From a virus, in IMG/VR virus record IMGVR_UViG_3300037961_005010, positions 31,578 to 95,577 of that record: a stretch of 64,000 nucleotides of DNA; one strand, written 5' to 3'. The position numbers and the translations under genes are program-made. This document shows, piece after piece, positions 1 through 64,000 of the stretch (positions within the stretch are counted from its first letter, which is position 1; each line of letters opens with the position of its first letter). The notes under the pieces were generated by a model. It saw nothing but the letters and a program-made list of their open reading frames with translations, was not told the DNA's origin and searched no databases.

Positions 1-3000
1 AGTGATAACTTTCACCGCATTCTCTTCAATAAAGGGAAAGCTCTTCAAGCTCGTGAACTTACACAGTTACAAACTATCATACAAAAACAAATTGAAAGAT
101 TCGGGCGTAATATTTTTAAAGAAGGTGCTACAGTTATTCCTGGTGGAATAACATTAAATGATTACTATGAGTTTGTAAAACTAGATACTACATCTTATTC
201 ACTTCCATCTGATGGATCTATAGATTCTGAAACATTTTTAGGTCAAACATCAGGTGTTAGAGTAAAAGTAATTGAAACTCAAGCTATAAGCGGGAGCGAT
301 CCAGCTACGCTATATGTATCCTATACAAACACATTAAATGCTACCACTGGAGCTGATCCTATACGTTTAACTCCAGGTGAAGATATAGTAGGAATAAACA
401 CTGGTACAGTGCTTACTGTACAAACAACAAATACTAGTTCTAATCCTGCCGTTGGTAAAGCAGTACGCTTTTCAGTAGGTCAAGGTTTCTACTTTGTAAA
501 TGGATTTTTTGTACAATCTCAAGCTCAGTCAATAGTATTATCAAAGTATTCGCCAACTGTTACAGTTGAAGTTGGATTTAAGGTAACACAGGACATTGTT
601 ACAGTTGATGATGATCAAAGTCTATACGATAATTCTGGTGCTTTACCTAACACTACAGCAGCCGGTGCTGACAGATATAGAATAACATTAACTCTTACAA
701 CAAAAGATCTGATTGATTCAGATGACACTTTTGTATATCTTGCTAAAATAAGAAATTCAGAAGTATTAGAAGCCGTGACTGGTTTCGATCAGTATGAAAA
801 AATAAACGACTTATTAGCATTAAGAACTAAAGAAGAATCTGGTAATTATTTAGTAAGACCATTTAAGATATCATATGATTCAGATGATTCTGATGGAAGC
901 ATTCTTAAATTAAAAGTTAGTGAAGGTACCGCATACGTAAATGGCTATAGAGCTCATAGAGATATTCAGACAGTATTAGATGTAAATAGAGCTAGAGATA
1001 CTTTAACTATAGAAAATGAAGTAGTGGCTGCAGACTATGGAAATTACGTTGTAGTTAATAACTTACTAGGGATACCTAACTATAGTTTAAATGATGAGTT
1101 AAACTTAAGAGATGACGCTACATATGGAACAGGCACAGATATAGGTACTGCTAGAGTAAGAGCAGTTGATGCTAATGCTGATGGCACATATAAAATATAT
1201 CTTTTTAAAATAGAAATGAATGATGGTTTTTATTTTAGGGATATACGATCAATTGGTAAATCTACAACTGATAACGCCCAGCTAGTTTTAGAAAACGGCG
1301 TGCCAGTTTTACAAGAAGCCGATAAGAATATTCTATTGTTTAAATTGCCAAATGGTCGTCCTTCTAACATGACTGATGTTTCATTTCAAGTTCAAAGAAA
1401 ATTCTTAGCAACAACTGATTCAGCTGGAACCTTGGGTCTATCTTTGTCAGGAATTGGAGAAACATTTTCCAATACATCAGATTGGATTGTAGCAGTTGAC
1501 TCTAGTGGATCGATTGTAACTCCTACTATTTCTGGATCAGGTACAACTTCTGCTACTGTATCAGGTGCACCAACTAATACACAATTAGAATTTTTAGCTT
1601 ATGTAAACAAAAGTCAAGCTTCACAAAGAAATAAGACTGCAGATGAAACAATAGCTCTTGGTGCAATAGAGTCTGATGGATCTGGAATTGAATACGTTGA
1701 CTTAGGAGTTGTAGATGTATATGATTATGAATATATAAGAGCAGATTCAGCAGCAGGTCCTGATATATCTCATAAATTTAACTTAGACGGTGGACAAAAT
1801 GATGCCTTTTATGATATCGGTCGACTAGTTCTAAAATCTGGACAAACTGTTTCTGGTAACGTAGCCTATAAGATAAACCACTTTTTACACAGCGTATCAG
1901 GTGATTTCTTCAGCATCAATTCATATTCAAGCATAAATTATGCAGACATACCAAAACATACATTAAAAGATGGAACAGAAGTAGATATAAGAGATTATAT
2001 TGATTTTAGACCAACTATTAACTCAGCAGGAACTTTTACAGGTTCTACTGCTAGAGTAAATGAGTTATTAAAACCAACTGATCTTGTAACTGCAGACGTG
2101 ACTTATTATCTTCCAAGGTTTGATAAAATCATTATAGATGAACAAGGGATTATATCAGTACTTGAAGGTGTATCTTCACTAGAGCCTAAGTTTAAAGAAG
2201 TTCCAGACAATGCTTTAGAACTTTATAGAGTTAAAATGAATCCATACACTGATACTGAAAGTGATATGAGTTTTCAATTTATCGAAAACAAAGGCTACAC
2301 TATGTCTGATATTGGTAAAATTGAAAAAAGAGTTGATCAGTTAGAAGAAGTTACTGCTTTAACACTGTTAGAATTAGATACAAATAGTTTAGAAGTATTA
2401 GATTCAGCTGGTAGTAACAGAACAAAATCAGGATTTTTAGTAGATAATTTTGCAGATCACTATCATTCTGCTACAACATCTCAAGAATATAAAGCATCTA
2501 TAAATCCACAGGATAAAACATTACACCCTTCATTTGTAGAAAAGAACGTAGGTTTAGTTTATGATTCAGACAACTCTACAAACACTATAATTAAAGGTGA
2601 CAATGTTTACATCAAATATGATCAAGAATCTTATATCCTGCAAGATCAAGTTTCAAGGACTGAAAATGTAAATCCATTTGCAGCAATACAGTTCAACGGA
2701 ACAGTGATGCTATCTCCTTCTTCAGATGAGTGGAGAGATACTCAAAGAGCTGCAGATAGAGTTATTCAAGGTGGAACTAGACTTGATACGAATCAAGAAC
2801 TTTTAAGAGAATCAATAAAATGGAATTGGAATGGAGTCGATCAAAACGGAACTGCTGTCGAAAGAGTTGTTACAAGTGAAACAATACGACAAGTTGTTGA
2901 TGATAGAGTTATAGATGTAGCAGTAATACCATTTATGAGATCTAGAAAAGTCTTCTTCGAAGCATATGGTTTAAGACCCAATACTAAAATGATTCCTTTC

Positions 3001-4893
3001 TTTGATGAAGTAGATGTTTCATCTTGGTGTAAAAATGAAAGCTTTCAAAACATAAATTCAGGAAGAACTGAATATGGAAATACTCAAGCTAATGCTACTA
3101 GCCACCCTGACGGATCATCTAGTTTAACTTCAGATGCTGCAGGCAGATTAACTGGTTCATTCTTCATACCAAACACATCAGCTGTAAGATTTAGAACTGG
3201 TGTTAGAGAATTTACACTATTAGACATCACTGCATACGATCCAAACAATGCAACAACTGTAGCTACTGCAGTATTTTCTGCTGAAGGTGCTATAAACACT
3301 AAGCAAAGAACAATTGTGTCTACTAGGAGACCTCAACCTCCAAGACCACCTGCAAGAAATAGAAGAACAGATCCTTTAGCTCAATCATTTATGGTCCATG
3401 AGGATGACGGTCTATTTGCAACAAAGATAAGATTGTATTTTTCAAGTAAGTCAGATACACTTCCAGTTTGGATTCAGCTAAGGCCAATGGTCAATGGACA
3501 TCCTTCATCTGATCAAGTTATTCCTGGTTCTACTAAAATATTGAATCCTTCTTCAGTAAATATCTCATCTGACGCTTCAGTTGCAACCGACTTTGAGTTT
3601 GATGAGCCTATTTTCTTGAGCCCTAACACTGAATACGCAGTAATAATACTAACAGATAACACTGACTATAATGTGTTTACTTCTAAGATGGGAGACTTTG
3701 TATTAAATTCTACAACAAAAAGAATTACTAAACAACCATTCTTAGGATCTTTCTTTAAATCACAAAACGCTGCGACTTGGTCACCTGCTCAAGATGAAGA
3801 TTTAGTATTTGAACTATTTAGAGCTGATTTCTCAACCACTGCTGCAGAAGCATACTTTGAGAATAGTTCACTGCCAAACAAATTATTAGGGATAGATCCT
3901 ATAACAACTACAGGATCATCTGCAGTAATAAAAGTTGCACATAAAGATAATGGCTTTGTTGTAGGTGATGAGGTAACTATATCAGGTGTATCAGGAACAA
4001 TAGGTGGGATTGCTGCAGCTGCAATGAATGGAACAAAAACTATAACAGCTGTTGATGGTGAAGGATATACGTTTAATCATGGATCAAACGCTTCATCAAC
4101 TCAAACCGGAGGAGGCTCGGCTGTGCTAGCTTCTGAAAATGCTATGGTTGATGTTCTATATCCATATATCGAAACACTAACACCTACAAAAACTTCTCTT
4201 CTATTCAATGGTAAGTTTCATAGCGGTAAATCATTAGCTGGTAGCGAAACACCATACGTTGAAGATGTAGCTCAAACAGCATTAAGTAATAAGGAAGAAA
4301 ATTACTTTCAACGACCTAAGGTTGTAGCTAACTCTGCTAAAGAAACATCATTAGGCACATCTACTGCTAAGATATATGTTGATATGACAACTACAAATTC
4401 TTACGTCTCGCCTGTTCTAGATTTACAGAGAGCCTCGCTGGCACTAGTAAATAATAGAATTGATAAACAGGCTTCGGCAACTGCAACAGGATTTAACGTT
4501 CCTATTGATTATATAGCAGAAACAGATACTAACCAAGGTAGTCACATTTCAAAACATGTAACTAAACCTGTAACACTTGTAAATGATGCTGTAGGATTAA
4601 AAGTTCTTATTGGTGCTAATAGACCATCAACTGCAGATTTTCAAGTATATTATAAAACATTAGTAGATGATTCTAAATTAGATGATACTAATTGGGTTTT
4701 AGCAACAAGAGAAAGTGAAGTGCCAAGTGACGAAGATAGATCAATATTTAGAGATTATAGATACTTGATAGGTGGACAAGGTGGAGCTTTAAATCCTTTT
4801 AATACCTTTCAAATAAAAATAGTTTTTAGATCTACTAACTCTTCTAAGGTTGCAACTATCAAAGATTTGAGAGTAATTGCTCTAGGTGTATAA
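1..4893 (+). CDS. Large DUF4815-type virion structural protein (5' end cut off)
   Basis: The frame is open from base 1 to a TAA at 4891-4893, giving 1630 residues, so the gene begins upstream of the window. The visible N-terminal part (KALQARELTQLQ, then QIERFGRNIFKEG) is the signature I associate with the DUF4815 family of marine T4-like phage structural proteins. The rest is beta-rich and Thr/Ser/Asp-rich, as in baseplate or fibre-associated proteins. Near residue 1100 there is a basic proline stretch (RRPQPPRPPARNRR) that looks like a hinge. It heads a run of virion genes and its stop overlaps the next start. The exact location in the particle is unknown. Confidence 0.85.
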   Translation, partial: SDNFHRILFNKGKALQARELTQLQTIIQKQIERFGRNIFKEGATVIPGGITLNDYYEFVKLDTTSYSLPSDGSIDSETFLGQTSGVRVKVIETQAISGSDPATLYVSYTNTLNATTGADPIRLTPGEDIVGINTGTVLTVQTTNTSSNPAVGKAVRFSVGQGFYFVNGFFVQSQAQSIVLSKYSPTVTVEVGFKVTQDIVTVDDDQSLYDNSGALPNTTAAGADRYRITLTLTTKDLIDSDDTFVYLAKIRNSEVLEAVTGFDQYEKINDLLALRTKEESGNYLVRPFKISYDSDDSDGSILKLKVSEGTAYVNGYRAHRDIQTVLDVNRARDTLTIENEVVAADYGNYVVVNNLLGIPNYSLNDELNLRDDATYGTGTDIGTARVRAVDANADGTYKIYLFKIEMNDGFYFRDIRSIGKSTTDNAQLVLENGVPVLQEADKNILLFKLPNGRPSNMTDVSFQVQRKFLATTDSAGTLGLSLSGIGETFSNTSDWIVAVDSSGSIVTPTISGSGTTSATVSGAPTNTQLEFLAYVNKSQASQRNKTADETIALGAIESDGSGIEYVDLGVVDVYDYEYIRADSAAGPDISHKFNLDGGQNDAFYDIGRLVLKSGQTVSGNVAYKINHFLHSVSGDFFSINSYSSINYADIPKHTLKDGTEVDIRDYIDFRPTINSAGTFTGSTARVNELLKPTDLVTADVTYYLPRFDKIIIDEQGIISVLEGVSSLEPKFKEVPDNALELYRVKMNPYTDTESDMSFQFIENKGYTMSDIGKIEKRVDQLEEVTALTLLELDTNSLEVLDSAGSNRTKSGFLVDNFADHYHSATTSQEYKASINPQDKTLHPSFVEKNVGLVYDSDNSTNTIIKGDNVYIKYDQESYILQDQVSRTENVNPFAAIQFNGTVMLSPSSDEWRDTQRAADRVIQGGTRLDTNQELLRESIKWNWNGVDQNGTAVERVVTSETIRQVVDDRVIDVAVIPFMRSRKVFFEAYGLRPNTKMIPFFDEVDVSSWCKNESFQNINSGRTEYGNTQANATSHPDGSSSLTSDAAGRLTGSFFIPNTSAVRFRTGVREFTLLDITAYDPNNATTVATAVFSAEGAINTKQRTIVSTRRPQPPRPPARNRRTDPLAQSFMVHEDDGLFATKIRLYFSSKSDTLPVWIQLRPMVNGHPSSDQVIPGSTKILNPSSVNISSDASVATDFEFDEPIFLSPNTEYAVIILTDNTDYNVFTSKMGDFVLNSTTKRITKQPFLGSFFKSQNAATWSPAQDEDLVFELFRADFSTTAAEAYFENSSLPNKLLGIDPITTTGSSAVIKVAHKDNGFVVGDEVTISGVSGTIGGIAAAAMNGTKTITAVDGEGYTFNHGSNASSTQTGGGSAVLASENAMVDVLYPYIETLTPTKTSLLFNGKFHSGKSLAGSETPYVEDVAQTALSNKEENYFQRPKVVANSAKETSLGTSTAKIYVDMTTTNSYVSPVLDLQRASLALVNNRIDKQASATATGFNVPIDYIAETDTNQGSHISKHVTKPVTLVNDAVGLKVLIGANRPSTADFQVYYKTLVDDSKLDDTNWVLATRESEVPSDEDRSIFRDYRYLIGGQGGALNPFNTFQIKIVFRSTNSSKVATIKDLRVIALGV

Positions 4894-5099
4894 TGAAGTA
4901 TATTAGTGTTGAAGGTCATTCTGATCTTGTAAAAGATAAAAGAACAGGTGCCATATTGAATATTAATGCTGATTTTGAACAATTAAGGAAAAACAAACAA
5001 AAACGTAAACAGCAAGAACATGAGTTTGAAAAACTAAAAGATGATGTTAATCAGATGAAAGTTATGCTGGAACTAATAGCTAAGAAGATGGAAATCTAA
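4893..5099 (+). CDS. Small coiled-coil conserved phage protein
   Basis: This 68-residue protein starts on the last base of the upstream stop codon. The N-terminus (MKYISVEGHSDLVKDKRTGA) resembles a small conserved protein of marine T4-like phages that follows large structural genes. Residues 28-68 are rich in Lys, Glu and Gln with heptad-like hydrophobics, consistent with a coiled coil. Tight coupling to the DUF4815 gene suggests a virion or assembly role. No specific function is known to me. Confidence 0.75.
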   Translation: MKYISVEGHSDLVKDKRTGAILNINADFEQLRKNKQKRKQQEHEFEKLKDDVNQMKVMLELIAKKMEI

Positions 5100-5356
5100 T
5101 GGGTAGAAAAATTTATGTAGACTTAAGCGATACTTTTGACGCTCAAAGAGAAAAAATTAATATTTTATCTACTAACGTCGGTGACTTAGATAATTTAATT
5201 GTGCCATCAAATCAAGATTCTGATTTAGTGGAAGCAATAAACTGGGTTTATAATAACGCCGTTGGAACAGAAGTTCGATCAGTATCTCTAAAACTCATAA
5301 ACTCTTCAGGAACTGTAGTTAAAGAAATATTTGGTTTTGATTCTGCCGGAGCGTAA
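5099..5356 (+). CDS. Small virion-associated protein, unknown function
   Basis: An 85-residue protein whose ATG overlaps the previous stop by one base. The segment DTFDAQREKINILSTNVGDL resembles a short module found in structural genes of marine T4-like phages. The C-terminal half predicts beta strands. It lies between two structural genes with almost no spacing, so co-translation is likely. Role inferred only from context. Confidence 0.7.
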   Translation: MGRKIYVDLSDTFDAQREKINILSTNVGDLDNLIVPSNQDSDLVEAINWVYNNAVGTEVRSVSLKLINSSGTVVKEIFGFDSAGA

Positions 5357-5361
5357 AGGTC

Positions 5362-6300
5362 ATGGCAGTTCGTAAACCATTAAAAATAAACTCTCAAAAC
5401 GACCTAGAGGAAATGTCTACCGCTGAGATCGATGCAATCAAAGCGCGGATGATCTCGTTATGGGGTGCTAATCCTACAGTAACTCTTTCAGTAGTTGGTT
5501 CAGGTGGAAATCTTGGAACAATAACAGATGAAAGATTATTAGCAGGACGTATAACTAAATCTTCTACTCCTGGTTTACCAAACACCGAAGTTTCTGTTCA
5601 CACGATTGCATATTCTAGAATAGAGCAAACTGTAGATAGTTCTGTAACTCCATGTATTGATACTGATAACAGAGCGTATCCAGTTTACATGACTGATAGC
5701 GGGCATGTTAGATCCATGAACGATTCTGATTTTCAAGATACATTTGTAAAGCCTGTTATAAACACATTAACATCTTCATCGATAACTCCAGAAGGTCAGG
5801 CTGGAACTTACTTCATAGCTTCAACAAACTTAGCTTTAGATGCGGATTTAGTTTCATCAATTCCTGTTTTTGTAGATACTTTGGCCGATGCAGATGCTTT
5901 TACATCTGGTCCTATTGCAGAAGATAGTGATCAGTTTATTATAGTAAATAGTTATTACTTACATAAATTAAGAACAGAACCTTTAACTAACTATGAAAAT
6001 TTTGTTTTAATCGATAGCGATAATCATTTAAGAGAAATGAATGATAGTGATAACGATCAACTAATGAATCACTGTCTCAAGTGGGCTACAGTTAGTTTAC
6101 AAAATAATAAATTAAGATACTCATACACTTCAGGAAATAGCCGCGGAACTGCGATGATAGATACTATATTGGATTCTGATAATGCAGTAATTAGAGAAGG
6201 CGAAGTATTAAATGAATATGCTGGTTATGATTATCAACAAGTTCCTGCAGGCGACCCAATAGTAAATCAAACACATTATTTGAGGATTGATAAAGTTTAA
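5362..6300 (+). CDS. Virion structural protein, paralogue A (MAVRKPLK family)
   Basis: A 312-residue protein that is clearly paralogous to the 314-residue product of 12353-13297. Both begin MAVRKPLK, share a TVTLSxVxSGGxLGxIxDxRxxAG block near residues 40-60, a QAGTYFI block near 145, and a RYSxTSGxxRGxxMxDTxLD block near 255. It is rich in Asp-Ser dipeptides (MNDSDFQDT, DSDNHLREMNDSDND), a trait shared with the fibre genes downstream. Position suggests a baseplate or fibre-network component; biochemical role unknown. Confidence 0.75.
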   Translation: MAVRKPLKINSQNDLEEMSTAEIDAIKARMISLWGANPTVTLSVVGSGGNLGTITDERLLAGRITKSSTPGLPNTEVSVHTIAYSRIEQTVDSSVTPCIDTDNRAYPVYMTDSGHVRSMNDSDFQDTFVKPVINTLTSSSITPEGQAGTYFIASTNLALDADLVSSIPVFVDTLADADAFTSGPIAEDSDQFIIVNSYYLHKLRTEPLTNYENFVLIDSDNHLREMNDSDNDQLMNHCLKWATVSLQNNKLRYSYTSGNSRGTAMIDTILDSDNAVIREGEVLNEYAGYDYQQVPAGDPIVNQTHYLRIDKV

Positions 6301-6306
6301 TATATA

Positions 6307-6753
6307 ATGGCAATTTTTAGTAATAAGATTATGAGTGTCAGATTTTTTGACGCTCAACAAACAATTATAGAAGTCCTTTATAAAGAAGGCGATCAAACCG
6401 TAGCATACGCTTTAGAAGTAGATTGGGAATCTCAAGATTTTCATGACTTACTAGAAGAATATAGTTTAGAAGATATTGAAAGAGCTACTATAAAGAAGCG
6501 TAAAGCAAAAGTAGAAAAAAGAAAAAAAGAACAGAAACCGGTTGAGAAAAAAATAATATATGAAACATCTCAACTTTTCAACTGTTTAAATTTTTTAGAT
6601 CAAAGATTTGATCCTGGTATCGTGTTTCAAATAAAAGCAGATATATTTAGAATACGCGGTATGACACAACTTCCAAAAAGTAAGATAAATAAAATTAAGA
6701 AAAGCAATGATGCATTAGAATTAATGTATCTTTTGAAATTAGCTATGAACTAA
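6307..6753 (+). CDS. Conserved phage protein of unknown function
   Basis: A 148-residue protein with a beta-rich N-terminal third, a strongly basic and charged middle (residues 60-80, KKRKAKVEKRKKEQKP) and an alpha-helical C-terminus. No enzyme motif is visible. There is no clear Shine-Dalgarno before the ATG at 6307; an internal ATG at 6331 (MSVRFFDAQQ) is a possible alternative start. It is the last gene before the glycosyltransferase island and may belong to either neighbour group. Confidence 0.65.
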   Translation: MAIFSNKIMSVRFFDAQQTIIEVLYKEGDQTVAYALEVDWESQDFHDLLEEYSLEDIERATIKKRKAKVEKRKKEQKPVEKKIIYETSQLFNCLNFLDQRFDPGIVFQIKADIFRIRGMTQLPKSKINKIKKSNDALELMYLLKLAMN

Positions 6754-6768
6754 AATACAGGATTTGTT

Positions 6769-7449
6769 ATGAAATTTCACACTGGCCCAGAGTGGGATGA
6801 GCGAGTTATAACATTAGAACCAAAAAGAAAAATTGGAGTACTATTATCTTCAGGTGTAGATAGTACAGTTCTTTTTAAAATGTTATGGGACAATTTTCCT
6901 ACAATACAAATAAAAATATTTAATGTTCAAACTAGTGAAAATCCTGAAAAACCTAAAATCACAGAAATATTAAAAAAATTAAGAATAGATTTAGACTTAG
7001 AGATAGTTGGCGAGTCAAGATGGAATTGGCCAATGAAATCGCACTATCCAAGACTATGTTTAGCTTTTCAAGAAATAAGAGATAATTACGACTGCGAGGA
7101 GCTGTATTGTGGGAATATACTGTCTCCTCATCCATATTTTTTTCCAAGATTTAACGAAACACAAAAAGGGATTCCTAAAAGAGTTTGGTTAACTAAAGAT
7201 AAATTTTTAAAAAATCCTTTTGAGCATCTAGAAAAATATCACATCATTGATCTTGCAAGAAGAAATGAGTTTGAGTGGTTGCTTGATTATACTATATCAT
7301 GCAACACTCATGCTGAAATTCCATGTAAAGATTGCATGGGCTGTAGAGAATTAGAATGGGGTTATGAACAATTAGATAATCCTGTTGGAGTAAACTTAGA
7401 CGATATGACTAAAGACGCAGTTAATAAGTACGGTGATATAGGATGGTAG
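6769..7449 (+). CDS. QueC-like PP-loop ATPase (7-cyano-7-deazaguanine synthase family)
   Basis: A 226-residue protein of the N-type ATP-pyrophosphatase superfamily. The PP-loop SSGVDS is at residues 27-32; in QueC it is normally SGGxDS. The C-terminus carries four cysteines, C178-x7-C186-x2-C189-x2-C192 followed by Arg, the zinc-site layout of QueC, preceded by a QueC-like NPFEHLEKYHIIDLA segment. QueC turns 7-carboxy-7-deazaguanine into preQ0 using ATP and ammonia. No queD, queE, folE or tgt-like DNA transglycosylase is in this window, so it may act on another substrate. It is the first gene of an island of methyl- and glycosyltransferase-like genes. Confidence 0.7.
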   Translation: MKFHTGPEWDERVITLEPKRKIGVLLSSGVDSTVLFKMLWDNFPTIQIKIFNVQTSENPEKPKITEILKKLRIDLDLEIVGESRWNWPMKSHYPRLCLAFQEIRDNYDCEELYCGNILSPHPYFFPRFNETQKGIPKRVWLTKDKFLKNPFEHLEKYHIIDLARRNEFEWLLDYTISCNTHAEIPCKDCMGCRELEWGYEQLDNPVGVNLDDMTKDAVNKYGDIGW

Positions 7450-7997
7450 ATTTAAGAGAAAAATATAACGAAGCATCTAGATGGTATGAACAGAAGTATG
7501 TAAAAGGCGGATGGGTAAAAAATCACTATATGAAAGATGAGCTTGATGCGTATAACTTTTGGATGGACAACAGAGAAGACGGCAAGATTATTTCTTTAGG
7601 CGTAGGTTCTGGACAAGATATTGAGATCTTAGGTAGTCCTGATCCTTCTAATTTTGTAGGTTATGATATATCTGAAGGTATGCTTAAAAATGCAATGATG
7701 AAGTTTCAAGCATACAATTTTTATTTAAGAGATTGCAATGAAAAAATAAAAGATTCGTGTGACATATTAGTAAGTATGTTTGGAACTCCTAATTACATAG
7801 GACTAGAAAAGCTTTTAGAACATTATGAAAATTTTGGTGCTAAACATGCGTTTTTTATTTTTTATGATGAAAATTACAATGATGGCATAGGAGAGAACTA
7901 TCATAGATATACTATGGATCATCTTAAAGACAGATTATCTGAATTTAATCCTATAGTAAACACCTTAAATGAAAACTATTACATGGTAAAGTGGTAA
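7443..7997 (+). CDS. Class I SAM-dependent methyltransferase-like protein
   Basis: A 184-residue protein whose start overlaps the end of the QueC-like gene. The segment IISLGVGSGQDIEIL (residues about 51-65) is a SAM-binding motif I, and FVGYDISEGMLKNA is the usual motif II with its acidic residue. DILVSMFGTPNYI corresponds to motif IV. The substrate cannot be told from sequence; neighbours suggest a small molecule or glycan destined for surface modification. Its TAA overlaps the next ATG, so the pair is probably translationally coupled. Confidence 0.75.
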   Translation: MVDLREKYNEASRWYEQKYVKGGWVKNHYMKDELDAYNFWMDNREDGKIISLGVGSGQDIEILGSPDPSNFVGYDISEGMLKNAMMKFQAYNFYLRDCNEKIKDSCDILVSMFGTPNYIGLEKLLEHYENFGAKHAFFIFYDENYNDGIGENYHRYTMDHLKDRLSEFNPIVNTLNENYYMVKW

Positions 7998-8695
7998 TGT
8001 TACAAATTATTGTGCATAAGTGGGGAGATTTCTATACAGAAAAATATATAGATTGCCTTAGAAAAAGTATCGATAAACACACCACAGTTGATTGGAACCT
8101 TACAGTTTTAAGAGATTATGAGTTGGGTTGGGATGTTTACAGCGAAAAGCATTTTAGAGGTGAAGGAAAGCCTGAAGTTGTTCAAGGTCCAAAGCTTGTC
8201 AATGGATATTATAATTATGATCTAGGAGGATTACCTTTATACAAAAAAATATATCCTTGGGTGCAGGACGAAAAAATAGGTAAAAAGAATGATGTTTTTA
8301 TGTATTTAGATATTGATATGACTATCAATGGTGATTTAAAATATTTTACAGAATTGAATTACGATAAACCATGGGTACAATATGATTACGACATCAATCC
8401 TCGTTTGCTAAAAAAAGATTACAAGAATCAAAACATAACCCCAATAAACACCTCAGTACTAACTTGGAAAAAAGGGCAGCTTAAACCTATTACAGATTTA
8501 ATAAAAGATAAACCTGATGAAGTATTTTTTACGTATAGAAGAGTAGACGCATATGTGTGGTATCAATTTGGAGTAAAAGATTTTTTTAATTATTTTCCAG
8601 TAGATAAAGTTGATTGGTATTATAAAGGTACAAAATCATTAATAAGAAATTTAGCTGGTGAGTCTATTGAGTTGAAGGATGATGTAGTTGTTTAA
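7997..8695 (+). CDS. Glycosyltransferase-like protein (GT-A, DxD)
   Basis: The chosen start is the ATG at 7997 (MLQIIVHKWGD), which overlaps the previous TAA; a GTG at 7991 is possible but less likely. The 232-residue protein has a Rossmann-like N-terminus and an MYLDIDMTING segment near residue 110 that fits the metal-binding DxD motif of GT-A glycosyltransferases. It resembles the next gene along its whole length (HKWGDFYTEKYID against AKWGSIYDDSYVN), suggesting a duplication. Donor and acceptor are unknown. Confidence 0.65.
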   Translation: MLQIIVHKWGDFYTEKYIDCLRKSIDKHTTVDWNLTVLRDYELGWDVYSEKHFRGEGKPEVVQGPKLVNGYYNYDLGGLPLYKKIYPWVQDEKIGKKNDVFMYLDIDMTINGDLKYFTELNYDKPWVQYDYDINPRLLKKDYKNQNITPINTSVLTWKKGQLKPITDLIKDKPDEVFFTYRRVDAYVWYQFGVKDFFNYFPVDKVDWYYKGTKSLIRNLAGESIELKDDVVV

Positions 8696-9473
8696 ATATT
8701 TAAGAAAGTCTATAGGTTTAAAATCCAAGAATAAAGTAATATGTGCAAAGTGGGGATCAATATACGATGACTCTTATGTAAATAAACTTTATGAAAAAGT
8801 TAAGAAGAACTGTTCTGTAGATTTTGACTTTGAGTGCTTTACTGAATTTGATGAATCTTGGGAAAAATACAAAAAGAAACATTATAGGGCATCAGTAGAT
8901 CCTGATCATAGATTTGATACTATTCAAAATGGTTATTATAGAGATGATTTTGGAGGCATACCACACTATCGTAAAATAACATTATTTAATGAAGATAGTA
9001 AATTTAAAAGTACAGATAGGATTTTATTTTTAGATTTAGACACTAATATAGAAGGTGACATAGGATATTTTTTTGAAGAATTAAATGATGAAAAACCTTA
9101 CATAGTTTGGAATTACTGGTGGGATGATCCATATTTCAAAGATGGCTATGAATGGAAAAGGCAATATCATATCACTAGGTGCCCGCTGTTTAATAGTTCA
9201 GTATTAAGATGGAAACCCGGTCAAAATAAACCCATATATAATTTTGTAAACAATAATTTAGATAAATGTTTTTTTACCTATCCTTCAATGGATACTTTTA
9301 TGTTTCATCAGTTTGGTCCCTATAGTTCCAAGGAAAGAGCTAACCATTTCCAATATTACAAGGAAGGTATAGTTACTACTAAAAGAGAACTAAAAGAAAA
9401 TGAAAAACCTGGAATCATCAATATGCTGGAAGGTATGACTTTAGAAGAGAAAAGAGATAATGTATCAAGTTGA
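8688..9473 (+). CDS. Glycosyltransferase-like protein, paralogue of upstream gene
   Basis: A 261-residue protein starting at a TTG (8688) that has AAGGA eight bases upstream and overlaps the preceding gene. ILFLDLDTNIEGD near residue 115 is the probable DxD metal site. The YYRDDFGGIPHYRKI region mirrors YYNYDLGGLPLYKKI in the upstream gene. The conserved N-terminal KWGS/KWGD and DxD blocks mark the two as paralogues. Acceptor unknown; action on host surface glycans or virion proteins is inference from the island context. Confidence 0.65.
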   Translation: MFKYLRKSIGLKSKNKVICAKWGSIYDDSYVNKLYEKVKKNCSVDFDFECFTEFDESWEKYKKKHYRASVDPDHRFDTIQNGYYRDDFGGIPHYRKITLFNEDSKFKSTDRILFLDLDTNIEGDIGYFFEELNDEKPYIVWNYWWDDPYFKDGYEWKRQYHITRCPLFNSSVLRWKPGQNKPIYNFVNNNLDKCFFTYPSMDTFMFHQFGPYSSKERANHFQYYKEGIVTTKRELKENEKPGIINMLEGMTLEEKRDNVSS

Positions 9474-10092
9474 AGAAGTAGATGTAATACGTTTTTGTGA
9501 TGTGCTGAGAGCACAAAGATATAAATCCGATTGGGAAGATTATTGGCAAAATTTGCATGATCAAATGCATGTGAATGAATTTAAAATACAAAAGTGGTGG
9601 GCTAATAAAATAGATCTAATAGGAAAAGAAGTTTCTATTTTAAATTCTGGCGCAGGTTTTTATTCGGTTCCAATGTGTTTCGAAAAAGGAGCTACTTTAG
9701 TAAGAACTTATGATATGTGCCCTGTTACTGATGAAATAGCATGGGAAGCTAATACACATTATCAACCAAACTATATACATTATGTTGAAGACGTAGTTTT
9801 TGATAGCCGTAAACTTAAGTGGGATTTATCTGATGTTTATATTAATACAAGCTGTGAACATTCTTATCACATGAAAGATGTAATACCTGACGGTGTTGAA
9901 GCTGTTGTAAGTAGTAATAACTTAACAAAAAGAGGACATATAAATAAAGTCAACTCTATACAAGAATTAGTCAAACAATCAGGAATTACTGAAGTAAAGT
10001 TTCATGAAGAAATGACACTTGAATACCAAGATGAATTAGGACCTAGAGAATATAAACAATTTTTTGTTTATGGATTGAAAGGCAAAAAATGA
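9460..10092 (+). CDS. Methyltransferase-like Rossmann-fold protein
   Basis: A 210-residue protein. VSILNSGAGFYSVPM (residues about 58-72) has the shape of a SAM-binding glycine loop, followed by LVRTYDMCP, where the Asp would bind ribose. It is distinct from the methyltransferase at 7443. Similar proteins occur as hypothetical genes in marine phages. Its ATG overlaps the upstream coding end and its stop overlaps the next start. Function beyond a probable SAM- or nucleotide-binding fold is not supported. Confidence 0.55.
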   Translation: MYQVEEVDVIRFCDVLRAQRYKSDWEDYWQNLHDQMHVNEFKIQKWWANKIDLIGKEVSILNSGAGFYSVPMCFEKGATLVRTYDMCPVTDEIAWEANTHYQPNYIHYVEDVVFDSRKLKWDLSDVYINTSCEHSYHMKDVIPDGVEAVVSSNNLTKRGHINKVNSIQELVKQSGITEVKFHEEMTLEYQDELGPREYKQFFVYGLKGKK

Positions 10093-10982
10093 AAAAGATA
10101 ATCTTTTCTATATGCATAGACATACCTGAAATATTGCTTGACGAAACTGGCTATTCTAGACACTCTGGTAAAAATCCTTGGAGAGTTGGTAGAGCTGAAG
10201 AAACTAAAGACAAATTTGCGGCGTTTAAAAACTATTTGATGTGGACTCAAAAAGCATATGCTGACGAGATAGATGCAGATTATAGAATGTACTCTTATGA
10301 TAAAGAGTTTATAGACTATTATGTTTATTGCAAATCTGTGCATGAAAATCTACCAATGTATCATATAATAAATTATTATAAAAATCATTTATTACAAAAA
10401 TTATCATATGACTATGATGCTGTGTTTTATGTAGACATTGATGTTATACCCAGAACAGATGAAGATATTTTTAAAGTTCATGACATGAATTATCTGTATG
10501 CTAAAAATAATAATGATTTAGCTGAATGGGGTAAAAAAATGGACCTCACTAAATATAACAGTTGCGATAGAAATCCAGCTATAAAATATTGGAACTGCTA
10601 CGCTTTATTATTAGAAGAAGGTTACCATCCTGAAAATGACGTGATAAACACAGGCACTGTGATAGGAGGATCTGAAGTTATTCAATCAATGGATTGGATA
10701 GGTGAGTTTGAAGGATTGATCAAAAAATTAAAAGACTTGCAAGAGCAGAAAGTAACAATGTTTCCTGAAGCTATCTTTAGTAGATTTGCTTTTGATAATG
10801 AAACTATGTTTAGTTACTTGGTCAATTCTAAAAAAATAAAATATAAAAGTTTATCAGATGAATGGCACGGTAGATTACCTGATGATGAAATAGATCCTAG
10901 CCATAAAATGATTCATGCTATAAACAAAAAGTTTGAGCTTATATGGCCAGAGGTAGATTATCAGGGAAGAAGTTTTACATGA
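10089..10982 (+). CDS. Glycosyltransferase-like protein (GT-A, DxD)
   Basis: A 297-residue protein with an N-terminal sugar-nucleotide-type fold and YDAVFYVDIDVIPRTDEDIF near residue 110, a clear DxD motif in the family-typical position. The C-terminal half contains DVINTGTVIGGS, similar to the acceptor-side loop of family 8-like enzymes. It is coupled to its neighbours by an ATGA overlap on both sides. It probably transfers a sugar, but neither donor nor acceptor can be named. Confidence 0.65.
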   Translation: MKKIIFSICIDIPEILLDETGYSRHSGKNPWRVGRAEETKDKFAAFKNYLMWTQKAYADEIDADYRMYSYDKEFIDYYVYCKSVHENLPMYHIINYYKNHLLQKLSYDYDAVFYVDIDVIPRTDEDIFKVHDMNYLYAKNNNDLAEWGKKMDLTKYNSCDRNPAIKYWNCYALLLEEGYHPENDVINTGTVIGGSEVIQSMDWIGEFEGLIKKLKDLQEQKVTMFPEAIFSRFAFDNETMFSYLVNSKKIKYKSLSDEWHGRLPDDEIDPSHKMIHAINKKFELIWPEVDYQGRSFT

Positions 10983-11638
10983 AAATTTTCTGTTTAAGGA
11001 TAGGTGATAAGTACGGTCCTGAATATGAAGATTACATTAATAAAATGCTGGATGATTATGAAGTTGTTTGGATAAGAGAAGCAGTTAGTAAATCTATACC
11101 ATTACAATGGAATAAAATACAGTTTATGAATTTAGATACCGATGATCCAATAGTTGTTTTGGACATAGATATAATCTTAAGAAAAGACTATAAAGAATTA
11201 TTTGAATATCCGATTGAAAGAGGAGAGTTTCTTAGTATACCAGCTTGGTGGAATAGTAAATATCCTAAGTGGAAAATAAACGGAGGATTTCAAAAATACT
11301 ATCCGAGAGATTGTAAATATATCTATGAAGCTTTTATGAAAAATCCAAAACATTGGATGATGCACTATATAAAGCAAGGACTAACAATAGGACCAGTTAA
11401 CGGCGAACAGTTTTTTGTAGAAGAACATGTAAAAGATCATTTAGATTTAAAGTTAATTCCTAAGTCTTGGGTAACTAGATGGACTCCGGATGACACTATT
11501 AATAAGCACATAGAACTTAAGTGGGAAGAGTTTAATGATTCTAAATTAATAGAAGATGAAGAGTTTAATTCTGACATAAAACTTATACACTTCACTAGTT
11601 CTTTAAATAAACCTCATCTTACTTCTTTATGGAAATAA
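10979..11638 (+). CDS. Glycosyltransferase-like protein, last gene of island
   Basis: The start is placed at the ATG at 10979 (MKIFCLRIGDKYGPEYEDYI), which overlaps the upstream TGA as ATGA; a longer frame from 10943 would read through the end of the upstream gene. The 219-residue product has DDPIVVLDIDIILRKDY near residue 60, a probable DxD metal site. Its N-terminus (RIGDKYGPEYEDY) resembles that of the genes at 7997 and 8688. A late-promoter element follows 25 bases after its stop, so the island probably ends here. Confidence 0.65.
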   Translation: MKIFCLRIGDKYGPEYEDYINKMLDDYEVVWIREAVSKSIPLQWNKIQFMNLDTDDPIVVLDIDIILRKDYKELFEYPIERGEFLSIPAWWNSKYPKWKINGGFQKYYPRDCKYIYEAFMKNPKHWMMHYIKQGLTIGPVNGEQFFVEEHVKDHLDLKLIPKSWVTRWTPDDTINKHIELKWEEFNDSKLIEDEEFNSDIKLIHFTSSLNKPHLTSLWK

Positions 11639-11662
11639 ACTTGATAAGCTCATCATAAAACA

Positions 11663-11670
11663 TATAAATA
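11663..11670 (+). promoter_or_regulatory. T4-type late promoter element TATAAATA
   Basis: The sequence is an exact TATAAATA, the element recognised by the phage late sigma factor (gp55, encoded at 53005). It ends 30 bases before the ATG of the structural gene at 11700 and lies in the only gap between the glycosyltransferase island and the fibre genes. Confidence 0.8.
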
Positions 11671-11699
11671 ATAAAAAAACACGTTTATAGAGGTATAGT

Positions 11700-12338
11700 A
11701 TGCCAAGAGTTTTAAGTTTAGATGAAATGTTAAGAGATTCTGTAGACAGCGGAGATCTTATTGTCATATACGACGGATCAGCTGCTCAGGACGAGCCACT
11801 CCACAAAATAAAAGCTAGAGAGTTATCTAATGCGCTACAAAGTTTTGTAGACAGTGGAGATACTTTACACAGCGTAACAAACAACGGCAATACTACAAGT
11901 AATAGTATTACTGTTGGAGGTATGACTGTTACTGGAGACTTACAAGTAGATGGTACTACTACAACTATAAACAGTACAGAAATGACTGTCAATGATAAAA
12001 ATATTGTGTTAGCTGACGGTGCAGCAAGTGCCGCGGCGGCAAATGGAGGTGGCATCACCATAGATGGTGCTAACGCAACCATACAGTATAGTTCAGATAG
12101 CGATGTTTGGGCATTTAATAAAAACGTAAAAGCTCCAAATTTACTATCTGATTTAAGTGGACAAACAACAGATAATTTATCTGAAGGTTCTACAAATTTA
12201 TATTACACAAATAGTAGATGGGATTCTGACTGGGATAGCGCTGTTGCTAGTAAACTTTCAGCAAAACTAATAATTTACGATTCTGCAAACGTAGCATTAA
12301 AAACAGTATATGGTTCACCCACTGGTTATGATGCCTAA
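11700..12338 (+). CDS. Fibre or appendage structural protein
   Basis: A 212-residue protein. Residues 70-105 contain MTVTGDLQVDGTTTTINSTE and NDKNIVLADGA, a module repeated almost word for word in the fibre gene at 14762 (VRGDLQVQGTTTTINSTE, GDKNLNLADSA). This module is common in marine phage fibre proteins. The NLYYTNSRWDSDWDSAVASK segment resembles tail-fibre trimer stems. Transcribed from the late element 30 bases upstream. Probably part of a long fibre or baseplate-attached appendage. Confidence 0.7.
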   Translation: MPRVLSLDEMLRDSVDSGDLIVIYDGSAAQDEPLHKIKARELSNALQSFVDSGDTLHSVTNNGNTTSNSITVGGMTVTGDLQVDGTTTTINSTEMTVNDKNIVLADGAASAAAANGGGITIDGANATIQYSSDSDVWAFNKNVKAPNLLSDLSGQTTDNLSEGSTNLYYTNSRWDSDWDSAVASKLSAKLIIYDSANVALKTVYGSPTGYDA

Positions 12339-12352
12339 TTAGGAGTTAAATT

Positions 12353-13297
12353 ATGGCAGTGAGAAAACCTTTAAAGTACGACGGAAGTGGTGGAATAAAA
12401 CCTTTCTCCACTGGAGAAATTAATGGGCTCATAACAAGAGCGATATATTCATTCAGTTTAGGTTCTGCTGTTACTCTATCTAGAGTTAATTCAGGAGGAT
12501 CTTTAGGAAATATATCTGATACTCGAAAAACAGCTGGAGCTGCATTAACAAGCACAACCAGTACACCTCCTCAATCTTCAACTGATGACGTTGGAACAAA
12601 TACTATAAATCATTCAAAAGTGAATGAAACTGTAACTACAACTTCCAAACCTAGTAAACTCATGCCTCCGTTAGCTTATGCTACACCTGACGGTAATATA
12701 AAAGCTATGTCTGACGTTGATTATTACGACACTATAGTTCATCCAGCTATAGATTTATTAGTTTCAGGATCTCTTACAACAAATCAAGCTGGTACTTACT
12801 TTATTTCAACAGCTACTAGTGTTTCAGGAGCTACGCTAGTAGATTCTAATCCAGTTTTTACTGATACTAGAGCTGATGAAACCTTGTATAGTGCTGGAGG
12901 AATTCCTGAAGATTTAGATCAACCTAAAGTAATTCAACACTATTATTTACACGTACTAAATGGATCATCAGCAGATGTAACCAGACCATTGTGTATTTTA
13001 GATCAAAGTTCAGATCCTAACAATGATCCTGGTAATTTAAGAGAATACTCTTTATCTGATTTAGATTTATATTTTAGAAATAGCATTAATTATTCAGCGT
13101 CTCAAGAAGTAGGTTATAGGATTAGATACTCATGGACATCTGGAACCACTAGAGGCTCTCTCATGCTAGACACGGCGTTAGATGGATCATCTTATAGAAC
13201 TCTATTTGTCGATGCCGATGACTATAGAGCACAAGAACATCCAGACGGTAATTCTACTGTAGTATCTAGTCATTCTTTGAAAATTTCTAAATCATAA
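12353..13297 (+). CDS. Virion structural protein, paralogue B (MAVRKPLK family)
   Basis: A 314-residue paralogue of the product at 5362-6300, sharing the MAVRKPLK start, the TLSRVNSGGSLGNISDTR block, QAGTYFISTA and the RYSWTSGTTRGSLMLDTALD block near the C-terminus. An AGGAG lies seven bases before the ATG. Two copies separated by the glycosyltransferase island suggest an old duplication within one structural cluster. Exact particle location unknown. Confidence 0.75.
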   Translation: MAVRKPLKYDGSGGIKPFSTGEINGLITRAIYSFSLGSAVTLSRVNSGGSLGNISDTRKTAGAALTSTTSTPPQSSTDDVGTNTINHSKVNETVTTTSKPSKLMPPLAYATPDGNIKAMSDVDYYDTIVHPAIDLLVSGSLTTNQAGTYFISTATSVSGATLVDSNPVFTDTRADETLYSAGGIPEDLDQPKVIQHYYLHVLNGSSADVTRPLCILDQSSDPNNDPGNLREYSLSDLDLYFRNSINYSASQEVGYRIRYSWTSGTTRGSLMLDTALDGSSYRTLFVDADDYRAQEHPDGNSTVVSSHSLKISKS

Positions 13298-13300
13298 ACG

Positions 13301-13308
13301 TATAAATA
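13301..13308 (+). promoter_or_regulatory. T4-type late promoter element TATAAATA
   Basis: Exact TATAAATA just after the stop of the gene at 12353 and ending 28 bases before the ATG at 13336, the same spacing class as the other late elements in this window. Confidence 0.8.
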
Positions 13309-13335
13309 GAATAAACAAGTTTAGAGAAAAATAAT

Positions 13336-13686
13336 ATGGCACATTACGAAGAAATCCAAATTGATCAAGGTGCTGATGTGGCGGTGGAAGTTCACCTTGT
13401 TGAGACTTGTGGACAAACAATAAAAGATTTGTCTGGTTACACTGCAGCCGCAAAATTAAAGAAAACATATACTTCAGATAGCGATGACACTACAGATTTT
13501 ACTATTACTATAGTAGAAGACGAAGGCATTGTTACAATGTCTTTAACTAACACACAAACAGATGCTTTAAAAGCTGGAAGATATGTTTATGATTTAGAAA
13601 TTATGACTACAGATTCTGATAATGTGACGCTAATAGAAAGAGTATTAGAGGGACGGGCTGTTGTTACACCATCAGTTACAAAATAA
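13336..13686 (+). CDS. Small virion structural protein (beta-sandwich-like)
   Basis: A 116-residue protein resembling a conserved small structural protein of marine T4-like phages (MAHYEEIQIDQGADVAVEVH start; LTNTQTDALKAGRYVYDLEI; VLEGRAVVTPSVTK end). Alternating hydrophobic strands and the compact size suggest an immunoglobulin-like sandwich. It lies among fibre genes behind its own late element. Specific function unknown. Confidence 0.75.
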   Translation: MAHYEEIQIDQGADVAVEVHLVETCGQTIKDLSGYTAAAKLKKTYTSDSDDTTDFTITIVEDEGIVTMSLTNTQTDALKAGRYVYDLEIMTTDSDNVTLIERVLEGRAVVTPSVTK

Positions 13687-13692
13687 AAAGAT

Positions 13693-14142
13693 ATGACAGA
13701 TAACAGAAACGGCTGCGCGCCGTGTGGAAACTCAAGATATGTACAATGCACGATCGTTAAAAAGGTTTGTGTAGGAACGCCAATTCGCGCGGTCACATCT
13801 TCTACTTCTTTATCTTTAAACGATATAACTAATGTTAAACAATCTACTATAAGTTTAACAACTACAGCAGTACAACAAACTGCTGATTCATGGGCCATAA
13901 CCATAGGAAATTTAGTAGAGTACTTGGTTCAAATAAAAGTTGGATCAAAAATTCAAGCTTCGAAATTACTTGTATTACATAATGGAAGTTCAGCTAAATT
14001 AGTTGAATATGGTGTTTTAAGATCAGATGATGATTTAGGAGATTTTTGCGCTGAGTTAGACGGTAGCAATGTTGTTTTAAAATTTTCTCCTACTTATGAG
14101 AACTCTGAAGTGAAACTTACAAGAATAGCAAATGAGCCATAG
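13693..14142 (+). CDS. Hypothetical virion protein with Cys-rich N-terminus
   Basis: A 149-residue protein, six bases after the previous stop. The first 30 residues hold four cysteines (CAPCGNSRYVQC, then VC), which could bind metal or form cross-links. The rest predicts beta strands (YLVQIKVGSKIQASKLLVLH). The context of fibre genes suggests a structural part. I do not recognise a named family. Confidence 0.65.
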   Translation: MTDNRNGCAPCGNSRYVQCTIVKKVCVGTPIRAVTSSTSLSLNDITNVKQSTISLTTTAVQQTADSWAITIGNLVEYLVQIKVGSKIQASKLLVLHNGSSAKLVEYGVLRSDDDLGDFCAELDGSNVVLKFSPTYENSEVKLTRIANEP

Positions 14143-14150
14143 GATAAAAG

Positions 14151-14762
14151 ATGAGTTGTAATACGTCAGAAAATTTTATACTAAAATCGGGTTTAGAAGT
14201 AGCAGATTCAGCTACTTTTAACGGCGTTGTTGATATATCCAATTTATCAGTTACTGATATCAATGGTATAGGTTTTCCAGATTCTGCAGGTGGAAGTGGT
14301 GACGTATTAATATCAGATGGAACGTCTAACCTTACATATAGAGATGTTTCAAGCTTACTGTTCAACGCGATAAATGGTTCTAGCAACAGTAACTACATAC
14401 TTAAAACTGATGGCTCCGGGACAATGGAGTATGTTTCTTTAATTAACTTGCTTGTGCAGTTAGTAGGAAACTATGATTCTGGAGACATTATAAAAATTGA
14501 TGGATCAGGTAATCTAGACTTTGATTCCATTATAAATATATTATTATCAGCTCTAGGCGGGAATGGAAACCCTGATCAAGTCATAAAGACTGATGGATCT
14601 GGCAATCTTTCCTACGCAGATTTAGAAGATATTCTAGGATATAGGTTTAATCTCGGATCTGGTGCTGAAGACGGTGATTTACTTATTTACGATTCAGCAA
14701 ATGAAGAATTTAGATTAAGCAGAATATCGGAACAACACATAATTAACGGAGGCCAATACTGA
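14151..14762 (+). CDS. Fibre-like structural protein with DGSGxLxYxDL repeats
   Basis: A 203-residue protein containing four copies of a 35-45-residue unit built on (K/S)TDGSGNLxYxxLxxIL: around VLISDGTSNLTYRDVSSLL, ILKTDGSGTMEYVSLINLL, IIKIDGSGNLDFDSIINIL and VIKTDGSGNLSYADLEDIL. The period is typical of an elongated fibre stem. Its stop overlaps the start of the large fibre gene at 14762, suggesting that the two products act together. Confidence 0.7.
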   Translation: MSCNTSENFILKSGLEVADSATFNGVVDISNLSVTDINGIGFPDSAGGSGDVLISDGTSNLTYRDVSSLLFNAINGSSNSNYILKTDGSGTMEYVSLINLLVQLVGNYDSGDIIKIDGSGNLDFDSIINILLSALGGNGNPDQVIKTDGSGNLSYADLEDILGYRFNLGSGAEDGDLLIYDSANEEFRLSRISEQHIINGGQY

Positions 14763-16549
14763 TGGCAACAATTATTAGAATAAAAAGGTCTAGTACCGCT
14801 GGGAATCCAGCAACGCTTGCTGCAGGGGAAATGGCCTATTCGAGTCTCGCTGGTGGAGTTAACAACGGCGGGGACAGATTATACATAGGTACAGGTACTG
14901 AAACGAATGGTGATGCAGCAAATCATGAAGTCATAGGTGGTAAGTATTTTACCAGCATGATGGATCATGCACCTGGTACTTTAACAGCTAGCAGCGCAAT
15001 ATTAGTTGACTCTAGCTCAAAAATAAACATGTTAAAAGTTGACAACATTCAACTTGACTCATCAACAATAGATACTTTGGACGGCAATGCCCTTAAAATG
15101 GGTCAGCAGGTCAATATGGAGTCTAACAAGATTATTAATCTTGGAACTCCTTCTGCTGGTACTGATGCTGCAACAAAAGCATATGTTGACGGAATAACTG
15201 GTGGTGGTTCTATTACACTTCAAGGTGCTGGTGATACTGGCACTGTAAACGTCAGCCTTGCTGATTCAGCTCTTTCCGTATTAGGTGGCACGGGCTTAAC
15301 ATCAACAGCTACAGGCACAGCTATAACCGTAAATCTAGACAATACTGCTGTAACTGCAGGTAGTTATGGTTCTGCAACAAGTGTACCAGTACTTACAGTT
15401 GACGCACAAGGTAGAATTACAGCTGCATCAACAGCTTCAGTTTCATCAACTCTAAACGTAAAATCTGGTCAGGCTGGCGGTGATTCATCAGACATATCAC
15501 TTATAGATTCTGCATTAACATTTGGAACAGGTACTGGTATTGATGTTTTTGTAAGTGGCGCAACTGTAACATACTCAGCTGAACTTGCTACTACATCAAA
15601 TATCGGTGCGGCTTCATTTAACGGTAATGATTTTAATGTTGTAGCTGGCGCGGTATCTCTTTCAGGTAACATCGGTGGAGCATCAATTCCATTACAATTC
15701 TTAGTCGACGGCGGTGACAGCGCAGTTGCTTCTGGAGGTGCCATTACAATTAATGGTGGAGAAGGAATAGATGTTGTTGCTCCTACAGCTAACTCAATTA
15801 GGGTTGACGCTGAAGACGCTAGTACGACTAACAAAGGTGTTGCATCCTTTGCAACAGCGAACTTTACAGTCTCTTCTGGAGCGGTTTCTGCTAAGGACAT
15901 AACACTAGGTTCTACTACTTTAAGTTTAGGTGGTTCAACTACTACACTAGCAGGATTAACACAAATCGATGTTGACAATGTTAGAATCTTAGATAACACG
16001 GTTGGTTCTACAAGTGGAACACTCTTTATCGACCCAGCTCCTCTAGATTCTGATGCTGGTACAGTTATTGTACGAGGTGACTTACAAGTTCAAGGTACAA
16101 CTACAACCATCAACTCAACAGAAGTTAATATCGGTGATAAAAATCTTAACTTGGCTGATTCAGCGGATAACAATGGAGAAGCTGATGGTGCTGGTCTTAC
16201 AATCGGATCGAGTTCTTACACTGGAACTAAACCAGCATTTGTATACGACGGTGCTACCGATAGATGGGATCCAAACAAACCTTTAGATATTCCACACGCT
16301 TCACTAGACAGCGCAGTTTTCTTAAACGGTGTTGGACTTGGAGAAAGAATTGAAGATCATTTAGCCAATTCATTCTTACAAGCAGGCGAAGGTATCGATC
16401 TAAACTATGTCGATGGATCAAATCAACTTACAGTTGCTGCCGAACTAGCTACAGTTTCTAACCCAGGTGTAGCATCATTTAGTTCTGATAACTTTACTGT
16501 CACAACCGGTGAAGTTACTATAACAACAATAGACGGCGGAACCTTCTAA
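14762..16549 (+). CDS. Large tail fibre protein
   Basis: A 595-residue protein. The N-terminus (IIRIKRSSTAGNPATLAAGE, then DRLYIGTG) matches the short domain that opens many phage tropism and fibre proteins. The body is a long beta-structured stem rich in Gly, Thr and Ser, with repeated ASF(N/S)xxxFxVxxGxVS units (about residues 278, 360 and 573), and it carries the LQVQGTTTTINSTE module shared with the gene at 11700. A strong hairpin follows the stop. Probably a trimeric fibre. Confidence 0.75.
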   Translation: MATIIRIKRSSTAGNPATLAAGEMAYSSLAGGVNNGGDRLYIGTGTETNGDAANHEVIGGKYFTSMMDHAPGTLTASSAILVDSSSKINMLKVDNIQLDSSTIDTLDGNALKMGQQVNMESNKIINLGTPSAGTDAATKAYVDGITGGGSITLQGAGDTGTVNVSLADSALSVLGGTGLTSTATGTAITVNLDNTAVTAGSYGSATSVPVLTVDAQGRITAASTASVSSTLNVKSGQAGGDSSDISLIDSALTFGTGTGIDVFVSGATVTYSAELATTSNIGAASFNGNDFNVVAGAVSLSGNIGGASIPLQFLVDGGDSAVASGGAITINGGEGIDVVAPTANSIRVDAEDASTTNKGVASFATANFTVSSGAVSAKDITLGSTTLSLGGSTTTLAGLTQIDVDNVRILDNTVGSTSGTLFIDPAPLDSDAGTVIVRGDLQVQGTTTTINSTEVNIGDKNLNLADSADNNGEADGAGLTIGSSSYTGTKPAFVYDGATDRWDPNKPLDIPHASLDSAVFLNGVGLGERIEDHLANSFLQAGEGIDLNYVDGSNQLTVAAELATVSNPGVASFSSDNFTVTTGEVTITTIDGGTF

Positions 16550-16558
16550 TAATATAAC

Positions 16559-16582
16559 AGCCGGAGTTTTTACTCCGGCTTT
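16559..16582 (+). terminator. Probable rho-independent terminator after fibre gene
   Basis: AGCCGGAGT (16559-16567) pairs perfectly with ACTCCGGCT (16572-16580) around a TTTT loop. The hairpin is followed by only a short T run, so it may be a weak terminator or an RNA-stabilising hairpin. It separates the fibre cluster from the propeller array. Confidence 0.65.
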
Positions 16583-16609
16583 AAACACTACCTTTTTTAA
16601 GGATTAAAA

Positions 16610-18118
16610 ATGACAAGTACTATTAAGCTTAAAAAATCCAGTGTCTCTGGAAATAAGCCAGGCACAAGCGATTTAGAATATGGCGAATTAGCCATTAACT
16701 TCGCGGACGGCAAATTATTTTATAAAAACAGCTCTAATCAAATTAGATCTTTTGTTGATTCAGGCCTCGTCCAATCTCTTTCTTTAGATAGTTCTGAAGT
16801 AATTAATCTAGTTGACTCAGCATATGTTCAAGCTAGACAGACAGTTTCCACATTCGATTCAGATTCAGTAACTAACTTAGTTGACTCAGCATATATTCAA
16901 GATAGGCAAATGGGTGTTGGATTTAACCTATATGAATATAATGCTACTGACAATCAAACTACATTTGAAGATTCAGATATAGCAGGAAATGTGTTATCTT
17001 ATAGTCAAAATAATATTTTAGTTCACTATAATGGTGTTTTATTGTCAACGACTGAATATACAGCAACTGACGGATCTTCAGTTGTTTTAGACGATGCTGC
17101 TGATTCCGGTGCTATTATAATGATAGCACGTTGGAAAGAAGGTGGCCAAGATAGTGCCTCTGGAAGTTCGGGCTCATATGGTGGAGGTGGATCTTCTGGT
17201 GGTAGTGGAAATGCTTGGAGTGGTGATAGAGGACTTATTGGTGGTGGTGAGACCGCAAACAATGGAACGTCAGTAAACGTAATTAATTATATTGATATTA
17301 CAACTACAGGCAATGCTCAAGACTTTGGCGATCTAACGGGTACAAGAGAATCTCTTGGAGCATTAAGTAATCAAACAAGAGGTGTATTTTGTGGTGGTAA
17401 TTCCGATGGTGCGCGTTCAAATGTAATGGATTATGTAACAGTAGCGACTACAGGCAACGCTCAAGATTTCGGTGACCTTACGTCTACAAAAAACGCGGTG
17501 ACAGCAAGTTCCAATGGTACAATAGGGATAATTGCAGGTGGTCTTGGAAGTGGTAGCTACCCAAATAATTATAAAAATGAGATAGAAAGTATTACAGTTG
17601 CAACGACAGGAAACGCAACTGATTTTGGTGACATGACTTATCAAGCTCAAATGCCAACTTCTTTTGCTGACGCAACAAGAGGTGTTATTGCAGGAGGATA
17701 TAGCACAGCTGCAGCGGGCGATGTGACAATGAATTATATTACTTTTGCTTCAGCAGGCAATGCTCAAGACTTTGGAGATCTTTCTCAAGGAAGATATCGT
17801 TTAGGAAGCTGTTCCGATTCAACTCGCGGCGTAACAGCAGGAGGTGGAACGGCTTCATCAAACGGTGTAAATACAATGGATTATGTAGCTATTCAAACAA
17901 CAGGAAACGCAGTTGACTTTGGCGATCTTACACAAGAGCGACAAACAAGCGGAATGGCTAATGCTACACGTGGAGTTTTTGCAAGTGGTGATACTAATTC
18001 AACATTTTATAATGTTCTTGATTATATAACTATTCAAACAACAGGAAACGCTGCAGATTTTGGAGACAATACTGATACATATGGCAAGACTGCTTCATGT
18101 TCTGGAAGTGCTTCATAA
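16610..18118 (+). CDS. Propeller adhesin 1: fibre-type N-terminus plus six kelch-like repeats
   Basis: A 502-residue protein, first of twelve array paralogues. Residues 1-45 repeat the fibre-opening domain (IKLKKSSVSGNKPGTSDLEY). Two LDS-x6-LVDSAY-type linker repeats follow (about 58-100), then a beta module ending IIMIARW, a Gly/Ser hinge (about 180-205), and six repeats with the cores GNAQDFGDLT, GNAQDFGDLT, GNATDFGDMT, GNAQDFGDLS, GNAVDFGDLT and GNAADFGDNT. Each repeat carries a TRGVFCGG-like GG strand, as in kelch propellers. It ends ACSGSAS. Probable receptor-binding virion protein; target unknown. Confidence 0.7.
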   Translation: MTSTIKLKKSSVSGNKPGTSDLEYGELAINFADGKLFYKNSSNQIRSFVDSGLVQSLSLDSSEVINLVDSAYVQARQTVSTFDSDSVTNLVDSAYIQDRQMGVGFNLYEYNATDNQTTFEDSDIAGNVLSYSQNNILVHYNGVLLSTTEYTATDGSSVVLDDAADSGAIIMIARWKEGGQDSASGSSGSYGGGGSSGGSGNAWSGDRGLIGGGETANNGTSVNVINYIDITTTGNAQDFGDLTGTRESLGALSNQTRGVFCGGNSDGARSNVMDYVTVATTGNAQDFGDLTSTKNAVTASSNGTIGIIAGGLGSGSYPNNYKNEIESITVATTGNATDFGDMTYQAQMPTSFADATRGVIAGGYSTAAAGDVTMNYITFASAGNAQDFGDLSQGRYRLGSCSDSTRGVTAGGGTASSNGVNTMDYVAIQTTGNAVDFGDLTQERQTSGMANATRGVFASGDTNSTFYNVLDYITIQTTGNAADFGDNTDTYGKTASCSGSAS

Positions 18119-18127
18119 GGAAACGTA

Positions 18128-18135
18128 TATAAATA
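18128..18135 (+). promoter_or_regulatory. T4-type late promoter element TATAAATA
   Basis: Exact TATAAATA in the 39-base gap after propeller gene 1, ending 23 bases before the ATG of the cupredoxin-domain gene at 18158. Confidence 0.8.
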
Positions 18136-18157
18136 TAAGTAAAAGTGAGAAATAAAA

Positions 18158-18907
18158 ATGCCAAGTTCAATAAATAGACATATTGCTAATTTAGCTCCAG
18201 CGATAGATAGTGCTAGTCCTGGTGATTTCTTAGGTATACATGATAATGGCGGCGGTAATTTTCATCATCAGATAGAAGCAGTTTTTGAAGTTGCGGCTAA
18301 TGGATCATCTGCTTATACGTTTACTGGATCTGGTTTTTCTTCAGGTGTAGATAACCCTACGTTATATCTTCAAAGAGGAGTAAAGTACAGGTTTAATTTA
18401 AATCAATCTGGACACCCATTTCAAATCAGAGTATCAGATGGAGGCAGTGCTTATAGCACTGGTGTAGTAAATAATGGTCAGAGCGGACCAGGAACAGTTA
18501 CGTTTATTCCTGACATGGGTGCACCAAACTCATTAGTTTATCAGTGTACATCTCATGCTGGAATGGTCGGCGACATTATCATTTTAGATAATACTTCATT
18601 CTTAGATTCAGCTGCAGCAACAAGTTTAATTGATTCTACATATGTAGCAGCCAGAGCTGGTGGCGCAGGTGGTGGTTTGGATTCAGCTGGTGTTACTGGA
18701 ATAGTTGATTCAGCATATGTTGCTGCAAGATCTAGCGGCGGCGGTGGTGGTGGATCAGGATTCGCTACTGTTAACGTAGCATCTCAAAATTTAACATCCA
18801 ACATAACAATAGCTGGAAATCAGAACGGATTATCAGTCGGACCGGTAATAATAGACAGTGGAGTTACAATCACCGTTAATGATGGTGCTAGATACGTGGT
18901 AGTTTAA
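18158..18907 (+). CDS. Virion-type protein with cupredoxin-like domain and Asp-Ser linker repeats
   Basis: A 249-residue protein. Residues 1-35 (RHIANLAPAIDSASPGDFLG) match the N-terminus of the long propeller genes, implying the same anchoring. Residues 50-145 read as a cupredoxin: a YTFTGSGF strand, NPTLYLQRGVKYRFN, then His86 (SGHPF), and C130-x2-H133-x2-M136 in YQCTSHAGMVGD, a plausible type-1 copper ligand set. Two LDS-x6-(L/V)DSxYVAAR repeats and Gly-rich linkers follow. Similar domains occur in other marine phage structural proteins. Copper binding is inferred, not shown. Confidence 0.7.
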   Translation: MPSSINRHIANLAPAIDSASPGDFLGIHDNGGGNFHHQIEAVFEVAANGSSAYTFTGSGFSSGVDNPTLYLQRGVKYRFNLNQSGHPFQIRVSDGGSAYSTGVVNNGQSGPGTVTFIPDMGAPNSLVYQCTSHAGMVGDIIILDNTSFLDSAAATSLIDSTYVAARAGGAGGGLDSAGVTGIVDSAYVAARSSGGGGGGSGFATVNVASQNLTSNITIAGNQNGLSVGPVIIDSGVTITVNDGARYVVV

Positions 18908-18908
18908 A

Positions 18909-20069
18909 ATGGCTGGACCCTTAAAAAGCGACATCATTCAGGTAAACTCAGGAACTGATCCAGTAGAATTTCCTCAAGGAATTACGATCGATAACAAAGA
19001 GTTAAGCGATCCTAGTTTAGCTGTTTCAATTATAGATTCAACAGGATTTCCAGATAGCGCTGATTGGGTAAATGGCCAACTTTGGTACGATAGTGCTAAC
19101 AGTCACATGAACATATACACTCCAGATGGTTGGAGAACATTTGCCGGTGGATATGCAGTTCCTAGAGATGTAGGTCCTAATAGTGGAGACAGAGCAATTG
19201 TCTTTAATGCTTCTTCTGGTACTGGTGCTAATTATGGAAATAAAATTGAGTACTTTGACATAACTTCCACAGGTAACGCAGCGTCATTTGGTATAATGAC
19301 TACTGCTAATGGCCAGTCTGGGCCTCACGGTGCAATTAGTAATGGCACTTATTGTATTAATGCTGAAACAAGAGCTCCATCCACTGGTTATTATGAGCTT
19401 GAGTATGTAGTTTCAGCAACAACAGGTAACGCTCAAGATTTTGGATCTTTAGCTAGTTTAGCTTATTCAGGAAAATCTGGAGTCAGCGATGGAGCTTCCG
19501 GATATTACACAGGAAGTAATCAAACAACCTCACAAATAGAAACACTTAACCTTGCAACTCAAAGTGATGCATCACTTGATTCATACACATCAGTTAGAAA
19601 ACAAAACGGAGCTGCTTGGGCAACTATAACTGGAGCGAGAGGAATATGGGCAGGTGGAACCAGCTCTACTACTTACTCCAATGAAATGTTTTACTTAGCA
19701 TTACCAATTGTGGCTAACTCTACAGACCGTGGTGATTTGACAGTTGGAAGAAACTACCCTGTAGCAGGTGGAAATGACGACTATATGGTTATAGGAGGGG
19801 GGTGGACTGGTTCTGCCAGTAATGTCATAGATTACACAACAATGGGAACTTCAGGAAACGCAGTTGACTTTGGCGACTTAACTGTTTCAAGATACGCTGG
19901 TTGTTCTACTAACACGACAAGATCATGTTTTATGGGTGGTTATAACGGTTCAACTAGAGTTAACACTATAGACTATATAACTATAGCTACTCCGGGAAAT
20001 GCTTATGACTTTGGAGATATGACGGATGGTGGAAATCATGCTAGAGGTACTTCAGGAGCTGCGTCATGA
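18909..20069 (+). CDS. Propeller adhesin 2: short N-terminus, six kelch-like repeats
   Basis: A 386-residue protein of the short-N-terminus class. Residues 1-85 contain VEFPQGITIDNKEL and GQLWYDSANSHMNIYTPDGW, a fibre-attachment module shared with the genes at 20066, 31158 and 32423. Six repeats follow; three are degenerate (SGNAASFGIMT-like, SDASLDSYTS and NSTDRGDLT) while GNAVDFGDLT and GNAYDFGDMT are canonical. It ends GTSGAAS. The start lies one base after the cupredoxin gene's stop, so the two are probably co-translated. Confidence 0.7.
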   Translation: MAGPLKSDIIQVNSGTDPVEFPQGITIDNKELSDPSLAVSIIDSTGFPDSADWVNGQLWYDSANSHMNIYTPDGWRTFAGGYAVPRDVGPNSGDRAIVFNASSGTGANYGNKIEYFDITSTGNAASFGIMTTANGQSGPHGAISNGTYCINAETRAPSTGYYELEYVVSATTGNAQDFGSLASLAYSGKSGVSDGASGYYTGSNQTTSQIETLNLATQSDASLDSYTSVRKQNGAAWATITGARGIWAGGTSSTTYSNEMFYLALPIVANSTDRGDLTVGRNYPVAGGNDDYMVIGGGWTGSASNVIDYTTMGTSGNAVDFGDLTVSRYAGCSTNTTRSCFMGGYNGSTRVNTIDYITIATPGNAYDFGDMTDGGNHARGTSGAAS

Positions 20070-21268
20070 GTCAAGTTAGAGTAGAAAGAATAGTTTCACT
20101 GAACGACTCTGCTGCGCCGGATTTTCCTACTGGCTTTACCGTTACAGGACAAACTTTAGATGAGAAATATCCAAAAAACATATTTGTAAAAGGTGTCGTA
20201 GATTCATCTGGTACTCCTGAAGATAGTAGTAGCGGGCTTTATTGGTGGAACGCAGATCATGATAGTGGAAAAGGTCTCCTTGCAGTTAATGTGAAGGGAA
20301 GTTGGATAGGTGTAACTAAATATGTAGAACCTCCAGTTCCTACTCCAGGTTGGTTAGGAAATAGAGCTCACTTAGCAGGTGGAGCTTTTCCAAATGATAG
20401 TACTATACAATACTATGACATTACTACACCAGGAAACTCTACAGACTTCGGAGACTTAACATCTAATTTTTGGGGTAAAGGTACAGCATCAAGTGGTACA
20501 ACAATTGTAAGCGCAGGTGGAAATAGATATGATGGAAGTTATACTACTGGAAATCAAATCGACACTTGGACTTCTGCTACTCCGGGAAATGCAACTGATT
20601 TTGGTGACTTAAGTCAAGGTAGACAAGACGTCGCTGCTACAGGCGATGGAACCTATGGTATTTGGGGCGGAGGCAGAACTGGTAACTCTAGCACTACTTA
20701 TGTAAATACTATAGACTATGTGACAATAGCTTCCGCCGGAAACGCAGCAGATTGGGGAGATTTAACAATTTCAAGATGGGGTTTATCAGCAGGAGGAGAT
20801 GCAACTCGAGGACTTTACATAGGTGGTAAGTATCCGTACGATTATGGTGGTTCCTCTCCAGATCCTCAACAATCTAATGTAGTAGATTATATTACATACG
20901 CAACAGCTGGAAACGCAGTTGACTTTGGAGATATGTTAGAGGCACATGAGTTAGCTCAAAACGGAATGGTTACGTCTGCAACGAGATCTCTAAGAGGCGG
21001 AGGAGAAAACACATCAACTAGTTCTATAGAGTACTATACAACTGCAACAACCGGTAATGGTACTGACTTTGGAGATTTAACTGCTAATAGATATCATTTA
21101 GCAGGAGCAAGCAACGGAACTTACGGAACATTTGCAGCAGGAACAACTGGAAGCTATTCAAATGTAATAGAATATGTAACAATAGCAACTACAGGAAATG
21201 CTATAGATTTCGGTGACACCTATGCTGCTAAATACGCGCTTTCAGGCGCAGCGGGGAATGCATCATGA
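20066..21268 (+). CDS. Propeller adhesin 3: short N-terminus, six kelch-like repeats
   Basis: A 400-residue protein overlapping propeller gene 2 by an ATGA. The N-terminal module has APDFPTGFTVTGQTLDEKYP and GLYWWNADHDSGKGLLAV. Six repeat cores follow: GNSTDFGDLT, GNATDFGDLS, GNAADWGDLT, GNAVDFGDML, GNGTDFGDLT and GNAIDFGDTY. Loops between repeats differ widely in length (for example the YPYDYGGSSPDPQQSN insertion), as expected of ligand-facing loops. It ends GAAGNAS. Probable receptor-binding subunit. Confidence 0.7.
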   Translation: MSQVRVERIVSLNDSAAPDFPTGFTVTGQTLDEKYPKNIFVKGVVDSSGTPEDSSSGLYWWNADHDSGKGLLAVNVKGSWIGVTKYVEPPVPTPGWLGNRAHLAGGAFPNDSTIQYYDITTPGNSTDFGDLTSNFWGKGTASSGTTIVSAGGNRYDGSYTTGNQIDTWTSATPGNATDFGDLSQGRQDVAATGDGTYGIWGGGRTGNSSTTYVNTIDYVTIASAGNAADWGDLTISRWGLSAGGDATRGLYIGGKYPYDYGGSSPDPQQSNVVDYITYATAGNAVDFGDMLEAHELAQNGMVTSATRSLRGGGENTSTSSIEYYTTATTGNGTDFGDLTANRYHLAGASNGTYGTFAAGTTGSYSNVIEYVTIATTGNAIDFGDTYAAKYALSGAAGNAS

Positions 21269-22260
21269 GTAAATTAAAAGTAGATAAAATATTCGGATCA
21301 AATAGCACAACAAAGCCTAATTTTCCACATAGTCTTGTTGATGGTTCATCTAAATTAGGAGGCGGCAGTTTTGTTGCCGATACGAATGCAAATTTTCCAC
21401 TTTCAGCCGAATCAGGTGGAACTAGCCTGGCTGGTGATTTCTTTTATGATACAACCTTTAACAATCTTTTTATGTACATAAACGACTCTATTGGCTATGA
21501 GAACATAAGTCTTACAGATTCTGCAGACGCCGCAGCCGGGCCTGGTTTGATTTATGTAGGTAAGGAGCAGTGGACTACGACTAATGGTAATACAGGAACT
21601 TTTACTTTTTCTAATTTGGATGAGGCAAACGGAACTAACTATACAGTACAAGCAGGAGACTTGATAGTTTTAGTTTTTGGTAGAGGTAATACATCTGGAT
21701 ACTACATTAGTAACACACCTTCAGACGAACTTGGTAACTTCACATTTCTATCCGGTGCTAAAATGGGAGGAAGTGATTCTTATGATCATGATCACGCTAT
21801 ATTCTACAGATACGTTACTGCTAGTGACATTTCAACTGGATCTGTAAGTCATCATCCTGATAACTACGGCACTCCTTCCTATCAAGCGTGCGCTTTTCAC
21901 TTTTTAGTTTTTAGAGGTGTAACTGGAATTGATAATGGAAAAGGCACCCAATATAACAATAATTCTCGTTATCAAAATACTAATTATAATCAGACAACTC
22001 TCGATGCCGCGGGTCAATTTATCATTTTTTCAGCTGCTAATGGTTGGTACAGCAGTAGTGGAGTTCACACTACAGCTAGTTCAAATTATGAAACTGATCC
22101 TGGCCAAATTTCAAATTATGTTAACGACACTGATGATATTAACATGCAGACTTGGATCTATAAATCGACTGCGGCTGAAACTTGGGGCAATCCTAGCTTT
22201 TCATCACCTTCAACCACATCATCATCTGATTCAACACTAGTTTCATGCAGGGTGTACTAA
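21265..22260 (+). CDS. Fibre-type protein in the array with a non-propeller C-terminus
   Basis: A 331-residue protein overlapping the upstream gene by ATGA. Its first 90 residues (MSKLKVDKIFG, GDFFYDTTFNNLFMYINDSI) match the short N-terminal module of the propeller genes, but the C-terminal 240 residues have no GNAxDFGDL repeats. That part is beta-rich with many aromatics (DHDHAIFYRYV, FHFLVFRGVTG, TWIYKSTAAETWG) and may be a sandwich-type binding domain. It looks like the same anchor fused to a different head. Confidence 0.65.
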   Translation: MSKLKVDKIFGSNSTTKPNFPHSLVDGSSKLGGGSFVADTNANFPLSAESGGTSLAGDFFYDTTFNNLFMYINDSIGYENISLTDSADAAAGPGLIYVGKEQWTTTNGNTGTFTFSNLDEANGTNYTVQAGDLIVLVFGRGNTSGYYISNTPSDELGNFTFLSGAKMGGSDSYDHDHAIFYRYVTASDISTGSVSHHPDNYGTPSYQACAFHFLVFRGVTGIDNGKGTQYNNNSRYQNTNYNQTTLDAAGQFIIFSAANGWYSSSGVHTTASSNYETDPGQISNYVNDTDDINMQTWIYKSTAAETWGNPSFSSPSTTSSSDSTLVSCRVY

Positions 22261-22261
22261 T

Positions 22262-23446
22262 ATGTCAACATTAAAAACAAATAAAATATCTGGAGTAGTT
22301 TTAACGACAACCGAAGCTCCGTTTGATGTTCAGATTGGGCCCAACTCTTTACCTCGAGCTTTTACAATAAATTTTACAGTAGATAGTACAGGTGCTCTAC
22401 CTGATTCTGCTGGAGCAGGTGGCACTGCTGAAATAGGACACTGGTTTTATGATTCTACAGGTGATTCTACTAATGACATTTTAAAGTTTTATGTCAATGA
22501 TTCTATTGGCTGGGTTAACTTAGGTTTGACAGATTCTGCTGTGACAGCTGCCACCCCGGCCTCTTGGATGGGTGATAGAGCTCTTTTTCAACAAAGTACG
22601 AATCCTGCCAATCACGTAGACTACTTGTCTATAGATACTCTAGGTAATGGAGCAGACTTTGGTGATGATTATTTAAACAGGAATTCATGTGCTGGAACAT
22701 CAAATGGATCTAGAGGATTATTTTTTGGTGGAAACTCTAGTGGTTATTATACAAAAATAACATATTATACGATTGCTGTAGCAAGTAACTATACAGATTT
22801 TGGAAGTATGAACGCTCCGGGCTCACGATACGGGGATGCTGTAGGAGATGGTACATACGCAGTTGCAAGCAACGGTTACAGCACAAGCCATGCTGCTATG
22901 GATTATGTAACAGTAGCTACTACAGGAAATGGAACGGACTTTGGAGATTTAACTGTACCTGGCACACAGTTAGCCGCTGCAAATGATGCGACCCGTGGTC
23001 TTTTTATGGGAAGATACTACGGTAGTACTCAACAAAGTGTTATCGACTATATAACAATTGCAACCCCTGGGAATGCTGTTGATTTTGGCGATCTTGCTAC
23101 TCCAAGAACTCGATTAGCTATGGGGATTGGTGATGAAACATATGGTATATATGCTGGAGGTTATAACGGAAGCGCCCGTGAAGAAGACATAGACTATGTT
23201 ACTATACAAACTCTTGGAAACATGACAGCTTTTGGTAACTTAACTTCAATTAGAAGCCAATCGGGAACGGCTAACAGTCCAACAGTTGGAGGTACAGGCC
23301 GAGGCTTGTTTGCTGGAGGTTACACCACAACTCAAGTATCGTCTATAGATTATATAACAACTTCTTCTACAGGAAATGGTGCTGACTTCGGCGATCTAAC
23401 TTATTCACTGAGTAATATAGCTGGTTGTGCTGGATCTAGTAGTTGA
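22262..23446 (+). CDS. Propeller adhesin 4: short N-terminus, six kelch-like repeats
   Basis: A 394-residue protein. The N-terminus (MSTLKTNKISGVVL, HWFYDSTGDSTNDILKFYVN, WVNLGLTDSA) is the variant shared with the genes at 21265 and 23461. The six repeat cores are GNGADFGDDY, SNYTDFGSMN, GNGTDFGDLT, GNAVDFGDLA, GNMTAFGNLT and GNGADFGDLT. GG strands such as RGLFFGGNSSG and YGIYAGGYNGS fit kelch blades. It ends GCAGSSS. Function inferred as host-surface recognition. Confidence 0.7.
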   Translation: MSTLKTNKISGVVLTTTEAPFDVQIGPNSLPRAFTINFTVDSTGALPDSAGAGGTAEIGHWFYDSTGDSTNDILKFYVNDSIGWVNLGLTDSAVTAATPASWMGDRALFQQSTNPANHVDYLSIDTLGNGADFGDDYLNRNSCAGTSNGSRGLFFGGNSSGYYTKITYYTIAVASNYTDFGSMNAPGSRYGDAVGDGTYAVASNGYSTSHAAMDYVTVATTGNGTDFGDLTVPGTQLAAANDATRGLFMGRYYGSTQQSVIDYITIATPGNAVDFGDLATPRTRLAMGIGDETYGIYAGGYNGSAREEDIDYVTIQTLGNMTAFGNLTSIRSQSGTANSPTVGGTGRGLFAGGYTTTQVSSIDYITTSSTGNGADFGDLTYSLSNIAGCAGSSS

Positions 23447-23460
23447 ATTAGGAGTTAAAA

Positions 23461-24708
23461 ATGTCAACACTTAAAACCTCTAAATTATCTGGCATAGTAG
23501 ACGCTAAGCTTGGGATTAAAGTAAACAATAGAAACTTAAAGGCTAACTTTCATGTAGATAGTTCTAGTGGTGCACCTTTGTCAGTAGACTCAGGAGGTAA
23601 TGCTCAACCAGGAGACTATTTTTGGGATTCAGATAACAGTTCTTTAAAGGTTTACGTAAACGATAGTTATGGGTGGACTAATATTGGTTTGACAGATTCT
23701 TCAGGAGCAGGACCTTCAAACGCAGACACTGCATTTATATTAGGTGGAATCTATTACTTTTCATCTGGATCTGGAAATTGGAATGTGCCAGACAACAATA
23801 TTGAACAGATTAATTTTGAAACTTTAGGAAACGCTACAGACTTTGCTGATTTTACTATTACAGGTACGACGGACCCTTACGGATATCCACGAAAAGGTGT
23901 TGCTGAAATAGTAGCTGGTGGCGATCATAATAGAATTGTAATGGGCGCAGCTAGCGTTACAAATGTTAGTCATCAGACTGGTGACTTTGAAACTGGCATT
24001 GGCATACATTATATAACGTGTGCAACTGCAGCCAATTCAACTCAGTTTGGTAATTTACAATCAGCGTCATATCACAATGAAATGGGCGGTGATGGTGGAA
24101 ATGGAGTTATGCACTTTAGAAATACTGGTAGTCAATCCTTTACTACTTTGCAACAAGTTACAATTCAAACAACTGGAGATGCTACTGACTTCATAGATTT
24201 ACAAATGACAAATATGTCATATGGTGGAGTAAGCACAAACGATACTAGAGGCATTGCCTTTGGAGGTAGACGAAGCAATTATTACGAGTCTCACATAGAT
24301 TATTTTACTCCTGGAAATGCATCAGTAGCAGCTGCTGACTTCGGTGATCTTATAACAGGTAATAATAAACCAGCAGTAACAAACGACAATTTAAATAGAA
24401 CAGTTTATGCTGATATGTACCAAGGGACGCTTAGCTCAACATCTGGCTCAGTATCAAATACTATAAGCTATATTGACACTGCTACTCCGAGCAACGCTGC
24501 AGATTTTGGCGACTTAACAGTATCACAGCAAGGTATGGGTGCTTCAGCCAGTAATACTAGAGCTGTATTTTTTGGAGGATCAATAAACACCGGAGTCAAT
24601 GCTGATACTACTATATGCTACGTAACAATAGCTACGCCAGGTAACGCATCTGATTTTGGCGATTGCTCACCTAGAAGAGAAACGACTGGTTCTGAAGGAA
24701 TAGGCTAA
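23461..24708 (+). CDS. Propeller adhesin 5: short N-terminus, divergent six-repeat propeller
   Basis: A 415-residue protein. The N-terminus (MSTLKTSKLSGIVD, DYFWDSDNSSLKVYVNDSYG) matches propeller 4. Its propeller, however, is the sister of the one in the gene at 31158: both share EI(V/A)AGGDHxRIV, GIHYITCAT, VTIQTTG(D/N)A, GGVSxNDTR, DYFTPGN(A/S)SVAAADFGD and NKPAVTNDN, and a 28-base identical DNA stretch. Six repeats; it ends TTGSEGIG, the alternative tail also seen at 32411. An AGGAG precedes the ATG by seven bases. Confidence 0.7.
   Translation: MSTLKTSKLSGIVDAKLGIKVNNRNLKANFHVDSSSGAPLSVDSGGNAQPGDYFWDSDNSSLKVYVNDSYGWTNIGLTDSSGAGPSNADTAFILGGIYYFSSGSGNWNVPDNNIEQINFETLGNATDFADFTITGTTDPYGYPRKGVAEIVAGGDHNRIVMGAASVTNVSHQTGDFETGIGIHYITCATAANSTQFGNLQSASYHNEMGGDGGNGVMHFRNTGSQSFTTLQQVTIQTTGDATDFIDLQMTNMSYGGVSTNDTRGIAFGGRRSNYYESHIDYFTPGNASVAAADFGDLITGNNKPAVTNDNLNRTVYADMYQGTLSSTSGSVSNTISYIDTATPSNAADFGDLTVSQQGMGASASNTRAVFFGGSINTGVNADTTICYVTIATPGNASDFGDCSPRRETTGSEGIG
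24363..24390 (+). repeat. 28-base identical stretch shared with 32063-32090
   Basis: The 28 bases here are identical to 32063-32090. Both code for NKPAVTNDN inside sister propellers at 23461 and 31158. Nearby (24335 and 32015) the two genes also share a 19-base identity, tcagtagcagctgctgact. Confidence 0.8.
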
Positions 24709-24738
24709 AAATTTAATTTTATTCTTTCATCATAACAA

Positions 24739-24755
24739 TATAAATACTATAAATA
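24739..24755 (+). promoter_or_regulatory. Two tandem T4-type late promoter elements
   Basis: Two exact TATAAATA elements lie nine bases apart (24739-24746 and 24748-24755). The second ends 23 bases before the ATG at 24778, the normal spacing. The first may be a spare or set a second start site. This is the only doubled late element found in the window and it opens the run of long-N-terminus propeller genes. Confidence 0.75.
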
Positions 24756-24777
24756 AGAGAGAAGTTAGGAATAGAAA

Positions 24778-26397
24778 ATGGTGACAAACAGAAAGCTCGC
24801 TGACTTAGGTTCTGCAGTAGACAGCGCGGCTACTGGTAATTTTCTCACAGTTGATGATTCTGGAGGTAAGTTCAGATCGATAGCATACTCAGAGATAGCT
24901 AGTAGACCAACTGTTTTAGATTCAGCTGCAGCTCAAGCTATAATAGACTCATCTTATATTCAAGCGAGACAGACAGACGTAGGGCTAGATTCGAGTCAAA
25001 TTACGAGTTTAGTCGACTCTTCATACATCACTGCTAGACAATCTACAACAGGCTTAGATTCAGCCGGTGCACTTAATCTAGTAGACTCTGCATATCTCTC
25101 AGCAAGATCAACAACAGGTTTAGACTCATCAAAAGTAACTAATTTAATAGACTCAGATTATATATCTGGAAAAGCTGCAGTAAATTCAGGTTTTAAAACT
25201 TTTACATATTTTGCTTCAGATGGGCAAACAGACTTTTCAGGATCTGATTATAACGGTGAGGTTTTGTCTTACACCGCAGATGGTATTATAGTCTGGCTTA
25301 ATGGCGTGCAGATACTTGATACTGATGACTACACAGCTTCTAATGGAACAAGCGTTGCTTTAACGGCCGGTGCTGATTCAGGAGCAAGTTTAGTTGTAGG
25401 CAGCTGGGCGCTAGGAGGAAGTGGCAGTAGCGGTGGAGTTTTTTATGGAGACAGGGCTTTTATAGGTGATGGTACATCAGGTACTCCTGCTGATGGACAA
25501 GTAGATTACTTTGATATAACAACTACATCAAACGCTGCTGACTTTGGAGATTTCCAAACCACCAGTACAAACACTATTAATCATTCATGTTCTGTAAGTA
25601 ATGCTACAAATATAGTTTTTTATGAGCAATCAACTAACGCAGGTAGTTCTAATGACTACCAAACAATATCAGTAATAACATGTGCAACTGTAGGGAACGC
25701 ATCAGACTTCGGTGATCAGTATCATTATAGGTATGGCTCTGGTGGTGCATCAAATGGTGTGACTGGAATGTTTGCAGGTGGTTGGGGTCGACCAGGATCA
25801 AACAGTGGAGCGACAGCTGCCCCATTAGATGAGATTGATTATGTGACAATAGCCACGGCCGGAAACGCTACAGATTGGGGAAGTACTCTTTCATCTGGAA
25901 GATACGGAATGACTAATGCCGGAATAAGCAATGCAGATAAAGCCGTATATGTAGGAGGTGCTATTGGCGCTCCATCTTATGCAGCTCAAAATACAATAGA
26001 AACTTTTACATGGACTGTCGGATCAAGTGCTACAGATTTTGGAGATTTAACATCAGGAACTTTAGATCACGCATGTGCTCAAAGCACTACGAGAGGATTA
26101 ATTGCTGGTGGTACATCTGGCACTCTTAGTAACGCATATAATACTATAGAATACATAACAATAGCTTCTCCAGGAAATGCTACAGATTTTGGTGATTTGA
26201 CTACAAACAAATCTAGAAATGCTGGGTGTAGTAACACGACTAGAGCAGTGTTTGGAGGAGGTTTTTCAGCTTCTCCTATAAATGAAGTAAACGTAATCGA
26301 GTATGTAACAATTGCAACTACAGGCAATGCTCAAGATTTTGGAGATTTGACTACAGTAAAAGACCGCTGTTTCGCTGATACTGGAAATGCGTCATAG
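24778..26397 (+). CDS. Propeller adhesin 6: long N-terminus with Asp-Ser repeats, six kelch-like repeats
   Basis: A 539-residue protein of the long class. Residues 1-40 (NRKLADLGSAVDSAATGNFL, VDDSGGKFRSI) are the shared anchor. Four 22-residue LDSxxxxxLVDSxYxxAR repeats follow (about 45-135), then the beta module ending LVVGSWALGG, then six repeats including GNASDFGDQY, GNATDWGSTL, SSATDFGDLT and GNAQDFGDLT. Blades 1-4 resemble those of the gene at 32423, although that gene has the short N-terminus. It ends DTGNAS. Confidence 0.7.
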   Translation: MVTNRKLADLGSAVDSAATGNFLTVDDSGGKFRSIAYSEIASRPTVLDSAAAQAIIDSSYIQARQTDVGLDSSQITSLVDSSYITARQSTTGLDSAGALNLVDSAYLSARSTTGLDSSKVTNLIDSDYISGKAAVNSGFKTFTYFASDGQTDFSGSDYNGEVLSYTADGIIVWLNGVQILDTDDYTASNGTSVALTAGADSGASLVVGSWALGGSGSSGGVFYGDRAFIGDGTSGTPADGQVDYFDITTTSNAADFGDFQTTSTNTINHSCSVSNATNIVFYEQSTNAGSSNDYQTISVITCATVGNASDFGDQYHYRYGSGGASNGVTGMFAGGWGRPGSNSGATAAPLDEIDYVTIATAGNATDWGSTLSSGRYGMTNAGISNADKAVYVGGAIGAPSYAAQNTIETFTWTVGSSATDFGDLTSGTLDHACAQSTTRGLIAGGTSGTLSNAYNTIEYITIASPGNATDFGDLTTNKSRNAGCSNTTRAVFGGGFSASPINEVNVIEYVTIATTGNAQDFGDLTTVKDRCFADTGNAS

Positions 26398-26419
26398 TAA
26401 AGTTTAAAGGAAAGTAATA
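26383..26419 (+). repeat. Gene-junction repeat, copy 1
   Basis: The last codons of the gene at 24778 plus the intergenic spacer match 31120-31156 at 36 of 37 bases (one T/C difference). The repeat runs from ggaaatgcgtcatag through the Shine-Dalgarno AAGGAAAG. It marks a junction that has been copied with a gene or used for recombination. Confidence 0.75.
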
Positions 26420-27976
26420 ATGGGTTTAAGTAGAAAATTAGCTGATCTAGGTAAATTCATAGATTCTGCCGCCACGAGTGACTTCTTAACGGTTGACGAT
26501 TCAGGCGGTAAGTTTAGAGATGTTTTATGGACAGAGATAGCTGGAAAACCAACTACTCTAGACTCTGCGGCTGCACAAGCGATTGTGGACTCGGCATATG
26601 TCCAGGCCAGACAAGTTGACGTAGGCCTAGACTCAGCATTAGTAACATCATTAGTAGACTCATCTTACGTTCAAGCAAGGCAGGGCGACGTAGGCCTAGA
26701 CTCAGCAGGAATAACTGGAATTGTAGACTCAGCATATGTAAATGCTAGAATAACTTCTGGTCTCGATTCAGCTGGAACGATAAGCTTGGTAGACTCTACT
26801 TATGTAGATGCAAGAACAACTGCTAACTCAGGATTTAAGAACTATAGGTACACAGCAACAGCTGGTCAAACCGCGTTTACTAACTCAGATGAAAATGGTA
26901 GTGTGTTATCTTATTCTGGCGACGCCTTACTTGTTTTTTATAACGGTGTTGTTCTGGAACCTACGGTTGACTATAGTACTTCAGGAAGTAACACTGTAAC
27001 TTTGACAGAAGGTGCAGATTCTGGAGTTTCTGTGAACGTTGCAACGTGGACAATTCAATCAAGCGGCGGTAGTACCTCTTTTTGGGGTGGAGATAGGGGA
27101 CTTCTTGGTGGAGGAGATACTGGAGGCTCGCCAGGAACTAATGTTATTGATTATTGGGATATTACATCATCAGGAAATGCTACTGACTTTGGTGATTTAG
27201 TTAGCTCAAAGCACAGTATGTCAGATGGTACTGGTAATACTACTCGAGGAGTATTTTGTGGAGGTTATGTCGGTTCAACGTTTACAACTGTAGATGAGAT
27301 TGATTATGTAACTGTTTCAACAACAGGCAACGCTCAAGATTTTGGCAATTTAACTACTGGATCATATGTAGGAGCTACAGCAGGTAATGGAACTTATGGT
27401 GTAACTGCTATAGGTTATGATAATGGAGCTACTGTTGTAAATACTTTAGATTACTTTACGATTGCCACCACAGGAAACGCATCAGACTTTGGTGATTTAA
27501 CAACAGCTAGATACGCAACGGCAGGAGCTGAAAACGGTACTTATTCGTTATACATGGGTGGACAGTCACCGATAACTAATGTCGTTGACTATATAACCGT
27601 AGCTTCTCCAGGAAATGCTACTGACTTTGGTGATCTGACTCAAAGCCTTCGTGGTGGGGCGGCTTGTGCTGATGCTACTCGAGCGGTTGTTGGCGGTGGA
27701 TTTGACAGTTCTCCAGGAAGAACTAACGTGATGGAGTATTTTACTGTTGACACCCCAAGTAACGGCACAGATTTTGGCGATTTGACAAACTCTATCAATA
27801 GCTCCCATGCTTGCTCTAACACTACTTATGGCACATGGGCTGGAGGTAGCGATAATTCTGGTTCGGTTAATGTTATTCAAATTGTGACTATTCAAACAGC
27901 AGGGAATGCTACTGATCACGGGGATCTAACATCATCACGGAACGGCGGGGCAGCATGTTCAGGCGCCGCTTCATAA
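26420..27976 (+). CDS. Propeller adhesin 7: long N-terminus, six canonical kelch-like repeats
   Basis: A 518-residue long-class protein with AAAGGAAAG before the ATG. It opens LSRKLADLGKFIDSAATSDF, followed by four Asp-Ser linker repeats and a beta module (YTATAGQTAFTNSDENGSVL to VNVATWTI). Repeat cores are GNATDFGDLV, GNAQDFGNLT, GNASDFGDLT, GNATDFGDLT, SNGTDFGDLT and GNATDHGDLT, among the most regular of the array. It ends ACSGAAS. Variable loops contain most of the differences from neighbours. Confidence 0.7.
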   Translation: MGLSRKLADLGKFIDSAATSDFLTVDDSGGKFRDVLWTEIAGKPTTLDSAAAQAIVDSAYVQARQVDVGLDSALVTSLVDSSYVQARQGDVGLDSAGITGIVDSAYVNARITSGLDSAGTISLVDSTYVDARTTANSGFKNYRYTATAGQTAFTNSDENGSVLSYSGDALLVFYNGVVLEPTVDYSTSGSNTVTLTEGADSGVSVNVATWTIQSSGGSTSFWGGDRGLLGGGDTGGSPGTNVIDYWDITSSGNATDFGDLVSSKHSMSDGTGNTTRGVFCGGYVGSTFTTVDEIDYVTVSTTGNAQDFGNLTTGSYVGATAGNGTYGVTAIGYDNGATVVNTLDYFTIATTGNASDFGDLTTARYATAGAENGTYSLYMGGQSPITNVVDYITVASPGNATDFGDLTQSLRGGAACADATRAVVGGGFDSSPGRTNVMEYFTVDTPSNGTDFGDLTNSINSSHACSNTTYGTWAGGSDNSGSVNVIQIVTIQTAGNATDHGDLTSSRNGGAACSGAAS

Positions 27977-27988
27977 GGAAATAAAAAA

Positions 27989-29545
27989 ATGGCTTTTAGT
28001 AGAAGTAGAAAATTAGGTAACTTAGGTAAGTCGATAGATAGCTCGGCACTAAGCGATTTCTTAACGGTTGACGACTCAGGTGGTAAGTTTCGCGATGTAC
28101 AATATTCCGAAATAACTGGAAAGCCTACTCTACTAGACTCTTCAACTCTTTCATCTCTCGTAGATTCATCTTATATTCAATTAAGACAAACTGATGTTGG
28201 AATTGATTCCGGTCAAATTACTAATTTAGTTGACTCATCTTACGTTCAAGCAAGACAAGGTGCTGGTGGTTTAGACTCAGCTAAAACTACTAACTTAATT
28301 GACTCATCTTACGTAGCTGCAAGAATAACAGCTGGATTAGACTCATCTTCTACAATAAACTTAGTAGATTCAGATTATGTAGGAGCTAGAACATCTGCTA
28401 ATTCTGGTTTTACATACTACAAGTATACATCAACAGCAGGACAAACTGCTTATACTGGTGCTGATGATAATGGAGAAACATTATCTTACAGTACATCTAC
28501 TGACAATATATTAGTTTTTTATAACGGCATTTTGCTCATACCAACAGATGATTATACAACTTCTGGTGGAGACACTGTAACTCTTACTACTGCAGCAGAT
28601 TCTGGTTCTCCAGTGACAATAGGAAGATGGGCTGTTGCTGCTCCGGCCGGTAACTTTATATCTTGGGGTGGAGCTCGAGCTTTGACTTTTATGCAAGGAC
28701 AAACTAACGGTGACGCGATAAATTATTTTGCTATGGCAACACCAGGAAATGCTTCAACTTTTGGTACTACATCAGGTGTTTCAAACGATGGCGGTAGTGC
28801 AGTTTCTGACGCAACATATGCAGTGTTTGCCGGTCACACTAATAGTACATCATATGACGATGTTCAATATGTAACAGTATCTACACTAGGCAATACTTCT
28901 ACTGGAATGGTTATAGATCCTTATGATGACATGGGATCAGCTTCTGATGGTACTAATGCTTTTTATTTTGGTGGATATAGAACAAATCCTTGGTTAAACA
29001 AAATTCAAAAGTTTTCTATATCTACATTTTCAGGAACGGCATCAGATTTTGGTGATCTAGTAGAAGGTTTACTAGGCCTATGTGGTTTTGGAAATACTGA
29101 TAGAATCATAGCAGCTGGTGGCAGCGCATATGCAAACTTGTATAGAAACACTATACAATACTGGAACCCTTCATCATCCACAAACGCATCAGACTTTGGC
29201 GATTTAAATTTTAGTACACACAGTCTTGGTGGATGTAGCGATTTAACGAGAGGTGTAGTGGGAGGAGGTTATAATGGATCTTCATATGAAAATAGCTTAG
29301 ATTATGTTACTATAGCGTCTACAGGTAATGCTACAGATTTTGGAGATTTAAACTATTCAAGATCAGGAACAAAATCTGCTGGAACTGATGGTGTATACGG
29401 CGTATTTGCTGGAGGTTATAACGGCAGTGCTAGAGATGACGGAATAAATAGAATTACCATTCAAACAACCGGAAACTCCACAGACTTTGGTAATTTAACT
29501 GAAGGTGGTTCAACGGCTTCTACAACAGCAGGTAATGCTTCATAA
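27989..29545 (+). CDS. Propeller adhesin 8: long N-terminus, six repeats with degenerate first blades
   Basis: A 518-residue protein with the anchor RSRKLGNLGKSIDSSALSDF and four linker repeats (for example GLDSSSTINLVDSDYVGAR). Its first blades are weak (GNASTFGTTS, GNTSTGMVID), while the last four keep the core (TASDFGDLV, NASDFGDLN, GNATDFGDLN, GNSTDFGNLT). It ends TTAGNAS. The total still fits six blades. The start is 12 bases after the previous stop with AAGGAAAT as ribosome site. Confidence 0.7.
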   Translation: MAFSRSRKLGNLGKSIDSSALSDFLTVDDSGGKFRDVQYSEITGKPTLLDSSTLSSLVDSSYIQLRQTDVGIDSGQITNLVDSSYVQARQGAGGLDSAKTTNLIDSSYVAARITAGLDSSSTINLVDSDYVGARTSANSGFTYYKYTSTAGQTAYTGADDNGETLSYSTSTDNILVFYNGILLIPTDDYTTSGGDTVTLTTAADSGSPVTIGRWAVAAPAGNFISWGGARALTFMQGQTNGDAINYFAMATPGNASTFGTTSGVSNDGGSAVSDATYAVFAGHTNSTSYDDVQYVTVSTLGNTSTGMVIDPYDDMGSASDGTNAFYFGGYRTNPWLNKIQKFSISTFSGTASDFGDLVEGLLGLCGFGNTDRIIAAGGSAYANLYRNTIQYWNPSSSTNASDFGDLNFSTHSLGGCSDLTRGVVGGGYNGSSYENSLDYVTIASTGNATDFGDLNYSRSGTKSAGTDGVYGVFAGGYNGSARDDGINRITIQTTGNSTDFGNLTEGGSTASTTAGNAS

Positions 29546-29556
29546 GGGAATCATAA

Positions 29557-31134
29557 ATGCCAAACTATAGTAATAGAAGACTTGCAAACCTAGCTAATGC
29601 AGTTGACAGCGCTACTTCCGGAAACTTTTTAACAGTAGATGATTCATCTCAAGGTAAGTTCTTATCTCCTGTGTGGAGTACACATATAACCAATGTGCCT
29701 AGTGGTCTTTTAGATTCTTCTTTAGCTCAAGGATTATTTGATTCTGCATATATTCAAGCTAGACAAACTGACGTAGGTCTAGACTCAGCATTAGTAACAT
29801 CACTTATAGACACAACATATGTTCAAGCCAGAGCTGGAGGCGCTGGTTTAGATTCTGCAGCGGCAATTGCTCTTATAGACTCTGCGTATGTTGCTGCAAG
29901 ATTAACATCAGGATTAGATTCTGCTGGAATTTCATCTATTATAGATTCAGACTACGCTGCAGCGAGAGTATCAGCCGGATCTGGATTTCAAATGTATGAG
30001 TACAAGGCAACTGCTGGACAAACAGTATTTGACTCTACTGATGATAACGGAGAAACATTAGCATATGATGCAAATGGAATACTTGTATTTCTCAATGGTG
30101 TTTTATTACTAGACACGTTTGACTACACCGCGTCAAATGGAACAAGTGTTACACTAACAGATAGTTCTGACTCAGGTGCTAATTTACAAATTATAAAATA
30201 CGGTATTGCTACTAGTGGAGGTGGAACTAGTGCTTTATATTATGGTGATCGTGGACTTAGATTTGGTGGTTATGACACAGGCGTTGATCATTCAAATGTA
30301 ATAGATTACTGGAACATAGCCTCCTCTACAGGAAACGCTGTAGACTTCGGCGATCTAACTCGAAAAAGAAGTTATATTGCTTCTTGTTCTAATGCATCTA
30401 GAGCTCTTTCATTTGGTGGTCAATCATCTTCCCCCTTTGCTAGCGGATCAGATATAATAGATTATGTTACAATAGCCTCTACCGGCAATGCCACGGATTT
30501 TGGTGACATGCTTTCCGCGAGAAACCGAGCAGCATGTGAAAGCAATGGAACAAGAGCTATTCATGGAGGTGGCACTGACGGAAGCAGTAATGTTAATACC
30601 ATAGAGTATGCCACAATAGCAACCACAGGAAACACTATTGACTTTGGTGATTTATCAGTAGCTAGAGAGCGTCTTTCGGCAGCATCTAACGGGTCGAGAA
30701 TAGTTTTTATCGGTGGTCAGGCAGGCGGTTATTCCAACACTATGGATTATGTTACTGGCGATACTACAGGAAATGCGCAAGACTTTGGCGACCTTCTAAC
30801 TCCTCTTAGTAACCACGGAGCTACAGGAACAGGATCTGGAGATCGAGCTATAGTGTTTGGTGGCCTGGCCAGTGGTAGCTATCACAATGTTATTCAATAT
30901 TTTCCTGTTTCAACAACAGGAAACTCGTCAGATTTCGGAGACCTATTAGGAAATCACGCCTATGCTTCCGCTTGTTGTAATTCAACCAAAGCTCAGTTTG
31001 TTGGGGGTTACAATCCTGGTGATATAGACATAATACAACAAGTAACAATGGCTACTCTAGGAAACGCAACAGATTATGGAGATTTAACTGAAGCGGTGTA
31101 TAGTTCTGGTGCAACTTCAGGAAATGCGTCATAG
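29557..31134 (+). CDS. Propeller adhesin 9: long N-terminus, six kelch-like repeats
   Basis: A 525-residue protein. The anchor is NRRLANLANAVDSATSGNFL, with four linker repeats; the sequence around GLDSALVTSLIDTTYVQAR is nearly identical in DNA to the matching part of the gene at 26420. Repeat cores are GNAVDFGDLT, GNATDFGDML, GNTIDFGDLS, GNAQDFGDLL, GNSSDFGDLL and GNATDYGDLT. It ends TSGNAS. Its 3' end and following spacer duplicate the junction after the gene at 24778. Confidence 0.7.
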   Translation: MPNYSNRRLANLANAVDSATSGNFLTVDDSSQGKFLSPVWSTHITNVPSGLLDSSLAQGLFDSAYIQARQTDVGLDSALVTSLIDTTYVQARAGGAGLDSAAAIALIDSAYVAARLTSGLDSAGISSIIDSDYAAARVSAGSGFQMYEYKATAGQTVFDSTDDNGETLAYDANGILVFLNGVLLLDTFDYTASNGTSVTLTDSSDSGANLQIIKYGIATSGGGTSALYYGDRGLRFGGYDTGVDHSNVIDYWNIASSTGNAVDFGDLTRKRSYIASCSNASRALSFGGQSSSPFASGSDIIDYVTIASTGNATDFGDMLSARNRAACESNGTRAIHGGGTDGSSNVNTIEYATIATTGNTIDFGDLSVARERLSAASNGSRIVFIGGQAGGYSNTMDYVTGDTTGNAQDFGDLLTPLSNHGATGTGSGDRAIVFGGLASGSYHNVIQYFPVSTTGNSSDFGDLLGNHAYASACCNSTKAQFVGGYNPGDIDIIQQVTMATLGNATDYGDLTEAVYSSGATSGNAS

Positions 31135-31156
31135 TAAAGCTTAAAGGAAAGTAATA
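31120..31156 (+). repeat. Gene-junction repeat, copy 2
   Basis: Second copy of the 37-base junction described at 26383-26419, covering the final codons of the gene at 29557, the stop and the Shine-Dalgarno of the gene at 31158. The genes following the two copies belong to different N-terminal classes. Confidence 0.75.
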
Positions 31157-31157
31157 A

Positions 31158-32411
31158 ATGAGTCAATACAGTGAAATAAGAGTTAACACTATAACAGATT
31201 CAACTGGATCTGTCGCTGTCGATTTTGAAAATGGACTTACTATAGGAGGAAAGGCACTAGACGATTCAGGCGGAGCTATTCAATTAAATAAAATAATAGA
31301 TTCAGCTGACGCGCCTTCAGATTCTGCTTCTTATTATGGCTTAATGTGGTACGACAGCGCTAACACTAGATTGAATATATACACTCCAATTGGTTGGAGA
31401 ACAATAAGAGGTGATCAGGCTCCTAGCGGTGGTGGAGGTAGTTCGAACGCAACTCATGCTTTTGCTCTTGGTGGAACATACTACAACGGAAACTATTACG
31501 TTACCGCTGCAAATCACATTGAAACATTAACAATAGCAACTACTGGTAACGCAACTGATTTTGGTGACATAACTGCTTCTGGTTCTATCGCACTAGGTAT
31601 TTCAGAAATAGCAGCAGGAGGAGATCATAGCAGAATCGTACTAGGTTCGGCGTTAGTAGATAACGGATATGGTAACGCAGGAGATCTTGCTAATGGTACC
31701 GGAATACATTACATAACTTGTGCGACCCCAGGTAATACTGTAGACTTTGGCGATCTTCCATCAGATTATTTTAATGAAAACGGAGGCGATGCTGGGGCTG
31801 GTTACATGCACTTTAGGTCCAATGGATCTGGTAGCAGCACTAGTATTGTTACAGTTACAATTCAAACTACTGGAAACGCATCTGATCTAATAGATTTAAG
31901 TGGTGCGGAGGGATATTCATTTGGCGGTGTAAGTTCTAATGATACAAGAGCGCTTGCTTTTGGTGGAAGATATGGTAACGCTTTTGGTGTTGCAGTTGAT
32001 TATTTCACTCCAGGAAATTCGTCAGTAGCAGCTGCTGACTTTGGTGATCTCTTGTTGGGTTCTAATAAACCAGCAGTAACAAACGACAATGTAAACAGAA
32101 CAATTTATCACGAATCATATAATGGCTCTGGATTTTCCTGGGGAAGTTTATCAAATACTTTAGCCTATCTTGACACAGCGACTTTAGGAAACGCAGTGGA
32201 TTTTGGTGATTTATCATCGGCTAGACAAGGAGGAGGAGCTTCGGCCAATAACACTAGAGCTCTGTTTTTTGGTGGAGAATCAAATAGTTCAAGCGATAGC
32301 TATGCACACAATACGGTTGATTACGTGACAGTAGCTACTCCAGGAAACGCTACAGACTTCGGTGATGTTTCAAGAAGAAGACAAACATGCGGTTCTGAGG
32401 GAATAGGTTAA
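31158..32411 (+). CDS. Propeller adhesin 10: short N-terminus, sister propeller of gene 5
   Basis: A 417-residue protein. Its N-terminus (VDFENGLTIGGKALDDSG, GLMWYDSANTRLNIYTPIGW) is the module of the gene at 18909, not that of its propeller sister at 23461. The propeller keeps GGDHSRIV, GIHYITCATPGN, NASDLIDLS, NSSVAAADFGD and NKPAVTNDN. A Gly/Ser hinge (APSGGGGSS) joins the two parts. It ends CGSEGIG. This combination points to domain exchange at the hinge. Confidence 0.7.
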   Translation: MSQYSEIRVNTITDSTGSVAVDFENGLTIGGKALDDSGGAIQLNKIIDSADAPSDSASYYGLMWYDSANTRLNIYTPIGWRTIRGDQAPSGGGGSSNATHAFALGGTYYNGNYYVTAANHIETLTIATTGNATDFGDITASGSIALGISEIAAGGDHSRIVLGSALVDNGYGNAGDLANGTGIHYITCATPGNTVDFGDLPSDYFNENGGDAGAGYMHFRSNGSGSSTSIVTVTIQTTGNASDLIDLSGAEGYSFGGVSSNDTRALAFGGRYGNAFGVAVDYFTPGNSSVAAADFGDLLLGSNKPAVTNDNVNRTIYHESYNGSGFSWGSLSNTLAYLDTATLGNAVDFGDLSSARQGGGASANNTRALFFGGESNSSSDSYAHNTVDYVTVATPGNATDFGDVSRRRQTCGSEGIG

Positions 32412-32422
32412 GGAAAAAACTA

Positions 32423-33664
32423 ATGAGTGAAGTAAAAGTAGATAAAATTACAAATAGAGTTGGTACAGGCGCTCCAAGATTTCCTAATGGTATTACTATA
32501 GGAGGACAAACTGTAGCTTCGCAATATCCTGGTGTTTTAGCAGGATCTATAGTAGAATCTAACGGCACACCTACAAACGTTTCTGCAGGTACTTATTGGT
32601 TTAACGATAGTGGAGCGAATAAATTTTTAGCAATATATTACGATGATAATTGGATAGGTCTATCTGGAGAAGTAGTTGCTGGTGGTGTGCAGCCAATGGG
32701 TGGAGATAGAGGTTTTTCATTAGCAGGAACAGGACCTTCAACAGATGATGTTGTAGAGTATTGGGATTTAACTACAACAAGCAATGCTCAAACTTTTGGC
32801 AACACTCTTACTACAGACATAAACTGGTCAGCTGCTTGTGGAAATGGAACGAGAGTTATAAATCACGAAGCTTATTCTAACATTAGTACATATGACACTA
32901 TATCTTATATAACTTCTGCGACTTTAGGAAACGCAGTAGATTTTGGTAATACTTTTCATCAAAGAGTAGGAGAAGCTGCAGCTTCAAATGGAACTTATGG
33001 CATATTTGGCGCAGGATATGGCGCAACTGGTCCAGCTCCTTACTCAGGTCCTGCGGCTAGAATAGACGATATAGATTACGTAACAATATCTACTACTGGA
33101 AACGCAGCAGATTGGGGAGATGTGCTACCTACAAATAGATCATACTTAGCGTGCGCTGACAATAGTAGTTATGTTTTATTCGCAGGAGGCATGGCTAATG
33201 CAGGAGAAGGATCTCCGTATACAAGTTCATCTAACGTTGCAGGAGAAATGTATAAGTTAAGTACTACTGTTGGATCAGGTGGTACGCTTATCGGAGATTT
33301 ATCAGACGATAGAGGGATTCTAAAAGGAGCTGAATCTCCAACAAGAGCTTTATTTATGGGAGGACTCATAGGATCTAGCTCTACAGCCTCTAATTGGTGT
33401 GATATAATAGATTATATGGATTTTGCTTCAGAAGGCAACGCAACTGATTTTGGAAATCTTGTACGCGGAAACGCTTATGGTGGGGCCTGTTCTAATGACA
33501 CTACAGCTGCATATTTTGGAGGTTATGATAACATAAGCGGATCTACTACAGAGGTTGCTGACATAAGATATATAACAATGGCAACTACTGGTAATGCTAC
33601 TGATGCTGGTGATTTAACCAGAGCCGATCATAGGATGGACGGTGCTTCAGGTTTTGCATCTTAA
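32423..33664 (+). CDS. Propeller adhesin 11: short N-terminus, sister propeller of gene 6
   Basis: A 413-residue protein with the short anchor (MSEVKVDKITNRVGTGAPRF, IGGQTVASQYPG). The propeller resembles that of the gene at 24778 in blade order and odd features: a first blade with SNAQTFGN, a second with SATLGNAVDFGNTFHQR, a third with GNAADWGD, and a fourth blade core built on TVGSGGTLIGDL. It ends GASGFAS. As in the 5/10 pair, similar propellers are carried by different anchors. Confidence 0.7.
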   Translation: MSEVKVDKITNRVGTGAPRFPNGITIGGQTVASQYPGVLAGSIVESNGTPTNVSAGTYWFNDSGANKFLAIYYDDNWIGLSGEVVAGGVQPMGGDRGFSLAGTGPSTDDVVEYWDLTTTSNAQTFGNTLTTDINWSAACGNGTRVINHEAYSNISTYDTISYITSATLGNAVDFGNTFHQRVGEAAASNGTYGIFGAGYGATGPAPYSGPAARIDDIDYVTISTTGNAADWGDVLPTNRSYLACADNSSYVLFAGGMANAGEGSPYTSSSNVAGEMYKLSTTVGSGGTLIGDLSDDRGILKGAESPTRALFMGGLIGSSSTASNWCDIIDYMDFASEGNATDFGNLVRGNAYGGACSNDTTAAYFGGYDNISGSTTEVADIRYITMATTGNATDAGDLTRADHRMDGASGFAS

Positions 33665-33676
33665 AGGGCTCAAAAA

Positions 33677-35335
33677 ATGGCGATAAGCAGACGTTTAGGT
33701 AATTTAGGCGATAGAATAGATAGCGCCAGCTCTGGCAATTTTCTAACCACAGATGATTCTGGTGGCGAATTTAGAGCTATTCAATATTCAGAGATAGCCG
33801 GAAAACCTACAACTTTAGATTCAGCAAACGTTATTTCATTTATGGACTCTTCTTATGTCCAAGCCAGACAAGTTGACGTAGGTTTAGATTCAAGTCAAAT
33901 ATCTTCTTTAGTAGACTCAGCTTATGTGCAGGCGAGGCAAGGAGTAACAGGTCTTGACTCAGCTGCTACAATTAATTTAATAGACTCAGCTTATGTTGCT
34001 CTTAAAGGAGATGCTGGATTAGATTCCAGCGGAATGACTAATTTAGTAGATTCAAGTTTTATTGCTAACTTAGCAGGCGCTAAGTCAGGATTTGAGGTTT
34101 TTAAATACACAGCAACTGCTGGTCAAACAACGTTTAAAGATTCAGATTTAAATGGATCAATCTTAGCTCATCCAAGAGATGGCCTTTTAGTGTGGCTAAA
34201 CGGTGTTTTGCTAGATGATACTACTGATTACACTGCTCCTAATGGATCAAGTGTTGTACTAACGTCAGGCGCAGATTCTGGTTCAAGCGTAATAATAGCA
34301 AAATGGGGAGGCGGGCCAGCATATTCAACAACGTTTTTTGGTTCTAGAGGTTTGGTTTTTGGTGGTTACAGTTTTGCTTGGTCTCACAATGACATTCAAT
34401 ATATTCCAGTTGCAACTTCTAGTAACGCAACAGATTTTGGCGATCTCACCTCTCCTAAAACTGGTACAGCATCTCATTCTGATGGATCTAGAATTTTAAA
34501 TGGCGGTGGTTATGACGGAACAACACCTCATCCTGCAACTAGGCTTGATGTTATAGAATACGTTACAGCTAGTACTACAGGTAATGGCACTGACTTTGGA
34601 GATCTTACAGTTGGAAGATTAGCCTTAACTGCAGGAGGAGATCCTACTCGTACTCTTTTTGCTGGAGGTAGAACACTTAATGCAGATACAGAACTTGACA
34701 CCATAGAGTATGTAACAACTCAAACTACTGGAAATTCACAAGACTTTGGAGATCTTTCATATCCACGAGATTATTTAAGAGCTACTTCAGATGCTACTAG
34801 AACTGTGTTTGCTGGAGGCGATGAGGACTACAGTGTTGATTATAACACAAAAACTAATATCATGGAATATGTAACAACTCAAACACCTGGAAACACTACA
34901 GACTTTGGTGATTTAACAGCAGCTAGAGCATCGTGTCAGCAAGGTGTTGTCGCAAACTCAACCAGAGGAGTTTTTATGGGAGGCGCGTCTTATCCCTCAA
35001 CTATTCATGATGAGATTGACTACATAACAATTGCAACTACAGGCAACGCATCTGACTTTGGAGATATGACTAAAGAAACGCACAGTTCTGCAGGTATGAG
35101 CGATGGGACTTATGGTTTACATGCAGGAGGAGCTCATCCATCATCAACAACAGCTCAACCTGGAACAGAACAAATTGGTTACATAACAATTGCAACTACA
35201 GGCAATGCACAAGACTTTGGGGATTTACTTGCTTTGGGTCCTGCAACGCCTCCAAATTCGCAAACTATATATGGTGATAGTGATGTATTTACAAGTGGAC
35301 TTAACATATACCAATCAGGCGCATCTGGTACATAA
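33677..35335 (+). CDS. Propeller adhesin 12: long N-terminus, six repeats, unusual C-terminal tail
   Basis: A 552-residue protein, last of the array. Anchor SRRLGNLGDRIDSASSGNFL, four linker repeats, beta module ending VIIAKWGGG, and six regular repeats (GNGTDFGDLT, GNSQDFGDLS, GNTTDFGDLT, GNASDFGDMT, GNAQDFGDLL and a leading SNATDFGDLT). Unlike the others it lacks the G-x-A-S end and runs on for about 30 residues (PNSQTIYGDSDVFTSGLNIY), perhaps capping the propeller differently or fusing to a further element. Confidence 0.7.
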   Translation: MAISRRLGNLGDRIDSASSGNFLTTDDSGGEFRAIQYSEIAGKPTTLDSANVISFMDSSYVQARQVDVGLDSSQISSLVDSAYVQARQGVTGLDSAATINLIDSAYVALKGDAGLDSSGMTNLVDSSFIANLAGAKSGFEVFKYTATAGQTTFKDSDLNGSILAHPRDGLLVWLNGVLLDDTTDYTAPNGSSVVLTSGADSGSSVIIAKWGGGPAYSTTFFGSRGLVFGGYSFAWSHNDIQYIPVATSSNATDFGDLTSPKTGTASHSDGSRILNGGGYDGTTPHPATRLDVIEYVTASTTGNGTDFGDLTVGRLALTAGGDPTRTLFAGGRTLNADTELDTIEYVTTQTTGNSQDFGDLSYPRDYLRATSDATRTVFAGGDEDYSVDYNTKTNIMEYVTTQTPGNTTDFGDLTAARASCQQGVVANSTRGVFMGGASYPSTIHDEIDYITIATTGNASDFGDMTKETHSSAGMSDGTYGLHAGGAHPSSTTAQPGTEQIGYITIATTGNAQDFGDLLALGPATPPNSQTIYGDSDVFTSGLNIYQSGASGT

Positions 35336-35384
35336 CTATAAAACATATATATAATAGTATATCATAATTTAGATAGGATTTATA

Positions 35385-36260
35385 ATGAGTGAAGAACTAA
35401 CAAAGAAAGAAGATACAGAATCAACATCACTGATGATAAGTGATAATGTGACTTTTAATATGCCAACTGTAACAAAAGGAGTGATTAATCCTCTTGCAGT
35501 AGCAAAAGTAAATGAAGGCTTGCCAGAATTAAATAGACAAACGAGAAATTTCGATAGAAATAACTCTCAAACTACTTTGTCAATGATGTCTATTACTATG
35601 TTGAATGGACACTCACCATATAGAATGATGAGACAAGTTATGGCAGAAGCTGAAAAAAGAAAGCTAGCCTTAGCTGAAGCTCAGGTTGGCCACGCTAAAA
35701 AGCGTAAAGAGATTGAAAAGTTACAGGAAAAAGTAAATGAAAATCCTGATGATGAAGTGTTACAAGCAAGATTAAGACTTGCATACGTTTCTATCTCTAC
35801 TATGGAAAGTAAAATGAATGGCTCGTTTAAAGATATAGCAACGCTTATTGATACTTATGAGTCGATAAAGAAAAATAATGGGATTACTGAATGGGATGAG
35901 GAATCCTTTGAAAATGAAGAAAAGAAGCACCACGTCCGCAGAGGCTTCGAGCTGATGTATCGTAACTTAATGGATGGTGGCCGCATTTCAACTTCAACTA
36001 TAGAATACATGCAACAGTTTGGCGTTCACCCACAAGTAGCTATGACAGAAACGCAAGGTTATATAGCTTCGGTTACTGCCAAAATAAAAAATTTACAATT
36101 GCCGCATTCTAATGATTTGGAAGAGTTTTTAGATAAAATGGCAGATAAATATTATAAGAATGCTGATTTGACAACCGAGAGAATTTTCGGAAAATCTGAA
36201 GTGTATAACACTGACTATATGAACCGTTTAAATAAACCAGAAGAAACAGAGGAAGAATAA
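35385..36260 (+). CDS. Conserved virion protein upstream of the neck genes
   Basis: A 291-residue, mostly alpha-helical protein. Residues 85-125 (MAEAEKRKLALAEAQVGHAK and on) form a charged coiled coil; TTERIFGKSEVYNTDYM lies near the C-terminus. A protein of this type precedes gp13 in several marine T4-like phages and is reported there as structural. The 49-base upstream gap holds an AT-rich ATATATATAATAG sequence but no exact late element. Function unknown. Confidence 0.6.
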   Translation: MSEELTKKEDTESTSLMISDNVTFNMPTVTKGVINPLAVAKVNEGLPELNRQTRNFDRNNSQTTLSMMSITMLNGHSPYRMMRQVMAEAEKRKLALAEAQVGHAKKRKEIEKLQEKVNENPDDEVLQARLRLAYVSISTMESKMNGSFKDIATLIDTYESIKKNNGITEWDEESFENEEKKHHVRRGFELMYRNLMDGGRISTSTIEYMQQFGVHPQVAMTETQGYIASVTAKIKNLQLPHSNDLEEFLDKMADKYYKNADLTTERIFGKSEVYNTDYMNRLNKPEETEEE

Positions 36261-36262
36261 AA

Positions 36263-36577
36263 ATGGCTGTTATAGAATATAAAATGTTAAAAAATGCTTT
36301 CGGACGACGCGAAGTTCCGGGGTATGTAGAAGACAGAGGACATTGGTATAGAGATAGCGATGGTACGTATGTAGGTTGGCTATCTGATGAAGTATCTAAT
36401 AAGTTTTATGTAGATACTGCTAATGCTACCACATTAACAAAATCTGAGTTCGTCGCAAGAGGAACTGCTGCAGGACATCTACAGGAACCAGCAGGATGGG
36501 ATAGCGATGCAATGGGAGCTTGGTCTGCACCAGATCTAGAAACTTGGTACGATCAGTTTGTAACTAATAACTCGTAA
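36263..36577 (+). CDS. Small hypothetical protein
   Basis: A 104-residue protein two bases after the preceding stop. Trp- and Tyr-rich short segments (GHWYRDSDGTYVGWLSDE, PDLETWYDQF) suggest a compact beta fold. The phrase RDSDGTYVGW resembles a tail-associated repeat module but no family can be assigned. It shares the operon of the structural protein upstream. Confidence 0.6.
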   Translation: MAVIEYKMLKNAFGRREVPGYVEDRGHWYRDSDGTYVGWLSDEVSNKFYVDTANATTLTKSEFVARGTAAGHLQEPAGWDSDAMGAWSAPDLETWYDQFVTNNS

Positions 36578-36604
36578 ATATTTGTATTATAAAATTCTTG
36601 TTGT

Positions 36605-36612
36605 TATAAATA
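36605..36612 (+). promoter_or_regulatory. T4-type late promoter element TATAAATA
   Basis: Exact TATAAATA in the 64-base gap, ending 30 bases before the ATG of the gp13 gene; it probably starts the neck-terminase transcript. Confidence 0.8.
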
Positions 36613-36641
36613 GTAATAAGATTTTATAGTAGGATTTTAAC

Positions 36642-37397
36642 ATGGCCGCACCAAGCTCGCGAGATACTCTTATTGAATACTGCCTTCGTAGATTAGGTGA
36701 TCCAGTAATAGAAATAAATGTTGACCCTGATCAACTCGAAGATCGTGTAGACGAGGCGCTACAGTATTATCAAGAATTTCATTCAGACGCAACAGTAAAA
36801 ACTTATTTAAAGCATCAGGTAACAGCCGATGATGTTTCAAATGAGTATATTTCAATTTCAAGTAACGTCATTTTTGTTCAGAAATTATTTCCTATCTCTT
36901 CTTCATTTAATAATTCTATGAACTTTTTTGATATAAAGTATCAAATGATGTTAAATGACATTGCTGATTTGCAAAACTTTGCTGGAGATCTCGCCTACTA
37001 CGATCAAATGCAGCAGTACTTATCTCTATTAGATTTAAAGCTTAACGGTCACCCTCAAGTAAATTTTTCTAGACGTCAAAACAGACTTTATATTCATGGC
37101 GATTTTCAAGACAATGACATAAAAGAAGATGATTATGTTGTCGCAGAAGTGTTGCAAATAGTAGATCCATCTACTCACACTACTGTTTTTGATGACATGT
37201 GGTTAAAGTCATACACTACTGCTCTTATAAAAAGACAGTGGGGTGCTAATTTAATTAAGTTTGAAGGCATGCAACTTCCAGGTGGAGTAACGTTAAATGG
37301 TAGACAAATATATGATGATGCTCAAGCTGACATAGAAAAGCTTGAAGAAAAAGTAAGAATGGAACAAGAATTACCAGTAGACTTCTTTGTGGGGTAA
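36642..37397 (+). CDS. gp13: Neck protein gp13
   Basis: A 251-residue protein. The opening (DTLIEYCLRRLGDPVIEINV, then DQLEDRVDEALQYYQEFH) is the conserved N-terminus of T4-type gp13, which with gp14 forms the neck that closes the filled head and binds the tail. Marine homologues are shorter than T4 gp13 (309 residues). It is followed four bases later by gp14, the standard order. Confidence 0.9.
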   Translation: MAAPSSRDTLIEYCLRRLGDPVIEINVDPDQLEDRVDEALQYYQEFHSDATVKTYLKHQVTADDVSNEYISISSNVIFVQKLFPISSSFNNSMNFFDIKYQMMLNDIADLQNFAGDLAYYDQMQQYLSLLDLKLNGHPQVNFSRRQNRLYIHGDFQDNDIKEDDYVVAEVLQIVDPSTHTTVFDDMWLKSYTTALIKRQWGANLIKFEGMQLPGGVTLNGRQIYDDAQADIEKLEEKVRMEQELPVDFFVG

Positions 37398-37400
37398 GCT

Positions 37401-38351
37401 ATGGCCATAAACCCATATTTTATGAATACAAAAAATCAGCAGGATCTTTATGAAGATATTATCATAGAGTCTGTTAAGATATACGGTCAAGACGTATATT
37501 ATTTACCAAGAGAAACCATTAACTATGATTTAATTTTAAACGAAGATGTTCCATCTCGTTTTTCCTGCGCGTATCGTGTAGAAATGTACATAGATGACAT
37601 TGATGGATTTGCCGGTGAAGGCGACATTTTCACAAAGTTTGGAGTTGAAATAAGAGATGCTGCTACTTTTGTTGTGGCTAGAAGACGTTGGAAGCATACT
37701 GTAACTTCATTACCAGCTGTAATGGGTGACAAAAAATATAGTGAAGATGATCCTGATAAAAATTGCTCATGTGCATGCCCTGATAGACCAAGAGAAGGTG
37801 ATCTAATTTGGCTGCCTATGGCATGTAAATTATTTCAAATAATGCACGTAGAACATGAGGTTCCTTTTTATCAATTAGGAAACTTGCCTACATATAAATT
37901 ACGTTGTGAACTATTTGAATACAATGATGAAGACTTTGATACTGGTATTCCTGGAGTTGATCACGTTGAGAAAGATTATGCTTATACATATGACTTAACA
38001 CTTGACAGTGACGGTGCGGGATTCTGTGTAGGCGAAAATGTTTCTATTGCATTAGCAAGTGGTGTTACATTGTCCGGTGAAGTTTCATGCTGGAACGATT
38101 CATCTAACATCTTAAGTCTAGTACACCTCGGATCCTCTGATGGTAGTTATCAAAATATTGAAACAGTTACAGTAGACAGAGTTGTTGTTGGATCAACTGC
38201 AGATTCTGACGGTAATTTCTCAAGAGTTTCTATTTTCTCAGCTAACGAAGTTCAGAAAATAGATGAGAATGAACAGTCTGAAATCTTTGACGCTAATGAA
38301 GCAGATTTCTTAGACTTTACAGAATCTAACCCATTTGGAGATCCACAGTAA
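37401..38351 (+). CDS. gp14: Neck protein gp14
   Basis: A 316-residue protein opening AINPYFMNTKNQQDLYEDII and YGQDVYYLPRE, typical of T4-type gp14. The N-terminal 190 residues carry the conserved core with a CSCACPDRP cysteine cluster; the C-terminal 100 residues are Asp/Ser-rich and look like a lineage-specific addition. Its TAA overlaps the gp15 start. Partner of gp13 in the head-tail connector. Confidence 0.9.
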   Translation: MAINPYFMNTKNQQDLYEDIIIESVKIYGQDVYYLPRETINYDLILNEDVPSRFSCAYRVEMYIDDIDGFAGEGDIFTKFGVEIRDAATFVVARRRWKHTVTSLPAVMGDKKYSEDDPDKNCSCACPDRPREGDLIWLPMACKLFQIMHVEHEVPFYQLGNLPTYKLRCELFEYNDEDFDTGIPGVDHVEKDYAYTYDLTLDSDGAGFCVGENVSIALASGVTLSGEVSCWNDSSNILSLVHLGSSDGSYQNIETVTVDRVVVGSTADSDGNFSRVSIFSANEVQKIDENEQSEIFDANEADFLDFTESNPFGDPQ

Positions 38352-39109
38352 TGTTTACTTATTTTTATCATCAGCGGGTTAGAAAAACAGTATCTATTTT
38401 TGGTTCTCTGTTTAACAACATTTATGTTTTAAGAAGAAAATCTGATGGCTCTACGGCTAGTCAGATAAAGGTACCTTTAGCTTATGCACCAAAAGACAAG
38501 TACACCGCAAGATTAAATTCAAATCCAGATTTATATAGTGATCAGAAAGTAGCTTTAAAGTTACCTAGAATGTCGTTTGAAATAACAAGTATACAATACG
38601 ACGCTGAAAGAAAATTACCTAAGATAAACAATTTTAAAATTACTGCATCTGATACCACTGCTTCTAAATTTTTTACACCGGCGCCATACTTGTTAGGATT
38701 TCAAGTAAACATATATGCTAAAACGCAAGATGACGCGTTACAAATTGTTGAACAAATACTTCCATATTTTAATCCACAGTATACGTTATCAATGAAACCT
38801 TTTACTGATTATCCTACAGTAAGAGAAGACATATCAATAACAATACAAGGTGTTTCTTTTAGCGATGATTATGAAGGACCTGTTGAGCAAAGAAGAACGA
38901 TAATATATACTCTTGATTTTGAAATGAGAACTAATTTCTTTGGACCAATAAATGATCAAGATCTCATAGATGAAGTAATATCGGATTTGCATGTTATTTC
39001 AGATTCAGATGGAAGAGTTGAAACAATAACTACAACACCTACACCTGTTGGTGTAGGACCAGATAGCGATTATGGATTTAATAATGAAATAGAGACGTAC
39101 TATGAATGA
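38351..39109 (+). CDS. gp15: Tail sheath stabiliser / terminator gp15
   Basis: A 252-residue protein. FTYFYHQRVRKTVSIFGSLF and YAPKDKYTARL are characteristic of gp15, the ring that caps the tail tube and sheath and joins the neck. Length is close to T4 gp15 (272). It sits between gp14 and the terminase genes as in T4, and its end overlaps the gp16 start. Confidence 0.9.
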   Translation: MFTYFYHQRVRKTVSIFGSLFNNIYVLRRKSDGSTASQIKVPLAYAPKDKYTARLNSNPDLYSDQKVALKLPRMSFEITSIQYDAERKLPKINNFKITASDTTASKFFTPAPYLLGFQVNIYAKTQDDALQIVEQILPYFNPQYTLSMKPFTDYPTVREDISITIQGVSFSDDYEGPVEQRRTIIYTLDFEMRTNFFGPINDQDLIDEVISDLHVISDSDGRVETITTTPTPVGVGPDSDYGFNNEIETYYE

Positions 39110-39479
39110 TTCAGATACAAAAGCTGCAGATGATTTTGAATACACTAGACAAATTTATCATGAACTTATAGCTAAAGGCACAGATGCTTTAGATGATATG
39201 GCTGAAGTCGCTAGACAGTCAGAGCATCCTAGAGCTTTTGAAGTTCTAGCTACTATGATAAAATCTGTAGCCGATGTAAACGGAGATTTAATTTCTTTAC
39301 ACAATAAGAAAAAAAATTACTATAAACCTGATCCTAAAGCGTTACCGAGTGGTGTAACAACTAATAATTTATTTGTAGGTTCTACAACAGAACTTCAAAG
39401 AATGTTGAAAGATGCGAGAGAAGAAGTCGACAATGTAATAGACATAACAGACAGAATACATGATGAATCAAACAAATGA
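39102..39479 (+). CDS. gp16: Small terminase subunit gp16
   Basis: A 125-residue, largely helical protein immediately before the large terminase and overlapping it. LIAKGTDALDDMAEVARQSE and AFEVLATMIKSVADVN match the central oligomerisation helices of T4-type gp16; the ends are shorter than in T4 (164 residues). It recognises DNA and regulates gp17 in packaging. Confidence 0.85.
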   Translation: MNDSDTKAADDFEYTRQIYHELIAKGTDALDDMAEVARQSEHPRAFEVLATMIKSVADVNGDLISLHNKKKNYYKPDPKALPSGVTTNNLFVGSTTELQRMLKDAREEVDNVIDITDRIHDESNK

Positions 39480-41061
39480 AAGTTACTTAGGAAATCCAAA
39501 CATTAAAAAAGATGGAATTGTTCAGAATTGGGAACCTGAACAAGTAACCGAGTACGCCAAGTGCATGGCGGATCCAGTCTTTTTTGCAAAAAAATATTGC
39601 AAAGTTATATCACTAGATTCAGGCTTAGTTCCTTTTGAGCTATATCCATATCAAGAAAAAATGTTTGAGCAGTTTAACTCGAATAGATTTAATATAGTTC
39701 TAGCCTGTAGACAGTCAGGCAAATCCATATCTTCAGTTGCATATATCCTATGGTACGCAATTTTTAATCCTGAGCAAACTGTAGTAGTACTTGCCAACAA
39801 AGGCGCGACAGCTCGAGAGATGATTGCCAGAATCACTCTAATGCTCGAGAATTTACCTTTCTTTTTGCAGCCAGGGTGTAAGTCAGTTAACAAAGGGTCA
39901 TTAGAATTTAGTAATAATTCTAAAATAGTTTCAGCCTCTACCTCTGGATCTTCTATAAGAGGTATGTCAGTTAATCTTCTTTATTTAGATGAGTTTGCTT
40001 TTGTTGAAAGAGCAGGCGAGTTTTACACATCTACATATCCAGTTGTTTCTGCTGGTAAAGACACTAAAGTTATTATTACTTCTACAGCAAATGGCATAGG
40101 AAATATATTTCACAAGATATGGGAGGGTGCTGTTCAAGGAACAAATGAATATCAACCGTTTAGAGTTGATTGGTGGGATGTACCTGGTAGAGATGAAGAG
40201 TGGAAAACCCAAACTATTGCTAATACTTCTCAAATACAATTTGATCAAGAATTTGGTAATACTTTTTTTGGGACAGGCGATACTTTAATAAACGCCGATA
40301 CATTATTATCTTTAAGAAGAAAAGATTATAAATTAATTACTAATGAAGGTGTAAAAATATACGAAGAAGCTGATCCAAAACATAACTATGTTATGTTGGT
40401 AGACGTTGCGAAAGGAAGAGGACAGGATTATAGTACATTTAATGTGATCGATATTAGCTCTACGCCGTTTAAACAGGTCGCCGTCTATCGCGATAACCTT
40501 ATCTCTCCATTACTCTTCCCAAATATTATTTATAAAATTGCGACTTCTTACAATCAAGCTATGGTTGTTGTAGAATCAAATGATGCAGGGCAAGTTGTGT
40601 GTAATGGATTATATCACGATTTAGAATATGAAAACATGTTCGTGGAATCTACTATAAAAGCGGATTCCTTAGGCATTAACATGACTAGGAAAGTAAAGAG
40701 AATAGGTTGTTCAGGAATAAAAGATTTATTAGAAGAGAAAAAACTAGATATTGTAGATGAAGATACTATTTTAGAAATATCTACATTTATATCTAAAGGT
40801 CAATCATATGAAGCGTCAGATGGAAACCACGACGATTTAATGATGAATCTTGTGCTGTTTGGTTACTTTATAGGAACAGTTTATTTTGGTGAACTTACAG
40901 ATGTAAATATAAAGCAAATGTTGTTTGAACAAAGAATGGAAGAAATTGAAAGAGAAACTGTACCATTTGGTTTTTATGACAATGGATTAGAAGAACAAAA
41001 AGAGAAACCTGATGATCCTTGGTCTTTAGAAACTGAAGGTGACATATATGTCAATTTTTAA
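39460..41061 (+). CDS. gp17: Large terminase gp17 (ATPase and nuclease)
   Basis: A 533-residue packaging motor. ATPase motifs: Walker A ACRQSGKS (82-89) and Walker B LLYLDEFA (173-180) with catalytic Glu178. Nuclease domain acidic residues: Asp315 (VMLVDVAKGRG), Glu372 (VVVESND) and Asp457/458 (NHDDLMM). All expected catalytic residues are present. Two ATGs stand in tandem at 39460 and 39463; the first is used here. It cuts concatemers and pumps DNA into the prohead through gp20. Confidence 0.95.
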   Translation: MMNQTNESYLGNPNIKKDGIVQNWEPEQVTEYAKCMADPVFFAKKYCKVISLDSGLVPFELYPYQEKMFEQFNSNRFNIVLACRQSGKSISSVAYILWYAIFNPEQTVVVLANKGATAREMIARITLMLENLPFFLQPGCKSVNKGSLEFSNNSKIVSASTSGSSIRGMSVNLLYLDEFAFVERAGEFYTSTYPVVSAGKDTKVIITSTANGIGNIFHKIWEGAVQGTNEYQPFRVDWWDVPGRDEEWKTQTIANTSQIQFDQEFGNTFFGTGDTLINADTLLSLRRKDYKLITNEGVKIYEEADPKHNYVMLVDVAKGRGQDYSTFNVIDISSTPFKQVAVYRDNLISPLLFPNIIYKIATSYNQAMVVVESNDAGQVVCNGLYHDLEYENMFVESTIKADSLGINMTRKVKRIGCSGIKDLLEEKKLDIVDEDTILEISTFISKGQSYEASDGNHDDLMMNLVLFGYFIGTVYFGELTDVNIKQMLFEQRMEEIERETVPFGFYDNGLEEQKEKPDDPWSLETEGDIYVNF

Positions 41062-41066
41062 AAAAT

Positions 41067-41074
41067 TATAAATA
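41067..41074 (+). promoter_or_regulatory. T4-type late promoter element TATAAATA
   Basis: Exact TATAAATA five bases after the gp17 stop and 65 bases before the gp18 ATG, a longer leader than at the other late elements. The leader ends with an AAGGAAGAG ribosome site. Confidence 0.7.
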
Positions 41075-41138
41075 GTTATAATTGAAAAACCGTATTATGT
41101 TAAACTTATAATTGCTTTAATGGAAAAGGAAGAGACAC

Positions 41139-42773
41139 ATGGCAGTAAATCCATCAGCGTCTCCGGCAGTTGTCGTAAGAGAAGTAGATCTTACTAGCGT
41201 TGTCCCAGGAATTACCACACCTGCAGGTGGATTTGTTGGTAATTTTAGTTGGGGTCCCGCTCAAGAATTGACACTCGTATCAAACGAAACCGGACTCGTC
41301 AGCACATTCGGCACACCAACAACGTCGAATAATATTGACTTCCATTCTGCTGCTTACTTCTTAAGATATTCAAATGATCTATACGTAGTAAGAGAGCTAG
41401 GAAGTTCTGCTGCAAACGCCTTCGATTCAGACGCGGCGTCGGCAGCTCCACTTGTCAAAAACTCAACAGATTTTGACAATCAACAGTCAAACCTAGAGTC
41501 AGACGGACATACTTGGATCGCCAAGTACGCAGGAACACTAGGTAATTCAATAAAAGTATCAGTTTGTACACAATCAGCATCAGACTCAGACTTTGATAAT
41601 TGGGCACATGTTGCAGAATTTGATGCAGCGCCTGATTCAAACGAAGTACACGTAGCTATCGTTGATGAAGATGGTGATTTATCAGGCACAGCTGGTACAG
41701 TTTTAGAAACATTCCCATTTTTATCTACAACAGTAGGTGCTAAAAATGCAGATGGTTCAACAAACTATGCAAAAACAGTTATTAATAATAACTCATCATA
41801 TGTATGGTCAATTGGAGATCTAGACAGTACAGCAGACACATCATTAACAGCTGGTCATAATGGAGGAGCACTAGGCACTTCACACATTGCCACTGGTTTT
41901 GATCTAATGGAAGATCCTAATACTGTAACTGTAGATTTTTTAATTGCTCCAGGAATGTCAACTTCTACAGATCAAGCTACTGTAGTAAATGATTTAGTTA
42001 CAATTGCAGGTACAACTCGTAAAGATTGTGTTGCAGTTACTTCACCTAACAGAGCAGCTGTTGTTAACAACGCTGGTTCTGAAGTAACATCCATAACATC
42101 AGGAATATCTACATTTACTAGATCTTCATATCTGATTGTAGATGGAAACTACTTAAAGGTATATGATAAGTACAACGATAAGTACATACATATTCCTGCA
42201 GCTTCTTCAACAGCAGGTATCATGGCAGCTTCTCATGTAAATGCAGCTCCGTGGTTCTCACCAGCTGGAACTCGAAGAGGACAATATTTAGGTGTAACTT
42301 CATTAACATATGATGCCAATAAAGCTAATAGAGATACTCTATATAAAGCAGGTGTAAATCCAATATCAAATATACCAGGACAAGGTATTCTGTTATATGG
42401 TGATAAAACACACCTAGCAAGACCGTCTGCTTTCGATAGAATAAACGTTCGTAGATTGTTCTTGTCAATAGAAAGAGCTATTTCTGAAGCTGCTAAAGCT
42501 GTTATCTTTGAGTTCAATGATGAATTCACAAGAGCAGAGTTTAGTGGAATAGTAGAACCATTCTTGAGAGAAATCCAAGGCGCTCGAGGCATCACCGACT
42601 TCCGTGTAGTTTGCGATGAAACAAACAACACAGCGGCAGTCATCGACCGAAACGAACTTGTTGCAGACATCTTTATCAAGCCCGCACGTTCAGTAAACTA
42701 CGTAACTCTTAATTTCGTAGCTGTAAGAACAGGTGTTGAGTTTGAAGAAGTTGTTGGCGCAGCAACAATATAG
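41139..42773 (+). CDS. gp18: Contractile tail sheath protein gp18
   Basis: A 544-residue protein. The N-terminus (SPAVVVREVDLTSVVPGITT, then GGFVGNFSWGPA) and the C-terminal half (RINVRRLFLSIERAISEAAK, ARGITDFRVVCDETNN) are the conserved sheath segments that form the inner core of the contractile tube. It is shorter than T4 gp18 (659), lacking part of the protruding domains, as is usual in marine relatives. Followed by the tail tube gene. Confidence 0.95.
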   Translation: MAVNPSASPAVVVREVDLTSVVPGITTPAGGFVGNFSWGPAQELTLVSNETGLVSTFGTPTTSNNIDFHSAAYFLRYSNDLYVVRELGSSAANAFDSDAASAAPLVKNSTDFDNQQSNLESDGHTWIAKYAGTLGNSIKVSVCTQSASDSDFDNWAHVAEFDAAPDSNEVHVAIVDEDGDLSGTAGTVLETFPFLSTTVGAKNADGSTNYAKTVINNNSSYVWSIGDLDSTADTSLTAGHNGGALGTSHIATGFDLMEDPNTVTVDFLIAPGMSTSTDQATVVNDLVTIAGTTRKDCVAVTSPNRAAVVNNAGSEVTSITSGISTFTRSSYLIVDGNYLKVYDKYNDKYIHIPAASSTAGIMAASHVNAAPWFSPAGTRRGQYLGVTSLTYDANKANRDTLYKAGVNPISNIPGQGILLYGDKTHLARPSAFDRINVRRLFLSIERAISEAAKAVIFEFNDEFTRAEFSGIVEPFLREIQGARGITDFRVVCDETNNTAAVIDRNELVADIFIKPARSVNYVTLNFVAVRTGVEFEEVVGAATI

Positions 42774-42793
42774 TAGCACTGAGGAGATAAAAA

Positions 42794-43327
42794 ATGGCTA
42801 TTCTTAGAGTAGATGATTTCAAAGCTGCCTTAAAAGGTGGCGGTGCTAGACCAAATCTGTTTCAGGCAACTATTACGTTTCCTGTGGCAGCTAACGCTGG
42901 TGGCGACATAGGCCTTACAACATTTATGTGTAAAGCTGCTCAGTTACCTGCATCTGTAATGTCCCCTATTCCTGTAGGTTTTAGAGGACGTCAGATTCAA
43001 GTTGCAGGTGATAGAGTTTTCGAACCATGGGTAGTTAATATCATTAATGATACTGACTTCACAGTTCGTAACTCAATGGAGCGTTGGATGAATTCAATAA
43101 ATGCACATTCTGCAAATACTGGACTAACTAATCCTGCATCATATCAATCAGATATGTATGTAGATCAATTAGACAAAGATGGAACAGTGTTGAAGAAATA
43201 TGCGTTTAGAGGTGCATTCCCAACAAATGTTGCAGCTATTGATCTAGCATATGACATAAACGATACTATCGAAGAGTTTGCGGTAGAGTTCCAAGTACAA
43301 TACTGGGAAGCAATTACTACTACGTAA
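42794..43327 (+). CDS. gp19: Tail tube protein gp19
   Basis: A 177-residue protein with the tube-protein fold signatures ARPNLFQATITFP, CKAAQLPASVMSPIPVGFRG and GDRVFEPWVVNIINDTDF. It forms the inner tube inside the gp18 sheath. Length matches T4 gp19 (163). GAGGAG stands ten bases before the ATG, and a perfect hairpin follows the stop. Confidence 0.95.
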   Translation: MAILRVDDFKAALKGGGARPNLFQATITFPVAANAGGDIGLTTFMCKAAQLPASVMSPIPVGFRGRQIQVAGDRVFEPWVVNIINDTDFTVRNSMERWMNSINAHSANTGLTNPASYQSDMYVDQLDKDGTVLKKYAFRGAFPTNVAAIDLAYDINDTIEEFAVEFQVQYWEAITTT

Positions 43328-43333
43328 ACGTTG

Positions 43334-43341
43334 AATAAATA
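43334..43341 (+). promoter_or_regulatory. Possible late promoter element (AATAAATA)
   Basis: Differs from the exact TATAAATA by one base and keeps the ATAAATA core used by marine T4-like phages. It ends 53 bases before the gp20 ATG and a hairpin lies in the resulting leader. Confidence 0.5.
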
Positions 43342-43347
43342 ATAGAA

Positions 43348-43369
43348 TGGAGGGAAGAAATTCCCTCCA
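43348..43369 (+). other. Perfect 9-bp hairpin with GAAA tetraloop between gp19 and gp20
   Basis: TGGAGGGAA (43348-43356) pairs with TTCCCTCCA (43361-43369) across a GAAA loop, a stable GNRA tetraloop. There is no T run directly after it (only GTTTT about 10 bases later), so it is a poor terminator and may instead protect or space the gp19 transcript. Confidence 0.6.
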
Positions 43370-43393
43370 CTCATCACGTTTTAAGGAATTATC

Positions 43394-44896
43394 ATGGCAG
43401 AAGATAATAGTATAAAATTATTCGGTTTCGAAATAAAAAGAAGTTCAGAAATCGAAAAAGAAAAGAAGAAAAGAGTTTCAATCGTTCCTCCTACCGATGA
43501 GGATGGTGCTGGATATGTTACTCAAACTGCCGCTGGACATTACGGACAATACGTTGATATTAATGGTGATCAAGCAAAAGATAATCATCAATTAATAGTG
43601 AAGTATAGAGGTATAGCTATGCATCCTGAAGTGGACATGGCTATTGAAGATATTGTTAATGAATCTATAGTAACAGGTGGCATAGATAAACAAATAGAAA
43701 TTGTTTTAGATAAAGTTAAAGCCCCTCAGAATATAAAAAACAGAATAGCTGAAGAGTTTGAAACAATTTTAAACTTACTTAATTTCGGAGAAAATGGACA
43801 CGACATTTTTAGAAGATGGTATGTTGATGGAAGACTTTATCATCACCTTGTAGTAAATGAATCAAATCCTAAAGCTGGTATTCAAGAAGTTAGATACATT
43901 GATGCTATCAAAATTAGAAAAGTAAAAGAAGTAAAATCTAGAAGAGATCAAGCTACTGGTGCTACAATAGTTGATAAAGTAGATGAGTATTTCATATATC
44001 AAGAAAAACCTGGAAAACAAAACACTGGAGTAAAGATTACTTCAGACTCTATTAGTTACGTAACATCTGGTTTATTAGATGGTAACCGTAAAAAAGTAAT
44101 TTCTCATTTACATAAAGCAATTAAACCTGTAAATCAATTAAGAATGATGGAAGATTCATTAGTTATTTACAGATTGGCAAGAGCGCCAGAGAGAAGAATT
44201 TTTTATATTGATGTAGGCAATTTACCAAAAGGTAAAGCTGAAGAGTACATGACTAACATCATGGCTAAGTATCGAAATAAACTCGTTTATGATGCAGATA
44301 CTGGTAATATAAAAGATGATCGTAAACATATGTCTATGCTTGAAGATTTCTGGCTGCCTAGAAAAGAAGGTGGCCGTGGTACAGAAATTTCAACTTTACC
44401 AGGTGGAGAAAATCTAGGACAGATAGAAGATATAATTTATTTTCAAAAAAGAGTTTATAGAGCTCTAAATGTTCCAGTAAACAGATTAGAACAAGAGTCA
44501 GGTTTTAACTTAGGTAGAACTACTGAGATTTCTAGAGATGAAATAAAATTTCAGAAATTTGTAGATAGGTTAAGAAATAGATTTTCACATTTGTTCTTAG
44601 GAATTCTTAAAAAACAACTTATTCTTAAGAATGTTATTACTGAAGATGATTGGGAATCATGGAAATATGATTTAATGATTGATTATGCTCAAGATAATCA
44701 TTTTTCTGAGTTAAAAGATCAAGAAATATTAAGAGAAAGACTACAGTCTTTAGATCAGGTTGTACAGTATGTTGGAGAGTACTTCTCAAAAGAGTGGGTT
44801 ATGAAGAACATATTAAAGTATAGTGAAGATGACATAAAGGACATCGAAGGACAAATAGATCAAGAGCCAGAACCTGAACCTAGAGATAATAATTAA
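43394..44896 (+). CDS. gp20: Portal vertex protein gp20
   Basis: A 500-residue protein. VKYRGIAMHPEVDMAIEDIV, the YRLARAPERRIFYIDVGNLP block and GRGTEISTLPGGENLGQIED are hallmark gp20 sequences, the last of which is widely used as a marker for T4-like phages. Twelve copies form the DNA entry portal and the initiator of head assembly. The acidic C-terminus (EGQIDQEPEPEP) is normal. Confidence 0.95.
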   Translation: MAEDNSIKLFGFEIKRSSEIEKEKKKRVSIVPPTDEDGAGYVTQTAAGHYGQYVDINGDQAKDNHQLIVKYRGIAMHPEVDMAIEDIVNESIVTGGIDKQIEIVLDKVKAPQNIKNRIAEEFETILNLLNFGENGHDIFRRWYVDGRLYHHLVVNESNPKAGIQEVRYIDAIKIRKVKEVKSRRDQATGATIVDKVDEYFIYQEKPGKQNTGVKITSDSISYVTSGLLDGNRKKVISHLHKAIKPVNQLRMMEDSLVIYRLARAPERRIFYIDVGNLPKGKAEEYMTNIMAKYRNKLVYDADTGNIKDDRKHMSMLEDFWLPRKEGGRGTEISTLPGGENLGQIEDIIYFQKRVYRALNVPVNRLEQESGFNLGRTTEISRDEIKFQKFVDRLRNRFSHLFLGILKKQLILKNVITEDDWESWKYDLMIDYAQDNHFSELKDQEILRERLQSLDQVVQYVGEYFSKEWVMKNILKYSEDDIKDIEGQIDQEPEPEPRDNN

Positions 44897-44904
44897 AATA
44901 AATT

Positions 44905-45486
44905 ATGAGTGATATTGTTAGATATAGAACTGACACTGGCGCTACAGGGACAGTTGGTAATAATACTTTACTAACTTTAAACTATGATGTCAGTTACATT
45001 GAGTTTGCAGCTGAGTTATATACACCAGAAGATCCTTTACATGTTAGAGGATGGTTTTCAGACGTTGTACACTTCAATGGTTTTCATTTATCATTACAAT
45101 ATAACTTAAGAGTATATTTAAATCAGGGTGACACAGACACAATACAAATTACTACTGGTACTGCAAAAAGTATCAATAATTTAGTTAATGGACAATTTTT
45201 AAGACTTGATGAAGAAATTACATTTAACGTAACTAGAGAAGTCTTTACACCTGAAGATTCAGATTCTTCTGACGTAGTAATTGATTCAGACGTGCTACCC
45301 ATAAATACTGATTTTGGTATCACCTCTACTGTGCTAAGCATAGTAGACTCTGATTATGTAAACGCTAGATCTGATGCTGGAATAGGACTTGACTCTGCGG
45401 CAATAATTAATCTTATAGATTCTGATTATGTTGAGAATAGAGTTACAGATATTAGTGGTGAAGCACCTTATTCAGATAGTACATAA
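44905..45486 (+). CDS. Unknown protein in the head operon with fibre-type Asp-Ser repeats
   Basis: A 193-residue protein between gp20 and gp67. Residues 1-115 predict a beta sandwich (YIEFAAELYTPEDP, FHLSLQYNLRVYLNQGDTDT). The C-terminal 60 residues contain two copies of the linker repeat of the propeller adhesins (VLSIVDSDYVNARSDAGIG; LDSAAIINLIDSDYVENRV). This places a fibre-stalk module inside the head gene cluster, so the product may be a head decoration or whisker-like fibre. That role is inference. Confidence 0.6.
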   Translation: MSDIVRYRTDTGATGTVGNNTLLTLNYDVSYIEFAAELYTPEDPLHVRGWFSDVVHFNGFHLSLQYNLRVYLNQGDTDTIQITTGTAKSINNLVNGQFLRLDEEITFNVTREVFTPEDSDSSDVVIDSDVLPINTDFGITSTVLSIVDSDYVNARSDAGIGLDSAAIINLIDSDYVENRVTDISGEAPYSDST

Positions 45487-45514
45487 TAAAAATGCACGTG
45501 AAAATATTATTTTA

Positions 45515-45522
45515 TATAAATA
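45515..45522 (+). promoter_or_regulatory. T4-type late promoter element TATAAATA
   Basis: Exact TATAAATA ending 21 bases before the gp67 ATG, in front of the prohead core, protease, scaffold and capsid genes. Confidence 0.8.
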
Positions 45523-45542
45523 AATCCAAGTAGGAGAAAAAA

Positions 45543-45881
45543 ATGGCGAATATTGAAAATTTTATTAATGCAATGATTGATCAAAATCACGCTCAATCTG
45601 GCAATATGTTTAATGACATCATCAGTCAAAAAGTTGGTGATGCGTTAGAAGCTGAAAAGATAGCAGTTGCTGGACAAATATTTAATGGTGAAGATGATGC
45701 CGAATATGACAACGATGCAGTGTCAGACGAAGATTTAGCCGCGGCGGCAGCTGAAGTTGCCGATGAAGACGGGTTAGATGAGTTAGATATGGAAGTTGAT
45801 GACATTGAAGATGTAACAGACGAAGTAGCAGAAGATGATCCTGTTGCTGATGTTGAAGAGTTGGCAGATGAAGAAGTTTGA
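45543..45881 (+). CDS. gp67: Prohead core protein gp67
   Basis: A 112-residue protein with a helical N-terminus (NFINAMIDQNHAQSGNMFND) and an extremely acidic C-terminal half (DEDLAAAAAEVADEDG, EVDDIEDVTDEVAEDD). This pattern, directly upstream of gp68, gp21, gp22 and gp23, identifies gp67, an internal scaffold component that the gp21 protease degrades during head maturation. The GGAGAAAAAA ribosome site is strong. Confidence 0.85.
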   Translation: MANIENFINAMIDQNHAQSGNMFNDIISQKVGDALEAEKIAVAGQIFNGEDDAEYDNDAVSDEDLAAAAAEVADEDGLDELDMEVDDIEDVTDEVAEDDPVADVEELADEEV

Positions 45882-46056
45882 GGAACTACGTGAAAATGTA
45901 GTTTTTAATAAAAAGATTGGCAGGGTTCCTGTCAAGATTATAAAAAAAGGTAACAAGTTTGAAACCCATATAGATGGAGACAAACTTGATTCTTATGCTT
46001 CTAAAGCAGAAGCTGAAAAAATGGCGAAGGAATTCGTCAAACAATATAAAGGTTAA
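45868..46056 (+). CDS. gp68: Prohead core protein gp68-like
   Basis: The start is the ATG at 45868 (MKKFEELRENVVFNKKIGRV), overlapping the acidic end of gp67 by 14 bases. A longer upstream frame is hydrophobic and implausible. The 62-residue basic product (pairs of Lys throughout, HIDGDKLDSYASKAEAEKMA) has the size and position of marine gp68-type proteins, shorter than T4 gp68 (141). Its charge complements acidic gp67. Confidence 0.65.
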   Translation: MKKFEELRENVVFNKKIGRVPVKIIKKGNKFETHIDGDKLDSYASKAEAEKMAKEFVKQYKG

Positions 46057-46060
46057 AACA

Positions 46061-46717
46061 ATGAAGCTTATTGCAGAATATTTAGACAACGAAATAAACG
46101 TAATAACCGAAGCTAAAGAAGGCGGCGGGAAAGATCATTTCATTGAAGGTATATTCGCACAAGCTGAAGGTAAAAATCGTAACGGTAGAATTTATGAAAA
46201 AGCTATTATGGAAAAAGCTGTTGATAAATACGTTAACGAACAAGTTTCCCAGAACAGAGCGGTAGGAGAGTTAAATCATCCTGATGGACCGACTGTAAAT
46301 CTGGACAAAGTATCTCATCGCATTACGGAAATGAAATGGAATGGAAATAATGTGATGGGGAAAGCGCTTATTCTAGACACTCCTAACGGCAAGATCGTTA
46401 AAGGCTTACTTGATGGTGGTGTTCAACTAGGCGTTTCAACTCGTGGTATGGGTACTCTCGAACAGCGTGGCAACGCAATGTACGTCAAAGACGACTTTAT
46501 TCTTAACACAGTAGATATTGTGCAAGATCCATCCGCACCTGACGCTTTTGTCAATGGGATAATGGAAGGTGTTGAATGGGTTTGGAATAACGGTGTTATC
46601 GAAGCTCGAGAAATTGAAAGAATGGAGACTGAAATTAAAAAAGCTCCTCGTCCTGATCTCTATGAGACTCAGGTTCGTGAGTTCAAAAATTTCCTCTCGT
46701 TACTGAAAAACAAATAA
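46061..46717 (+). CDS. gp21: Prohead core protease gp21
   Basis: The ATG at 46061 (MKLIAEYLDNEINVITEAK) is chosen over a longer upstream frame that overlaps gp68. The 218-residue protein has the catalytic His73 in ELNHPDG and the nucleophile Ser126 in GVSTRGMG, the conserved pair of T4-type prohead proteases. Length matches T4 gp21 (212). It cleaves gp67, gp68, gp22 and the gp23 N-terminus after (L/I)-x-Glu sites. Confidence 0.9.
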   Translation: MKLIAEYLDNEINVITEAKEGGGKDHFIEGIFAQAEGKNRNGRIYEKAIMEKAVDKYVNEQVSQNRAVGELNHPDGPTVNLDKVSHRITEMKWNGNNVMGKALILDTPNGKIVKGLLDGGVQLGVSTRGMGTLEQRGNAMYVKDDFILNTVDIVQDPSAPDAFVNGIMEGVEWVWNNGVIEAREIERMETEIKKAPRPDLYETQVREFKNFLSLLKNK

Positions 46718-46727
46718 GGAGTCAAAC

Positions 46728-47690
46728 ATGACTGATCAAATCGAAGAACAGGATGTAGAGCTCAATGAAAACGAGGAAATCGTTGATGAAGCTCACGATC
46801 CTAAAAATGCAGAGACTCAATCTGTTGCAGCTACCGATAAAGCCGCGGATGCTACTAAAGCAGCTCCAAAGCGTAAAGGTGACAAAGATGCAAAAGATGA
46901 ACCTGCACCTTTAGGTAATTCTGCAAAACCAAAAATGAAAGATGCTGGTGCTCAGCCAAAAGAAGACTATGATTTTTCTGACGATTTAGAAGCTCTTGTC
47001 TCTGAAGAAGCTACGCTTTCTGAAGGATTCAAGGATAAAGCTGCTGTAATTTTCGAAGCAGCTATTAATTCTAAAGTTGAAAAAACTGTAGAACGTCTTG
47101 AAGAGCAGTATGCTCAGGAATTAGAGGAAGAGATCTCTAAAACAAAAGAAGATCTTGTAGAAAAAGTAGATAACTACCTAAACTACGTTGTTGAAAACTG
47201 GATGGAAGAAAATAAACTTGCTATCCAATCAGGCCTACGGGCAGAAATCGCTGAAGGATTCATGAATTCATTGAAAGATCTATTCACAGAGTCTTACATC
47301 GAAGTACCCGAGTCAAAAGTCGACCTAGTTGACGATTTAGCAACTGAAGTTCAAGAACTAGAAGAGAAGTTAAACAAAGAAGTACAATCTGGCATTGACA
47401 TGAAAGAGTCATTGACTAAGCTGCAGTGCAAAGATGCTCTTCGTGAAGCTTCAAAAGATCTAGCTGAAACTCAAGCTGCTAAACTAGAAGAACTAGCTGA
47501 GAGTATTACATTTGAAAGCACTGAAGATTTTGCAGCTAAGCTTGCAACATTGAAAGAGTCATATTTCAAAGCAGAAGCTGTTGAGTCAGTTGTATCAGAG
47601 GAAACAGAAGATGATTCCGAAGCTGATGCAGTTGAAGTTAACGAAGCTATGTCTCAATACCTCACAGCTATACGTAAAACATCTAAGTAA
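46728..47690 (+). CDS. gp22: Scaffolding / prohead core protein gp22
   Basis: A 320-residue, highly charged and helical protein. The first 90 residues are low-complexity and acidic-basic mixed; residues 95-270 are coiled-coil-like (EQYAQELEEEISKTKEDLVE). Position between protease and capsid, length and composition fit gp22, the main internal scaffold. AAGGAG precedes the gp21 stop-gp22 start gap. Confidence 0.85.
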   Translation: MTDQIEEQDVELNENEEIVDEAHDPKNAETQSVAATDKAADATKAAPKRKGDKDAKDEPAPLGNSAKPKMKDAGAQPKEDYDFSDDLEALVSEEATLSEGFKDKAAVIFEAAINSKVEKTVERLEEQYAQELEEEISKTKEDLVEKVDNYLNYVVENWMEENKLAIQSGLRAEIAEGFMNSLKDLFTESYIEVPESKVDLVDDLATEVQELEEKLNKEVQSGIDMKESLTKLQCKDALREASKDLAETQAAKLEELAESITFESTEDFAAKLATLKESYFKAEAVESVVSEETEDDSEADAVEVNEAMSQYLTAIRKTSK

Positions 47691-47702
47691 GGAAGTCCAA
47701 AA

Positions 47703-49031
47703 ATGGAAAATATTAACGCAAATCAATTGATGGAAAAATGGGCGCCAGTTCTTAATGAAGAAACTGCTGGTAGCATCAAAGATGCCCATCGTAAAGCGGT
47801 TACTGCTGTAGTTCTAGAAAACCAAGAGAAAGCTCTTGCAGAACAAGGCATGATCCAAGAAGCCGTTCCAGGCAACAGCACATCATCTGCTGCTAACTGG
47901 AATCCAATTTTAATCTCACTCGTACGTCGTGCTATGCCAAACATGATGGCTTATGACGTATGTGGTGTTCAGCCAATGTCTGGTCCAACAGGCTTGATTT
48001 TCGCAATGAAATCACGCTTTGACGGTGGATCAACAAGCAACACTGAAGCACTATTCAACGAAGCAGACACCACATTCTCAGGTGACTCAAGTGCTACACA
48101 AAGTGCTGACGGTTCAGGCCTATCAGGTCTAACAGACTCAAACAGCGACTCATCAATCGATAACGATCGTGTAGGTCCAACATTCGGTGGAGCAATGCCA
48201 ACAGCGGACGCTGAAGGTCTTGGTTCATCAGGTGGAGGCCCCGCTTCATCTTTCGCAGAAATGGGTTTCACCATCGAGAAATCAACTGTGACAGCTAAGT
48301 CACGTGCTTTGAAAGCTGAGTACAGCTTAGAACTAGCACAAGACTTGAAAGCGATTCATGGTCTTGATGCTGAGTCAGAATTGGCAAACATCTTGTCAAC
48401 AGAAATCTTGGCTGAAATCAACCGCGAAGTAATTCGTACAATCAACTCACAAGCCAAAACAGGTGCTGGTACAACAAACACAGCTATCAACGGTATCTTC
48501 GATCTACAAACAGACGCAGACGGCCGCTGGTCAGTTGAAAAATTCAAAGGTTTGATTGTACAGCTAGAGCGTGAAGCTAACACAATCGCAAAAGAAACAA
48601 GACGTGGTCGTGGTAACTTCATCATCACCTCTTCAGATGTAGCTTCTGCTCTATCTGCAACAGGTATGTTGGACTACGCTCCAGCAATGAACACACAGTT
48701 GAACGTAGACGACACAGGCAACACATTTGCTGGTGTACTAAACGGTCGAACAAGAGTGTACATTGACCCATTTGCAACTGTTGATTACATCACAGTTGGT
48801 TATAAAGGTACTAACCCTTATGACGCTGGTGTATTCTACTGCCCATACGTTCCATTAACAATGGTACGTGCGGTAGGGGAAGAAACCTTCCAGCCAAAAA
48901 TTGGTTTTAAAACTCGTTACGGCATGGCTTCAAACCCATTCGTAGGCGCAACACCTGCAAACGGTCTTGCTGCATCAAAAACAAACCAATACTACAGAAT
49001 TTTCCGCGTAGACAACATCTTAGGCGCATAA
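47703..49031 (+). CDS. gp23: Major capsid protein precursor gp23
   Basis: A 442-residue HK97-fold capsid protein. AANWNPILISLVRRAMPNMM, DVCGVQPMSGPTGLIFAMKS, ETRRGRGNFIITSSDVASAL and the C-terminal KTNQYYRIFRVDNILG are signature gp23 segments. A gp21-type cleavage site, IQE followed by Ala, lies at residues 51-54. Shorter than T4 gp23 (521), as in marine relatives. Codon choice looks more GC-ending than neighbours, fitting high expression. Confidence 0.95.
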   Translation: MENINANQLMEKWAPVLNEETAGSIKDAHRKAVTAVVLENQEKALAEQGMIQEAVPGNSTSSAANWNPILISLVRRAMPNMMAYDVCGVQPMSGPTGLIFAMKSRFDGGSTSNTEALFNEADTTFSGDSSATQSADGSGLSGLTDSNSDSSIDNDRVGPTFGGAMPTADAEGLGSSGGGPASSFAEMGFTIEKSTVTAKSRALKAEYSLELAQDLKAIHGLDAESELANILSTEILAEINREVIRTINSQAKTGAGTTNTAINGIFDLQTDADGRWSVEKFKGLIVQLEREANTIAKETRRGRGNFIITSSDVASALSATGMLDYAPAMNTQLNVDDTGNTFAGVLNGRTRVYIDPFATVDYITVGYKGTNPYDAGVFYCPYVPLTMVRAVGEETFQPKIGFKTRYGMASNPFVGATPANGLAASKTNQYYRIFRVDNILGA

Positions 49032-49054
49032 TCTAAGAGTTACGGAAATACTTT

Positions 49055-49081
49055 GGGGGGTCTTTATGGCCCCCTTTTTTT
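49055..49081 (+). terminator. Rho-independent terminator after gp23
   Basis: GGGGGTC (49056-49062) pairs with GGCCCCC (49068-49074), one T-G wobble, around a TTTAT loop, and seven Ts follow (49075-49081). It ends the head transcript just before the next late element. Confidence 0.85.
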
Positions 49082-49082
49082 G

Positions 49083-49090
49083 TATAAATA
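49083..49090 (+). promoter_or_regulatory. T4-type late promoter element TATAAATA
   Basis: Exact TATAAATA starting two bases after the T tract of the gp23 terminator and ending 22 bases before the ATG at 49112. Terminator and promoter form a compact transcription boundary. Confidence 0.8.
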
Positions 49091-49111
49091 ACTTATATAA
49101 AGGTTAAAATT

Positions 49112-49645
49112 ATGGCTGTTACATCAACTGTTAATATACTTCAAGAATCTGAGTTAACAGAAAACTTTAACTTTATGAAGCCTACTGACTTTCACGTAAG
49201 GATTGATCGTAAGAGGTTTCATAACTTACAGTTTTTTGCAAACACGGTTACTCATCCTGGCGTATCTGTTTCAACGCCTTCTTTAGCTATACCTAGATTA
49301 CAGAACATGTCTGTGCCTGGTGATACATATGCTGTTGATGAGGTGTCAATGGATATATTATTAGATGAAGACATGAAATGTTATATAGAAATGTATAACT
49401 GGTTGAACACTACTGTACAACGTAATTACGAACCACACCACGAAAGAGTAGGAGATGCGTATATTCCTGAATCTGACATAGTAGTAAGCATATTGTCTAG
49501 CCACAATAATGTTCTTAAAAAGATTAAATATATAAACTGTGTTCCTACATCTTTAGGAAACGTCACACTTCAATCTACAGTAAGTGACGATCCACCTTTA
49601 GTTTTCCCTGTAACATTTAGAATGAGTTATTTCGAGATTATTTAA
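49112..49645 (+). CDS. Tail tube-fold structural protein (gp19/gp54-like)
   Basis: A 177-residue protein opening VNILQESELTENFNFMKPTD. The pattern FHVRIDRKRFHNLQFFANTV, PGVSVSTPSLAIP, then a DEDM(K)CYIEMYNWLN block is found in marine T4-like proteins related to tail tube components; length equals gp19 here. It could be a tube initiator (gp54-like) or tail completion protein. Carried by its own late element, in keeping with a virion role. Confidence 0.6.
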   Translation: MAVTSTVNILQESELTENFNFMKPTDFHVRIDRKRFHNLQFFANTVTHPGVSVSTPSLAIPRLQNMSVPGDTYAVDEVSMDILLDEDMKCYIEMYNWLNTTVQRNYEPHHERVGDAYIPESDIVVSILSSHNNVLKKIKYINCVPTSLGNVTLQSTVSDDPPLVFPVTFRMSYFEII

Positions 49646-49648
49646 ATT

Positions 49649-50488
49649 ATGAAAAATGATGATGAAAGTATTAAGAGATCGGTGAACTCTTACCGAGCGA
49701 TGATATTGTTTGCAAACAAAAGAACCGGTAGCACATCAATGATAAACTGGTTTCACAAATCTCACAGTAAATATGTAAACTATGAAAAGCTTTATGATTT
49801 AGTAGAATCCTTAAATTATAAAGTTAATAGAGATGTAGAAACTTATAATTTATTTGGCAAGAACGGTGCATTTGAAGATATAGACAAGCAATACGAATTA
49901 GATCAAAACTTTGAAAGAGTGATGAACGTAGTAAGTGTAATAATGTCTTATAGGCCTTCGCATAGAATAATAAACGAAGACACATCTAGCGTAGTAATTG
50001 AGTGTTTAATAAGACACACTAATGAGTATCACAGTAGTATTTTATTTTTGCACAGAAAAAAAGCAGTTAACAGATTGCTTTCATTGTGGTATAATTTAGA
50101 ATCAGGAATGTCAACACCGAGAGATATGTCTGAAAATAAATTTAATCCTAAAAAATTCGAGCCAGGACCTCTTGATGTAGAATATCTATTAAGTGATCAG
50201 AAAAAAGTAAACAGGGTAAATTCAAATACTTGGAGATTATTGAAAAAACATAAGCCGAGATTTGTTGCATGTTCTTATGAAGATATGTTTGAAAGTCATG
50301 AAGTTTCTATTTTACACATAACATTTGCATGGCTTTTTTACAGAACATGGGACTTCTCTGAAATACTAAACCAGGGGCATATGAACTTGGATAAATATTA
50401 TAAAGAAATGATTGGTATAGAAGAATTAAAAGAAAAGGTAGAAATTTTGAAAAGGCCAGTTTTTGGCAATATGCACGTTGCAGTGTAA
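49649..50488 (+). CDS. Sulfotransferase-like protein
   Basis: A 279-residue protein. MILFANKRTGSTSMINWFH (residues 18-36) matches the 5'-phosphosulfate-binding loop of PAPS-dependent sulfotransferases, with RTGSTS at 25-30. ILFLHRKKAVNRLLSLWYN fits the 3'-phosphate-binding segment with its conserved Arg and Ser. ACSYEDMFES is the usual late motif. Such enzymes move sulfate from PAPS to a sugar, lipid or protein. The target is unknown. It follows a structural gene by three bases, so it may be late-expressed. Confidence 0.65.
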   Translation: MKNDDESIKRSVNSYRAMILFANKRTGSTSMINWFHKSHSKYVNYEKLYDLVESLNYKVNRDVETYNLFGKNGAFEDIDKQYELDQNFERVMNVVSVIMSYRPSHRIINEDTSSVVIECLIRHTNEYHSSILFLHRKKAVNRLLSLWYNLESGMSTPRDMSENKFNPKKFEPGPLDVEYLLSDQKKVNRVNSNTWRLLKKHKPRFVACSYEDMFESHEVSILHITFAWLFYRTWDFSEILNQGHMNLDKYYKEMIGIEELKEKVEILKRPVFGNMHVAV

Positions 50489-50499
50489 TGGAGTAAAAT

Positions 50500-50946
50500 T
50501 TGTTAAGTTTAGAAAATGTGTTAAGTGAATGGGATGCTGATAGTAAAATAAATCAATCTAAATTAGATCAGACATCTGTAGATACCGCTATGCTACATTC
50601 AAAATATTTAAAGTGGCTTTCTCTTGCAAAGCTTCAATTAAAAAAATCTCAAATGAATCAAAAATCTTTACTTAAAGATAAGTGGCTTTACTATAACGGT
50701 AAAATGTCACAAGAAGAAATTGAATCTAGAAATTGGGATTATGATCCTTTCAACGGACTAAAGGTTATGAAAGGCGATATGGATCACTATTACGATTCAG
50801 ATAAAGAGATTCAACAGAGTGAAGAAAAAATTACGTATTTTAAAACTTTAGTTGAAACACTACAAGAAATAGTAGAAACTTTAAGATGGAGACATCAAAC
50901 AATTGGTAATATAATAAAATGGAAGCAGTTTGAAGCCGGTGGATAA
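50500..50946 (+). CDS. uvsY: Recombination mediator UvsY
   Basis: A 148-residue protein starting at TTG 50500 with GGAG seven bases upstream; no ATG fits better. The sequence YNGKMSQEEIESRNWDYDPF and EIVETLRWRHQTIGNIIKWK is typical of UvsY, which loads UvsX recombinase on gp32-coated DNA. Size is near T4 UvsY (137). It overlaps uvsW, its usual neighbour. Confidence 0.9.
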   Translation: MLSLENVLSEWDADSKINQSKLDQTSVDTAMLHSKYLKWLSLAKLQLKKSQMNQKSLLKDKWLYYNGKMSQEEIESRNWDYDPFNGLKVMKGDMDHYYDSDKEIQQSEEKITYFKTLVETLQEIVETLRWRHQTIGNIIKWKQFEAGG

Positions 50947-52444
50947 ATTAGTTCTTCAAAAGAAAAATGAAAGCAACATGCTAGTTGGCTGTGATTTTGG
51001 AATAGGAGCAGAACTTTCTGATTTCTTTTCATTTTTCGTGCCAGGTTATAAGTACATGCCTGCTTATAGGAATAAAGTTTGGGATGGAAAGATTAGACTT
51101 TTTAATCAACAAAGTCATGAGCTTCCACTAGGTTTACTTCCTTATGTTGAAGATTTTGCTAAGAAAAGAAATTATGTCGTAGATTACGAAGACAGTAATT
51201 ATGGTTTACCTCAACAAAAAAATAGTGTAGATCCTAAAGAGATAATGTCATTTATTGAAAGTTTGGATCTGCACAGTAGAGGTGAAAAAATAACTGTAAG
51301 AGATTATCAGTTTGATGCTATATGTGAAGGAATTAATAGAAAGAGAGCTGTTCTTTTATCTCCTACTGGATCAGGAAAATCTCTTATCATTTATATTATA
51401 ATGAGATGGTTTCTAGAAAATTACGATCAAAAGGTATTAGTCATAGTTCCTACTACTTCATTAGTTAGACAAATGTACACTGATTTTGAAGATTACTCGT
51501 CTAACGATCAGTCCTTTATTTCTAATGATGAGTGTCATGTAATATACTCAGGACAGCCAAAAACAAATATACAAGAAAACGTTTTCATAAGCACTTGGCA
51601 ATCGATCTATAAATTACCAGTAACTTGGTTTGAACAGTTTGGAATTGTGTTTGGTGATGAGTGTCATGGATTTAAATCTAAGTCTTTAACTTCTATAATG
51701 AATAAATCGCGTAATGCATCCTATAGGTTTGGAACTACAGGCACTCTCGATGGAACTCAGACCCACCAATTAGTCCTTGAGGGACTTTTTGGTAAAGTGT
51801 TTAAAGTTACAACTACAAAGACATTACAAGATAATGAAACATTAGCTCCTTTACAAATATTAATGGTAGTGCTCGACTATGATGAAGAGATTAAAAAAAC
51901 TTTTGGTAGTAAGAAATATCATGATGAAATAGATTTTATAATAAAAGATACAAAGAGAAATAATTTTATAAGAAATTTAGCGCTAGATCAAAAAGGAAAT
52001 ACGTTAGTTTTATTTCAGTTTGTAGAAAAACATGGAAAAGTTTTGTTTGATTTGATTGAGTCTAAAGCTGAAATAAATAGAAAAGTATTCTTTGTTTCAG
52101 GTAGTACAGAAGCTTCAGATAGAGAAGCTATTCGTAAAATAACAGAAGGACAAAAAGATGCTATTATTGTTGCAAGCCTTGGTACCTTTAGTACTGGCAT
52201 TAATATTCGGAATCTGCATAATATCATTTTCGCTAGCCCGTCGAAGTCTCAAATTAAAGTTTTACAATCTATCGGAAGAGGGTTACGCAAATCCGATGAT
52301 GGAAAAGAAACACAACTCTTTGACATAGCTGATGATCTTAAATGGAAAAGTCGAAAAAATTATTCATTAGTTCACGCCGAAGAAAGGCTCAGAATATATA
52401 AAAATGAAAAGTTTAAATGTAAAGTTTATAAGGTTAACATATAA
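50930..52444 (+). CDS. uvsW: UvsW superfamily 2 helicase
   Basis: A 504-residue helicase. VWDGKIRLFN belongs to the N-terminal DNA-binding domain; Walker A SPTGSGKS is at 144-151, the DECH box at 243-246, GTTGTL is motif III and QSIGRGLRK is motif VI. UvsW unwinds branched DNA and R-loops and switches replication from origin to recombination mode. The start is TTG 50930 or GTG 50939; both overlap uvsY. Confidence 0.93.
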   Translation: MKPVDKLVLQKKNESNMLVGCDFGIGAELSDFFSFFVPGYKYMPAYRNKVWDGKIRLFNQQSHELPLGLLPYVEDFAKKRNYVVDYEDSNYGLPQQKNSVDPKEIMSFIESLDLHSRGEKITVRDYQFDAICEGINRKRAVLLSPTGSGKSLIIYIIMRWFLENYDQKVLVIVPTTSLVRQMYTDFEDYSSNDQSFISNDECHVIYSGQPKTNIQENVFISTWQSIYKLPVTWFEQFGIVFGDECHGFKSKSLTSIMNKSRNASYRFGTTGTLDGTQTHQLVLEGLFGKVFKVTTTKTLQDNETLAPLQILMVVLDYDEEIKKTFGSKKYHDEIDFIIKDTKRNNFIRNLALDQKGNTLVLFQFVEKHGKVLFDLIESKAEINRKVFFVSGSTEASDREAIRKITEGQKDAIIVASLGTFSTGINIRNLHNIIFASPSKSQIKVLQSIGRGLRKSDDGKETQLFDIADDLKWKSRKNYSLVHAEERLRIYKNEKFKCKVYKVNI

Positions 52445-52851
52445 TGCTTAGGCAATTCAAGTTATCTAACGGAGATGAAATCATAGCTAAAATAGTTTCG
52501 CAACCAGATGAAGGTGACGAAATTATGGTGTCTAATGTTTTAAAGCTTACAAGAGTTGATATGACTAGGCAAATTACGTATCATTCTTTCAGACCTTGGA
52601 TGGTAATGAAAGATGATGTCGGCGATATAATATCTTTAAATGCATTTCACGTAGTAGCTGTTGCTATACCTACAGAAGAAATGAAAATCCAATATAAAGA
52701 AGCAGTTATAGAACTAAGAGAAATGGAAGCAGAGAAACAAACTTTTTCTGTAGATGAATGGTATAATAAACTGAAAAACGCGGGACCTAACGATTCAGAC
52801 GACGGTAATGTGATATCGTTATATGATTACAACAAAGACAAGTTGCACTAG
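52444..52851 (+). CDS. Conserved small protein of marine T4-like phages
   Basis: A 135-residue protein starting within the uvsW stop. Residues 1-80 form a small beta barrel-like pattern (RQFKLSNGDEIIAKIVSQPD, HSFRPWMVM, NAFHVVAVAIPTEEM), reminiscent of Sm/LSm-like folds, and the C-terminus is charged. The protein type is common after uvsW in marine phages but uncharacterised. An RNA- or protein-binding role is only a guess. Confidence 0.65.
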   Translation: MLRQFKLSNGDEIIAKIVSQPDEGDEIMVSNVLKLTRVDMTRQITYHSFRPWMVMKDDVGDIISLNAFHVVAVAIPTEEMKIQYKEAVIELREMEAEKQTFSVDEWYNKLKNAGPNDSDDGNVISLYDYNKDKLH

Positions 52852-52951
52852 TATATCCCCATCTCCAAAACCACTTTAATATTATACCACAGCTGTGCGA
52901 GATGTACACCCCTAAAATGAAAATAATTTAATTTTTTTTTAAAAAAAGTTG

Positions 52952-52980
52952 TTTACAAACAACACATTATATGATAGAAT
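52952..52980 (+). promoter_or_regulatory. Sigma70-like early promoter before gp55
   Basis: TTTACA (52952-52957), a 17-base spacer and TAGAAT (52975-52980), with a TATGA extension before the -10. It lies in the 153-base gap 52852-53004, which otherwise holds a CACAGCTGTG palindrome (near 52889) and an A/T tract. Same design as the elements before gp45 and gp43. Confidence 0.7.
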
Positions 52981-53004
52981 ATTAATAATTGAATTGGAGT
53001 TATC

Positions 53005-53589
53005 ATGGCAAAAAAATCTAAAAATGTTCATTATGTCAATAACGCAGATTTTTCACAAGCTATAGTCGATTATGTAACAGAAGTCAATAAAGCAAAAGAT
53101 AAAAAAGAACAACTTCCAGTAGTACCTGATTACATAGCTATTTGTTTTTTAAAAATAGCCGAGAATCTTTCTCATAAATCTAACTTCATACGTTATACGT
53201 ATAGAGAAGAAATGGTAATGGACGCAGTGGAAAATTGTTTAAAGGCAGTTGAAAACTATAACATAAATGCTACTACACGAACAGGAAAGCCAAATGCATT
53301 TGCATATTTTACTCAAATAATATGGTACGCTTTTCTAAGAAGAATCAATAAAGAAAAGAAACAGCAGGATATAAAACAAAAATTTATGTCTCAATCTGGT
53401 GTTGAAGCATTTATAATGTTAGGTGATGAAGAAGGTGGTCAAACTGTAGCCAATCACTTTGTAGATGTTTTAAAAGATAGAATTGAAAAAGTTAAAACAT
53501 ATGATAACGAAATAAAAGAATTCACTAAGAAGGAAAAAATAAAAAGAAAAACTAAATTAGCAGACTCCAACTTAGAGGAATTTTTTTAA
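53005..53589 (+). CDS. gp55: Late sigma factor gp55
   Basis: A 194-residue protein. FIRYTYREEMVMDAVENCLK and NAFAYFTQIIWYAFLRRINK correspond to sigma region 2, which opens and reads the late -10 element TATAAATA. Length matches T4 gp55 (185). It would direct host polymerase to the late elements found before the structural genes here. Own sigma70-like promoter 24 bases upstream; GGAG ribosome site. Confidence 0.92.
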   Translation: MAKKSKNVHYVNNADFSQAIVDYVTEVNKAKDKKEQLPVVPDYIAICFLKIAENLSHKSNFIRYTYREEMVMDAVENCLKAVENYNINATTRTGKPNAFAYFTQIIWYAFLRRINKEKKQQDIKQKFMSQSGVEAFIMLGDEEGGQTVANHFVDVLKDRIEKVKTYDNEIKEFTKKEKIKRKTKLADSNLEEFF

Positions 53590-53592
53590 ATA

Positions 53593-54654
53593 ATGAAACT
53601 TGCTATATTGAATGATACACACACTGGAATACGTAATAGTTCAGAAGTGTTTTTAAATAATGCTGCAAAATTTTATGATGATGTTTTCTTTCCATATTGT
53701 ATAGAAAATGATATAAAACAAATAGTCCACTTAGGTGATTATTATGATCACAGAAAGTTTGTAAACTTTAAAGCTCTTAATCATAATCGCAAACACTTCT
53801 TAGATAAGTTAAGAGATTATGGAATGTCTATGGATATCATACCAGGAAATCATGATACTTACTACAAGAATACTAATGATTTGAATTCTTTAAAAGAGTT
53901 ACTTGGTCATTTTATGAATGAGATTCATATTATAATGAAGCCTACAGTTATGGATTATGATGGTTTTAAGTTAGCAATGCTGCCTTGGATTACTTCTGAA
54001 AATTATGAAGAGTCTATGAATTTTATAAAGAACTGTAAAGCTGATTGGTTAGGTGGCCACTTAGAACTTAATGGTTTTGAAATGATGAGAGGCATAAGAA
54101 ATACGCATGGTATGGATCATAAACTTTTTTCTAGATTTGAAAAAGTTTTAACTGGTCACTATCACGTAGGTTCTATACAAGACAACATTCATTATCTTGG
54201 ATCTCAAATGGAATTTTTTTGGAGTGATGCACATGATCCGAAATATTTTTATATTCTTGACACATCTACGAGAGAGTTGGAGAGAGTACGTAACCCTCAT
54301 ACCATTTTTCATCGTATTCGCTATGACGACGACAACTATGATTATTCTAATTATGATGTATCACAAGTTGACAACAAGTTTGTAAAAATAGTTGTAATAA
54401 ATAAATCTGACCTATTTACATTTGATAGATTTGTTGATAGAATACAGAATAGGCCAATACACGAATTAAAGATAGCAGAAAATTTTAATGAGTTTGTTGG
54501 TGATAATGTTGAAGATGAATCTGTTTCTTTAGAAGATACAGAGACATTATTAGATAGCTATGTGGATGCGGTAGAAACTGAATTAGATAAAGACCGCATA
54601 AAAATTAGTATGAAAAAATTATTGACAGAAGCACAGGCTCTTGAAATTGTATGA
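53593..54654 (+). CDS. gp47: Recombination nuclease subunit gp47 (Mre11/SbcD-like)
   Basis: A 353-residue calcineurin-like phosphoesterase. Metal-binding motifs are DTH (8-10), GDYYDH (48-53), GNHD (85-88), GGHLELNG and TGHYHVG. With gp46 it resects double-strand ends for recombination-dependent replication and degrades host DNA. Its TGA overlaps the gp46 ATG. Length close to T4 gp47 (339). Confidence 0.95.
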   Translation: MKLAILNDTHTGIRNSSEVFLNNAAKFYDDVFFPYCIENDIKQIVHLGDYYDHRKFVNFKALNHNRKHFLDKLRDYGMSMDIIPGNHDTYYKNTNDLNSLKELLGHFMNEIHIIMKPTVMDYDGFKLAMLPWITSENYEESMNFIKNCKADWLGGHLELNGFEMMRGIRNTHGMDHKLFSRFEKVLTGHYHVGSIQDNIHYLGSQMEFFWSDAHDPKYFYILDTSTRELERVRNPHTIFHRIRYDDDNYDYSNYDVSQVDNKFVKIVVINKSDLFTFDRFVDRIQNRPIHELKIAENFNEFVGDNVEDESVSLEDTETLLDSYVDAVETELDKDRIKISMKKLLTEAQALEIV

Positions 54655-56399
54655 TAACATTTAAAACTTTACGTTGGAAAAACTTCCTCAGCACAGGCAA
54701 TAACTGGTCTGAAATCCAACTCGATAAATCTAGATCTACGCTTATTATAGGACAAAACGGCGCTGGTAAATCAACAATGCTTGATGCACTCTCTTTCGCT
54801 TTGTTCGGTAGACCTCATAGAAATATTAACAAACCTCAGTTAGTAAATACCATAAACAACAAAGATTGTAAAGTAGAAGTTTATTTTAACATAGGCAAAT
54901 CGTCTTTTAAAGTTGTACGTGGTATAAAACCAAATATATTTGAAATATGGAAGAATGGTGATATGATAAATCAATCATCACATTCCAAAGAATACCAAAA
55001 GATCCTCGAACAAAACATCATTAAGCTGAATCATAAATCGTTTCATCAGATTGTTGTGCTAGGCTCATCTTCCTTCATTCCTTTTATGCAACTGCCAGCA
55101 CAGCACAGAAGAGATGTTATCGAGGATCTTTTGGATATTAATATTTTTTCTAAAATGAACACTATTGTAAAAGAAAAAAATATATCTTTGCGCGATCAAA
55201 TAAAAGATTTAGGTAATGAAATAGAACTAATCAATGAAAGAATAGAGATACAGCGTAAGTATATAAATGACGTCAAAGCTTTGAGTGATGGACAAGTTGA
55301 AGAAAAAGAAACAGAAATATTTTTAGCTGAAACTGAGATACAAGAATTACAGAATATAAACATACAAATATCAGATAATATAGAAAAACTTTCTGAAGGA
55401 CTAGATGAATCTTTAAAAGACAGACACAATAAAAAACAATCTTTATTGCAGTTTAAAGCTGAATTTGATCAGAAGATAAAGACTTTAGTTAAGGAAAGTA
55501 AATTTTACGAAGAAAATGAAAACTGTCCTACATGTTCTCAAAGTATAAATGATGAGTTAAGATCAGAAAAATTATCTACAGCTAAAGCTAAAGCTTCAGA
55601 GTTTAAAGATGCACTTGAAAAATTATCTACTGAATCAGTTGAAGTTGAAGATGCCATTGCAAAGTTAAACGATACATCTAACAGTGTTAGAGAATTAACC
55701 GCTTGTTTAAATGGAAACAATAAAGAAATTTCTCGTTTGCAAACACAGATAAAAACTTTAACTGAATCTATACTAAACATTAGAGGTGTTGACGGTGATG
55801 TAGCCACGTCACAATCTGCATTAAAAGAACTAGGTGACTCTAAGAACTCTTTATTAGAAGAAAAACTATCTGTAAATGAGGAATATTCTTACAACACAGT
55901 TATTGCAGAAATGCTAAAAGACACTGGAATTAAAACTAAAATCATAAAGCAATATCTTCCAGTTATAAACAAATTAACAAATCAATACTTACAGGTTCTA
56001 GACTTTTTTGTACATTTTAATCTTGATGAATCTTTTCAGGAAACAATAAGATCTAGACACAGAGATTCATTTTCTTATGATTCGTTTTCTGAAGGAGAAA
56101 AACAACGTATTGATTTAGCTTTACTTTTCACTTGGCGGCAAATAGCTAAAATGAAAAATTCAGTATCTACTAACCTTCTTGTACTTGATGAAACGTTTGA
56201 TTCATCTCTAGATCATGATGGTGTAGACAACCTTATAAAAATTCTTTACACTCTTGATGACGATACTAATGTATTTGTTATTTCACATAAAGGAGAAATA
56301 CTAGATGGTAAGTTTAAAGATAAGATAGAGTTTTATAAGGATAAAAATTTCAGTAAAATGAAATTTAGTGGTTCACAAATCGATGAACTTGTGGTATAA
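54651..56399 (+). CDS. gp46: Recombination nuclease subunit gp46 (Rad50/SbcC-like)
   Basis: A 582-residue SMC-type ATPase. Walker A GQNGAGKS is at 34-41, the zinc-hook CPTC at about 292-295 between coiled-coil arms, the signature SEGEKQR at about 480, and Walker B LLVLDETFDSSLD near 515. Partner of gp47. The final codons overlap the promoter of the clamp gene downstream. Confidence 0.95.
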   Translation: MITFKTLRWKNFLSTGNNWSEIQLDKSRSTLIIGQNGAGKSTMLDALSFALFGRPHRNINKPQLVNTINNKDCKVEVYFNIGKSSFKVVRGIKPNIFEIWKNGDMINQSSHSKEYQKILEQNIIKLNHKSFHQIVVLGSSSFIPFMQLPAQHRRDVIEDLLDINIFSKMNTIVKEKNISLRDQIKDLGNEIELINERIEIQRKYINDVKALSDGQVEEKETEIFLAETEIQELQNINIQISDNIEKLSEGLDESLKDRHNKKQSLLQFKAEFDQKIKTLVKESKFYEENENCPTCSQSINDELRSEKLSTAKAKASEFKDALEKLSTESVEVEDAIAKLNDTSNSVRELTACLNGNNKEISRLQTQIKTLTESILNIRGVDGDVATSQSALKELGDSKNSLLEEKLSVNEEYSYNTVIAEMLKDTGIKTKIIKQYLPVINKLTNQYLQVLDFFVHFNLDESFQETIRSRHRDSFSYDSFSEGEKQRIDLALLFTWRQIAKMKNSVSTNLLVLDETFDSSLDHDGVDNLIKILYTLDDDTNVFVISHKGEILDGKFKDKIEFYKDKNFSKMKFSGSQIDELVV

Positions 56400-56400
56400 T
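56372..56400 (+). promoter_or_regulatory. Sigma70-like early promoter before gp45
   Basis: TTCACA (56372-56377), 17-base spacer, and a perfect TATAAT (56395-56400) preceded by TGG. Most of it lies inside the end of the gp46 gene; it would drive the clamp and clamp-loader genes separately. Confidence 0.75.
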
Positions 56401-56426
56401 AGTTTTATAATTAAACGGAGTATATA

Positions 56427-57104
56427 ATGGAACTAAGTGAAAATACAATTGGTATTCTCAAAAACTATGCAGCCATCAATTCAAATATTGTCATCAAACC
56501 TGGTAACAATATATCTACTATTTCAGAAGCAAAAAATATTTTAGCTTCAGTAGATTTACCAGAAGAGTTTACACAAGAAATTGGTGTATATGACTTAAAT
56601 GAATTTTTAGGTGTGTTAGGTTTAGTTGATAAACCAAGATTAAAATTCAATGATGATCATGTGGTGATAGGTGATTCATCTGGTAGATCTAAAATTAGAT
56701 ATTATTTTTCTGATAAAGAAATGTTAACTTCACCAACTAAACCAGTTGTAATGCCTGAAGCAGATGTCAAGTTTCATTTAGACAATGATACACTTAACAA
56801 AATTAAAAGAGCTGCCTCTGCGTTAGGTCATAAAGAGTTATCAATAACACCAGGTGGTGATAACTGCGTTACTCTTACTGTAACAAGCTCTGACAACTCA
56901 ACTGCTAATACTTTTTCTATAGATGTAACAGGAGAATCAAAGACAGATAAATACAATTTTATTTTTAATATCTCAAACTTAAAAATGATTGCAGGCAATT
57001 ATGATGTAGACATTTCATCTAAATTAATTTCGCAGTTTAAAAACACAGAAAGTCCAGTAAAATATTGGATTGCACTAGAAAAAAATTCAAAATACGGAGA
57101 ATAA
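56427..57104 (+). CDS. gp45: Sliding clamp gp45
   Basis: A 225-residue protein equal in size to T4 gp45 (228). ENTIGILKNYAAINSNIVIK, PEEFTQEIGVYDLNEFLGVL and the C-terminal PVKYWIALEKNS are conserved in the trimeric clamp. It tethers gp43 to DNA and, in T4, activates late transcription with gp55, which is encoded nearby. ACGGAG ribosome site. Confidence 0.95.
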   Translation: MELSENTIGILKNYAAINSNIVIKPGNNISTISEAKNILASVDLPEEFTQEIGVYDLNEFLGVLGLVDKPRLKFNDDHVVIGDSSGRSKIRYYFSDKEMLTSPTKPVVMPEADVKFHLDNDTLNKIKRAASALGHKELSITPGGDNCVTLTVTSSDNSTANTFSIDVTGESKTDKYNFIFNISNLKMIAGNYDVDISSKLISQFKNTESPVKYWIALEKNSKYGE

Positions 57105-57107
57105 AAT

Positions 57108-57302
57108 ATGGCTATGGACCATGATAAAGCATACGAAAAAATGAATCAAATAGCAAGATCTGCAATTGCAGTAATTGATACTATCACTCAACGTGGAGCG
57201 TTTAAAGGTGAAGAACTAAGTACAATTGGCCAATTGCGTGATAATTGCCAACACGCTATTCAGATAGTTGAGACTTATAAGCAAGATCAAGCTTCTGAAT
57301 AA
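57108..57302 (+). CDS. Small conserved protein between clamp and clamp loader
   Basis: A 64-residue, mostly helical protein three bases after gp45 (DKAYEKMNQIARSAIAVIDT, LRDNCQHAIQIVETYKQ). The spacing and operon position suggest a replication accessory factor. I do not recognise a family with known function. Confidence 0.65.
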   Translation: MAMDHDKAYEKMNQIARSAIAVIDTITQRGAFKGEELSTIGQLRDNCQHAIQIVETYKQDQASE

Positions 57303-57321
57303 CTAAGGATATTACTATATT

Positions 57322-58260
57322 ATGAATGATGATTTTCTATGGGTTGAAAAATATCGCCCAAGAACTATTGAACAAACTATCCTTCCTGAATCTCTTAAAA
57401 AAATATTTCAAAAAGTTGTTGAAACTGGTGAAGTGCCTAATATGCTTTTTACTGGTACAGCTGGTCTCGGCAAAACTACAGTTGCAAAAGCATTATGTAA
57501 TGAACTAGATTTAGACTATATTTTAATAAACGGTTCTGAAGAAGGTAACATAGATACGTTACGTACTAAGATAAAACAATTTGCATCGTCTGTTTCTTTA
57601 GGCGGTGGTTATAAAGTCGTTATATTAGATGAAGCTGACTACTTGAATCCTCAATCTTTTCAACCAGCGCTGCGTGGATTTATTGAAGAATTTAGTAACA
57701 ACTGTAGGTTTATTCTTACTTGTAATTTTAAGAATCGTATTATTGAACCTTTGCATTCAAGGTGTTCAGTATACGAATTCAATACAGATCGCAAGACACT
57801 AGCTCAGCTTTCAATGCAAATGATGAGTAAGCTTCAAGATATTTTACAAAAAGAAAATGTGAAGTATGAAGAAAAAACTTTAGCTGAAGTTATTATGAAG
57901 TATGGACCTGATTGGCGTAGAGTTTTAAATGAATGTCAACGGTATGGAATAAGTGGAACCATAGATGCTGGCATACTAGTAAACTTAAGTGATACATCTT
58001 ATCAAAACTTAACCTCTCATTTGAAATCAAAAGATTTTAAAAAGATGAGACAGTGGGTAGTCAACAACATAGATACTGATGCTTCTGCTATATTCAGAGG
58101 CATATACGATAGAATGTATGACGTTATAAAACCTCAGTCAATACCTCAAGTTGTCTTGATATTAGCTGATTATCAATATAAGAATGCCTTTGTTGCAGAC
58201 CATGAGTTAAATGTTGTAGCTTGTATGACAGAAATCATGGCAAACGTGGAGTTTAATTAA
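57322..58260 (+). CDS. gp44: Clamp loader large subunit gp44
   Basis: A 312-residue AAA+ ATPase. VEKYRPRTIEQTI opens the domain, Walker A GTAGLGKT is at 45-52, Walker B ILDEAD at 101-106 and the SRC motif with its arginine finger at 146-148. With gp62 it loads gp45. Length matches T4 gp44 (319). Its stop overlaps the next start. Confidence 0.95.
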   Translation: MNDDFLWVEKYRPRTIEQTILPESLKKIFQKVVETGEVPNMLFTGTAGLGKTTVAKALCNELDLDYILINGSEEGNIDTLRTKIKQFASSVSLGGGYKVVILDEADYLNPQSFQPALRGFIEEFSNNCRFILTCNFKNRIIEPLHSRCSVYEFNTDRKTLAQLSMQMMSKLQDILQKENVKYEEKTLAEVIMKYGPDWRRVLNECQRYGISGTIDAGILVNLSDTSYQNLTSHLKSKDFKKMRQWVVNNIDTDASAIFRGIYDRMYDVIKPQSIPQVVLILADYQYKNAFVADHELNVVACMTEIMANVEFN

Positions 58261-58871
58261 TGTTAGATTATTCATATGAAGGTGCAAATAACGCTTGCAT
58301 TTTTGATTTTGAAACACTTTCTCAAGAACAAACAAACGGTGTTGTATTATCAATGGCATTGTTAAATTTTTCTGAAGCTAGATTTGTAGGAGAACTTGCA
58401 TACACGTTTGATGAATTAGTAGAAAAAACTTACTGTATAAAATTTGATGTTGAAGAACAAGTTAGAAAATATAAGAGAGAAATAAATAAAGACACATTAA
58501 AGTGGTGGTCTGAGCAAGGTGACTTAGCAAAAGAGCAGTTAAAGCCAAGCGAAGACGACCAATCAATATCAAAGCTATATAACTTTTTTATAGTTAACAA
58601 AAGTGTAAACGTCGACAAAGTATACACACGAGGCAACACGTTTGATCCTATATTTCTTGAGTATATTATGAGGCAAACAGATAAACCTCTTCCCTATAAT
58701 TGGTGGGAAGTAAGAGATACTCGTTCAGTCATTGAAGGTTTATCTTGGGGTTCAGATTTAAAAAATAGTTTTACTCCACCAGGTTGCGAAAACTTTATAG
58801 CGCACGATCCTAAGCATGATATAGCTATGGATGTTATGAGATTACAAACATTAGCTCAAGCAGTTTCATGA
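58260..58871 (+). CDS. DexA-like 3'-5' exonuclease (DEDD fold)
   Basis: A 203-residue protein. CIFDFETLSQ (residues 13-22) carries the first Asp-x-Glu metal pair, YTRGNTFDPIFLEYIM the second acidic motif and IAHDPKHDIAMDVMRLQ a His-x4-Asp of the third motif. This matches RNase T/DexA-type exonucleases that trim single-stranded nucleic acids. It is placed between the two clamp-loader genes, a position seen in other marine T4-like phages. Confidence 0.75.
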   Translation: MLDYSYEGANNACIFDFETLSQEQTNGVVLSMALLNFSEARFVGELAYTFDELVEKTYCIKFDVEEQVRKYKREINKDTLKWWSEQGDLAKEQLKPSEDDQSISKLYNFFIVNKSVNVDKVYTRGNTFDPIFLEYIMRQTDKPLPYNWWEVRDTRSVIEGLSWGSDLKNSFTPPGCENFIAHDPKHDIAMDVMRLQTLAQAVS

Positions 58872-59248
58872 ATCACTTTGAATATTTAAACTCTATTAAC
58901 TTAACTAAAGAAGACATAATGGTAGATGATCTTGCCGAAAAAGATTACAATCCATTTATGGTAAACAGAGGTTTGTCATACTTTAACGATACCATTCTAA
59001 TGGCTAATGAAATGAATGTGTATCATCAAGCAGATAAAAAGTTACAATATCATTTTCTTATAAATATAGTCAGGAAACGAAAACGTTTTAGTAAGTGGGC
59101 AAAGCCCGAAATAGAAAGTGATATTGAAGCGGTGAAAGAATATTATGGCTACAGCAATGAAAAAGCCAGACAGATCTTAACCCTTCTATCGCCTGAACAT
59201 ATAAAAGTTATAAAAGAAAAGGTGAGTAAAGGTGGAAGAAGAAAATAA
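58868..59248 (+). CDS. gp62: Clamp loader small subunit gp62
   Basis: A 126-residue protein with AEKDYNPFMVNRGLSYFNDT, the conserved core of gp62, and a basic C-terminus. It is shorter than T4 gp62 (187), as in marine phages. It forms a 4:1 complex with gp44. It overlaps the upstream exonuclease by ATGA and its last codons overlap regA. Confidence 0.9.
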   Translation: MNHFEYLNSINLTKEDIMVDDLAEKDYNPFMVNRGLSYFNDTILMANEMNVYHQADKKLQYHFLINIVRKRKRFSKWAKPEIESDIEAVKEYYGYSNEKARQILTLLSPEHIKVIKEKVSKGGRRK

Positions 59249-59645
59249 ATTAATAGAGTGGAGTCCAGAAATGATGCTGGAAGTAACTCTAAATGAACCA
59301 GATGATTTTTTAAAAGTTAGAGAAACGTTAACAAGAATAGGTGTAGCCTCACGTAAAGACAAAAAGCTATATCAGTCTTGTCATATTCTTCACAAACAAG
59401 GTAGATACTTTATAGTTCATTTCAAAGAGCTGTTTTTACTAGATGGAAAAAAATCAAATCTAGAAGAGAACGATGTAGCTCGTCGTAATACAGTTGCAAC
59501 TTTGATAAGTGACTGGGGCTTAATAGATATAGTTAATAAAGATCAAATGGAGATGATAGCACCTCTCAGGCAAATAAAAATAATTTCATTTAAAGAAAAA
59601 AATGAGTGGGAGCTGTGTCCTAAGTATAATATCGGAAAAAAATAA
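59232..59645 (+). CDS. regA: Translational repressor RegA
   Basis: A 137-residue protein starting at GTG 59232. EVTLNEPDDFLKVRETLTRI, CHILHKQGRYFIVHFKELF and the RRNTVATLISDWGLI block identify RegA, which binds start regions of early mRNAs such as those for gp44 and gp45 and represses them. It overlaps gp62 by 17 bases, a coupling seen in T4-like genomes. Confidence 0.92.
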   Translation: MEEENKLIEWSPEMMLEVTLNEPDDFLKVRETLTRIGVASRKDKKLYQSCHILHKQGRYFIVHFKELFLLDGKKSNLEENDVARRNTVATLISDWGLIDIVNKDQMEMIAPLRQIKIISFKEKNEWELCPKYNIGKK

Positions 59646-60907
59646 TGCTTTCTATAGATTTGTGGTTTGATCCACAATCTAATATATATGATGAATTATC
59701 TTTTAAACAACCTAAACACATTTGGACGAGCAGAAACCCTCGTGCTGAAATAAATTGGGAATTAAAAGAGCAACTTAACTATACTAATTTTTCTATAAAT
59801 TATAAGTCTATACAAGATGATGATTTAAATTTAAATAATAAAAATTATATCATATTCCCCTGGGTCATTCTTTTTAGATTTGAACACATAAACATTAATG
59901 AATGGCTTGAAAAATATTTCACAAGAAAAATAATAAAGTTTATAAAAATTCATAGAATAGAAGTTGTCTTTATATGGATGTATGAAGCTATTGATTGGAG
60001 AGATTTTAAAGTAAATAGCATAATAAAGTTTTTTAACAAACATAAAATAAAATCTTTTTTGCGGTTTGCAGATAATAGATTTTCATTAGATGATATAGAT
60101 CCTGACATAAGAAAATTTTGGACTTTACCACTTTCAAAAAATAGGATGTTGCCAAGATATAATTGGGCAGTAGAAGTAACACACAAAGATACTTTTGTAT
60201 TAGAAAATCCTGAAAAGTTTAAAAAAATATGTTATGTAGTAGGTAGAGCAGCTAGTAATAATTTAAGGATACTTTCTTTATTAAAAGCTCATGAAAAAAA
60301 TATACTAGACAATGACGACATTTTTTTTACTTTTACTTCAGGCATGGAGAGTGTGTCAGAAGAAGAACTTTTAGAATGGATAAAGAATAGGAAAATACAT
60401 TTTAAATCATATGAACATATTTTTAATGATGATGAAAAGATAAAAGAAATATTTAAAACTCGTGTTGTAGATAAATATGGAAATGTTTCTAATAAAACTA
60501 GAGAAGAAAAAGATCAATACTATTCTTTTCCTCAGACACACTATGCATTAGTAAACGTTGTGATTGAAACTAGAGAGTATGAACTCTCACTTACTGAAAA
60601 AACTCTCAAGTGTTTAAAACACGGTTTACCCTTTATTCCATATGCTTCTCAAGGTTCAATAAAGCATTTAAAAGAACAAGGATACAAATTTTATGATTGG
60701 ATTGATTATTCATATGATAGTATAAAAAGTCCTTATGAAAGGTTTGATGCTTTTTTCAATGAAGTATACAGGTTATATAAAATGCCTATGGAAGATTTAA
60801 TAAAATTATACAGAGATAAAAAAACTATACATATAAACGAATATAATAAATACATATATCAAAAGTCAGTAGTAGAACACATAGAAAAAAATCACATTTT
60901 ATGGTAA
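59645..60907 (+). CDS. Glycosyltransferase-like protein
   Basis: A 420-residue protein starting at the last base of the regA stop. The C-terminal part ELSLTEKTLKCLKHGLPFIP, then GSIKHLKEQGYKFYDWIDYSYD, is the donor-binding segment seen in a group of GT-B-like transferases (the SEKTxKxxxxGxPFI pattern). The N-terminal 200 residues are poorly conserved. The gene is more AT-rich than its replication neighbours, suggesting later acquisition. Sugar and acceptor unknown. Confidence 0.55.
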   Translation: MLSIDLWFDPQSNIYDELSFKQPKHIWTSRNPRAEINWELKEQLNYTNFSINYKSIQDDDLNLNNKNYIIFPWVILFRFEHININEWLEKYFTRKIIKFIKIHRIEVVFIWMYEAIDWRDFKVNSIIKFFNKHKIKSFLRFADNRFSLDDIDPDIRKFWTLPLSKNRMLPRYNWAVEVTHKDTFVLENPEKFKKICYVVGRAASNNLRILSLLKAHEKNILDNDDIFFTFTSGMESVSEEELLEWIKNRKIHFKSYEHIFNDDEKIKEIFKTRVVDKYGNVSNKTREEKDQYYSFPQTHYALVNVVIETREYELSLTEKTLKCLKHGLPFIPYASQGSIKHLKEQGYKFYDWIDYSYDSIKSPYERFDAFFNEVYRLYKMPMEDLIKLYRDKKTIHINEYNKYIYQKSVVEHIEKNHILW

Positions 60908-60925
60908 AAAAATGAATACCGGCTA

Positions 60926-60954
60926 TTTAAATTTGGTATAGCTATAACTATATA
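60926..60954 (+). promoter_or_regulatory. Possible sigma70-like promoter before hsp20
   Basis: TTTAAA (60926-60931), 17 bases, then TATATA (60949-60954). This is weaker than the three other early promoters but has the same spacing. Start of transcription would be near 60961, giving a 56-base leader that contains both hairpins of the putative thermometer. Confidence 0.4.
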
Positions 60955-60963
60955 GATATTATA

Positions 60964-61012
60964 GGAGTGCGGATGGTCCGGCTCCACTTTAATCTTGCTT
61001 GCATAAGGAGAT
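60964..61012 (+). promoter_or_regulatory. ROSE-like RNA thermometer in the hsp20 leader
   Basis: Two hairpins lie just before the gene. Hairpin 1: GGAG (60964-60967) and CGGA (60970-60973) pair with TCCG (60977-60980) and CTCC (60982-60985). Hairpin 2: ATCTT (60992-60996), a bulged G (60997) and CTT (60998-61000) pair with AAGGAGAT (61005-61012) across a GCAT loop, covering the whole ribosome site. The TTGCT with bulged G facing the Shine-Dalgarno is the hallmark of ROSE elements, which control small heat-shock genes in proteobacteria. Melting at higher temperature would free the site. Confidence 0.65.
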
Positions 61013-61016
61013 AACA

Positions 61017-61487
61017 ATGACAGGCTTACAAACACTATTCCCACGATCATCTTTTGTTGGTTTTGATCACTTATTTAATGAGTTAGAATGGACTGCAAAA
61101 CACGCAAAGGATCACTATCCCCCACATAACATTATAAAAACAAATGAAACAGATTATTTGATTGAGCTTGCAATTGCAGGTTTCTCAAAAGATGAGTTAT
61201 CTGTTGAAGTGAAAGACAGAACTCTTACTGTAACAGGTGAACATAAGTCAAGGGGCCGTGAGTTTATTCATCGTGGCATTTCTACTAAGAAGTTTAAGCG
61301 AACATTCAGGCTGTCTGAGCACGTACAAGTGCACGGAGCAGATATTCAGGATGGTATACTTGCAATCGAACTGAAGTACGTCATCCCTGAAGAAATGCGT
61401 CCTCGTAAAATCAACATTGGTCAAAGCGAGGAACAAAATGACACAACACATACTAGCGATAAGCAACTACTTACAGAGTCCGATTGA
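61017..61487 (+). CDS. hsp20: Small heat-shock protein Hsp20
   Basis: The ATG at 61017 (MTGLQTLFPRSSFVGFDHLF) has AAGGAG six bases upstream and is preferred to a TTG at 60999. The 156-residue protein has the alpha-crystallin domain: DYLIELAIAGFSKDELSVEV, LTVTGEH, FKRTFRLSEHV and ADIQDGILAIELKYVIPEE. It is an ATP-independent chaperone; hsp20 is usual in marine T4-like phages. Its last 50 bases overlap the next gene in another frame. Confidence 0.92.
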   Translation: MTGLQTLFPRSSFVGFDHLFNELEWTAKHAKDHYPPHNIIKTNETDYLIELAIAGFSKDELSVEVKDRTLTVTGEHKSRGREFIHRGISTKKFKRTFRLSEHVQVHGADIQDGILAIELKYVIPEEMRPRKINIGQSEEQNDTTHTSDKQLLTESD

Positions 61488-61692
61488 TGCTGTACTTTCT
61501 TTTTTTAAGAGCTATAACTCAAACAGAGAACTTAGAAAAAGGCGTAATCAGACTATAAAAGAATTATCATCGTTAACTGATTATGAATTAAATGATATTG
61601 GCATAGCACGAGGCGACATACGCTCAGTAGCTGAAGGCCACGCTGATATGAAAAAAACAGAGACCAACTCTAATTTAAAGGGGTGGGTCTAA
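61438..61692 (+). CDS. DUF1127 small basic protein
   Basis: The start is the ATG at 61438 (MTQHILAISNYLQSPIDAVL), giving 84 residues and a 50-base overlap with hsp20. Residues about 34-65 (RKRRNQTIKELSSLTDYELN, then DIGIARGDI) are a clear DUF1127 domain. DUF1127 proteins are small Arg-rich factors common in Alphaproteobacteria, with some linked to RNA turnover and phosphate or carbon metabolism. The N-terminus also looks like host members. Probably host-derived. Confidence 0.8.
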   Translation: MTQHILAISNYLQSPIDAVLSFFKSYNSNRELRKRRNQTIKELSSLTDYELNDIGIARGDIRSVAEGHADMKKTETNSNLKGWV

Positions 61693-61871
61693 TGACAGCA
61701 ATAGTAAGCAATTATATATTCTCACCCTTGTCGGGTTTGTGGTCTTCTGTAGATCGATATACGCAGATAGCGGGATATTCGAGAGCGGCAGCGGAGCTAG
61801 CCAGAAATGGCTACCACGAGGAGGCAAAGAAGTGTATGCTACAACTAGCTAAATTGAGAGACGATAAATAA
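61692..61871 (+). CDS. Small alphaproteobacterial-type protein
   Basis: The ATG at 61692 overlaps the previous TAA by one base, giving 59 residues. SRAAAELARNGYHEEAKKCM resembles short helical proteins encoded near DUF1127 genes in Alphaproteobacteria. No catalytic motif. Function unknown; the pair may act together because they are translationally coupled. Confidence 0.65.
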   Translation: MTAIVSNYIFSPLSGLWSSVDRYTQIAGYSRAAAELARNGYHEEAKKCMLQLAKLRDDK

Positions 61872-61875
61872 AAAC

Positions 61876-61900
61876 TTGAGGGGCCGCCAGGCCCCTTCAA
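61876..61900 (+). other. Strong hairpin before the DoxX-like gene
   Basis: GGGGCC (61880-61885) pairs with GGCCCC (61890-61895) around GCCA, and the flanking TTGA/TCAA can extend the stem with one bulged T. No T run follows, so it is not a standard terminator. A GATAAATA, one base from the late element, lies just upstream at 61863-61870. Confidence 0.55.
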
Positions 61901-61918
61901 CATCAAGAAAGAAAAGCT

Positions 61919-62344
61919 ATGAATTTATGGAACAGAATACCCGACTTTTGTTTAAGCCATTGGCTTTTAAGAATACCAATTGCAATTGTTTTCCTACAAC
62001 AAGGTTTATCTAAACTTCCATTCTCTGTAGAAGATGCAGAAGCATTTGAACTACCTGCACTTGTTTGGTGGGTTGTAACGTATGGAGAAATAGGAGCAGG
62101 TATAGGATTACTTGTTGGCGGTTTACTTACCAAGCCCTGGTTTCCAATCTTTAAAAAATGTTACTTGCCAATGTTCGGCGATATGATAACACGTTTCAGT
62201 GGTATTACTATTTGCTGTATAATGACAGGAGTCATTTGGATAGGACAACCAGAAAGTTTAACAGACGTACTTTTATATGACAATCTACACGTATTCTTAT
62301 GGGTAGGTGGATTGTTTTTTGCATTAAGAGGAAACAGAGGATGA
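61919..62344 (+). CDS. DoxX-like membrane protein
   Basis: A 141-residue protein with four hydrophobic segments, about residues 16-33 (LLRIPIAIVFLQQGLSKLP start), 45-70 (WWVVTYGEIGAGIGLLVGGL), 95-112 (FSGITICCIMTGVIWIG) and 122-138. The first, with its LQQGLSKLP turn, and the GEIGAG in the second are typical of the DoxX family. These inner-membrane proteins are linked to redox chemistry (thiosulfate:quinone oxidoreductase subunit, and oxidative-stress complexes). It overlaps the cytochrome gene by ATGA. Confidence 0.65.
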   Translation: MNLWNRIPDFCLSHWLLRIPIAIVFLQQGLSKLPFSVEDAEAFELPALVWWVVTYGEIGAGIGLLVGGLLTKPWFPIFKKCYLPMFGDMITRFSGITICCIMTGVIWIGQPESLTDVLLYDNLHVFLWVGGLFFALRGNRG

Positions 62345-62733
62345 TTAAAACTTTACTAACTGCAACAGTATTATTCACTGCTAGCTTTAGTTTGCTTAAT
62401 GCAGCAGATGCTGCAAAAGGCGAAAAAGGATTTAAGAAGTGTAAGTCTTGCCACTCAATAGCAGAGGGTGATAAAAATAAAACAGGTCCAAATCTCTGGA
62501 ATATTATGAATAGAGGTGTAGGAACTAATGAAGATTATAAATATAGTAAGAAGTTCGCTGCATGGGCAAAAGAAAATCCAGAGTGGACAGATGAATTAAT
62601 GGACGCTTGGCTAGCTAATTCTAAAAAGTTAGTTAAAGGAACTAAGATGATGTATAAAGAGAAGAAGGAATCTAAACGTGCGGACATTATTGCGTATCTT
62701 TACTCAATGGGTGAACAGCCCGGAGAAGAATGA
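62341..62733 (+). CDS. Secreted class I cytochrome c
   Basis: The ATG at 62341 begins a 130-residue protein with a clear signal peptide (residues 1-24, IKTLLTATVLFTASFSLLNA). The heme motif CKSCH is at 34-38, TGPNLWNIMNRGVG follows, and Met103 in KGTKMM is the probable sixth ligand. YLYSMG near the end is the usual C-terminal helix. It would be exported and matured by host Ccm machinery as a periplasmic electron carrier. All expected class I features are intact, so it looks functional. A cytochrome c is very unusual in a phage. Confidence 0.85.
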   Translation: MIKTLLTATVLFTASFSLLNAADAAKGEKGFKKCKSCHSIAEGDKNKTGPNLWNIMNRGVGTNEDYKYSKKFAAWAKENPEWTDELMDAWLANSKKLVKGTKMMYKEKKESKRADIIAYLYSMGEQPGEE

Positions 62734-62792
62734 TTACGACTTAAGTAAACACAGAACACACACATTGAAATATGAAGACTTATGCATGTAGG

Positions 62793-62826
62793 TCATCATG
62801 ACATAAACCTCGATTGGATAATCGGG
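62793..62826 (+). other. Palindrome and hairpin in leader of small protein gene
   Basis: The 117-base gap 62734-62850 holds the odd palindrome GTCATCATGAC (62792-62802 region) and a hairpin with CTCGATT (62809-62815) pairing with AATCGGG (62820-62826), one T-G wobble, around GGAT. They may be an operator and a leader hairpin. No convincing promoter was seen. Confidence 0.4.
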
Positions 62827-62850
62827 AATCACACACAAAAGGAGACAAAA

Positions 62851-63081
62851 ATGTCAAACCCATATCAAATTCGTTACGACACTTTAAACATGGCGAAAGA
62901 AATTTTAGACAAGCAATACGACATGCAAATGGAGCTAGCTTGGAAAGCAATGGATATGTATAAAGAAAATACTAAAGAAGCTATGGACGCTTATCAAAAG
63001 TACATACCAAAAGCAATAACCCCCGAAGCAATAAAAGAAAATGCTGATAAATTATATGAATTTGTCACTGATAAAAAATAA
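62851..63081 (+). CDS. Small helical conserved protein
   Basis: The ATG at 62851 with AAGGAG eight bases upstream gives 76 residues; a longer frame from 62782 lacks a ribosome site. MSNPYQIRYDTLNMAKEILD followed by helices rich in Met, Lys and Glu resembles a small protein shared by many marine T4-like phages next to DNA polymerase. Function unknown, with some similarity of style to phasin-like helices. Confidence 0.7.
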   Translation: MSNPYQIRYDTLNMAKEILDKQYDMQMELAWKAMDMYKENTKEAMDAYQKYIPKAITPEAIKENADKLYEFVTDKK

Positions 63082-63086
63082 AATTT

Positions 63087-63111
63087 AAGGGGTTTACAAA
63101 CCCCTTTTTTT
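63087..63111 (+). terminator. Rho-independent terminator before DNA polymerase gene
   Basis: GGGGTT (63089-63094) pairs with AACCCC (63099-63104) around TACA and a run of seven Ts follows (63105-63111). AA before the stem can pair with the first Ts, making it bidirectional in shape. It overlaps the promoter of gp43. Confidence 0.85.
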
Positions 63112-63121
63112 ATGGTAGAAT
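63093..63121 (+). promoter_or_regulatory. Sigma70-like promoter for gp43, interleaved with terminator
   Basis: TTTACA (63093-63098), 17-base spacer and TAGAAT (63116-63121) preceded by TATGG. The -35 lies in the loop of the upstream terminator and the terminator T tract forms the spacer. The design equals that before gp55, including identical hexamers. Confidence 0.75.
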
Positions 63122-63146
63122 AGAATCTAAAGATGGAGGTAATACT

Positions 63147-64000
63147 TTGGCATTCTATACTTCTGTGAATCGTTATGGTAATTCTATATTATATCGTGGA
63201 TATACTGATAATGGCACAGCAATAAATGAAAGAATAAAATTCAAACCAACGCTATTTGTAAAATCAAAAGAACCAAGTCGATGGAAATCTTTTGATGGTG
63301 ATGATATTAGTCCAGTAAAATTTAGTGATATGAAAGAAGCTAAAGAGTTTCTTCACACATATGAAGAAATGGATAATTTCAAAGCGTATGGCACTACTAA
63401 TTATATTCATCAGTTTATAACAGAAAAATTTCCTAATAACATAAGCTTTGACATTAACAAAATAAATGTCGTTAATTTTGATATTGAAGTTGCAAGTGAT
63501 GATGGCTTTCCTACACCAGAAGAAGCTGCATATCCTATCATATCGATAGCTTTAAAATCTAGTAAATCAACCATATACCAAGTATGGGGTTTAGATCACT
63601 ACGATCCAGCTGAGAGTGAGCTGGACCTTGACGGATCACTTATACAATATCACCATTGTAAGTCTGAAGAAGAACTTCTAGTAAAGTTTATAAGTTATTG
63701 GTCTAAGAACTGGCCTGATCTTATAACAGGCTGGAATACTAGATTTTTTGATATTCCATATCTTGTAAATCGTATACGTTTACTTGGTACAGAAGAAGCA
63801 GTAAAAAAGCTTTCTCCTTGGAAAATGGTAAATGAAAGAAACGTTTTCAAAGGAGGACGTGAATTACCTGGCTATGAAATAGTAGGCATACAACAAGCAG
63901 ATTATTTAGAGTTGTTTCAAAAGTTTGGTTATTCATATGGTGCTCAAGAATCTTATAAACTTGATCACATAGCATATGTTGTTCTTGGTGAGAATAAATT
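63147..64000 (+). CDS. gp43: DNA polymerase gp43 (N-terminal part, runs off window)
   Basis: It starts at TTG 63147 with GGAGGT seven bases upstream; the first in-frame residues (MAFYTSVNRYGNSILYRGYT) match T4-type gp43 N-termini. The 284 visible residues contain Exo I (INVVNFDIEVASDDGFP, with the Asp-Ile-Glu pair) and Exo II (ITGWNTRFFDIPYLVNR) of the proofreading domain. The polymerase domain lies beyond the window. Family B replicative enzyme, partner of gp45. Confidence 0.93.
   Translation, partial: MAFYTSVNRYGNSILYRGYTDNGTAINERIKFKPTLFVKSKEPSRWKSFDGDDISPVKFSDMKEAKEFLHTYEEMDNFKAYGTTNYIHQFITEKFPNNISFDINKINVVNFDIEVASDDGFPTPEEAAYPIISIALKSSKSTIYQVWGLDHYDPAESELDLDGSLIQYHHCKSEEELLVKFISYWSKNWPDLITGWNTRFFDIPYLVNRIRLLGTEEAVKKLSPWKMVNERNVFKGGRELPGYEIVGIQQADYLELFQKFGYSYGAQESYKLDHIAYVVLGENK

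Follow-up and report, generated by a model that had tools for sequence, protein, structure and literature searches.

The hsp20 locus and its leader

The window, i.e. the whole stretch of DNA analysed here, comprises 64,000 nt (positions 31,578 to 95,577) of the IMG/VR record IMGVR_UViG_3300037961_005010, the full source record being 121 kb long. Reading of the ORFs identified the record as a T4-like myovirus with clamp loader, sliding clamp, and terminase-, portal- and sheath-like genes in T4 order, and the nearest named relatives of this marine phage are Kyanoviridae. The window carries an hsp20 gene, relatives of whose product are present in 508 phage records. One paper, citing earlier work, counts hsp20 among the core genes of T4-like cyanomyophages (PMC9004378). 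The region 3' of hsp20 (window positions 61417-62733) encodes a DUF1127 protein, a 59-aa ORF, a DoxX-family protein and a c-type cytochrome, which is unusual cargo for a phage. The preceding gene stops at 60907, and the gap up to hsp20 is filled by a promoter-like octamer and two hairpins. The features of the locus are as follows.

60951 to 60958, plus strand: octamer TATAGATA resembling a T4 late promoter, 5 nt before hairpin 1, with transcription predicted to start at or near the opening base of hairpin 1
60964 to 60985, plus strand: hairpin 1, GC-rich, GGAGU-G-CGG paired with CCG-G-CUCC, with a bulged G of its own (60969) in a UGC/GG motif; fold as drawn, two-sided changes in 8 of 9 pairs
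60992 to 61012, plus strand: hairpin 2, the proposed thermosensor, AUCUU-G-CUU, loop GCAU and AAGGAGAU, with bulged G60997; fold as drawn, outer and innermost pairs covary
60995 to 60999, plus strand: ROSE motif UUGCU (anti-Shine-Dalgarno), its core invariant in alignment A3 (see below) except for the U/C position
61005 to 61010, plus strand: Shine-Dalgarno sequence AAGGAG, wholly paired inside hairpin 2 (from sequence and fold)
61017 to 61487, plus strand: hsp20, encoding an IbpA-type small heat-shock protein of 156 aa (PF00011, E 2.7e-17), with its ATG at 61017
61020 to 61025, plus strand: hsp20 codons 2-3, ACA GGC; all 47 distinct genes of the clade lack synonymous variation here, but not at other Gly and Thr codons

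The predicted fold of 60964-61020 consists of exactly hairpins 1 and 2 (-14.7 kcal/mol). Hairpin 2 is formed by the pairs from A60992-U61012 to U60996-G61008 and from C60998-G61007 to U61000-A61005, with G60997 left unpaired between them. A first-pass annotation had described a GC-rich hairpin followed by one that pairs the full Shine-Dalgarno sequence, which proved right to the base (60964-60985 and 60992-61012). The bulged G that it placed inside a TTGCT motif is G60997, and the gene that it took to be hsp20 is identified as such by its PF00011 domain. Its description of this as the defining arrangement of ROSE elements also holds, as U(U/C)GCU, which is the defining ROSE motif (PMC3669281, PMC11342760), faces the Shine-Dalgarno sequence with a bulged G in the 3'-most hairpin of a heat-shock gene leader.

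Conservation of the leader in phages

As a single sequence, 60964-61020 does not fold better than chance (z -1.06; 29 of 200 shuffles were as good), as would be expected if the leader were no more than a functionless short hairpin that happens to include a Shine-Dalgarno sequence. To this reading, however, we assign virtually no probability, as it is refuted by covariation in 86 phage leaders and is also opposed by the gene-specific placement of the element. Relatives were gathered from 80 viral contigs whose Hsp20 is 85-97% identical to that of the window, together with sets around the phages C48C1, Melnitz and Phosso. Read by eye, their leaders have both hairpins, although the stems differ greatly in sequence. 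In a plain sequence alignment of 39 close leaders (A1), 94.0% of cells pair, compared to 45-58% for versions of the structure slid along the alignment, and the covariation score is 0.270 versus 0.118 after shuffling. A covariance model built from the window clade alone (R1) gave 86 matches with E<0.5 in 100 sources (399 kb) and recovered the leader in most distant loci. On the genome of the window phage, the phage model gave one strong match (70.7 bits, the next best being 12.8).

We then used an alignment of 86 distinct phage leaders fitted to the model structure (A3), from which a minus-strand false match in A2 (L291) had been removed. Here 96.3% of cells pair and 11 of the 17 pairs have changed on both sides, with 289 cells showing two-sided changes versus 76 in shuffles. 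The covariation score of A3 is 0.551 compared to 0.139 for shuffled alignments, and none of 500 shuffles scored as high. The A3 counts are biased because this alignment was fitted to the structure; the plain alignment A1 already shows the effect. By the comparative sequence data, the leader structure is far more than chance, and the covariation in related phages that the first-pass annotation had called for is strong in both the close and the wide set. These data demonstrate the structure itself, its compensatory conservation and the invariance of its imperfect core.

The two hairpins differ in which positions are free to vary. In hairpin 1, 97.1% of A3 cells are paired, and all four Watson-Crick types are seen at several pairs. 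Its Y-G-C and G(G/A) positions are nearly invariant and the rest of the stem covaries freely (A3 columns 7-36). Hairpin 1 thereby repeats the YGC/GG bulged-G motif of hairpin 2, which we did not find described in the papers that we consulted on ROSE elements. In hairpin 2, covariation is seen at the outer pairs and at the pair that closes the loop, while the bases facing the Shine-Dalgarno sequence form a fixed core. Every aligned leader pairs the Shine-Dalgarno sequence with (C/U)-U-(U/C)-G-C-U, in which the G is bulged; the bulged G is kept in 90 of 90 ungapped rows, the core pairs in 86 of 86 aligned leaders, and a U.G pair lies beside the bulged G in 84 of 86. A better complement is only one or two changes away, yet it was never seen, which suggests that the weakness of the core is itself selected.

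The position of the element relative to the promoter-like octamer is also directly shown. Of the 86 leaders, 64 have an octamer of the form TATA(A/T/G)ATA whose last base lies 3-7 nt ahead of hairpin 1. Only 17 such octamers occur on the plus strand of the window, which gives a chance rate of about 0.1% per leader. The octamer has the form of a T4 late promoter, and TATAAAT was used for Melnitz (PMC9004378). Its place just before hairpin 1 implies that the hsp20 mRNA should begin at about hairpin 1, although this start is predicted and has not been mapped. A transcription start downstream of 60992 would have refuted the thermometer reading; the predicted start lies upstream. In several freshwater phages, we read TTGAC...TATAAT-like boxes at the place of the octamer instead. 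That promoters differ while the RNA element stays argues that phages select the RNA control itself.

Family resemblance and distribution

No match to an Rfam family was found at curated cutoffs in the window or in 20 relatives, so the curated family alone would have missed the phage element. Below the cutoff, ROSE_3 (RF02523) matches the window leader from end to end with 19.2 bits (cutoff 43), which by itself is within noise. Direct Rfam evidence at the window locus is therefore weak, as this score is below that of an unrelated minus-strand snoRNA match (21.9 bits). Low-scoring matches to SNORA44 (minus strand), HOTAIR and Avashort at the site were rejected as chance, being unsupported and either families of other organisms or on the wrong strand. 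In whole genomes of relatives (G002, G005, G006, W01 and W02), the top ROSE_3 match is the hsp20 leader, over the full model length (1-69). E-values at relatives' hsp20 leaders were 6.9e-7 (35.5 bits), 1.6e-6 (Melnitz, 34.1 bits), 2.1e-6 (33.9 bits), 1.3e-4 (C48C1, 26.8 bits) and 2.3e-4. No phage leader tested reached the ROSE_3 cutoff of 43 bits. The Rfam search proposed by the first-pass annotation stayed below threshold at the window itself, and it located the hsp20 leaders of relatives with E-values of 7e-7 to 2e-4. One relative has a further ROSE_3 match of lower score, 22.3 bits (E 0.0015), at a site away from hsp20 (G002:C1:7281-7364, minus strand).

In the reciprocal direction, a wide covariance model built only from phage leaders (R2) found a curated Pseudomonas ROSE_3 element with 30 bits (E 3e-5), the same element scoring 69.2 bits in Rfam. 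This positive control comes from OQ572409.1 (unverified Pseudomonas phage Y7), which we did not count as a phage sequence, since it contains a canonical Pseudomonas ibpA with ROSE_3 and is probably host DNA; it serves as a bacterial control. A search of 375 alpha- and gammaproteobacterial genomes with R2 gave 11 matches with E<0.001, located before hsp20 (6), dnaK (2) and rpoH (3). A gene-blind phage model thus lands only before heat-shock genes in the proteobacterial scan. Among the alphaproteobacterial loci, two-hairpin ROSE-like leaders lie directly before rpoH, which encodes sigma-32 (L354, L356 and L361), and before dnaK (L359 and L360).

Within phages, placement before heat-shock genes is likewise directly observed. 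Over 18 whole phage records, R2 gave one strong match in each of 15, at hsp20, and only noise elsewhere (one extra match, E 0.4). Two large freshwater phages (records of 116 and 356 kb) have R2 matches both before hsp20 and about 2 kb upstream, before dnaK. These dnaK leaders (L344:1501-1560 in G004, and L345 in G003) place a phage heat-shock cluster under two ROSE-type leaders. The element is present in 20 of 23 isolate or single-virus records with hsp20, namely C48C1 and Melnitz, which are in the model, and 18 detected by R2 at E<0.05; the R2-positive isolates include P-SSM2, P-SSM4, S-SSM5, S-RSM4, S-CAM1 and HTVC115P. The S-B68 hsp20 leader gave no match to the phage model, and an R2 search found no element at the distant hsp20 of Vibrio phage PWH3a-P1. 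Overall, most sampled cyanophages and most of the marine phages examined have the same structure before heat-shock genes. The finding is thus broader than the single phage gene first annotated, extending to most sampled cyanophages and to some phage dnaK genes. The annotated hsp20 starts of S-SRM01 (L326:350) and S-T4 (L329) look wrong: the ATG at the end of the ROSE leader is near L326:401 and L329:401, respectively.

The phage leaders meet the sequence-level criteria of the ROSE class: they precede a heat-shock gene, pair U(U/C)GCU with the Shine-Dalgarno sequence around one bulged G, and have a further stable 5' hairpin. The closest likeness is to the Pseudomonas ibpA ROSE element (RF02523, PMC3669281), with which they share two hairpins within about 60 nt, a GC-rich hairpin I, a bulged-G U(U/C)GCU facing the Shine-Dalgarno sequence in hairpin II, and an ibpA-type hsp20. 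Hairpin 1 also shares the UGC...GG asymmetry of the ROSE_3 consensus GAUGCC...GGGUC. Unlike Pseudomonas ROSE_3, the phage element is phage-borne, scores 19-35 bits against the cutoff of 43, has a short AU-rich hairpin 2, and has a hairpin 1 whose sequence is free to covary apart from YGC/GG. It also follows a late-type phage promoter, whereas sigma-32 promoters were inferred for Pseudomonas ibpA genes (PMC3669281). Classical ROSE elements (Bradyrhizobium hspA; Rfam ROSE) share the U(U/C)GCU/Shine-Dalgarno core, likewise placed in the hairpin nearest the 3' end before a small heat-shock gene, but consist of three to four hairpins (PMC3669281) compared to two in the phage form. Cyanophages infect cyanobacteria, in which the thermometers of Synechocystis hsp17 and other small heat-shock genes are known, one from Anabaena being described as ROSE-like (PMC4166951). 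The Synechocystis hsp17 thermometer, however, consists of one short hairpin, while cyanophage leaders follow the two-hairpin ROSE plan, with UCGCU. The structure and the family resemblance are strongly supported by this evidence.

The presence of the same leader before dnaK and rpoH bears on whether it could instead be an operator bound by Hsp20 or by host IbpA, with aggregates titrating Hsp20 so that translation rises. IbpA of E. coli and other gammaproteobacteria does bind and repress its own ROSE-bearing 5'UTR through R93, and the E. coli R93K variant is defective in repression (PMC10474464). Arginine occupies the equivalent position in most other phage Hsp20 proteins, where such feedback could act alone or on top of melting. 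Lysine is found there in 47 of 47 distinct proteins of the window clade and 40 of 40 of the C48C1 clade, in both of which the RNA element is fully kept. Since all 87 proteins have lysine, feedback is unlikely to maintain the element in these two clades, though it may add to control elsewhere; applying the E. coli residue rule to phage Hsp20 is itself an inference. Together with the dnaK and rpoH leaders, which speak against feedback by Hsp20, this makes protein feedback an unlikely though not negligible explanation, and a thermometer remains the preferred reading.

Predicted temperature response, origin and significance

Temperature-dependent opening and translation are inferred from characterised bacterial ROSE elements. 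In the two-hairpin ROSE element of Pseudomonas ibpA, only hairpin II melts, and stabilising the core kills induction (PMC3669281). Stabilising the core of a ROSE-like oppF element similarly abolishes heat induction, and deletion of the bulged G cuts it (PMC11342760). In a nearest-neighbour model, the median probability that AGGA is open at 20 °C was 0.0003 for real leaders, 0.015 for shuffled leaders and 0.044 for other genes of the window. Between 20 and 45 °C, modelled AGGA opening rose about 100-fold in real leaders versus 7-fold in shuffled ones, with absolute opening remaining low even at 45 °C. The energy model ignores the non-canonical core, so no usable melting point could be obtained. 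For the remaining feature of the ROSE class, a 3' hairpin that melts while hairpin 1 holds and translation that heat induces, there is only modelling, in which real leaders open more steeply than shuffled ones.

The small absolute opening predicted at 45 °C would also fit hairpins that merely lower hsp20 expression or guard the 5' end of a late-gene mRNA at any temperature. Hairpin 1 stands at the predicted 5' end, and stabilisation of the mRNA by a stem-loop was suggested for Pseudomonas ibpA (PMC3669281). A plain brake, however, would not require the bulged G and the U.G core to be invariant, or the element to be limited to heat-shock genes in both phages and bacteria, and searches with the phage models found the element at no other leader of the window phage. 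We consider a temperature-independent role very unlikely, and favour a thermometer.

A further complication arises when coding sequence is included in the fold. The minimum-energy structure of the window leader then trades hairpin 2 for a helix between GCUUGCAU and AUGACAGGC, which frees the Shine-Dalgarno sequence and pairs the start codon. With 30 nt of coding sequence added to the window leader, the Shine-Dalgarno sequence is partly freed in this way, and the modelled probability that it and the AUG are both free is 0.001 at 20 °C and 0.014 at 45 °C (about 14-fold), so that the two together stay closed. Pairing of codons 2-3 with GCUUG may offer a second closed state in which the start codon is hidden, and is a possible, not an established, part of the switch. 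The leader could accordingly be a two-state switch specific to this clade, in which temperature shifts the balance between hairpin 2, the GCUUG/CAGGC helix and an open state, and the invariance of the synonymous sites of ACA GGC in the clade is consistent with this. Against it, the pairing is absent outside the clade, and the C48C1 clade also conserves its early codons without GCUUG/CAGGC pairing; covariation is uninformative here because both strands are nearly invariant. On balance, such a switch seems improbable as the main explanation.

We regard it as very likely that the window leader is a short, two-hairpin ROSE-type RNA thermometer maintained by the phage, its heat response being inferred and not measured. 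This agrees with the interpretation first proposed for the locus, which is supported by covariation, the upstream start and the resemblance to ROSE_3; thermosensing as such is a strong inference from a well-studied mechanism. According to this model, a late-type phage promoter would transcribe hsp20 into an mRNA that starts at about hairpin 1. At the normal temperature of the host, hairpin 2 would pair the whole Shine-Dalgarno sequence with an imperfect partner (a U.G pair beside a bulged G) and block the ribosome. On warming, the weak core would melt, allowing Hsp20 to be made in the infected cell, while hairpin 1 would remain folded, probably shielding the 5' end or aiding the folding of hairpin 2.

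The window hsp20 is of the proteobacterial ibpA kind, and the phage copies form separate clades whose leaders still covary. U(U/C)GCU precedes the Shine-Dalgarno sequence in 42 of 44 leaders of the proteobacterial genes closest to phage Hsp20, so the gene probably arrived along with its switch. Phage copies fall into a few separate groups in a quick tree of 111 proteins (6 label changes versus 37 in shuffles), and the window Hsp20 lies within a fully viral clade of 20 (SH-aLRT 99). The number of transfers is unresolved because many inner branches of this tree are weak. We infer that an ibpA-like gene of proteobacteria was taken up with its switch, perhaps on more than one occasion, and that the bacterial promoter was swapped for phage promoters with the RNA switch retained. 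The two readings originally offered, that the phage senses temperature through RNA and that the gene was taken with its switch, are thus compatible.

The nearest cellular gene (84%) is from the Rhodobacteraceae MAG Water_Bin34 (L318, FZLS01000024.1). It was rejected as the host source, since its neighbours are phage genes, including a DNA polymerase, in phage operon order. With these neighbours and eight elements in the bin (E<0.01), it looks like phage DNA binned with that of a host, and the host was not identified. Water_Bin34 has many phage-like contigs, and at least three of its eight ROSE-type leaders are before hsp20.

Searches of 5.4 million open-access papers did not find, in title or abstract, any report of a phage ROSE element; they did not extend to subscription papers or preprints, so priority is not certain. 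The description of Melnitz included a riboswitch scan and noted hsp20 without mention of a thermometer (PMC9004378). The phage RNA thermosensor cited in a review of the field is the lambda cIII leader, in which mRNA structure likewise makes the translation of a phage gene temperature-dependent (PMC4166951). The cIII mRNA adopts two exclusive conformations, being translated at low temperature and closed at 45 °C (PMC4166951), whereas warming should open the phage ROSE element, which regulates a chaperone gene and belongs to a widespread family. The cIII-type pattern is not met in our energy model, in which opening rises with temperature.

Taken more broadly, it is probable, with somewhat less assurance than for the window leader alone, that marine T4-like phages (P-SSM2 and P-SSM4 among them) and other phage groups have ROSE-type thermometers as a core regulatory element inherited within phages, which would control hsp20 and, in some large phages, dnaK. 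These would form a family of heat-ON switches of translation encoded by viruses, which kept their temperature control in RNA when a phage promoter took the place of the host's. The element has been present in genomes sequenced for two decades, lying under the Rfam cutoff, and the phage alignments are deep enough to tell the required ROSE features (the YGC/GG bulged-G motif of both hairpins) from the free ones. If the interpretation is correct, a widespread viral family of heat-ON RNA thermometers would stand beside the single cold-ON case of lambda cIII cited in the review (PMC4166951). A conserved thermometer before hsp20 would mean that warming of the infected cell makes the chaperone necessary to the phages, and would provide a direct, testable tie between ocean temperature and phage gene expression.

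Follow-up and report, generated by a model that had tools for sequence, protein, structure and literature searches.

Layout of the locus

The window (the whole 64,000-nucleotide stretch of DNA analyzed here) spans positions 31578 to 95577 of a 121,083-base IMG/VR virus record. Judging by its capsid and terminase matches, this record is a T4-like phage: Phage C48C1 was the nearest match of both the major capsid protein (66.6%) and the terminase (71.6%), the second nearest being OM43 phage Melnitz and pelagiphage HTVC008M for the former and cyanophages for the latter. These matches agree with the original prediction, made from the sequence, that the genes are phage encoded. tRNAs, sought as a clue to the host, were found neither in the window nor in the rest of the record.

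Close to the end of the window lies an intact gene for a DoxX-family membrane protein, overlapped at its 3' end by an intact cytochrome c gene (Table 1). The open reading frames and the sequence confirmed the ATGA overlap that had been predicted, and this overlap, with the GAGG just upstream of it, suggests that the translation of the two genes may be coupled. The 59-amino-acid open reading frame (ORF) upstream of the DoxX gene is without a Pfam match. The hairpin that follows this ORF lacks a T run on the coding (plus) strand and is terminator-like only on the minus strand; it is possibly a processing or attenuation element.

TABLE 1 Features in and around the DoxX-cytochrome c locus, numbered from the first nucleotide of the window
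Feature	Position	Strand	Basis or remark
HSP20 chaperone	61017..61487	+	Pfam HSP20, 3e-17; PHROG 432; upstream border of the slot
DUF1127 small protein	61438..61692	+	Pfam PF06568, 2.3e-11; upstream border
59-aa conserved small ORF, cluster c2	61692..61871	+	Recurs beside DoxX at many loci
G+C-rich RNA hairpin directly 5' of DoxX	61876..61900	+	-17.2 kcal/mol, z -3.97
DoxX-family membrane protein, 141 aa	61919..62344	+	ORF, Pfam DoxX, AlphaFold2, loop charges
Class I (mitochondrial/c2-type) cytochrome c, 130 aa with predicted signal peptide	62341..62733	+	Pfam Cytochrom_C, alignment, PDB profile
ATGA start/stop overlap	62341..62344	+	Sequence; GAGG just 5', possible ribosome site
76-aa small ORF, cluster c14, 3' of the module	62851..63081	+	ORF; recurs at related loci
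Terminator-like hairpin with T run, 5' of gp43	63087..63106	+	Consensus match only
gp43-like DNA polymerase	63147..64000 (exits the window)	+	Pfam DNA_pol_B_exo1; PHROG 262, 3.2e-89; downstream border of the slot

The T4-type late promoter motif TATAAATA was rejected as uninformative, since its count in the window (14, with 9.5 expected) was near the shuffled level (8 of 100 shuffles reached 14); one copy lies within the cytochrome gene. Three further observations concern sequence outside the module. First, the replication genes and HSP20 are separated by a 420-amino-acid ORF (59645 to 60907) that had no Pfam match at an E value of 0.1; its best PHROGs matches reached 0.042, and its C-terminal part looked glycosyltransferase-like by eye. 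Second, positions 16610 to 35335 contain a run of some 14 long genes that look alike and, as judged by eye, share recurrent VDS/DSA motifs; they are likely tail-fiber or adhesin paralogues. Third, a GGCSGF-motif ORF resembling, by eye, an A-type iron-sulfur carrier was noted in L117 (record position 117523 to 117870).

An intact and conserved phage cytochrome c

The cytochrome matched the Pfam family Cytochrom_C (PF00034) with an E value of 1.2e-8 and 36.6 bits, above the cut-off of 21.3; among PHROGs, only a weak family was found (E value of 0.026). Its heme site, CKSCH, comprises residues 34 to 38, and the axial methionine, residue 103, lies in a GTKM motif. The two cysteines that bind heme, the histidine, and the axial methionine were invariant in all 19 aligned phage homologues, the ligands being constant where the signal peptides varied. 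As predicted, then, the ligands are intact, and the N terminus, read from the sequence only, is hydrophobic and followed by an alanine-rich, cleavage-like site. In a profile search of the PDB, the nearest structures were mitochondrial cytochromes c (yeast, 2e-23) and a c552. With 65.8 bits against cytochrome c-550 CycA (NF043008; cut-off, 240), the protein is a relative that falls outside that equivalog. Its AlphaFold model was helical and of low confidence (pLDDT of 69.9).

A pattern scan of IMG/VR yielded 51 loci encoding this cytochrome c, whereas a tblastn search of named phages gave no match. Decayed copies in relatives had been named beforehand as a finding that would speak against the prediction; 48 of the 51 loci were intact, with CxxCH and the methionine, three were cut by contig ends, and none was decayed. 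The median dN/dS ratio was 0.195 for the cytochrome (49 of 300 pairs usable, i.e., with dS between 0.1 and 1.5; 248 saturated), 0.187 for DoxX (620 of 3,570 pairs usable), and 0.195 for the pseudoazurin described below (702 of 2,211), most other pairs of the latter two being saturated. With medians of about 0.2, all three genes are under purifying selection.

In a tree, one branch (support of 100/98) separated 26 phage rows, representing 25 distinct proteins and including the window's cytochrome, which is identical to that of L002, from 29 bacterial rows, which are the closest bacterial sequences found, other bacteria lying outside the sample. The phage rows form one clade relative to the sampled bacteria, a pattern that would fit a single old acquisition better than recent pick-ups.

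DoxX and its association with the cytochrome

The DoxX protein likewise scored above the cut-off of its Pfam family (PF07681; E value of 5.8e-8, 33.7 bits; cut-off, 23.6), and its AlphaFold2 model (pLDDT of 84.4) contains long helices at residues 13 to 31, 47 to 69, 84 to 108, and 114 to 140, which are predicted to lie in the membrane. The description of this protein as a four-helix DoxX-like protein is therefore upheld. Its loops predicted to be periplasmic were acidic in 53 of 53 homologues; by the positive-inside rule, the two acidic loops would face the periplasm. No PHROGs family was found for the window's DoxX at an E value of 0.1, and tblastn searches of named phages with two DoxX queries gave no match. 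Similarly, a Foldseek search with the model returned nothing at an E value of 0.001 or better. In VIA-align, the top row was NACHO (111 residues; root mean square deviation of 3.5), with a Z score of 9.9 that is below the level at which helical bundles become informative. By sequence, the best PDB match was a photosynthetic reaction center M chain (E value of 0.037), which we judged to be due to chance.

The family name brings to mind sulfur oxidation, with DoxX acting like a thiosulfate:quinone oxidoreductase, the activity of DoxDA of Acidianus, and with cytochrome c as the electron acceptor. A Pfam scan of the two module proteins and six neighbors found no DoxA- or DoxD-type domain and no thiosulfate dehydrogenase, and we regard this explanation as very unlikely.

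When the gene pair was sought in other phage contigs of IMG/VR, it recurred as 11 distinct protein pairs. In ten of these, the DoxX gene precedes the cytochrome gene and overlaps it by 4 bases; in the remaining one, the order is reversed and a 31-base gap separates the genes. Since the same order and overlap recur across contigs, the arrangement is more than a chance one. The original proposal of a likely respiratory electron carrier associated with DoxX is supported, but to speak of a pair is too narrow, as in many phages either carrier occurs without DoxX or DoxX occurs alone. About 26 kb separates the two genes in one record of 75 kb. No DoxX gene was present in the available stretch of 29 of the 51 cytochrome c loci (many on short contigs) or in 8 of 13 long cytochrome c records (near-copies included; some may be fragments; G410, with a partial and weak cytochrome c match at an E value of 9e-4, was left out). 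DoxX relatives were also far commoner in the IMG/VR scan (237 loci) than the cytochrome (51). Among 80 loci retrieved with DoxX as bait (the best 80 of the 237), 8 had cytochrome c, 22 had pseudoazurin, and 50 had neither carrier in the available stretch. The best reading is that DoxX is a frequent, nonobligatory membrane partner of the carrier. Because many cytochrome c loci show no DoxX and most DoxX-baited loci show no carrier nearby, DoxX may do something separate.

Pseudoazurin as the alternative carrier

What the original prediction had overlooked is that the cytochrome is interchangeable with a copper protein in the same slot. Clustering of neighboring genes revealed that, in other phages, a blue-copper protein occupies the place beside DoxX. 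It matched Copper-bind in five of five cases tested; two proteins compared with the pseudoazurin model TIGR02375 scored 98.6 and 102.3 bits, just below its cut-off of 109.85, and the nearest solved structures were pseudoazurins (best, 8.8e-34). The type 1 copper ligands (H61, C98, H101, and M106) were invariant in 45 of 45 phage pseudoazurins. Relatives were found at 408 IMG/VR loci; in named phages, a tblastn search with one pseudoazurin returned as its only match a weak one to cyanophage petE (29.6%).

We then compared 105 distinct intervals between HSP20 and gp43, the window itself left out. Part of the module was present in 29: cytochrome c alone in 7, DoxX-cytochrome c in 2, DoxX with pseudoazurin in 12, pseudoazurin alone in 3, and DoxX alone in 5. 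The other 76 held none of the three genes (in 10 of them, such a gene lay in another part of the locus), and none of the 105 held both carriers. The slot between HSP20-DUF1127 and gp43 can thus hold either cytochrome c or pseudoazurin, with or without DoxX. Among 363 viral loci, some of them overlapping on one contig, the two carriers were never found together. The same was true of 50 long viral records (36 to 343 kb, chosen by eye among contigs of at least 35 kb), of which 13 had cytochrome c, 24 had pseudoazurin (17 with DoxX), and 28 had DoxX. Additional baited sets of 80 loci each, which overlap with each other and with the DoxX-baited set and include near-copies, gave cytochrome c at 4, pseudoazurin at 14, and neither at 62 loci for HSP20 (the best 80 of at least 595); cytochrome c at 6, pseudoazurin at 2, and neither at 72 for gp43 (the best 80 of 356); and DoxX at 51 and cytochrome c at none for pseudoazurin (the best 80 of the 408). 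In the 80 DoxX-baited loci, about two with both carriers would be expected by chance and none was seen, so the count test by itself is a weak argument for exclusivity.

The exchange was also followed on a tree of DoxX proteins. This quick tree (85 rows, 143 columns, many open forks) was labeled by the partner found within 2.5 kb, which was cytochrome c for 10 rows, pseudoazurin for 40, none for 19, and unknown for 16. The cytochrome c/pseudoazurin label needs five changes; for the cytochrome c rows, four or more are forced by the starred branches. The carrier partner has therefore changed about four to five times on this tree. That one carrier gives way to another, unrelated one with the same kind of job is the strongest evidence we have that the job is that of a carrier. 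The exchange does not follow a simple charge rule: by a crude guess of the cleavage site, the mature cytochrome is net positive in all 25 distinct proteins, and the pseudoazurins are approximately neutral (median net charge of 0), so charge complementarity between DoxX and the carrier, as far as sequences tell, is not general.

These data also bear on two other explanations. Given the 76 empty intervals, the genes might be hitchhiking host genes that are functionless in the phage, but such passengers should hardly show purifying selection, ligands that stay intact across deep divergence, a single phage clade relative to the sampled bacteria, and repeated exchange with a functional analogue; we consider this disfavored and scarcely credible. 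Alternatively, the module might serve in envelope stress defense and go with HSP20, the carrier feeding a host peroxidase or similar enzyme and DoxX guarding against oxidative or thiol stress. HSP20 is often a neighbor of the module, and the DoxX protein of the mycobacterial membrane oxidoreductase complex (DoxX-SodA-SseA) is linked to stress. Many module-free loci have HSP20 as well, however, and Pfam scans of six neighbors detected no peroxidase, SodA, or SseA-like gene. Superoxide dismutase or sulfurtransferase partners of DoxX, absent from those six neighbors, could be host encoded. On balance, a stress role seems improbable to us.

Small ORFs of clusters c9, c13, c18, c35, and c66 are also repeatedly found next to DoxX and pseudoazurin in numerous phages (e.g., at loci L043, L054, and L058). 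Several look membrane-like by eye, and they may be part of a larger envelope gene island.

Bacterial relatives and candidate hosts

Relatives of the cytochrome were present in 318 of 385 genomes from the class of a Rickettsiales MAG (G005), a class we take to be Alphaproteobacteria. DoxX relatives were found in 13 of the 385 at an E value of 0.001, the closest (about 1e-50) in just 4. These four genomes are small (1.3 to 1.4 Mb), with a G+C content of 30 to 32% in the stretches read, and three of them also carry pseudoazurin. In two of the four (at L172:6623-8704 and L173:8068-10167), DoxX lies 51 bases from a gene for an NDH-2-like dehydrogenase, which exceeded the Pfam cut-offs for Pyr_redox_2 and NDH2_C, has a C-terminal cNMP-binding domain, and matched no NCBIfam model over its cut-off. 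When the four weaker matches are added to the four strong ones, seven of the eight small genomes with DoxX-like genes also have pseudoazurin. Each of the eight shows one match to a heme-copper oxidase (COX1) and has proteins for cytochrome c assembly, so such bacteria would offer a phage carrier both a maturation system and an acceptor. The hosts of the phages are probably alphaproteobacteria, and small-genome bacteria of this kind are the candidates we would name.

A bacterial DoxX gene adjoining a cytochrome c gene was found at none of 35 bacterial cytochrome c and 17 bacterial DoxX loci (flanks of 1.5 to 5 kb; some of these loci come from the same place), and none was noticed by eye in the longer stretches that were read.

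In the original prediction, DoxX looked like a quinone-side subunit, a claim that is not supported as stated; in its favor are the NDH-2-like neighbor in bacteria and the topology. A different role would be that of a membrane assembly or redox-maturation factor for metal and heme proteins of the envelope, with the carriers as its clients. MauE and NACHO/TMEM35A, which are DoxX-like, are assembly or maturation factors for other proteins; the phage DoxX pairs with two unrelated metalloproteins, and the structure that its model matched best was that of an assembly factor, NACHO. The score of that match, as noted, falls short of the informative range, carrier-bearing phages with no visible DoxX are common, and the bacterial relative adjoins a dehydrogenase gene. 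We therefore rate an assembly role as rather unlikely; it is compatible with what we propose below for the carriers. For any one role of DoxX, our confidence is lower than for the reading as a whole.

In two small, low-GC alphaproteobacterial genomes (G246 C1:56375-56803, L454; G013 C21, L453), a pseudoazurin gene has on one side a PQQ alcohol-dehydrogenase cluster, which includes a c-type cytochrome of its own, and on the other side genes resembling those for PQQ biosynthesis. Pfam was run on G246 only; the short G013 contig was read by eye, as were the XoxF and Pqq names. The arrangement suggests that this pseudoazurin may be used in methanol or alcohol oxidation.

A proposed optional respiratory carrier cassette

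Our preferred explanation, to which we would give a probability of roughly 60%, is that T4-like marine phages infecting heterotrophs carry this locus as an optional cassette for respiratory electron transfer, made up of an exchangeable heme or copper carrier and, frequently, DoxX. The view that the carriers function is the well-supported part of it, and we hold that view with greater confidence than the reading as a whole. During infection, the cytochrome would be exported to the periplasm, loaded with heme by the host Ccm system, and used to shuttle periplasmic electrons to a heme-copper terminal oxidase of the host, which would maintain the proton-motive force and ATP as the host loses its transcripts and proteins. 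In other phages, pseudoazurin would do the same job with copper. DoxX would most likely dock or load the carrier at the quinone/NADH-dehydrogenase side. A bolder version, which we put forward tentatively and think doubtful as a whole, is that of a respiratory plug-in with DoxX at its center as a new small quinol- or dehydrogenase-side docking unit for the carrier. Gene replacement at a single locus would then swap iron and copper carriers, perhaps according to the metal supply of the water.

The alternation of a copper and a heme protein in one role is familiar from plastocyanin and cytochrome c6 of cyanobacteria and algae. There, the choice is made in cells by regulation or lineage, whereas here it depends on which gene is present at one locus of the phage. 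In Paracoccus, pseudoazurin and cytochrome c550 are likewise interchangeable. In the excerpted text of one source, both are electron carriers in denitrification (PMC9409073); these are the same two kinds of periplasmic carrier, in alphaproteobacteria, as in the phage slot, but the Paracoccus carriers are chromosomal, with no link to DoxX made in that excerpt (PMC9409073), and ours are phage genes. Cyanophages offer the closest viral parallel: according to part of a review, their plastocyanin (petE) may hand electrons to cytochrome c oxidase and is a small, exported, phage-encoded carrier thought to sustain electron flow in the infected cell (PMC10452541). Our locus resembles petE in being an intact, conserved carrier gene in a phage genome, its export being read from the N-terminal residues; it differs in that the petE host is photosynthetic and the carrier is plastocyanin, whereas here the carrier is a heme protein or pseudoazurin, often with DoxX.

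Respiratory genes of viruses of heterotrophs have been described before. In Indian Ocean viromes, cbb3 oxidase and NADH dehydrogenase reads were attributed to such viruses; these are annotated enzyme subunits, with no soluble carrier named in the portion concerned and the term "DoxX" absent from that text (PMC3474794). A phage 5-aminolevulinic acid (5-ALA) synthase, argued in the part of the source concerned to sustain respiration through the supply of heme metabolism, is a biosynthetic enzyme (PMC11480375), and ours is an electron carrier. By analogy, viral cbb3 oxidase and viral heme synthesis may point the same way as a respiratory carrier (excerpts of PMC3474794 and PMC11480375). As the original prediction had supposed, the combination appears not to be described: a literature search, with most subscription journals outside its scope, turned up no paper dealing with cytochrome c, pseudoazurin, or DoxX of phages. 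The terms "cytochrome" and "DoxX" do not occur in PMC7029224, nor do "cytochrome," "DoxX," and "electron" in PMC9599517 and PMC9636769, and the portions of PMC6794264 and PMC3686209 concerned contain no phage respiratory carrier. A phage-host study names a DoxX-family gene once, in a list of quantitative PCR primers (PMC9224243), and DoxX-like proteins were false hits in an RNA-virus screen (PMC12548735).

Phage control of electron flow is, to our knowledge, documented mostly in cyanophages, where it concerns photosynthesis; the locus would extend it to respiration in heterotrophs of the ocean, and would do so over many viral contigs. In related viruses, a copper protein in the same place probably does the same job, which suggests that these viruses supply their own carrier to keep the infected cell respiring. 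The exchange of heme and copper carriers beside DoxX amounts to a natural experiment on whether lytic phages must sustain host respiration, and it also opens to testing the role of the DoxX family of membrane proteins, whose function is unclear.
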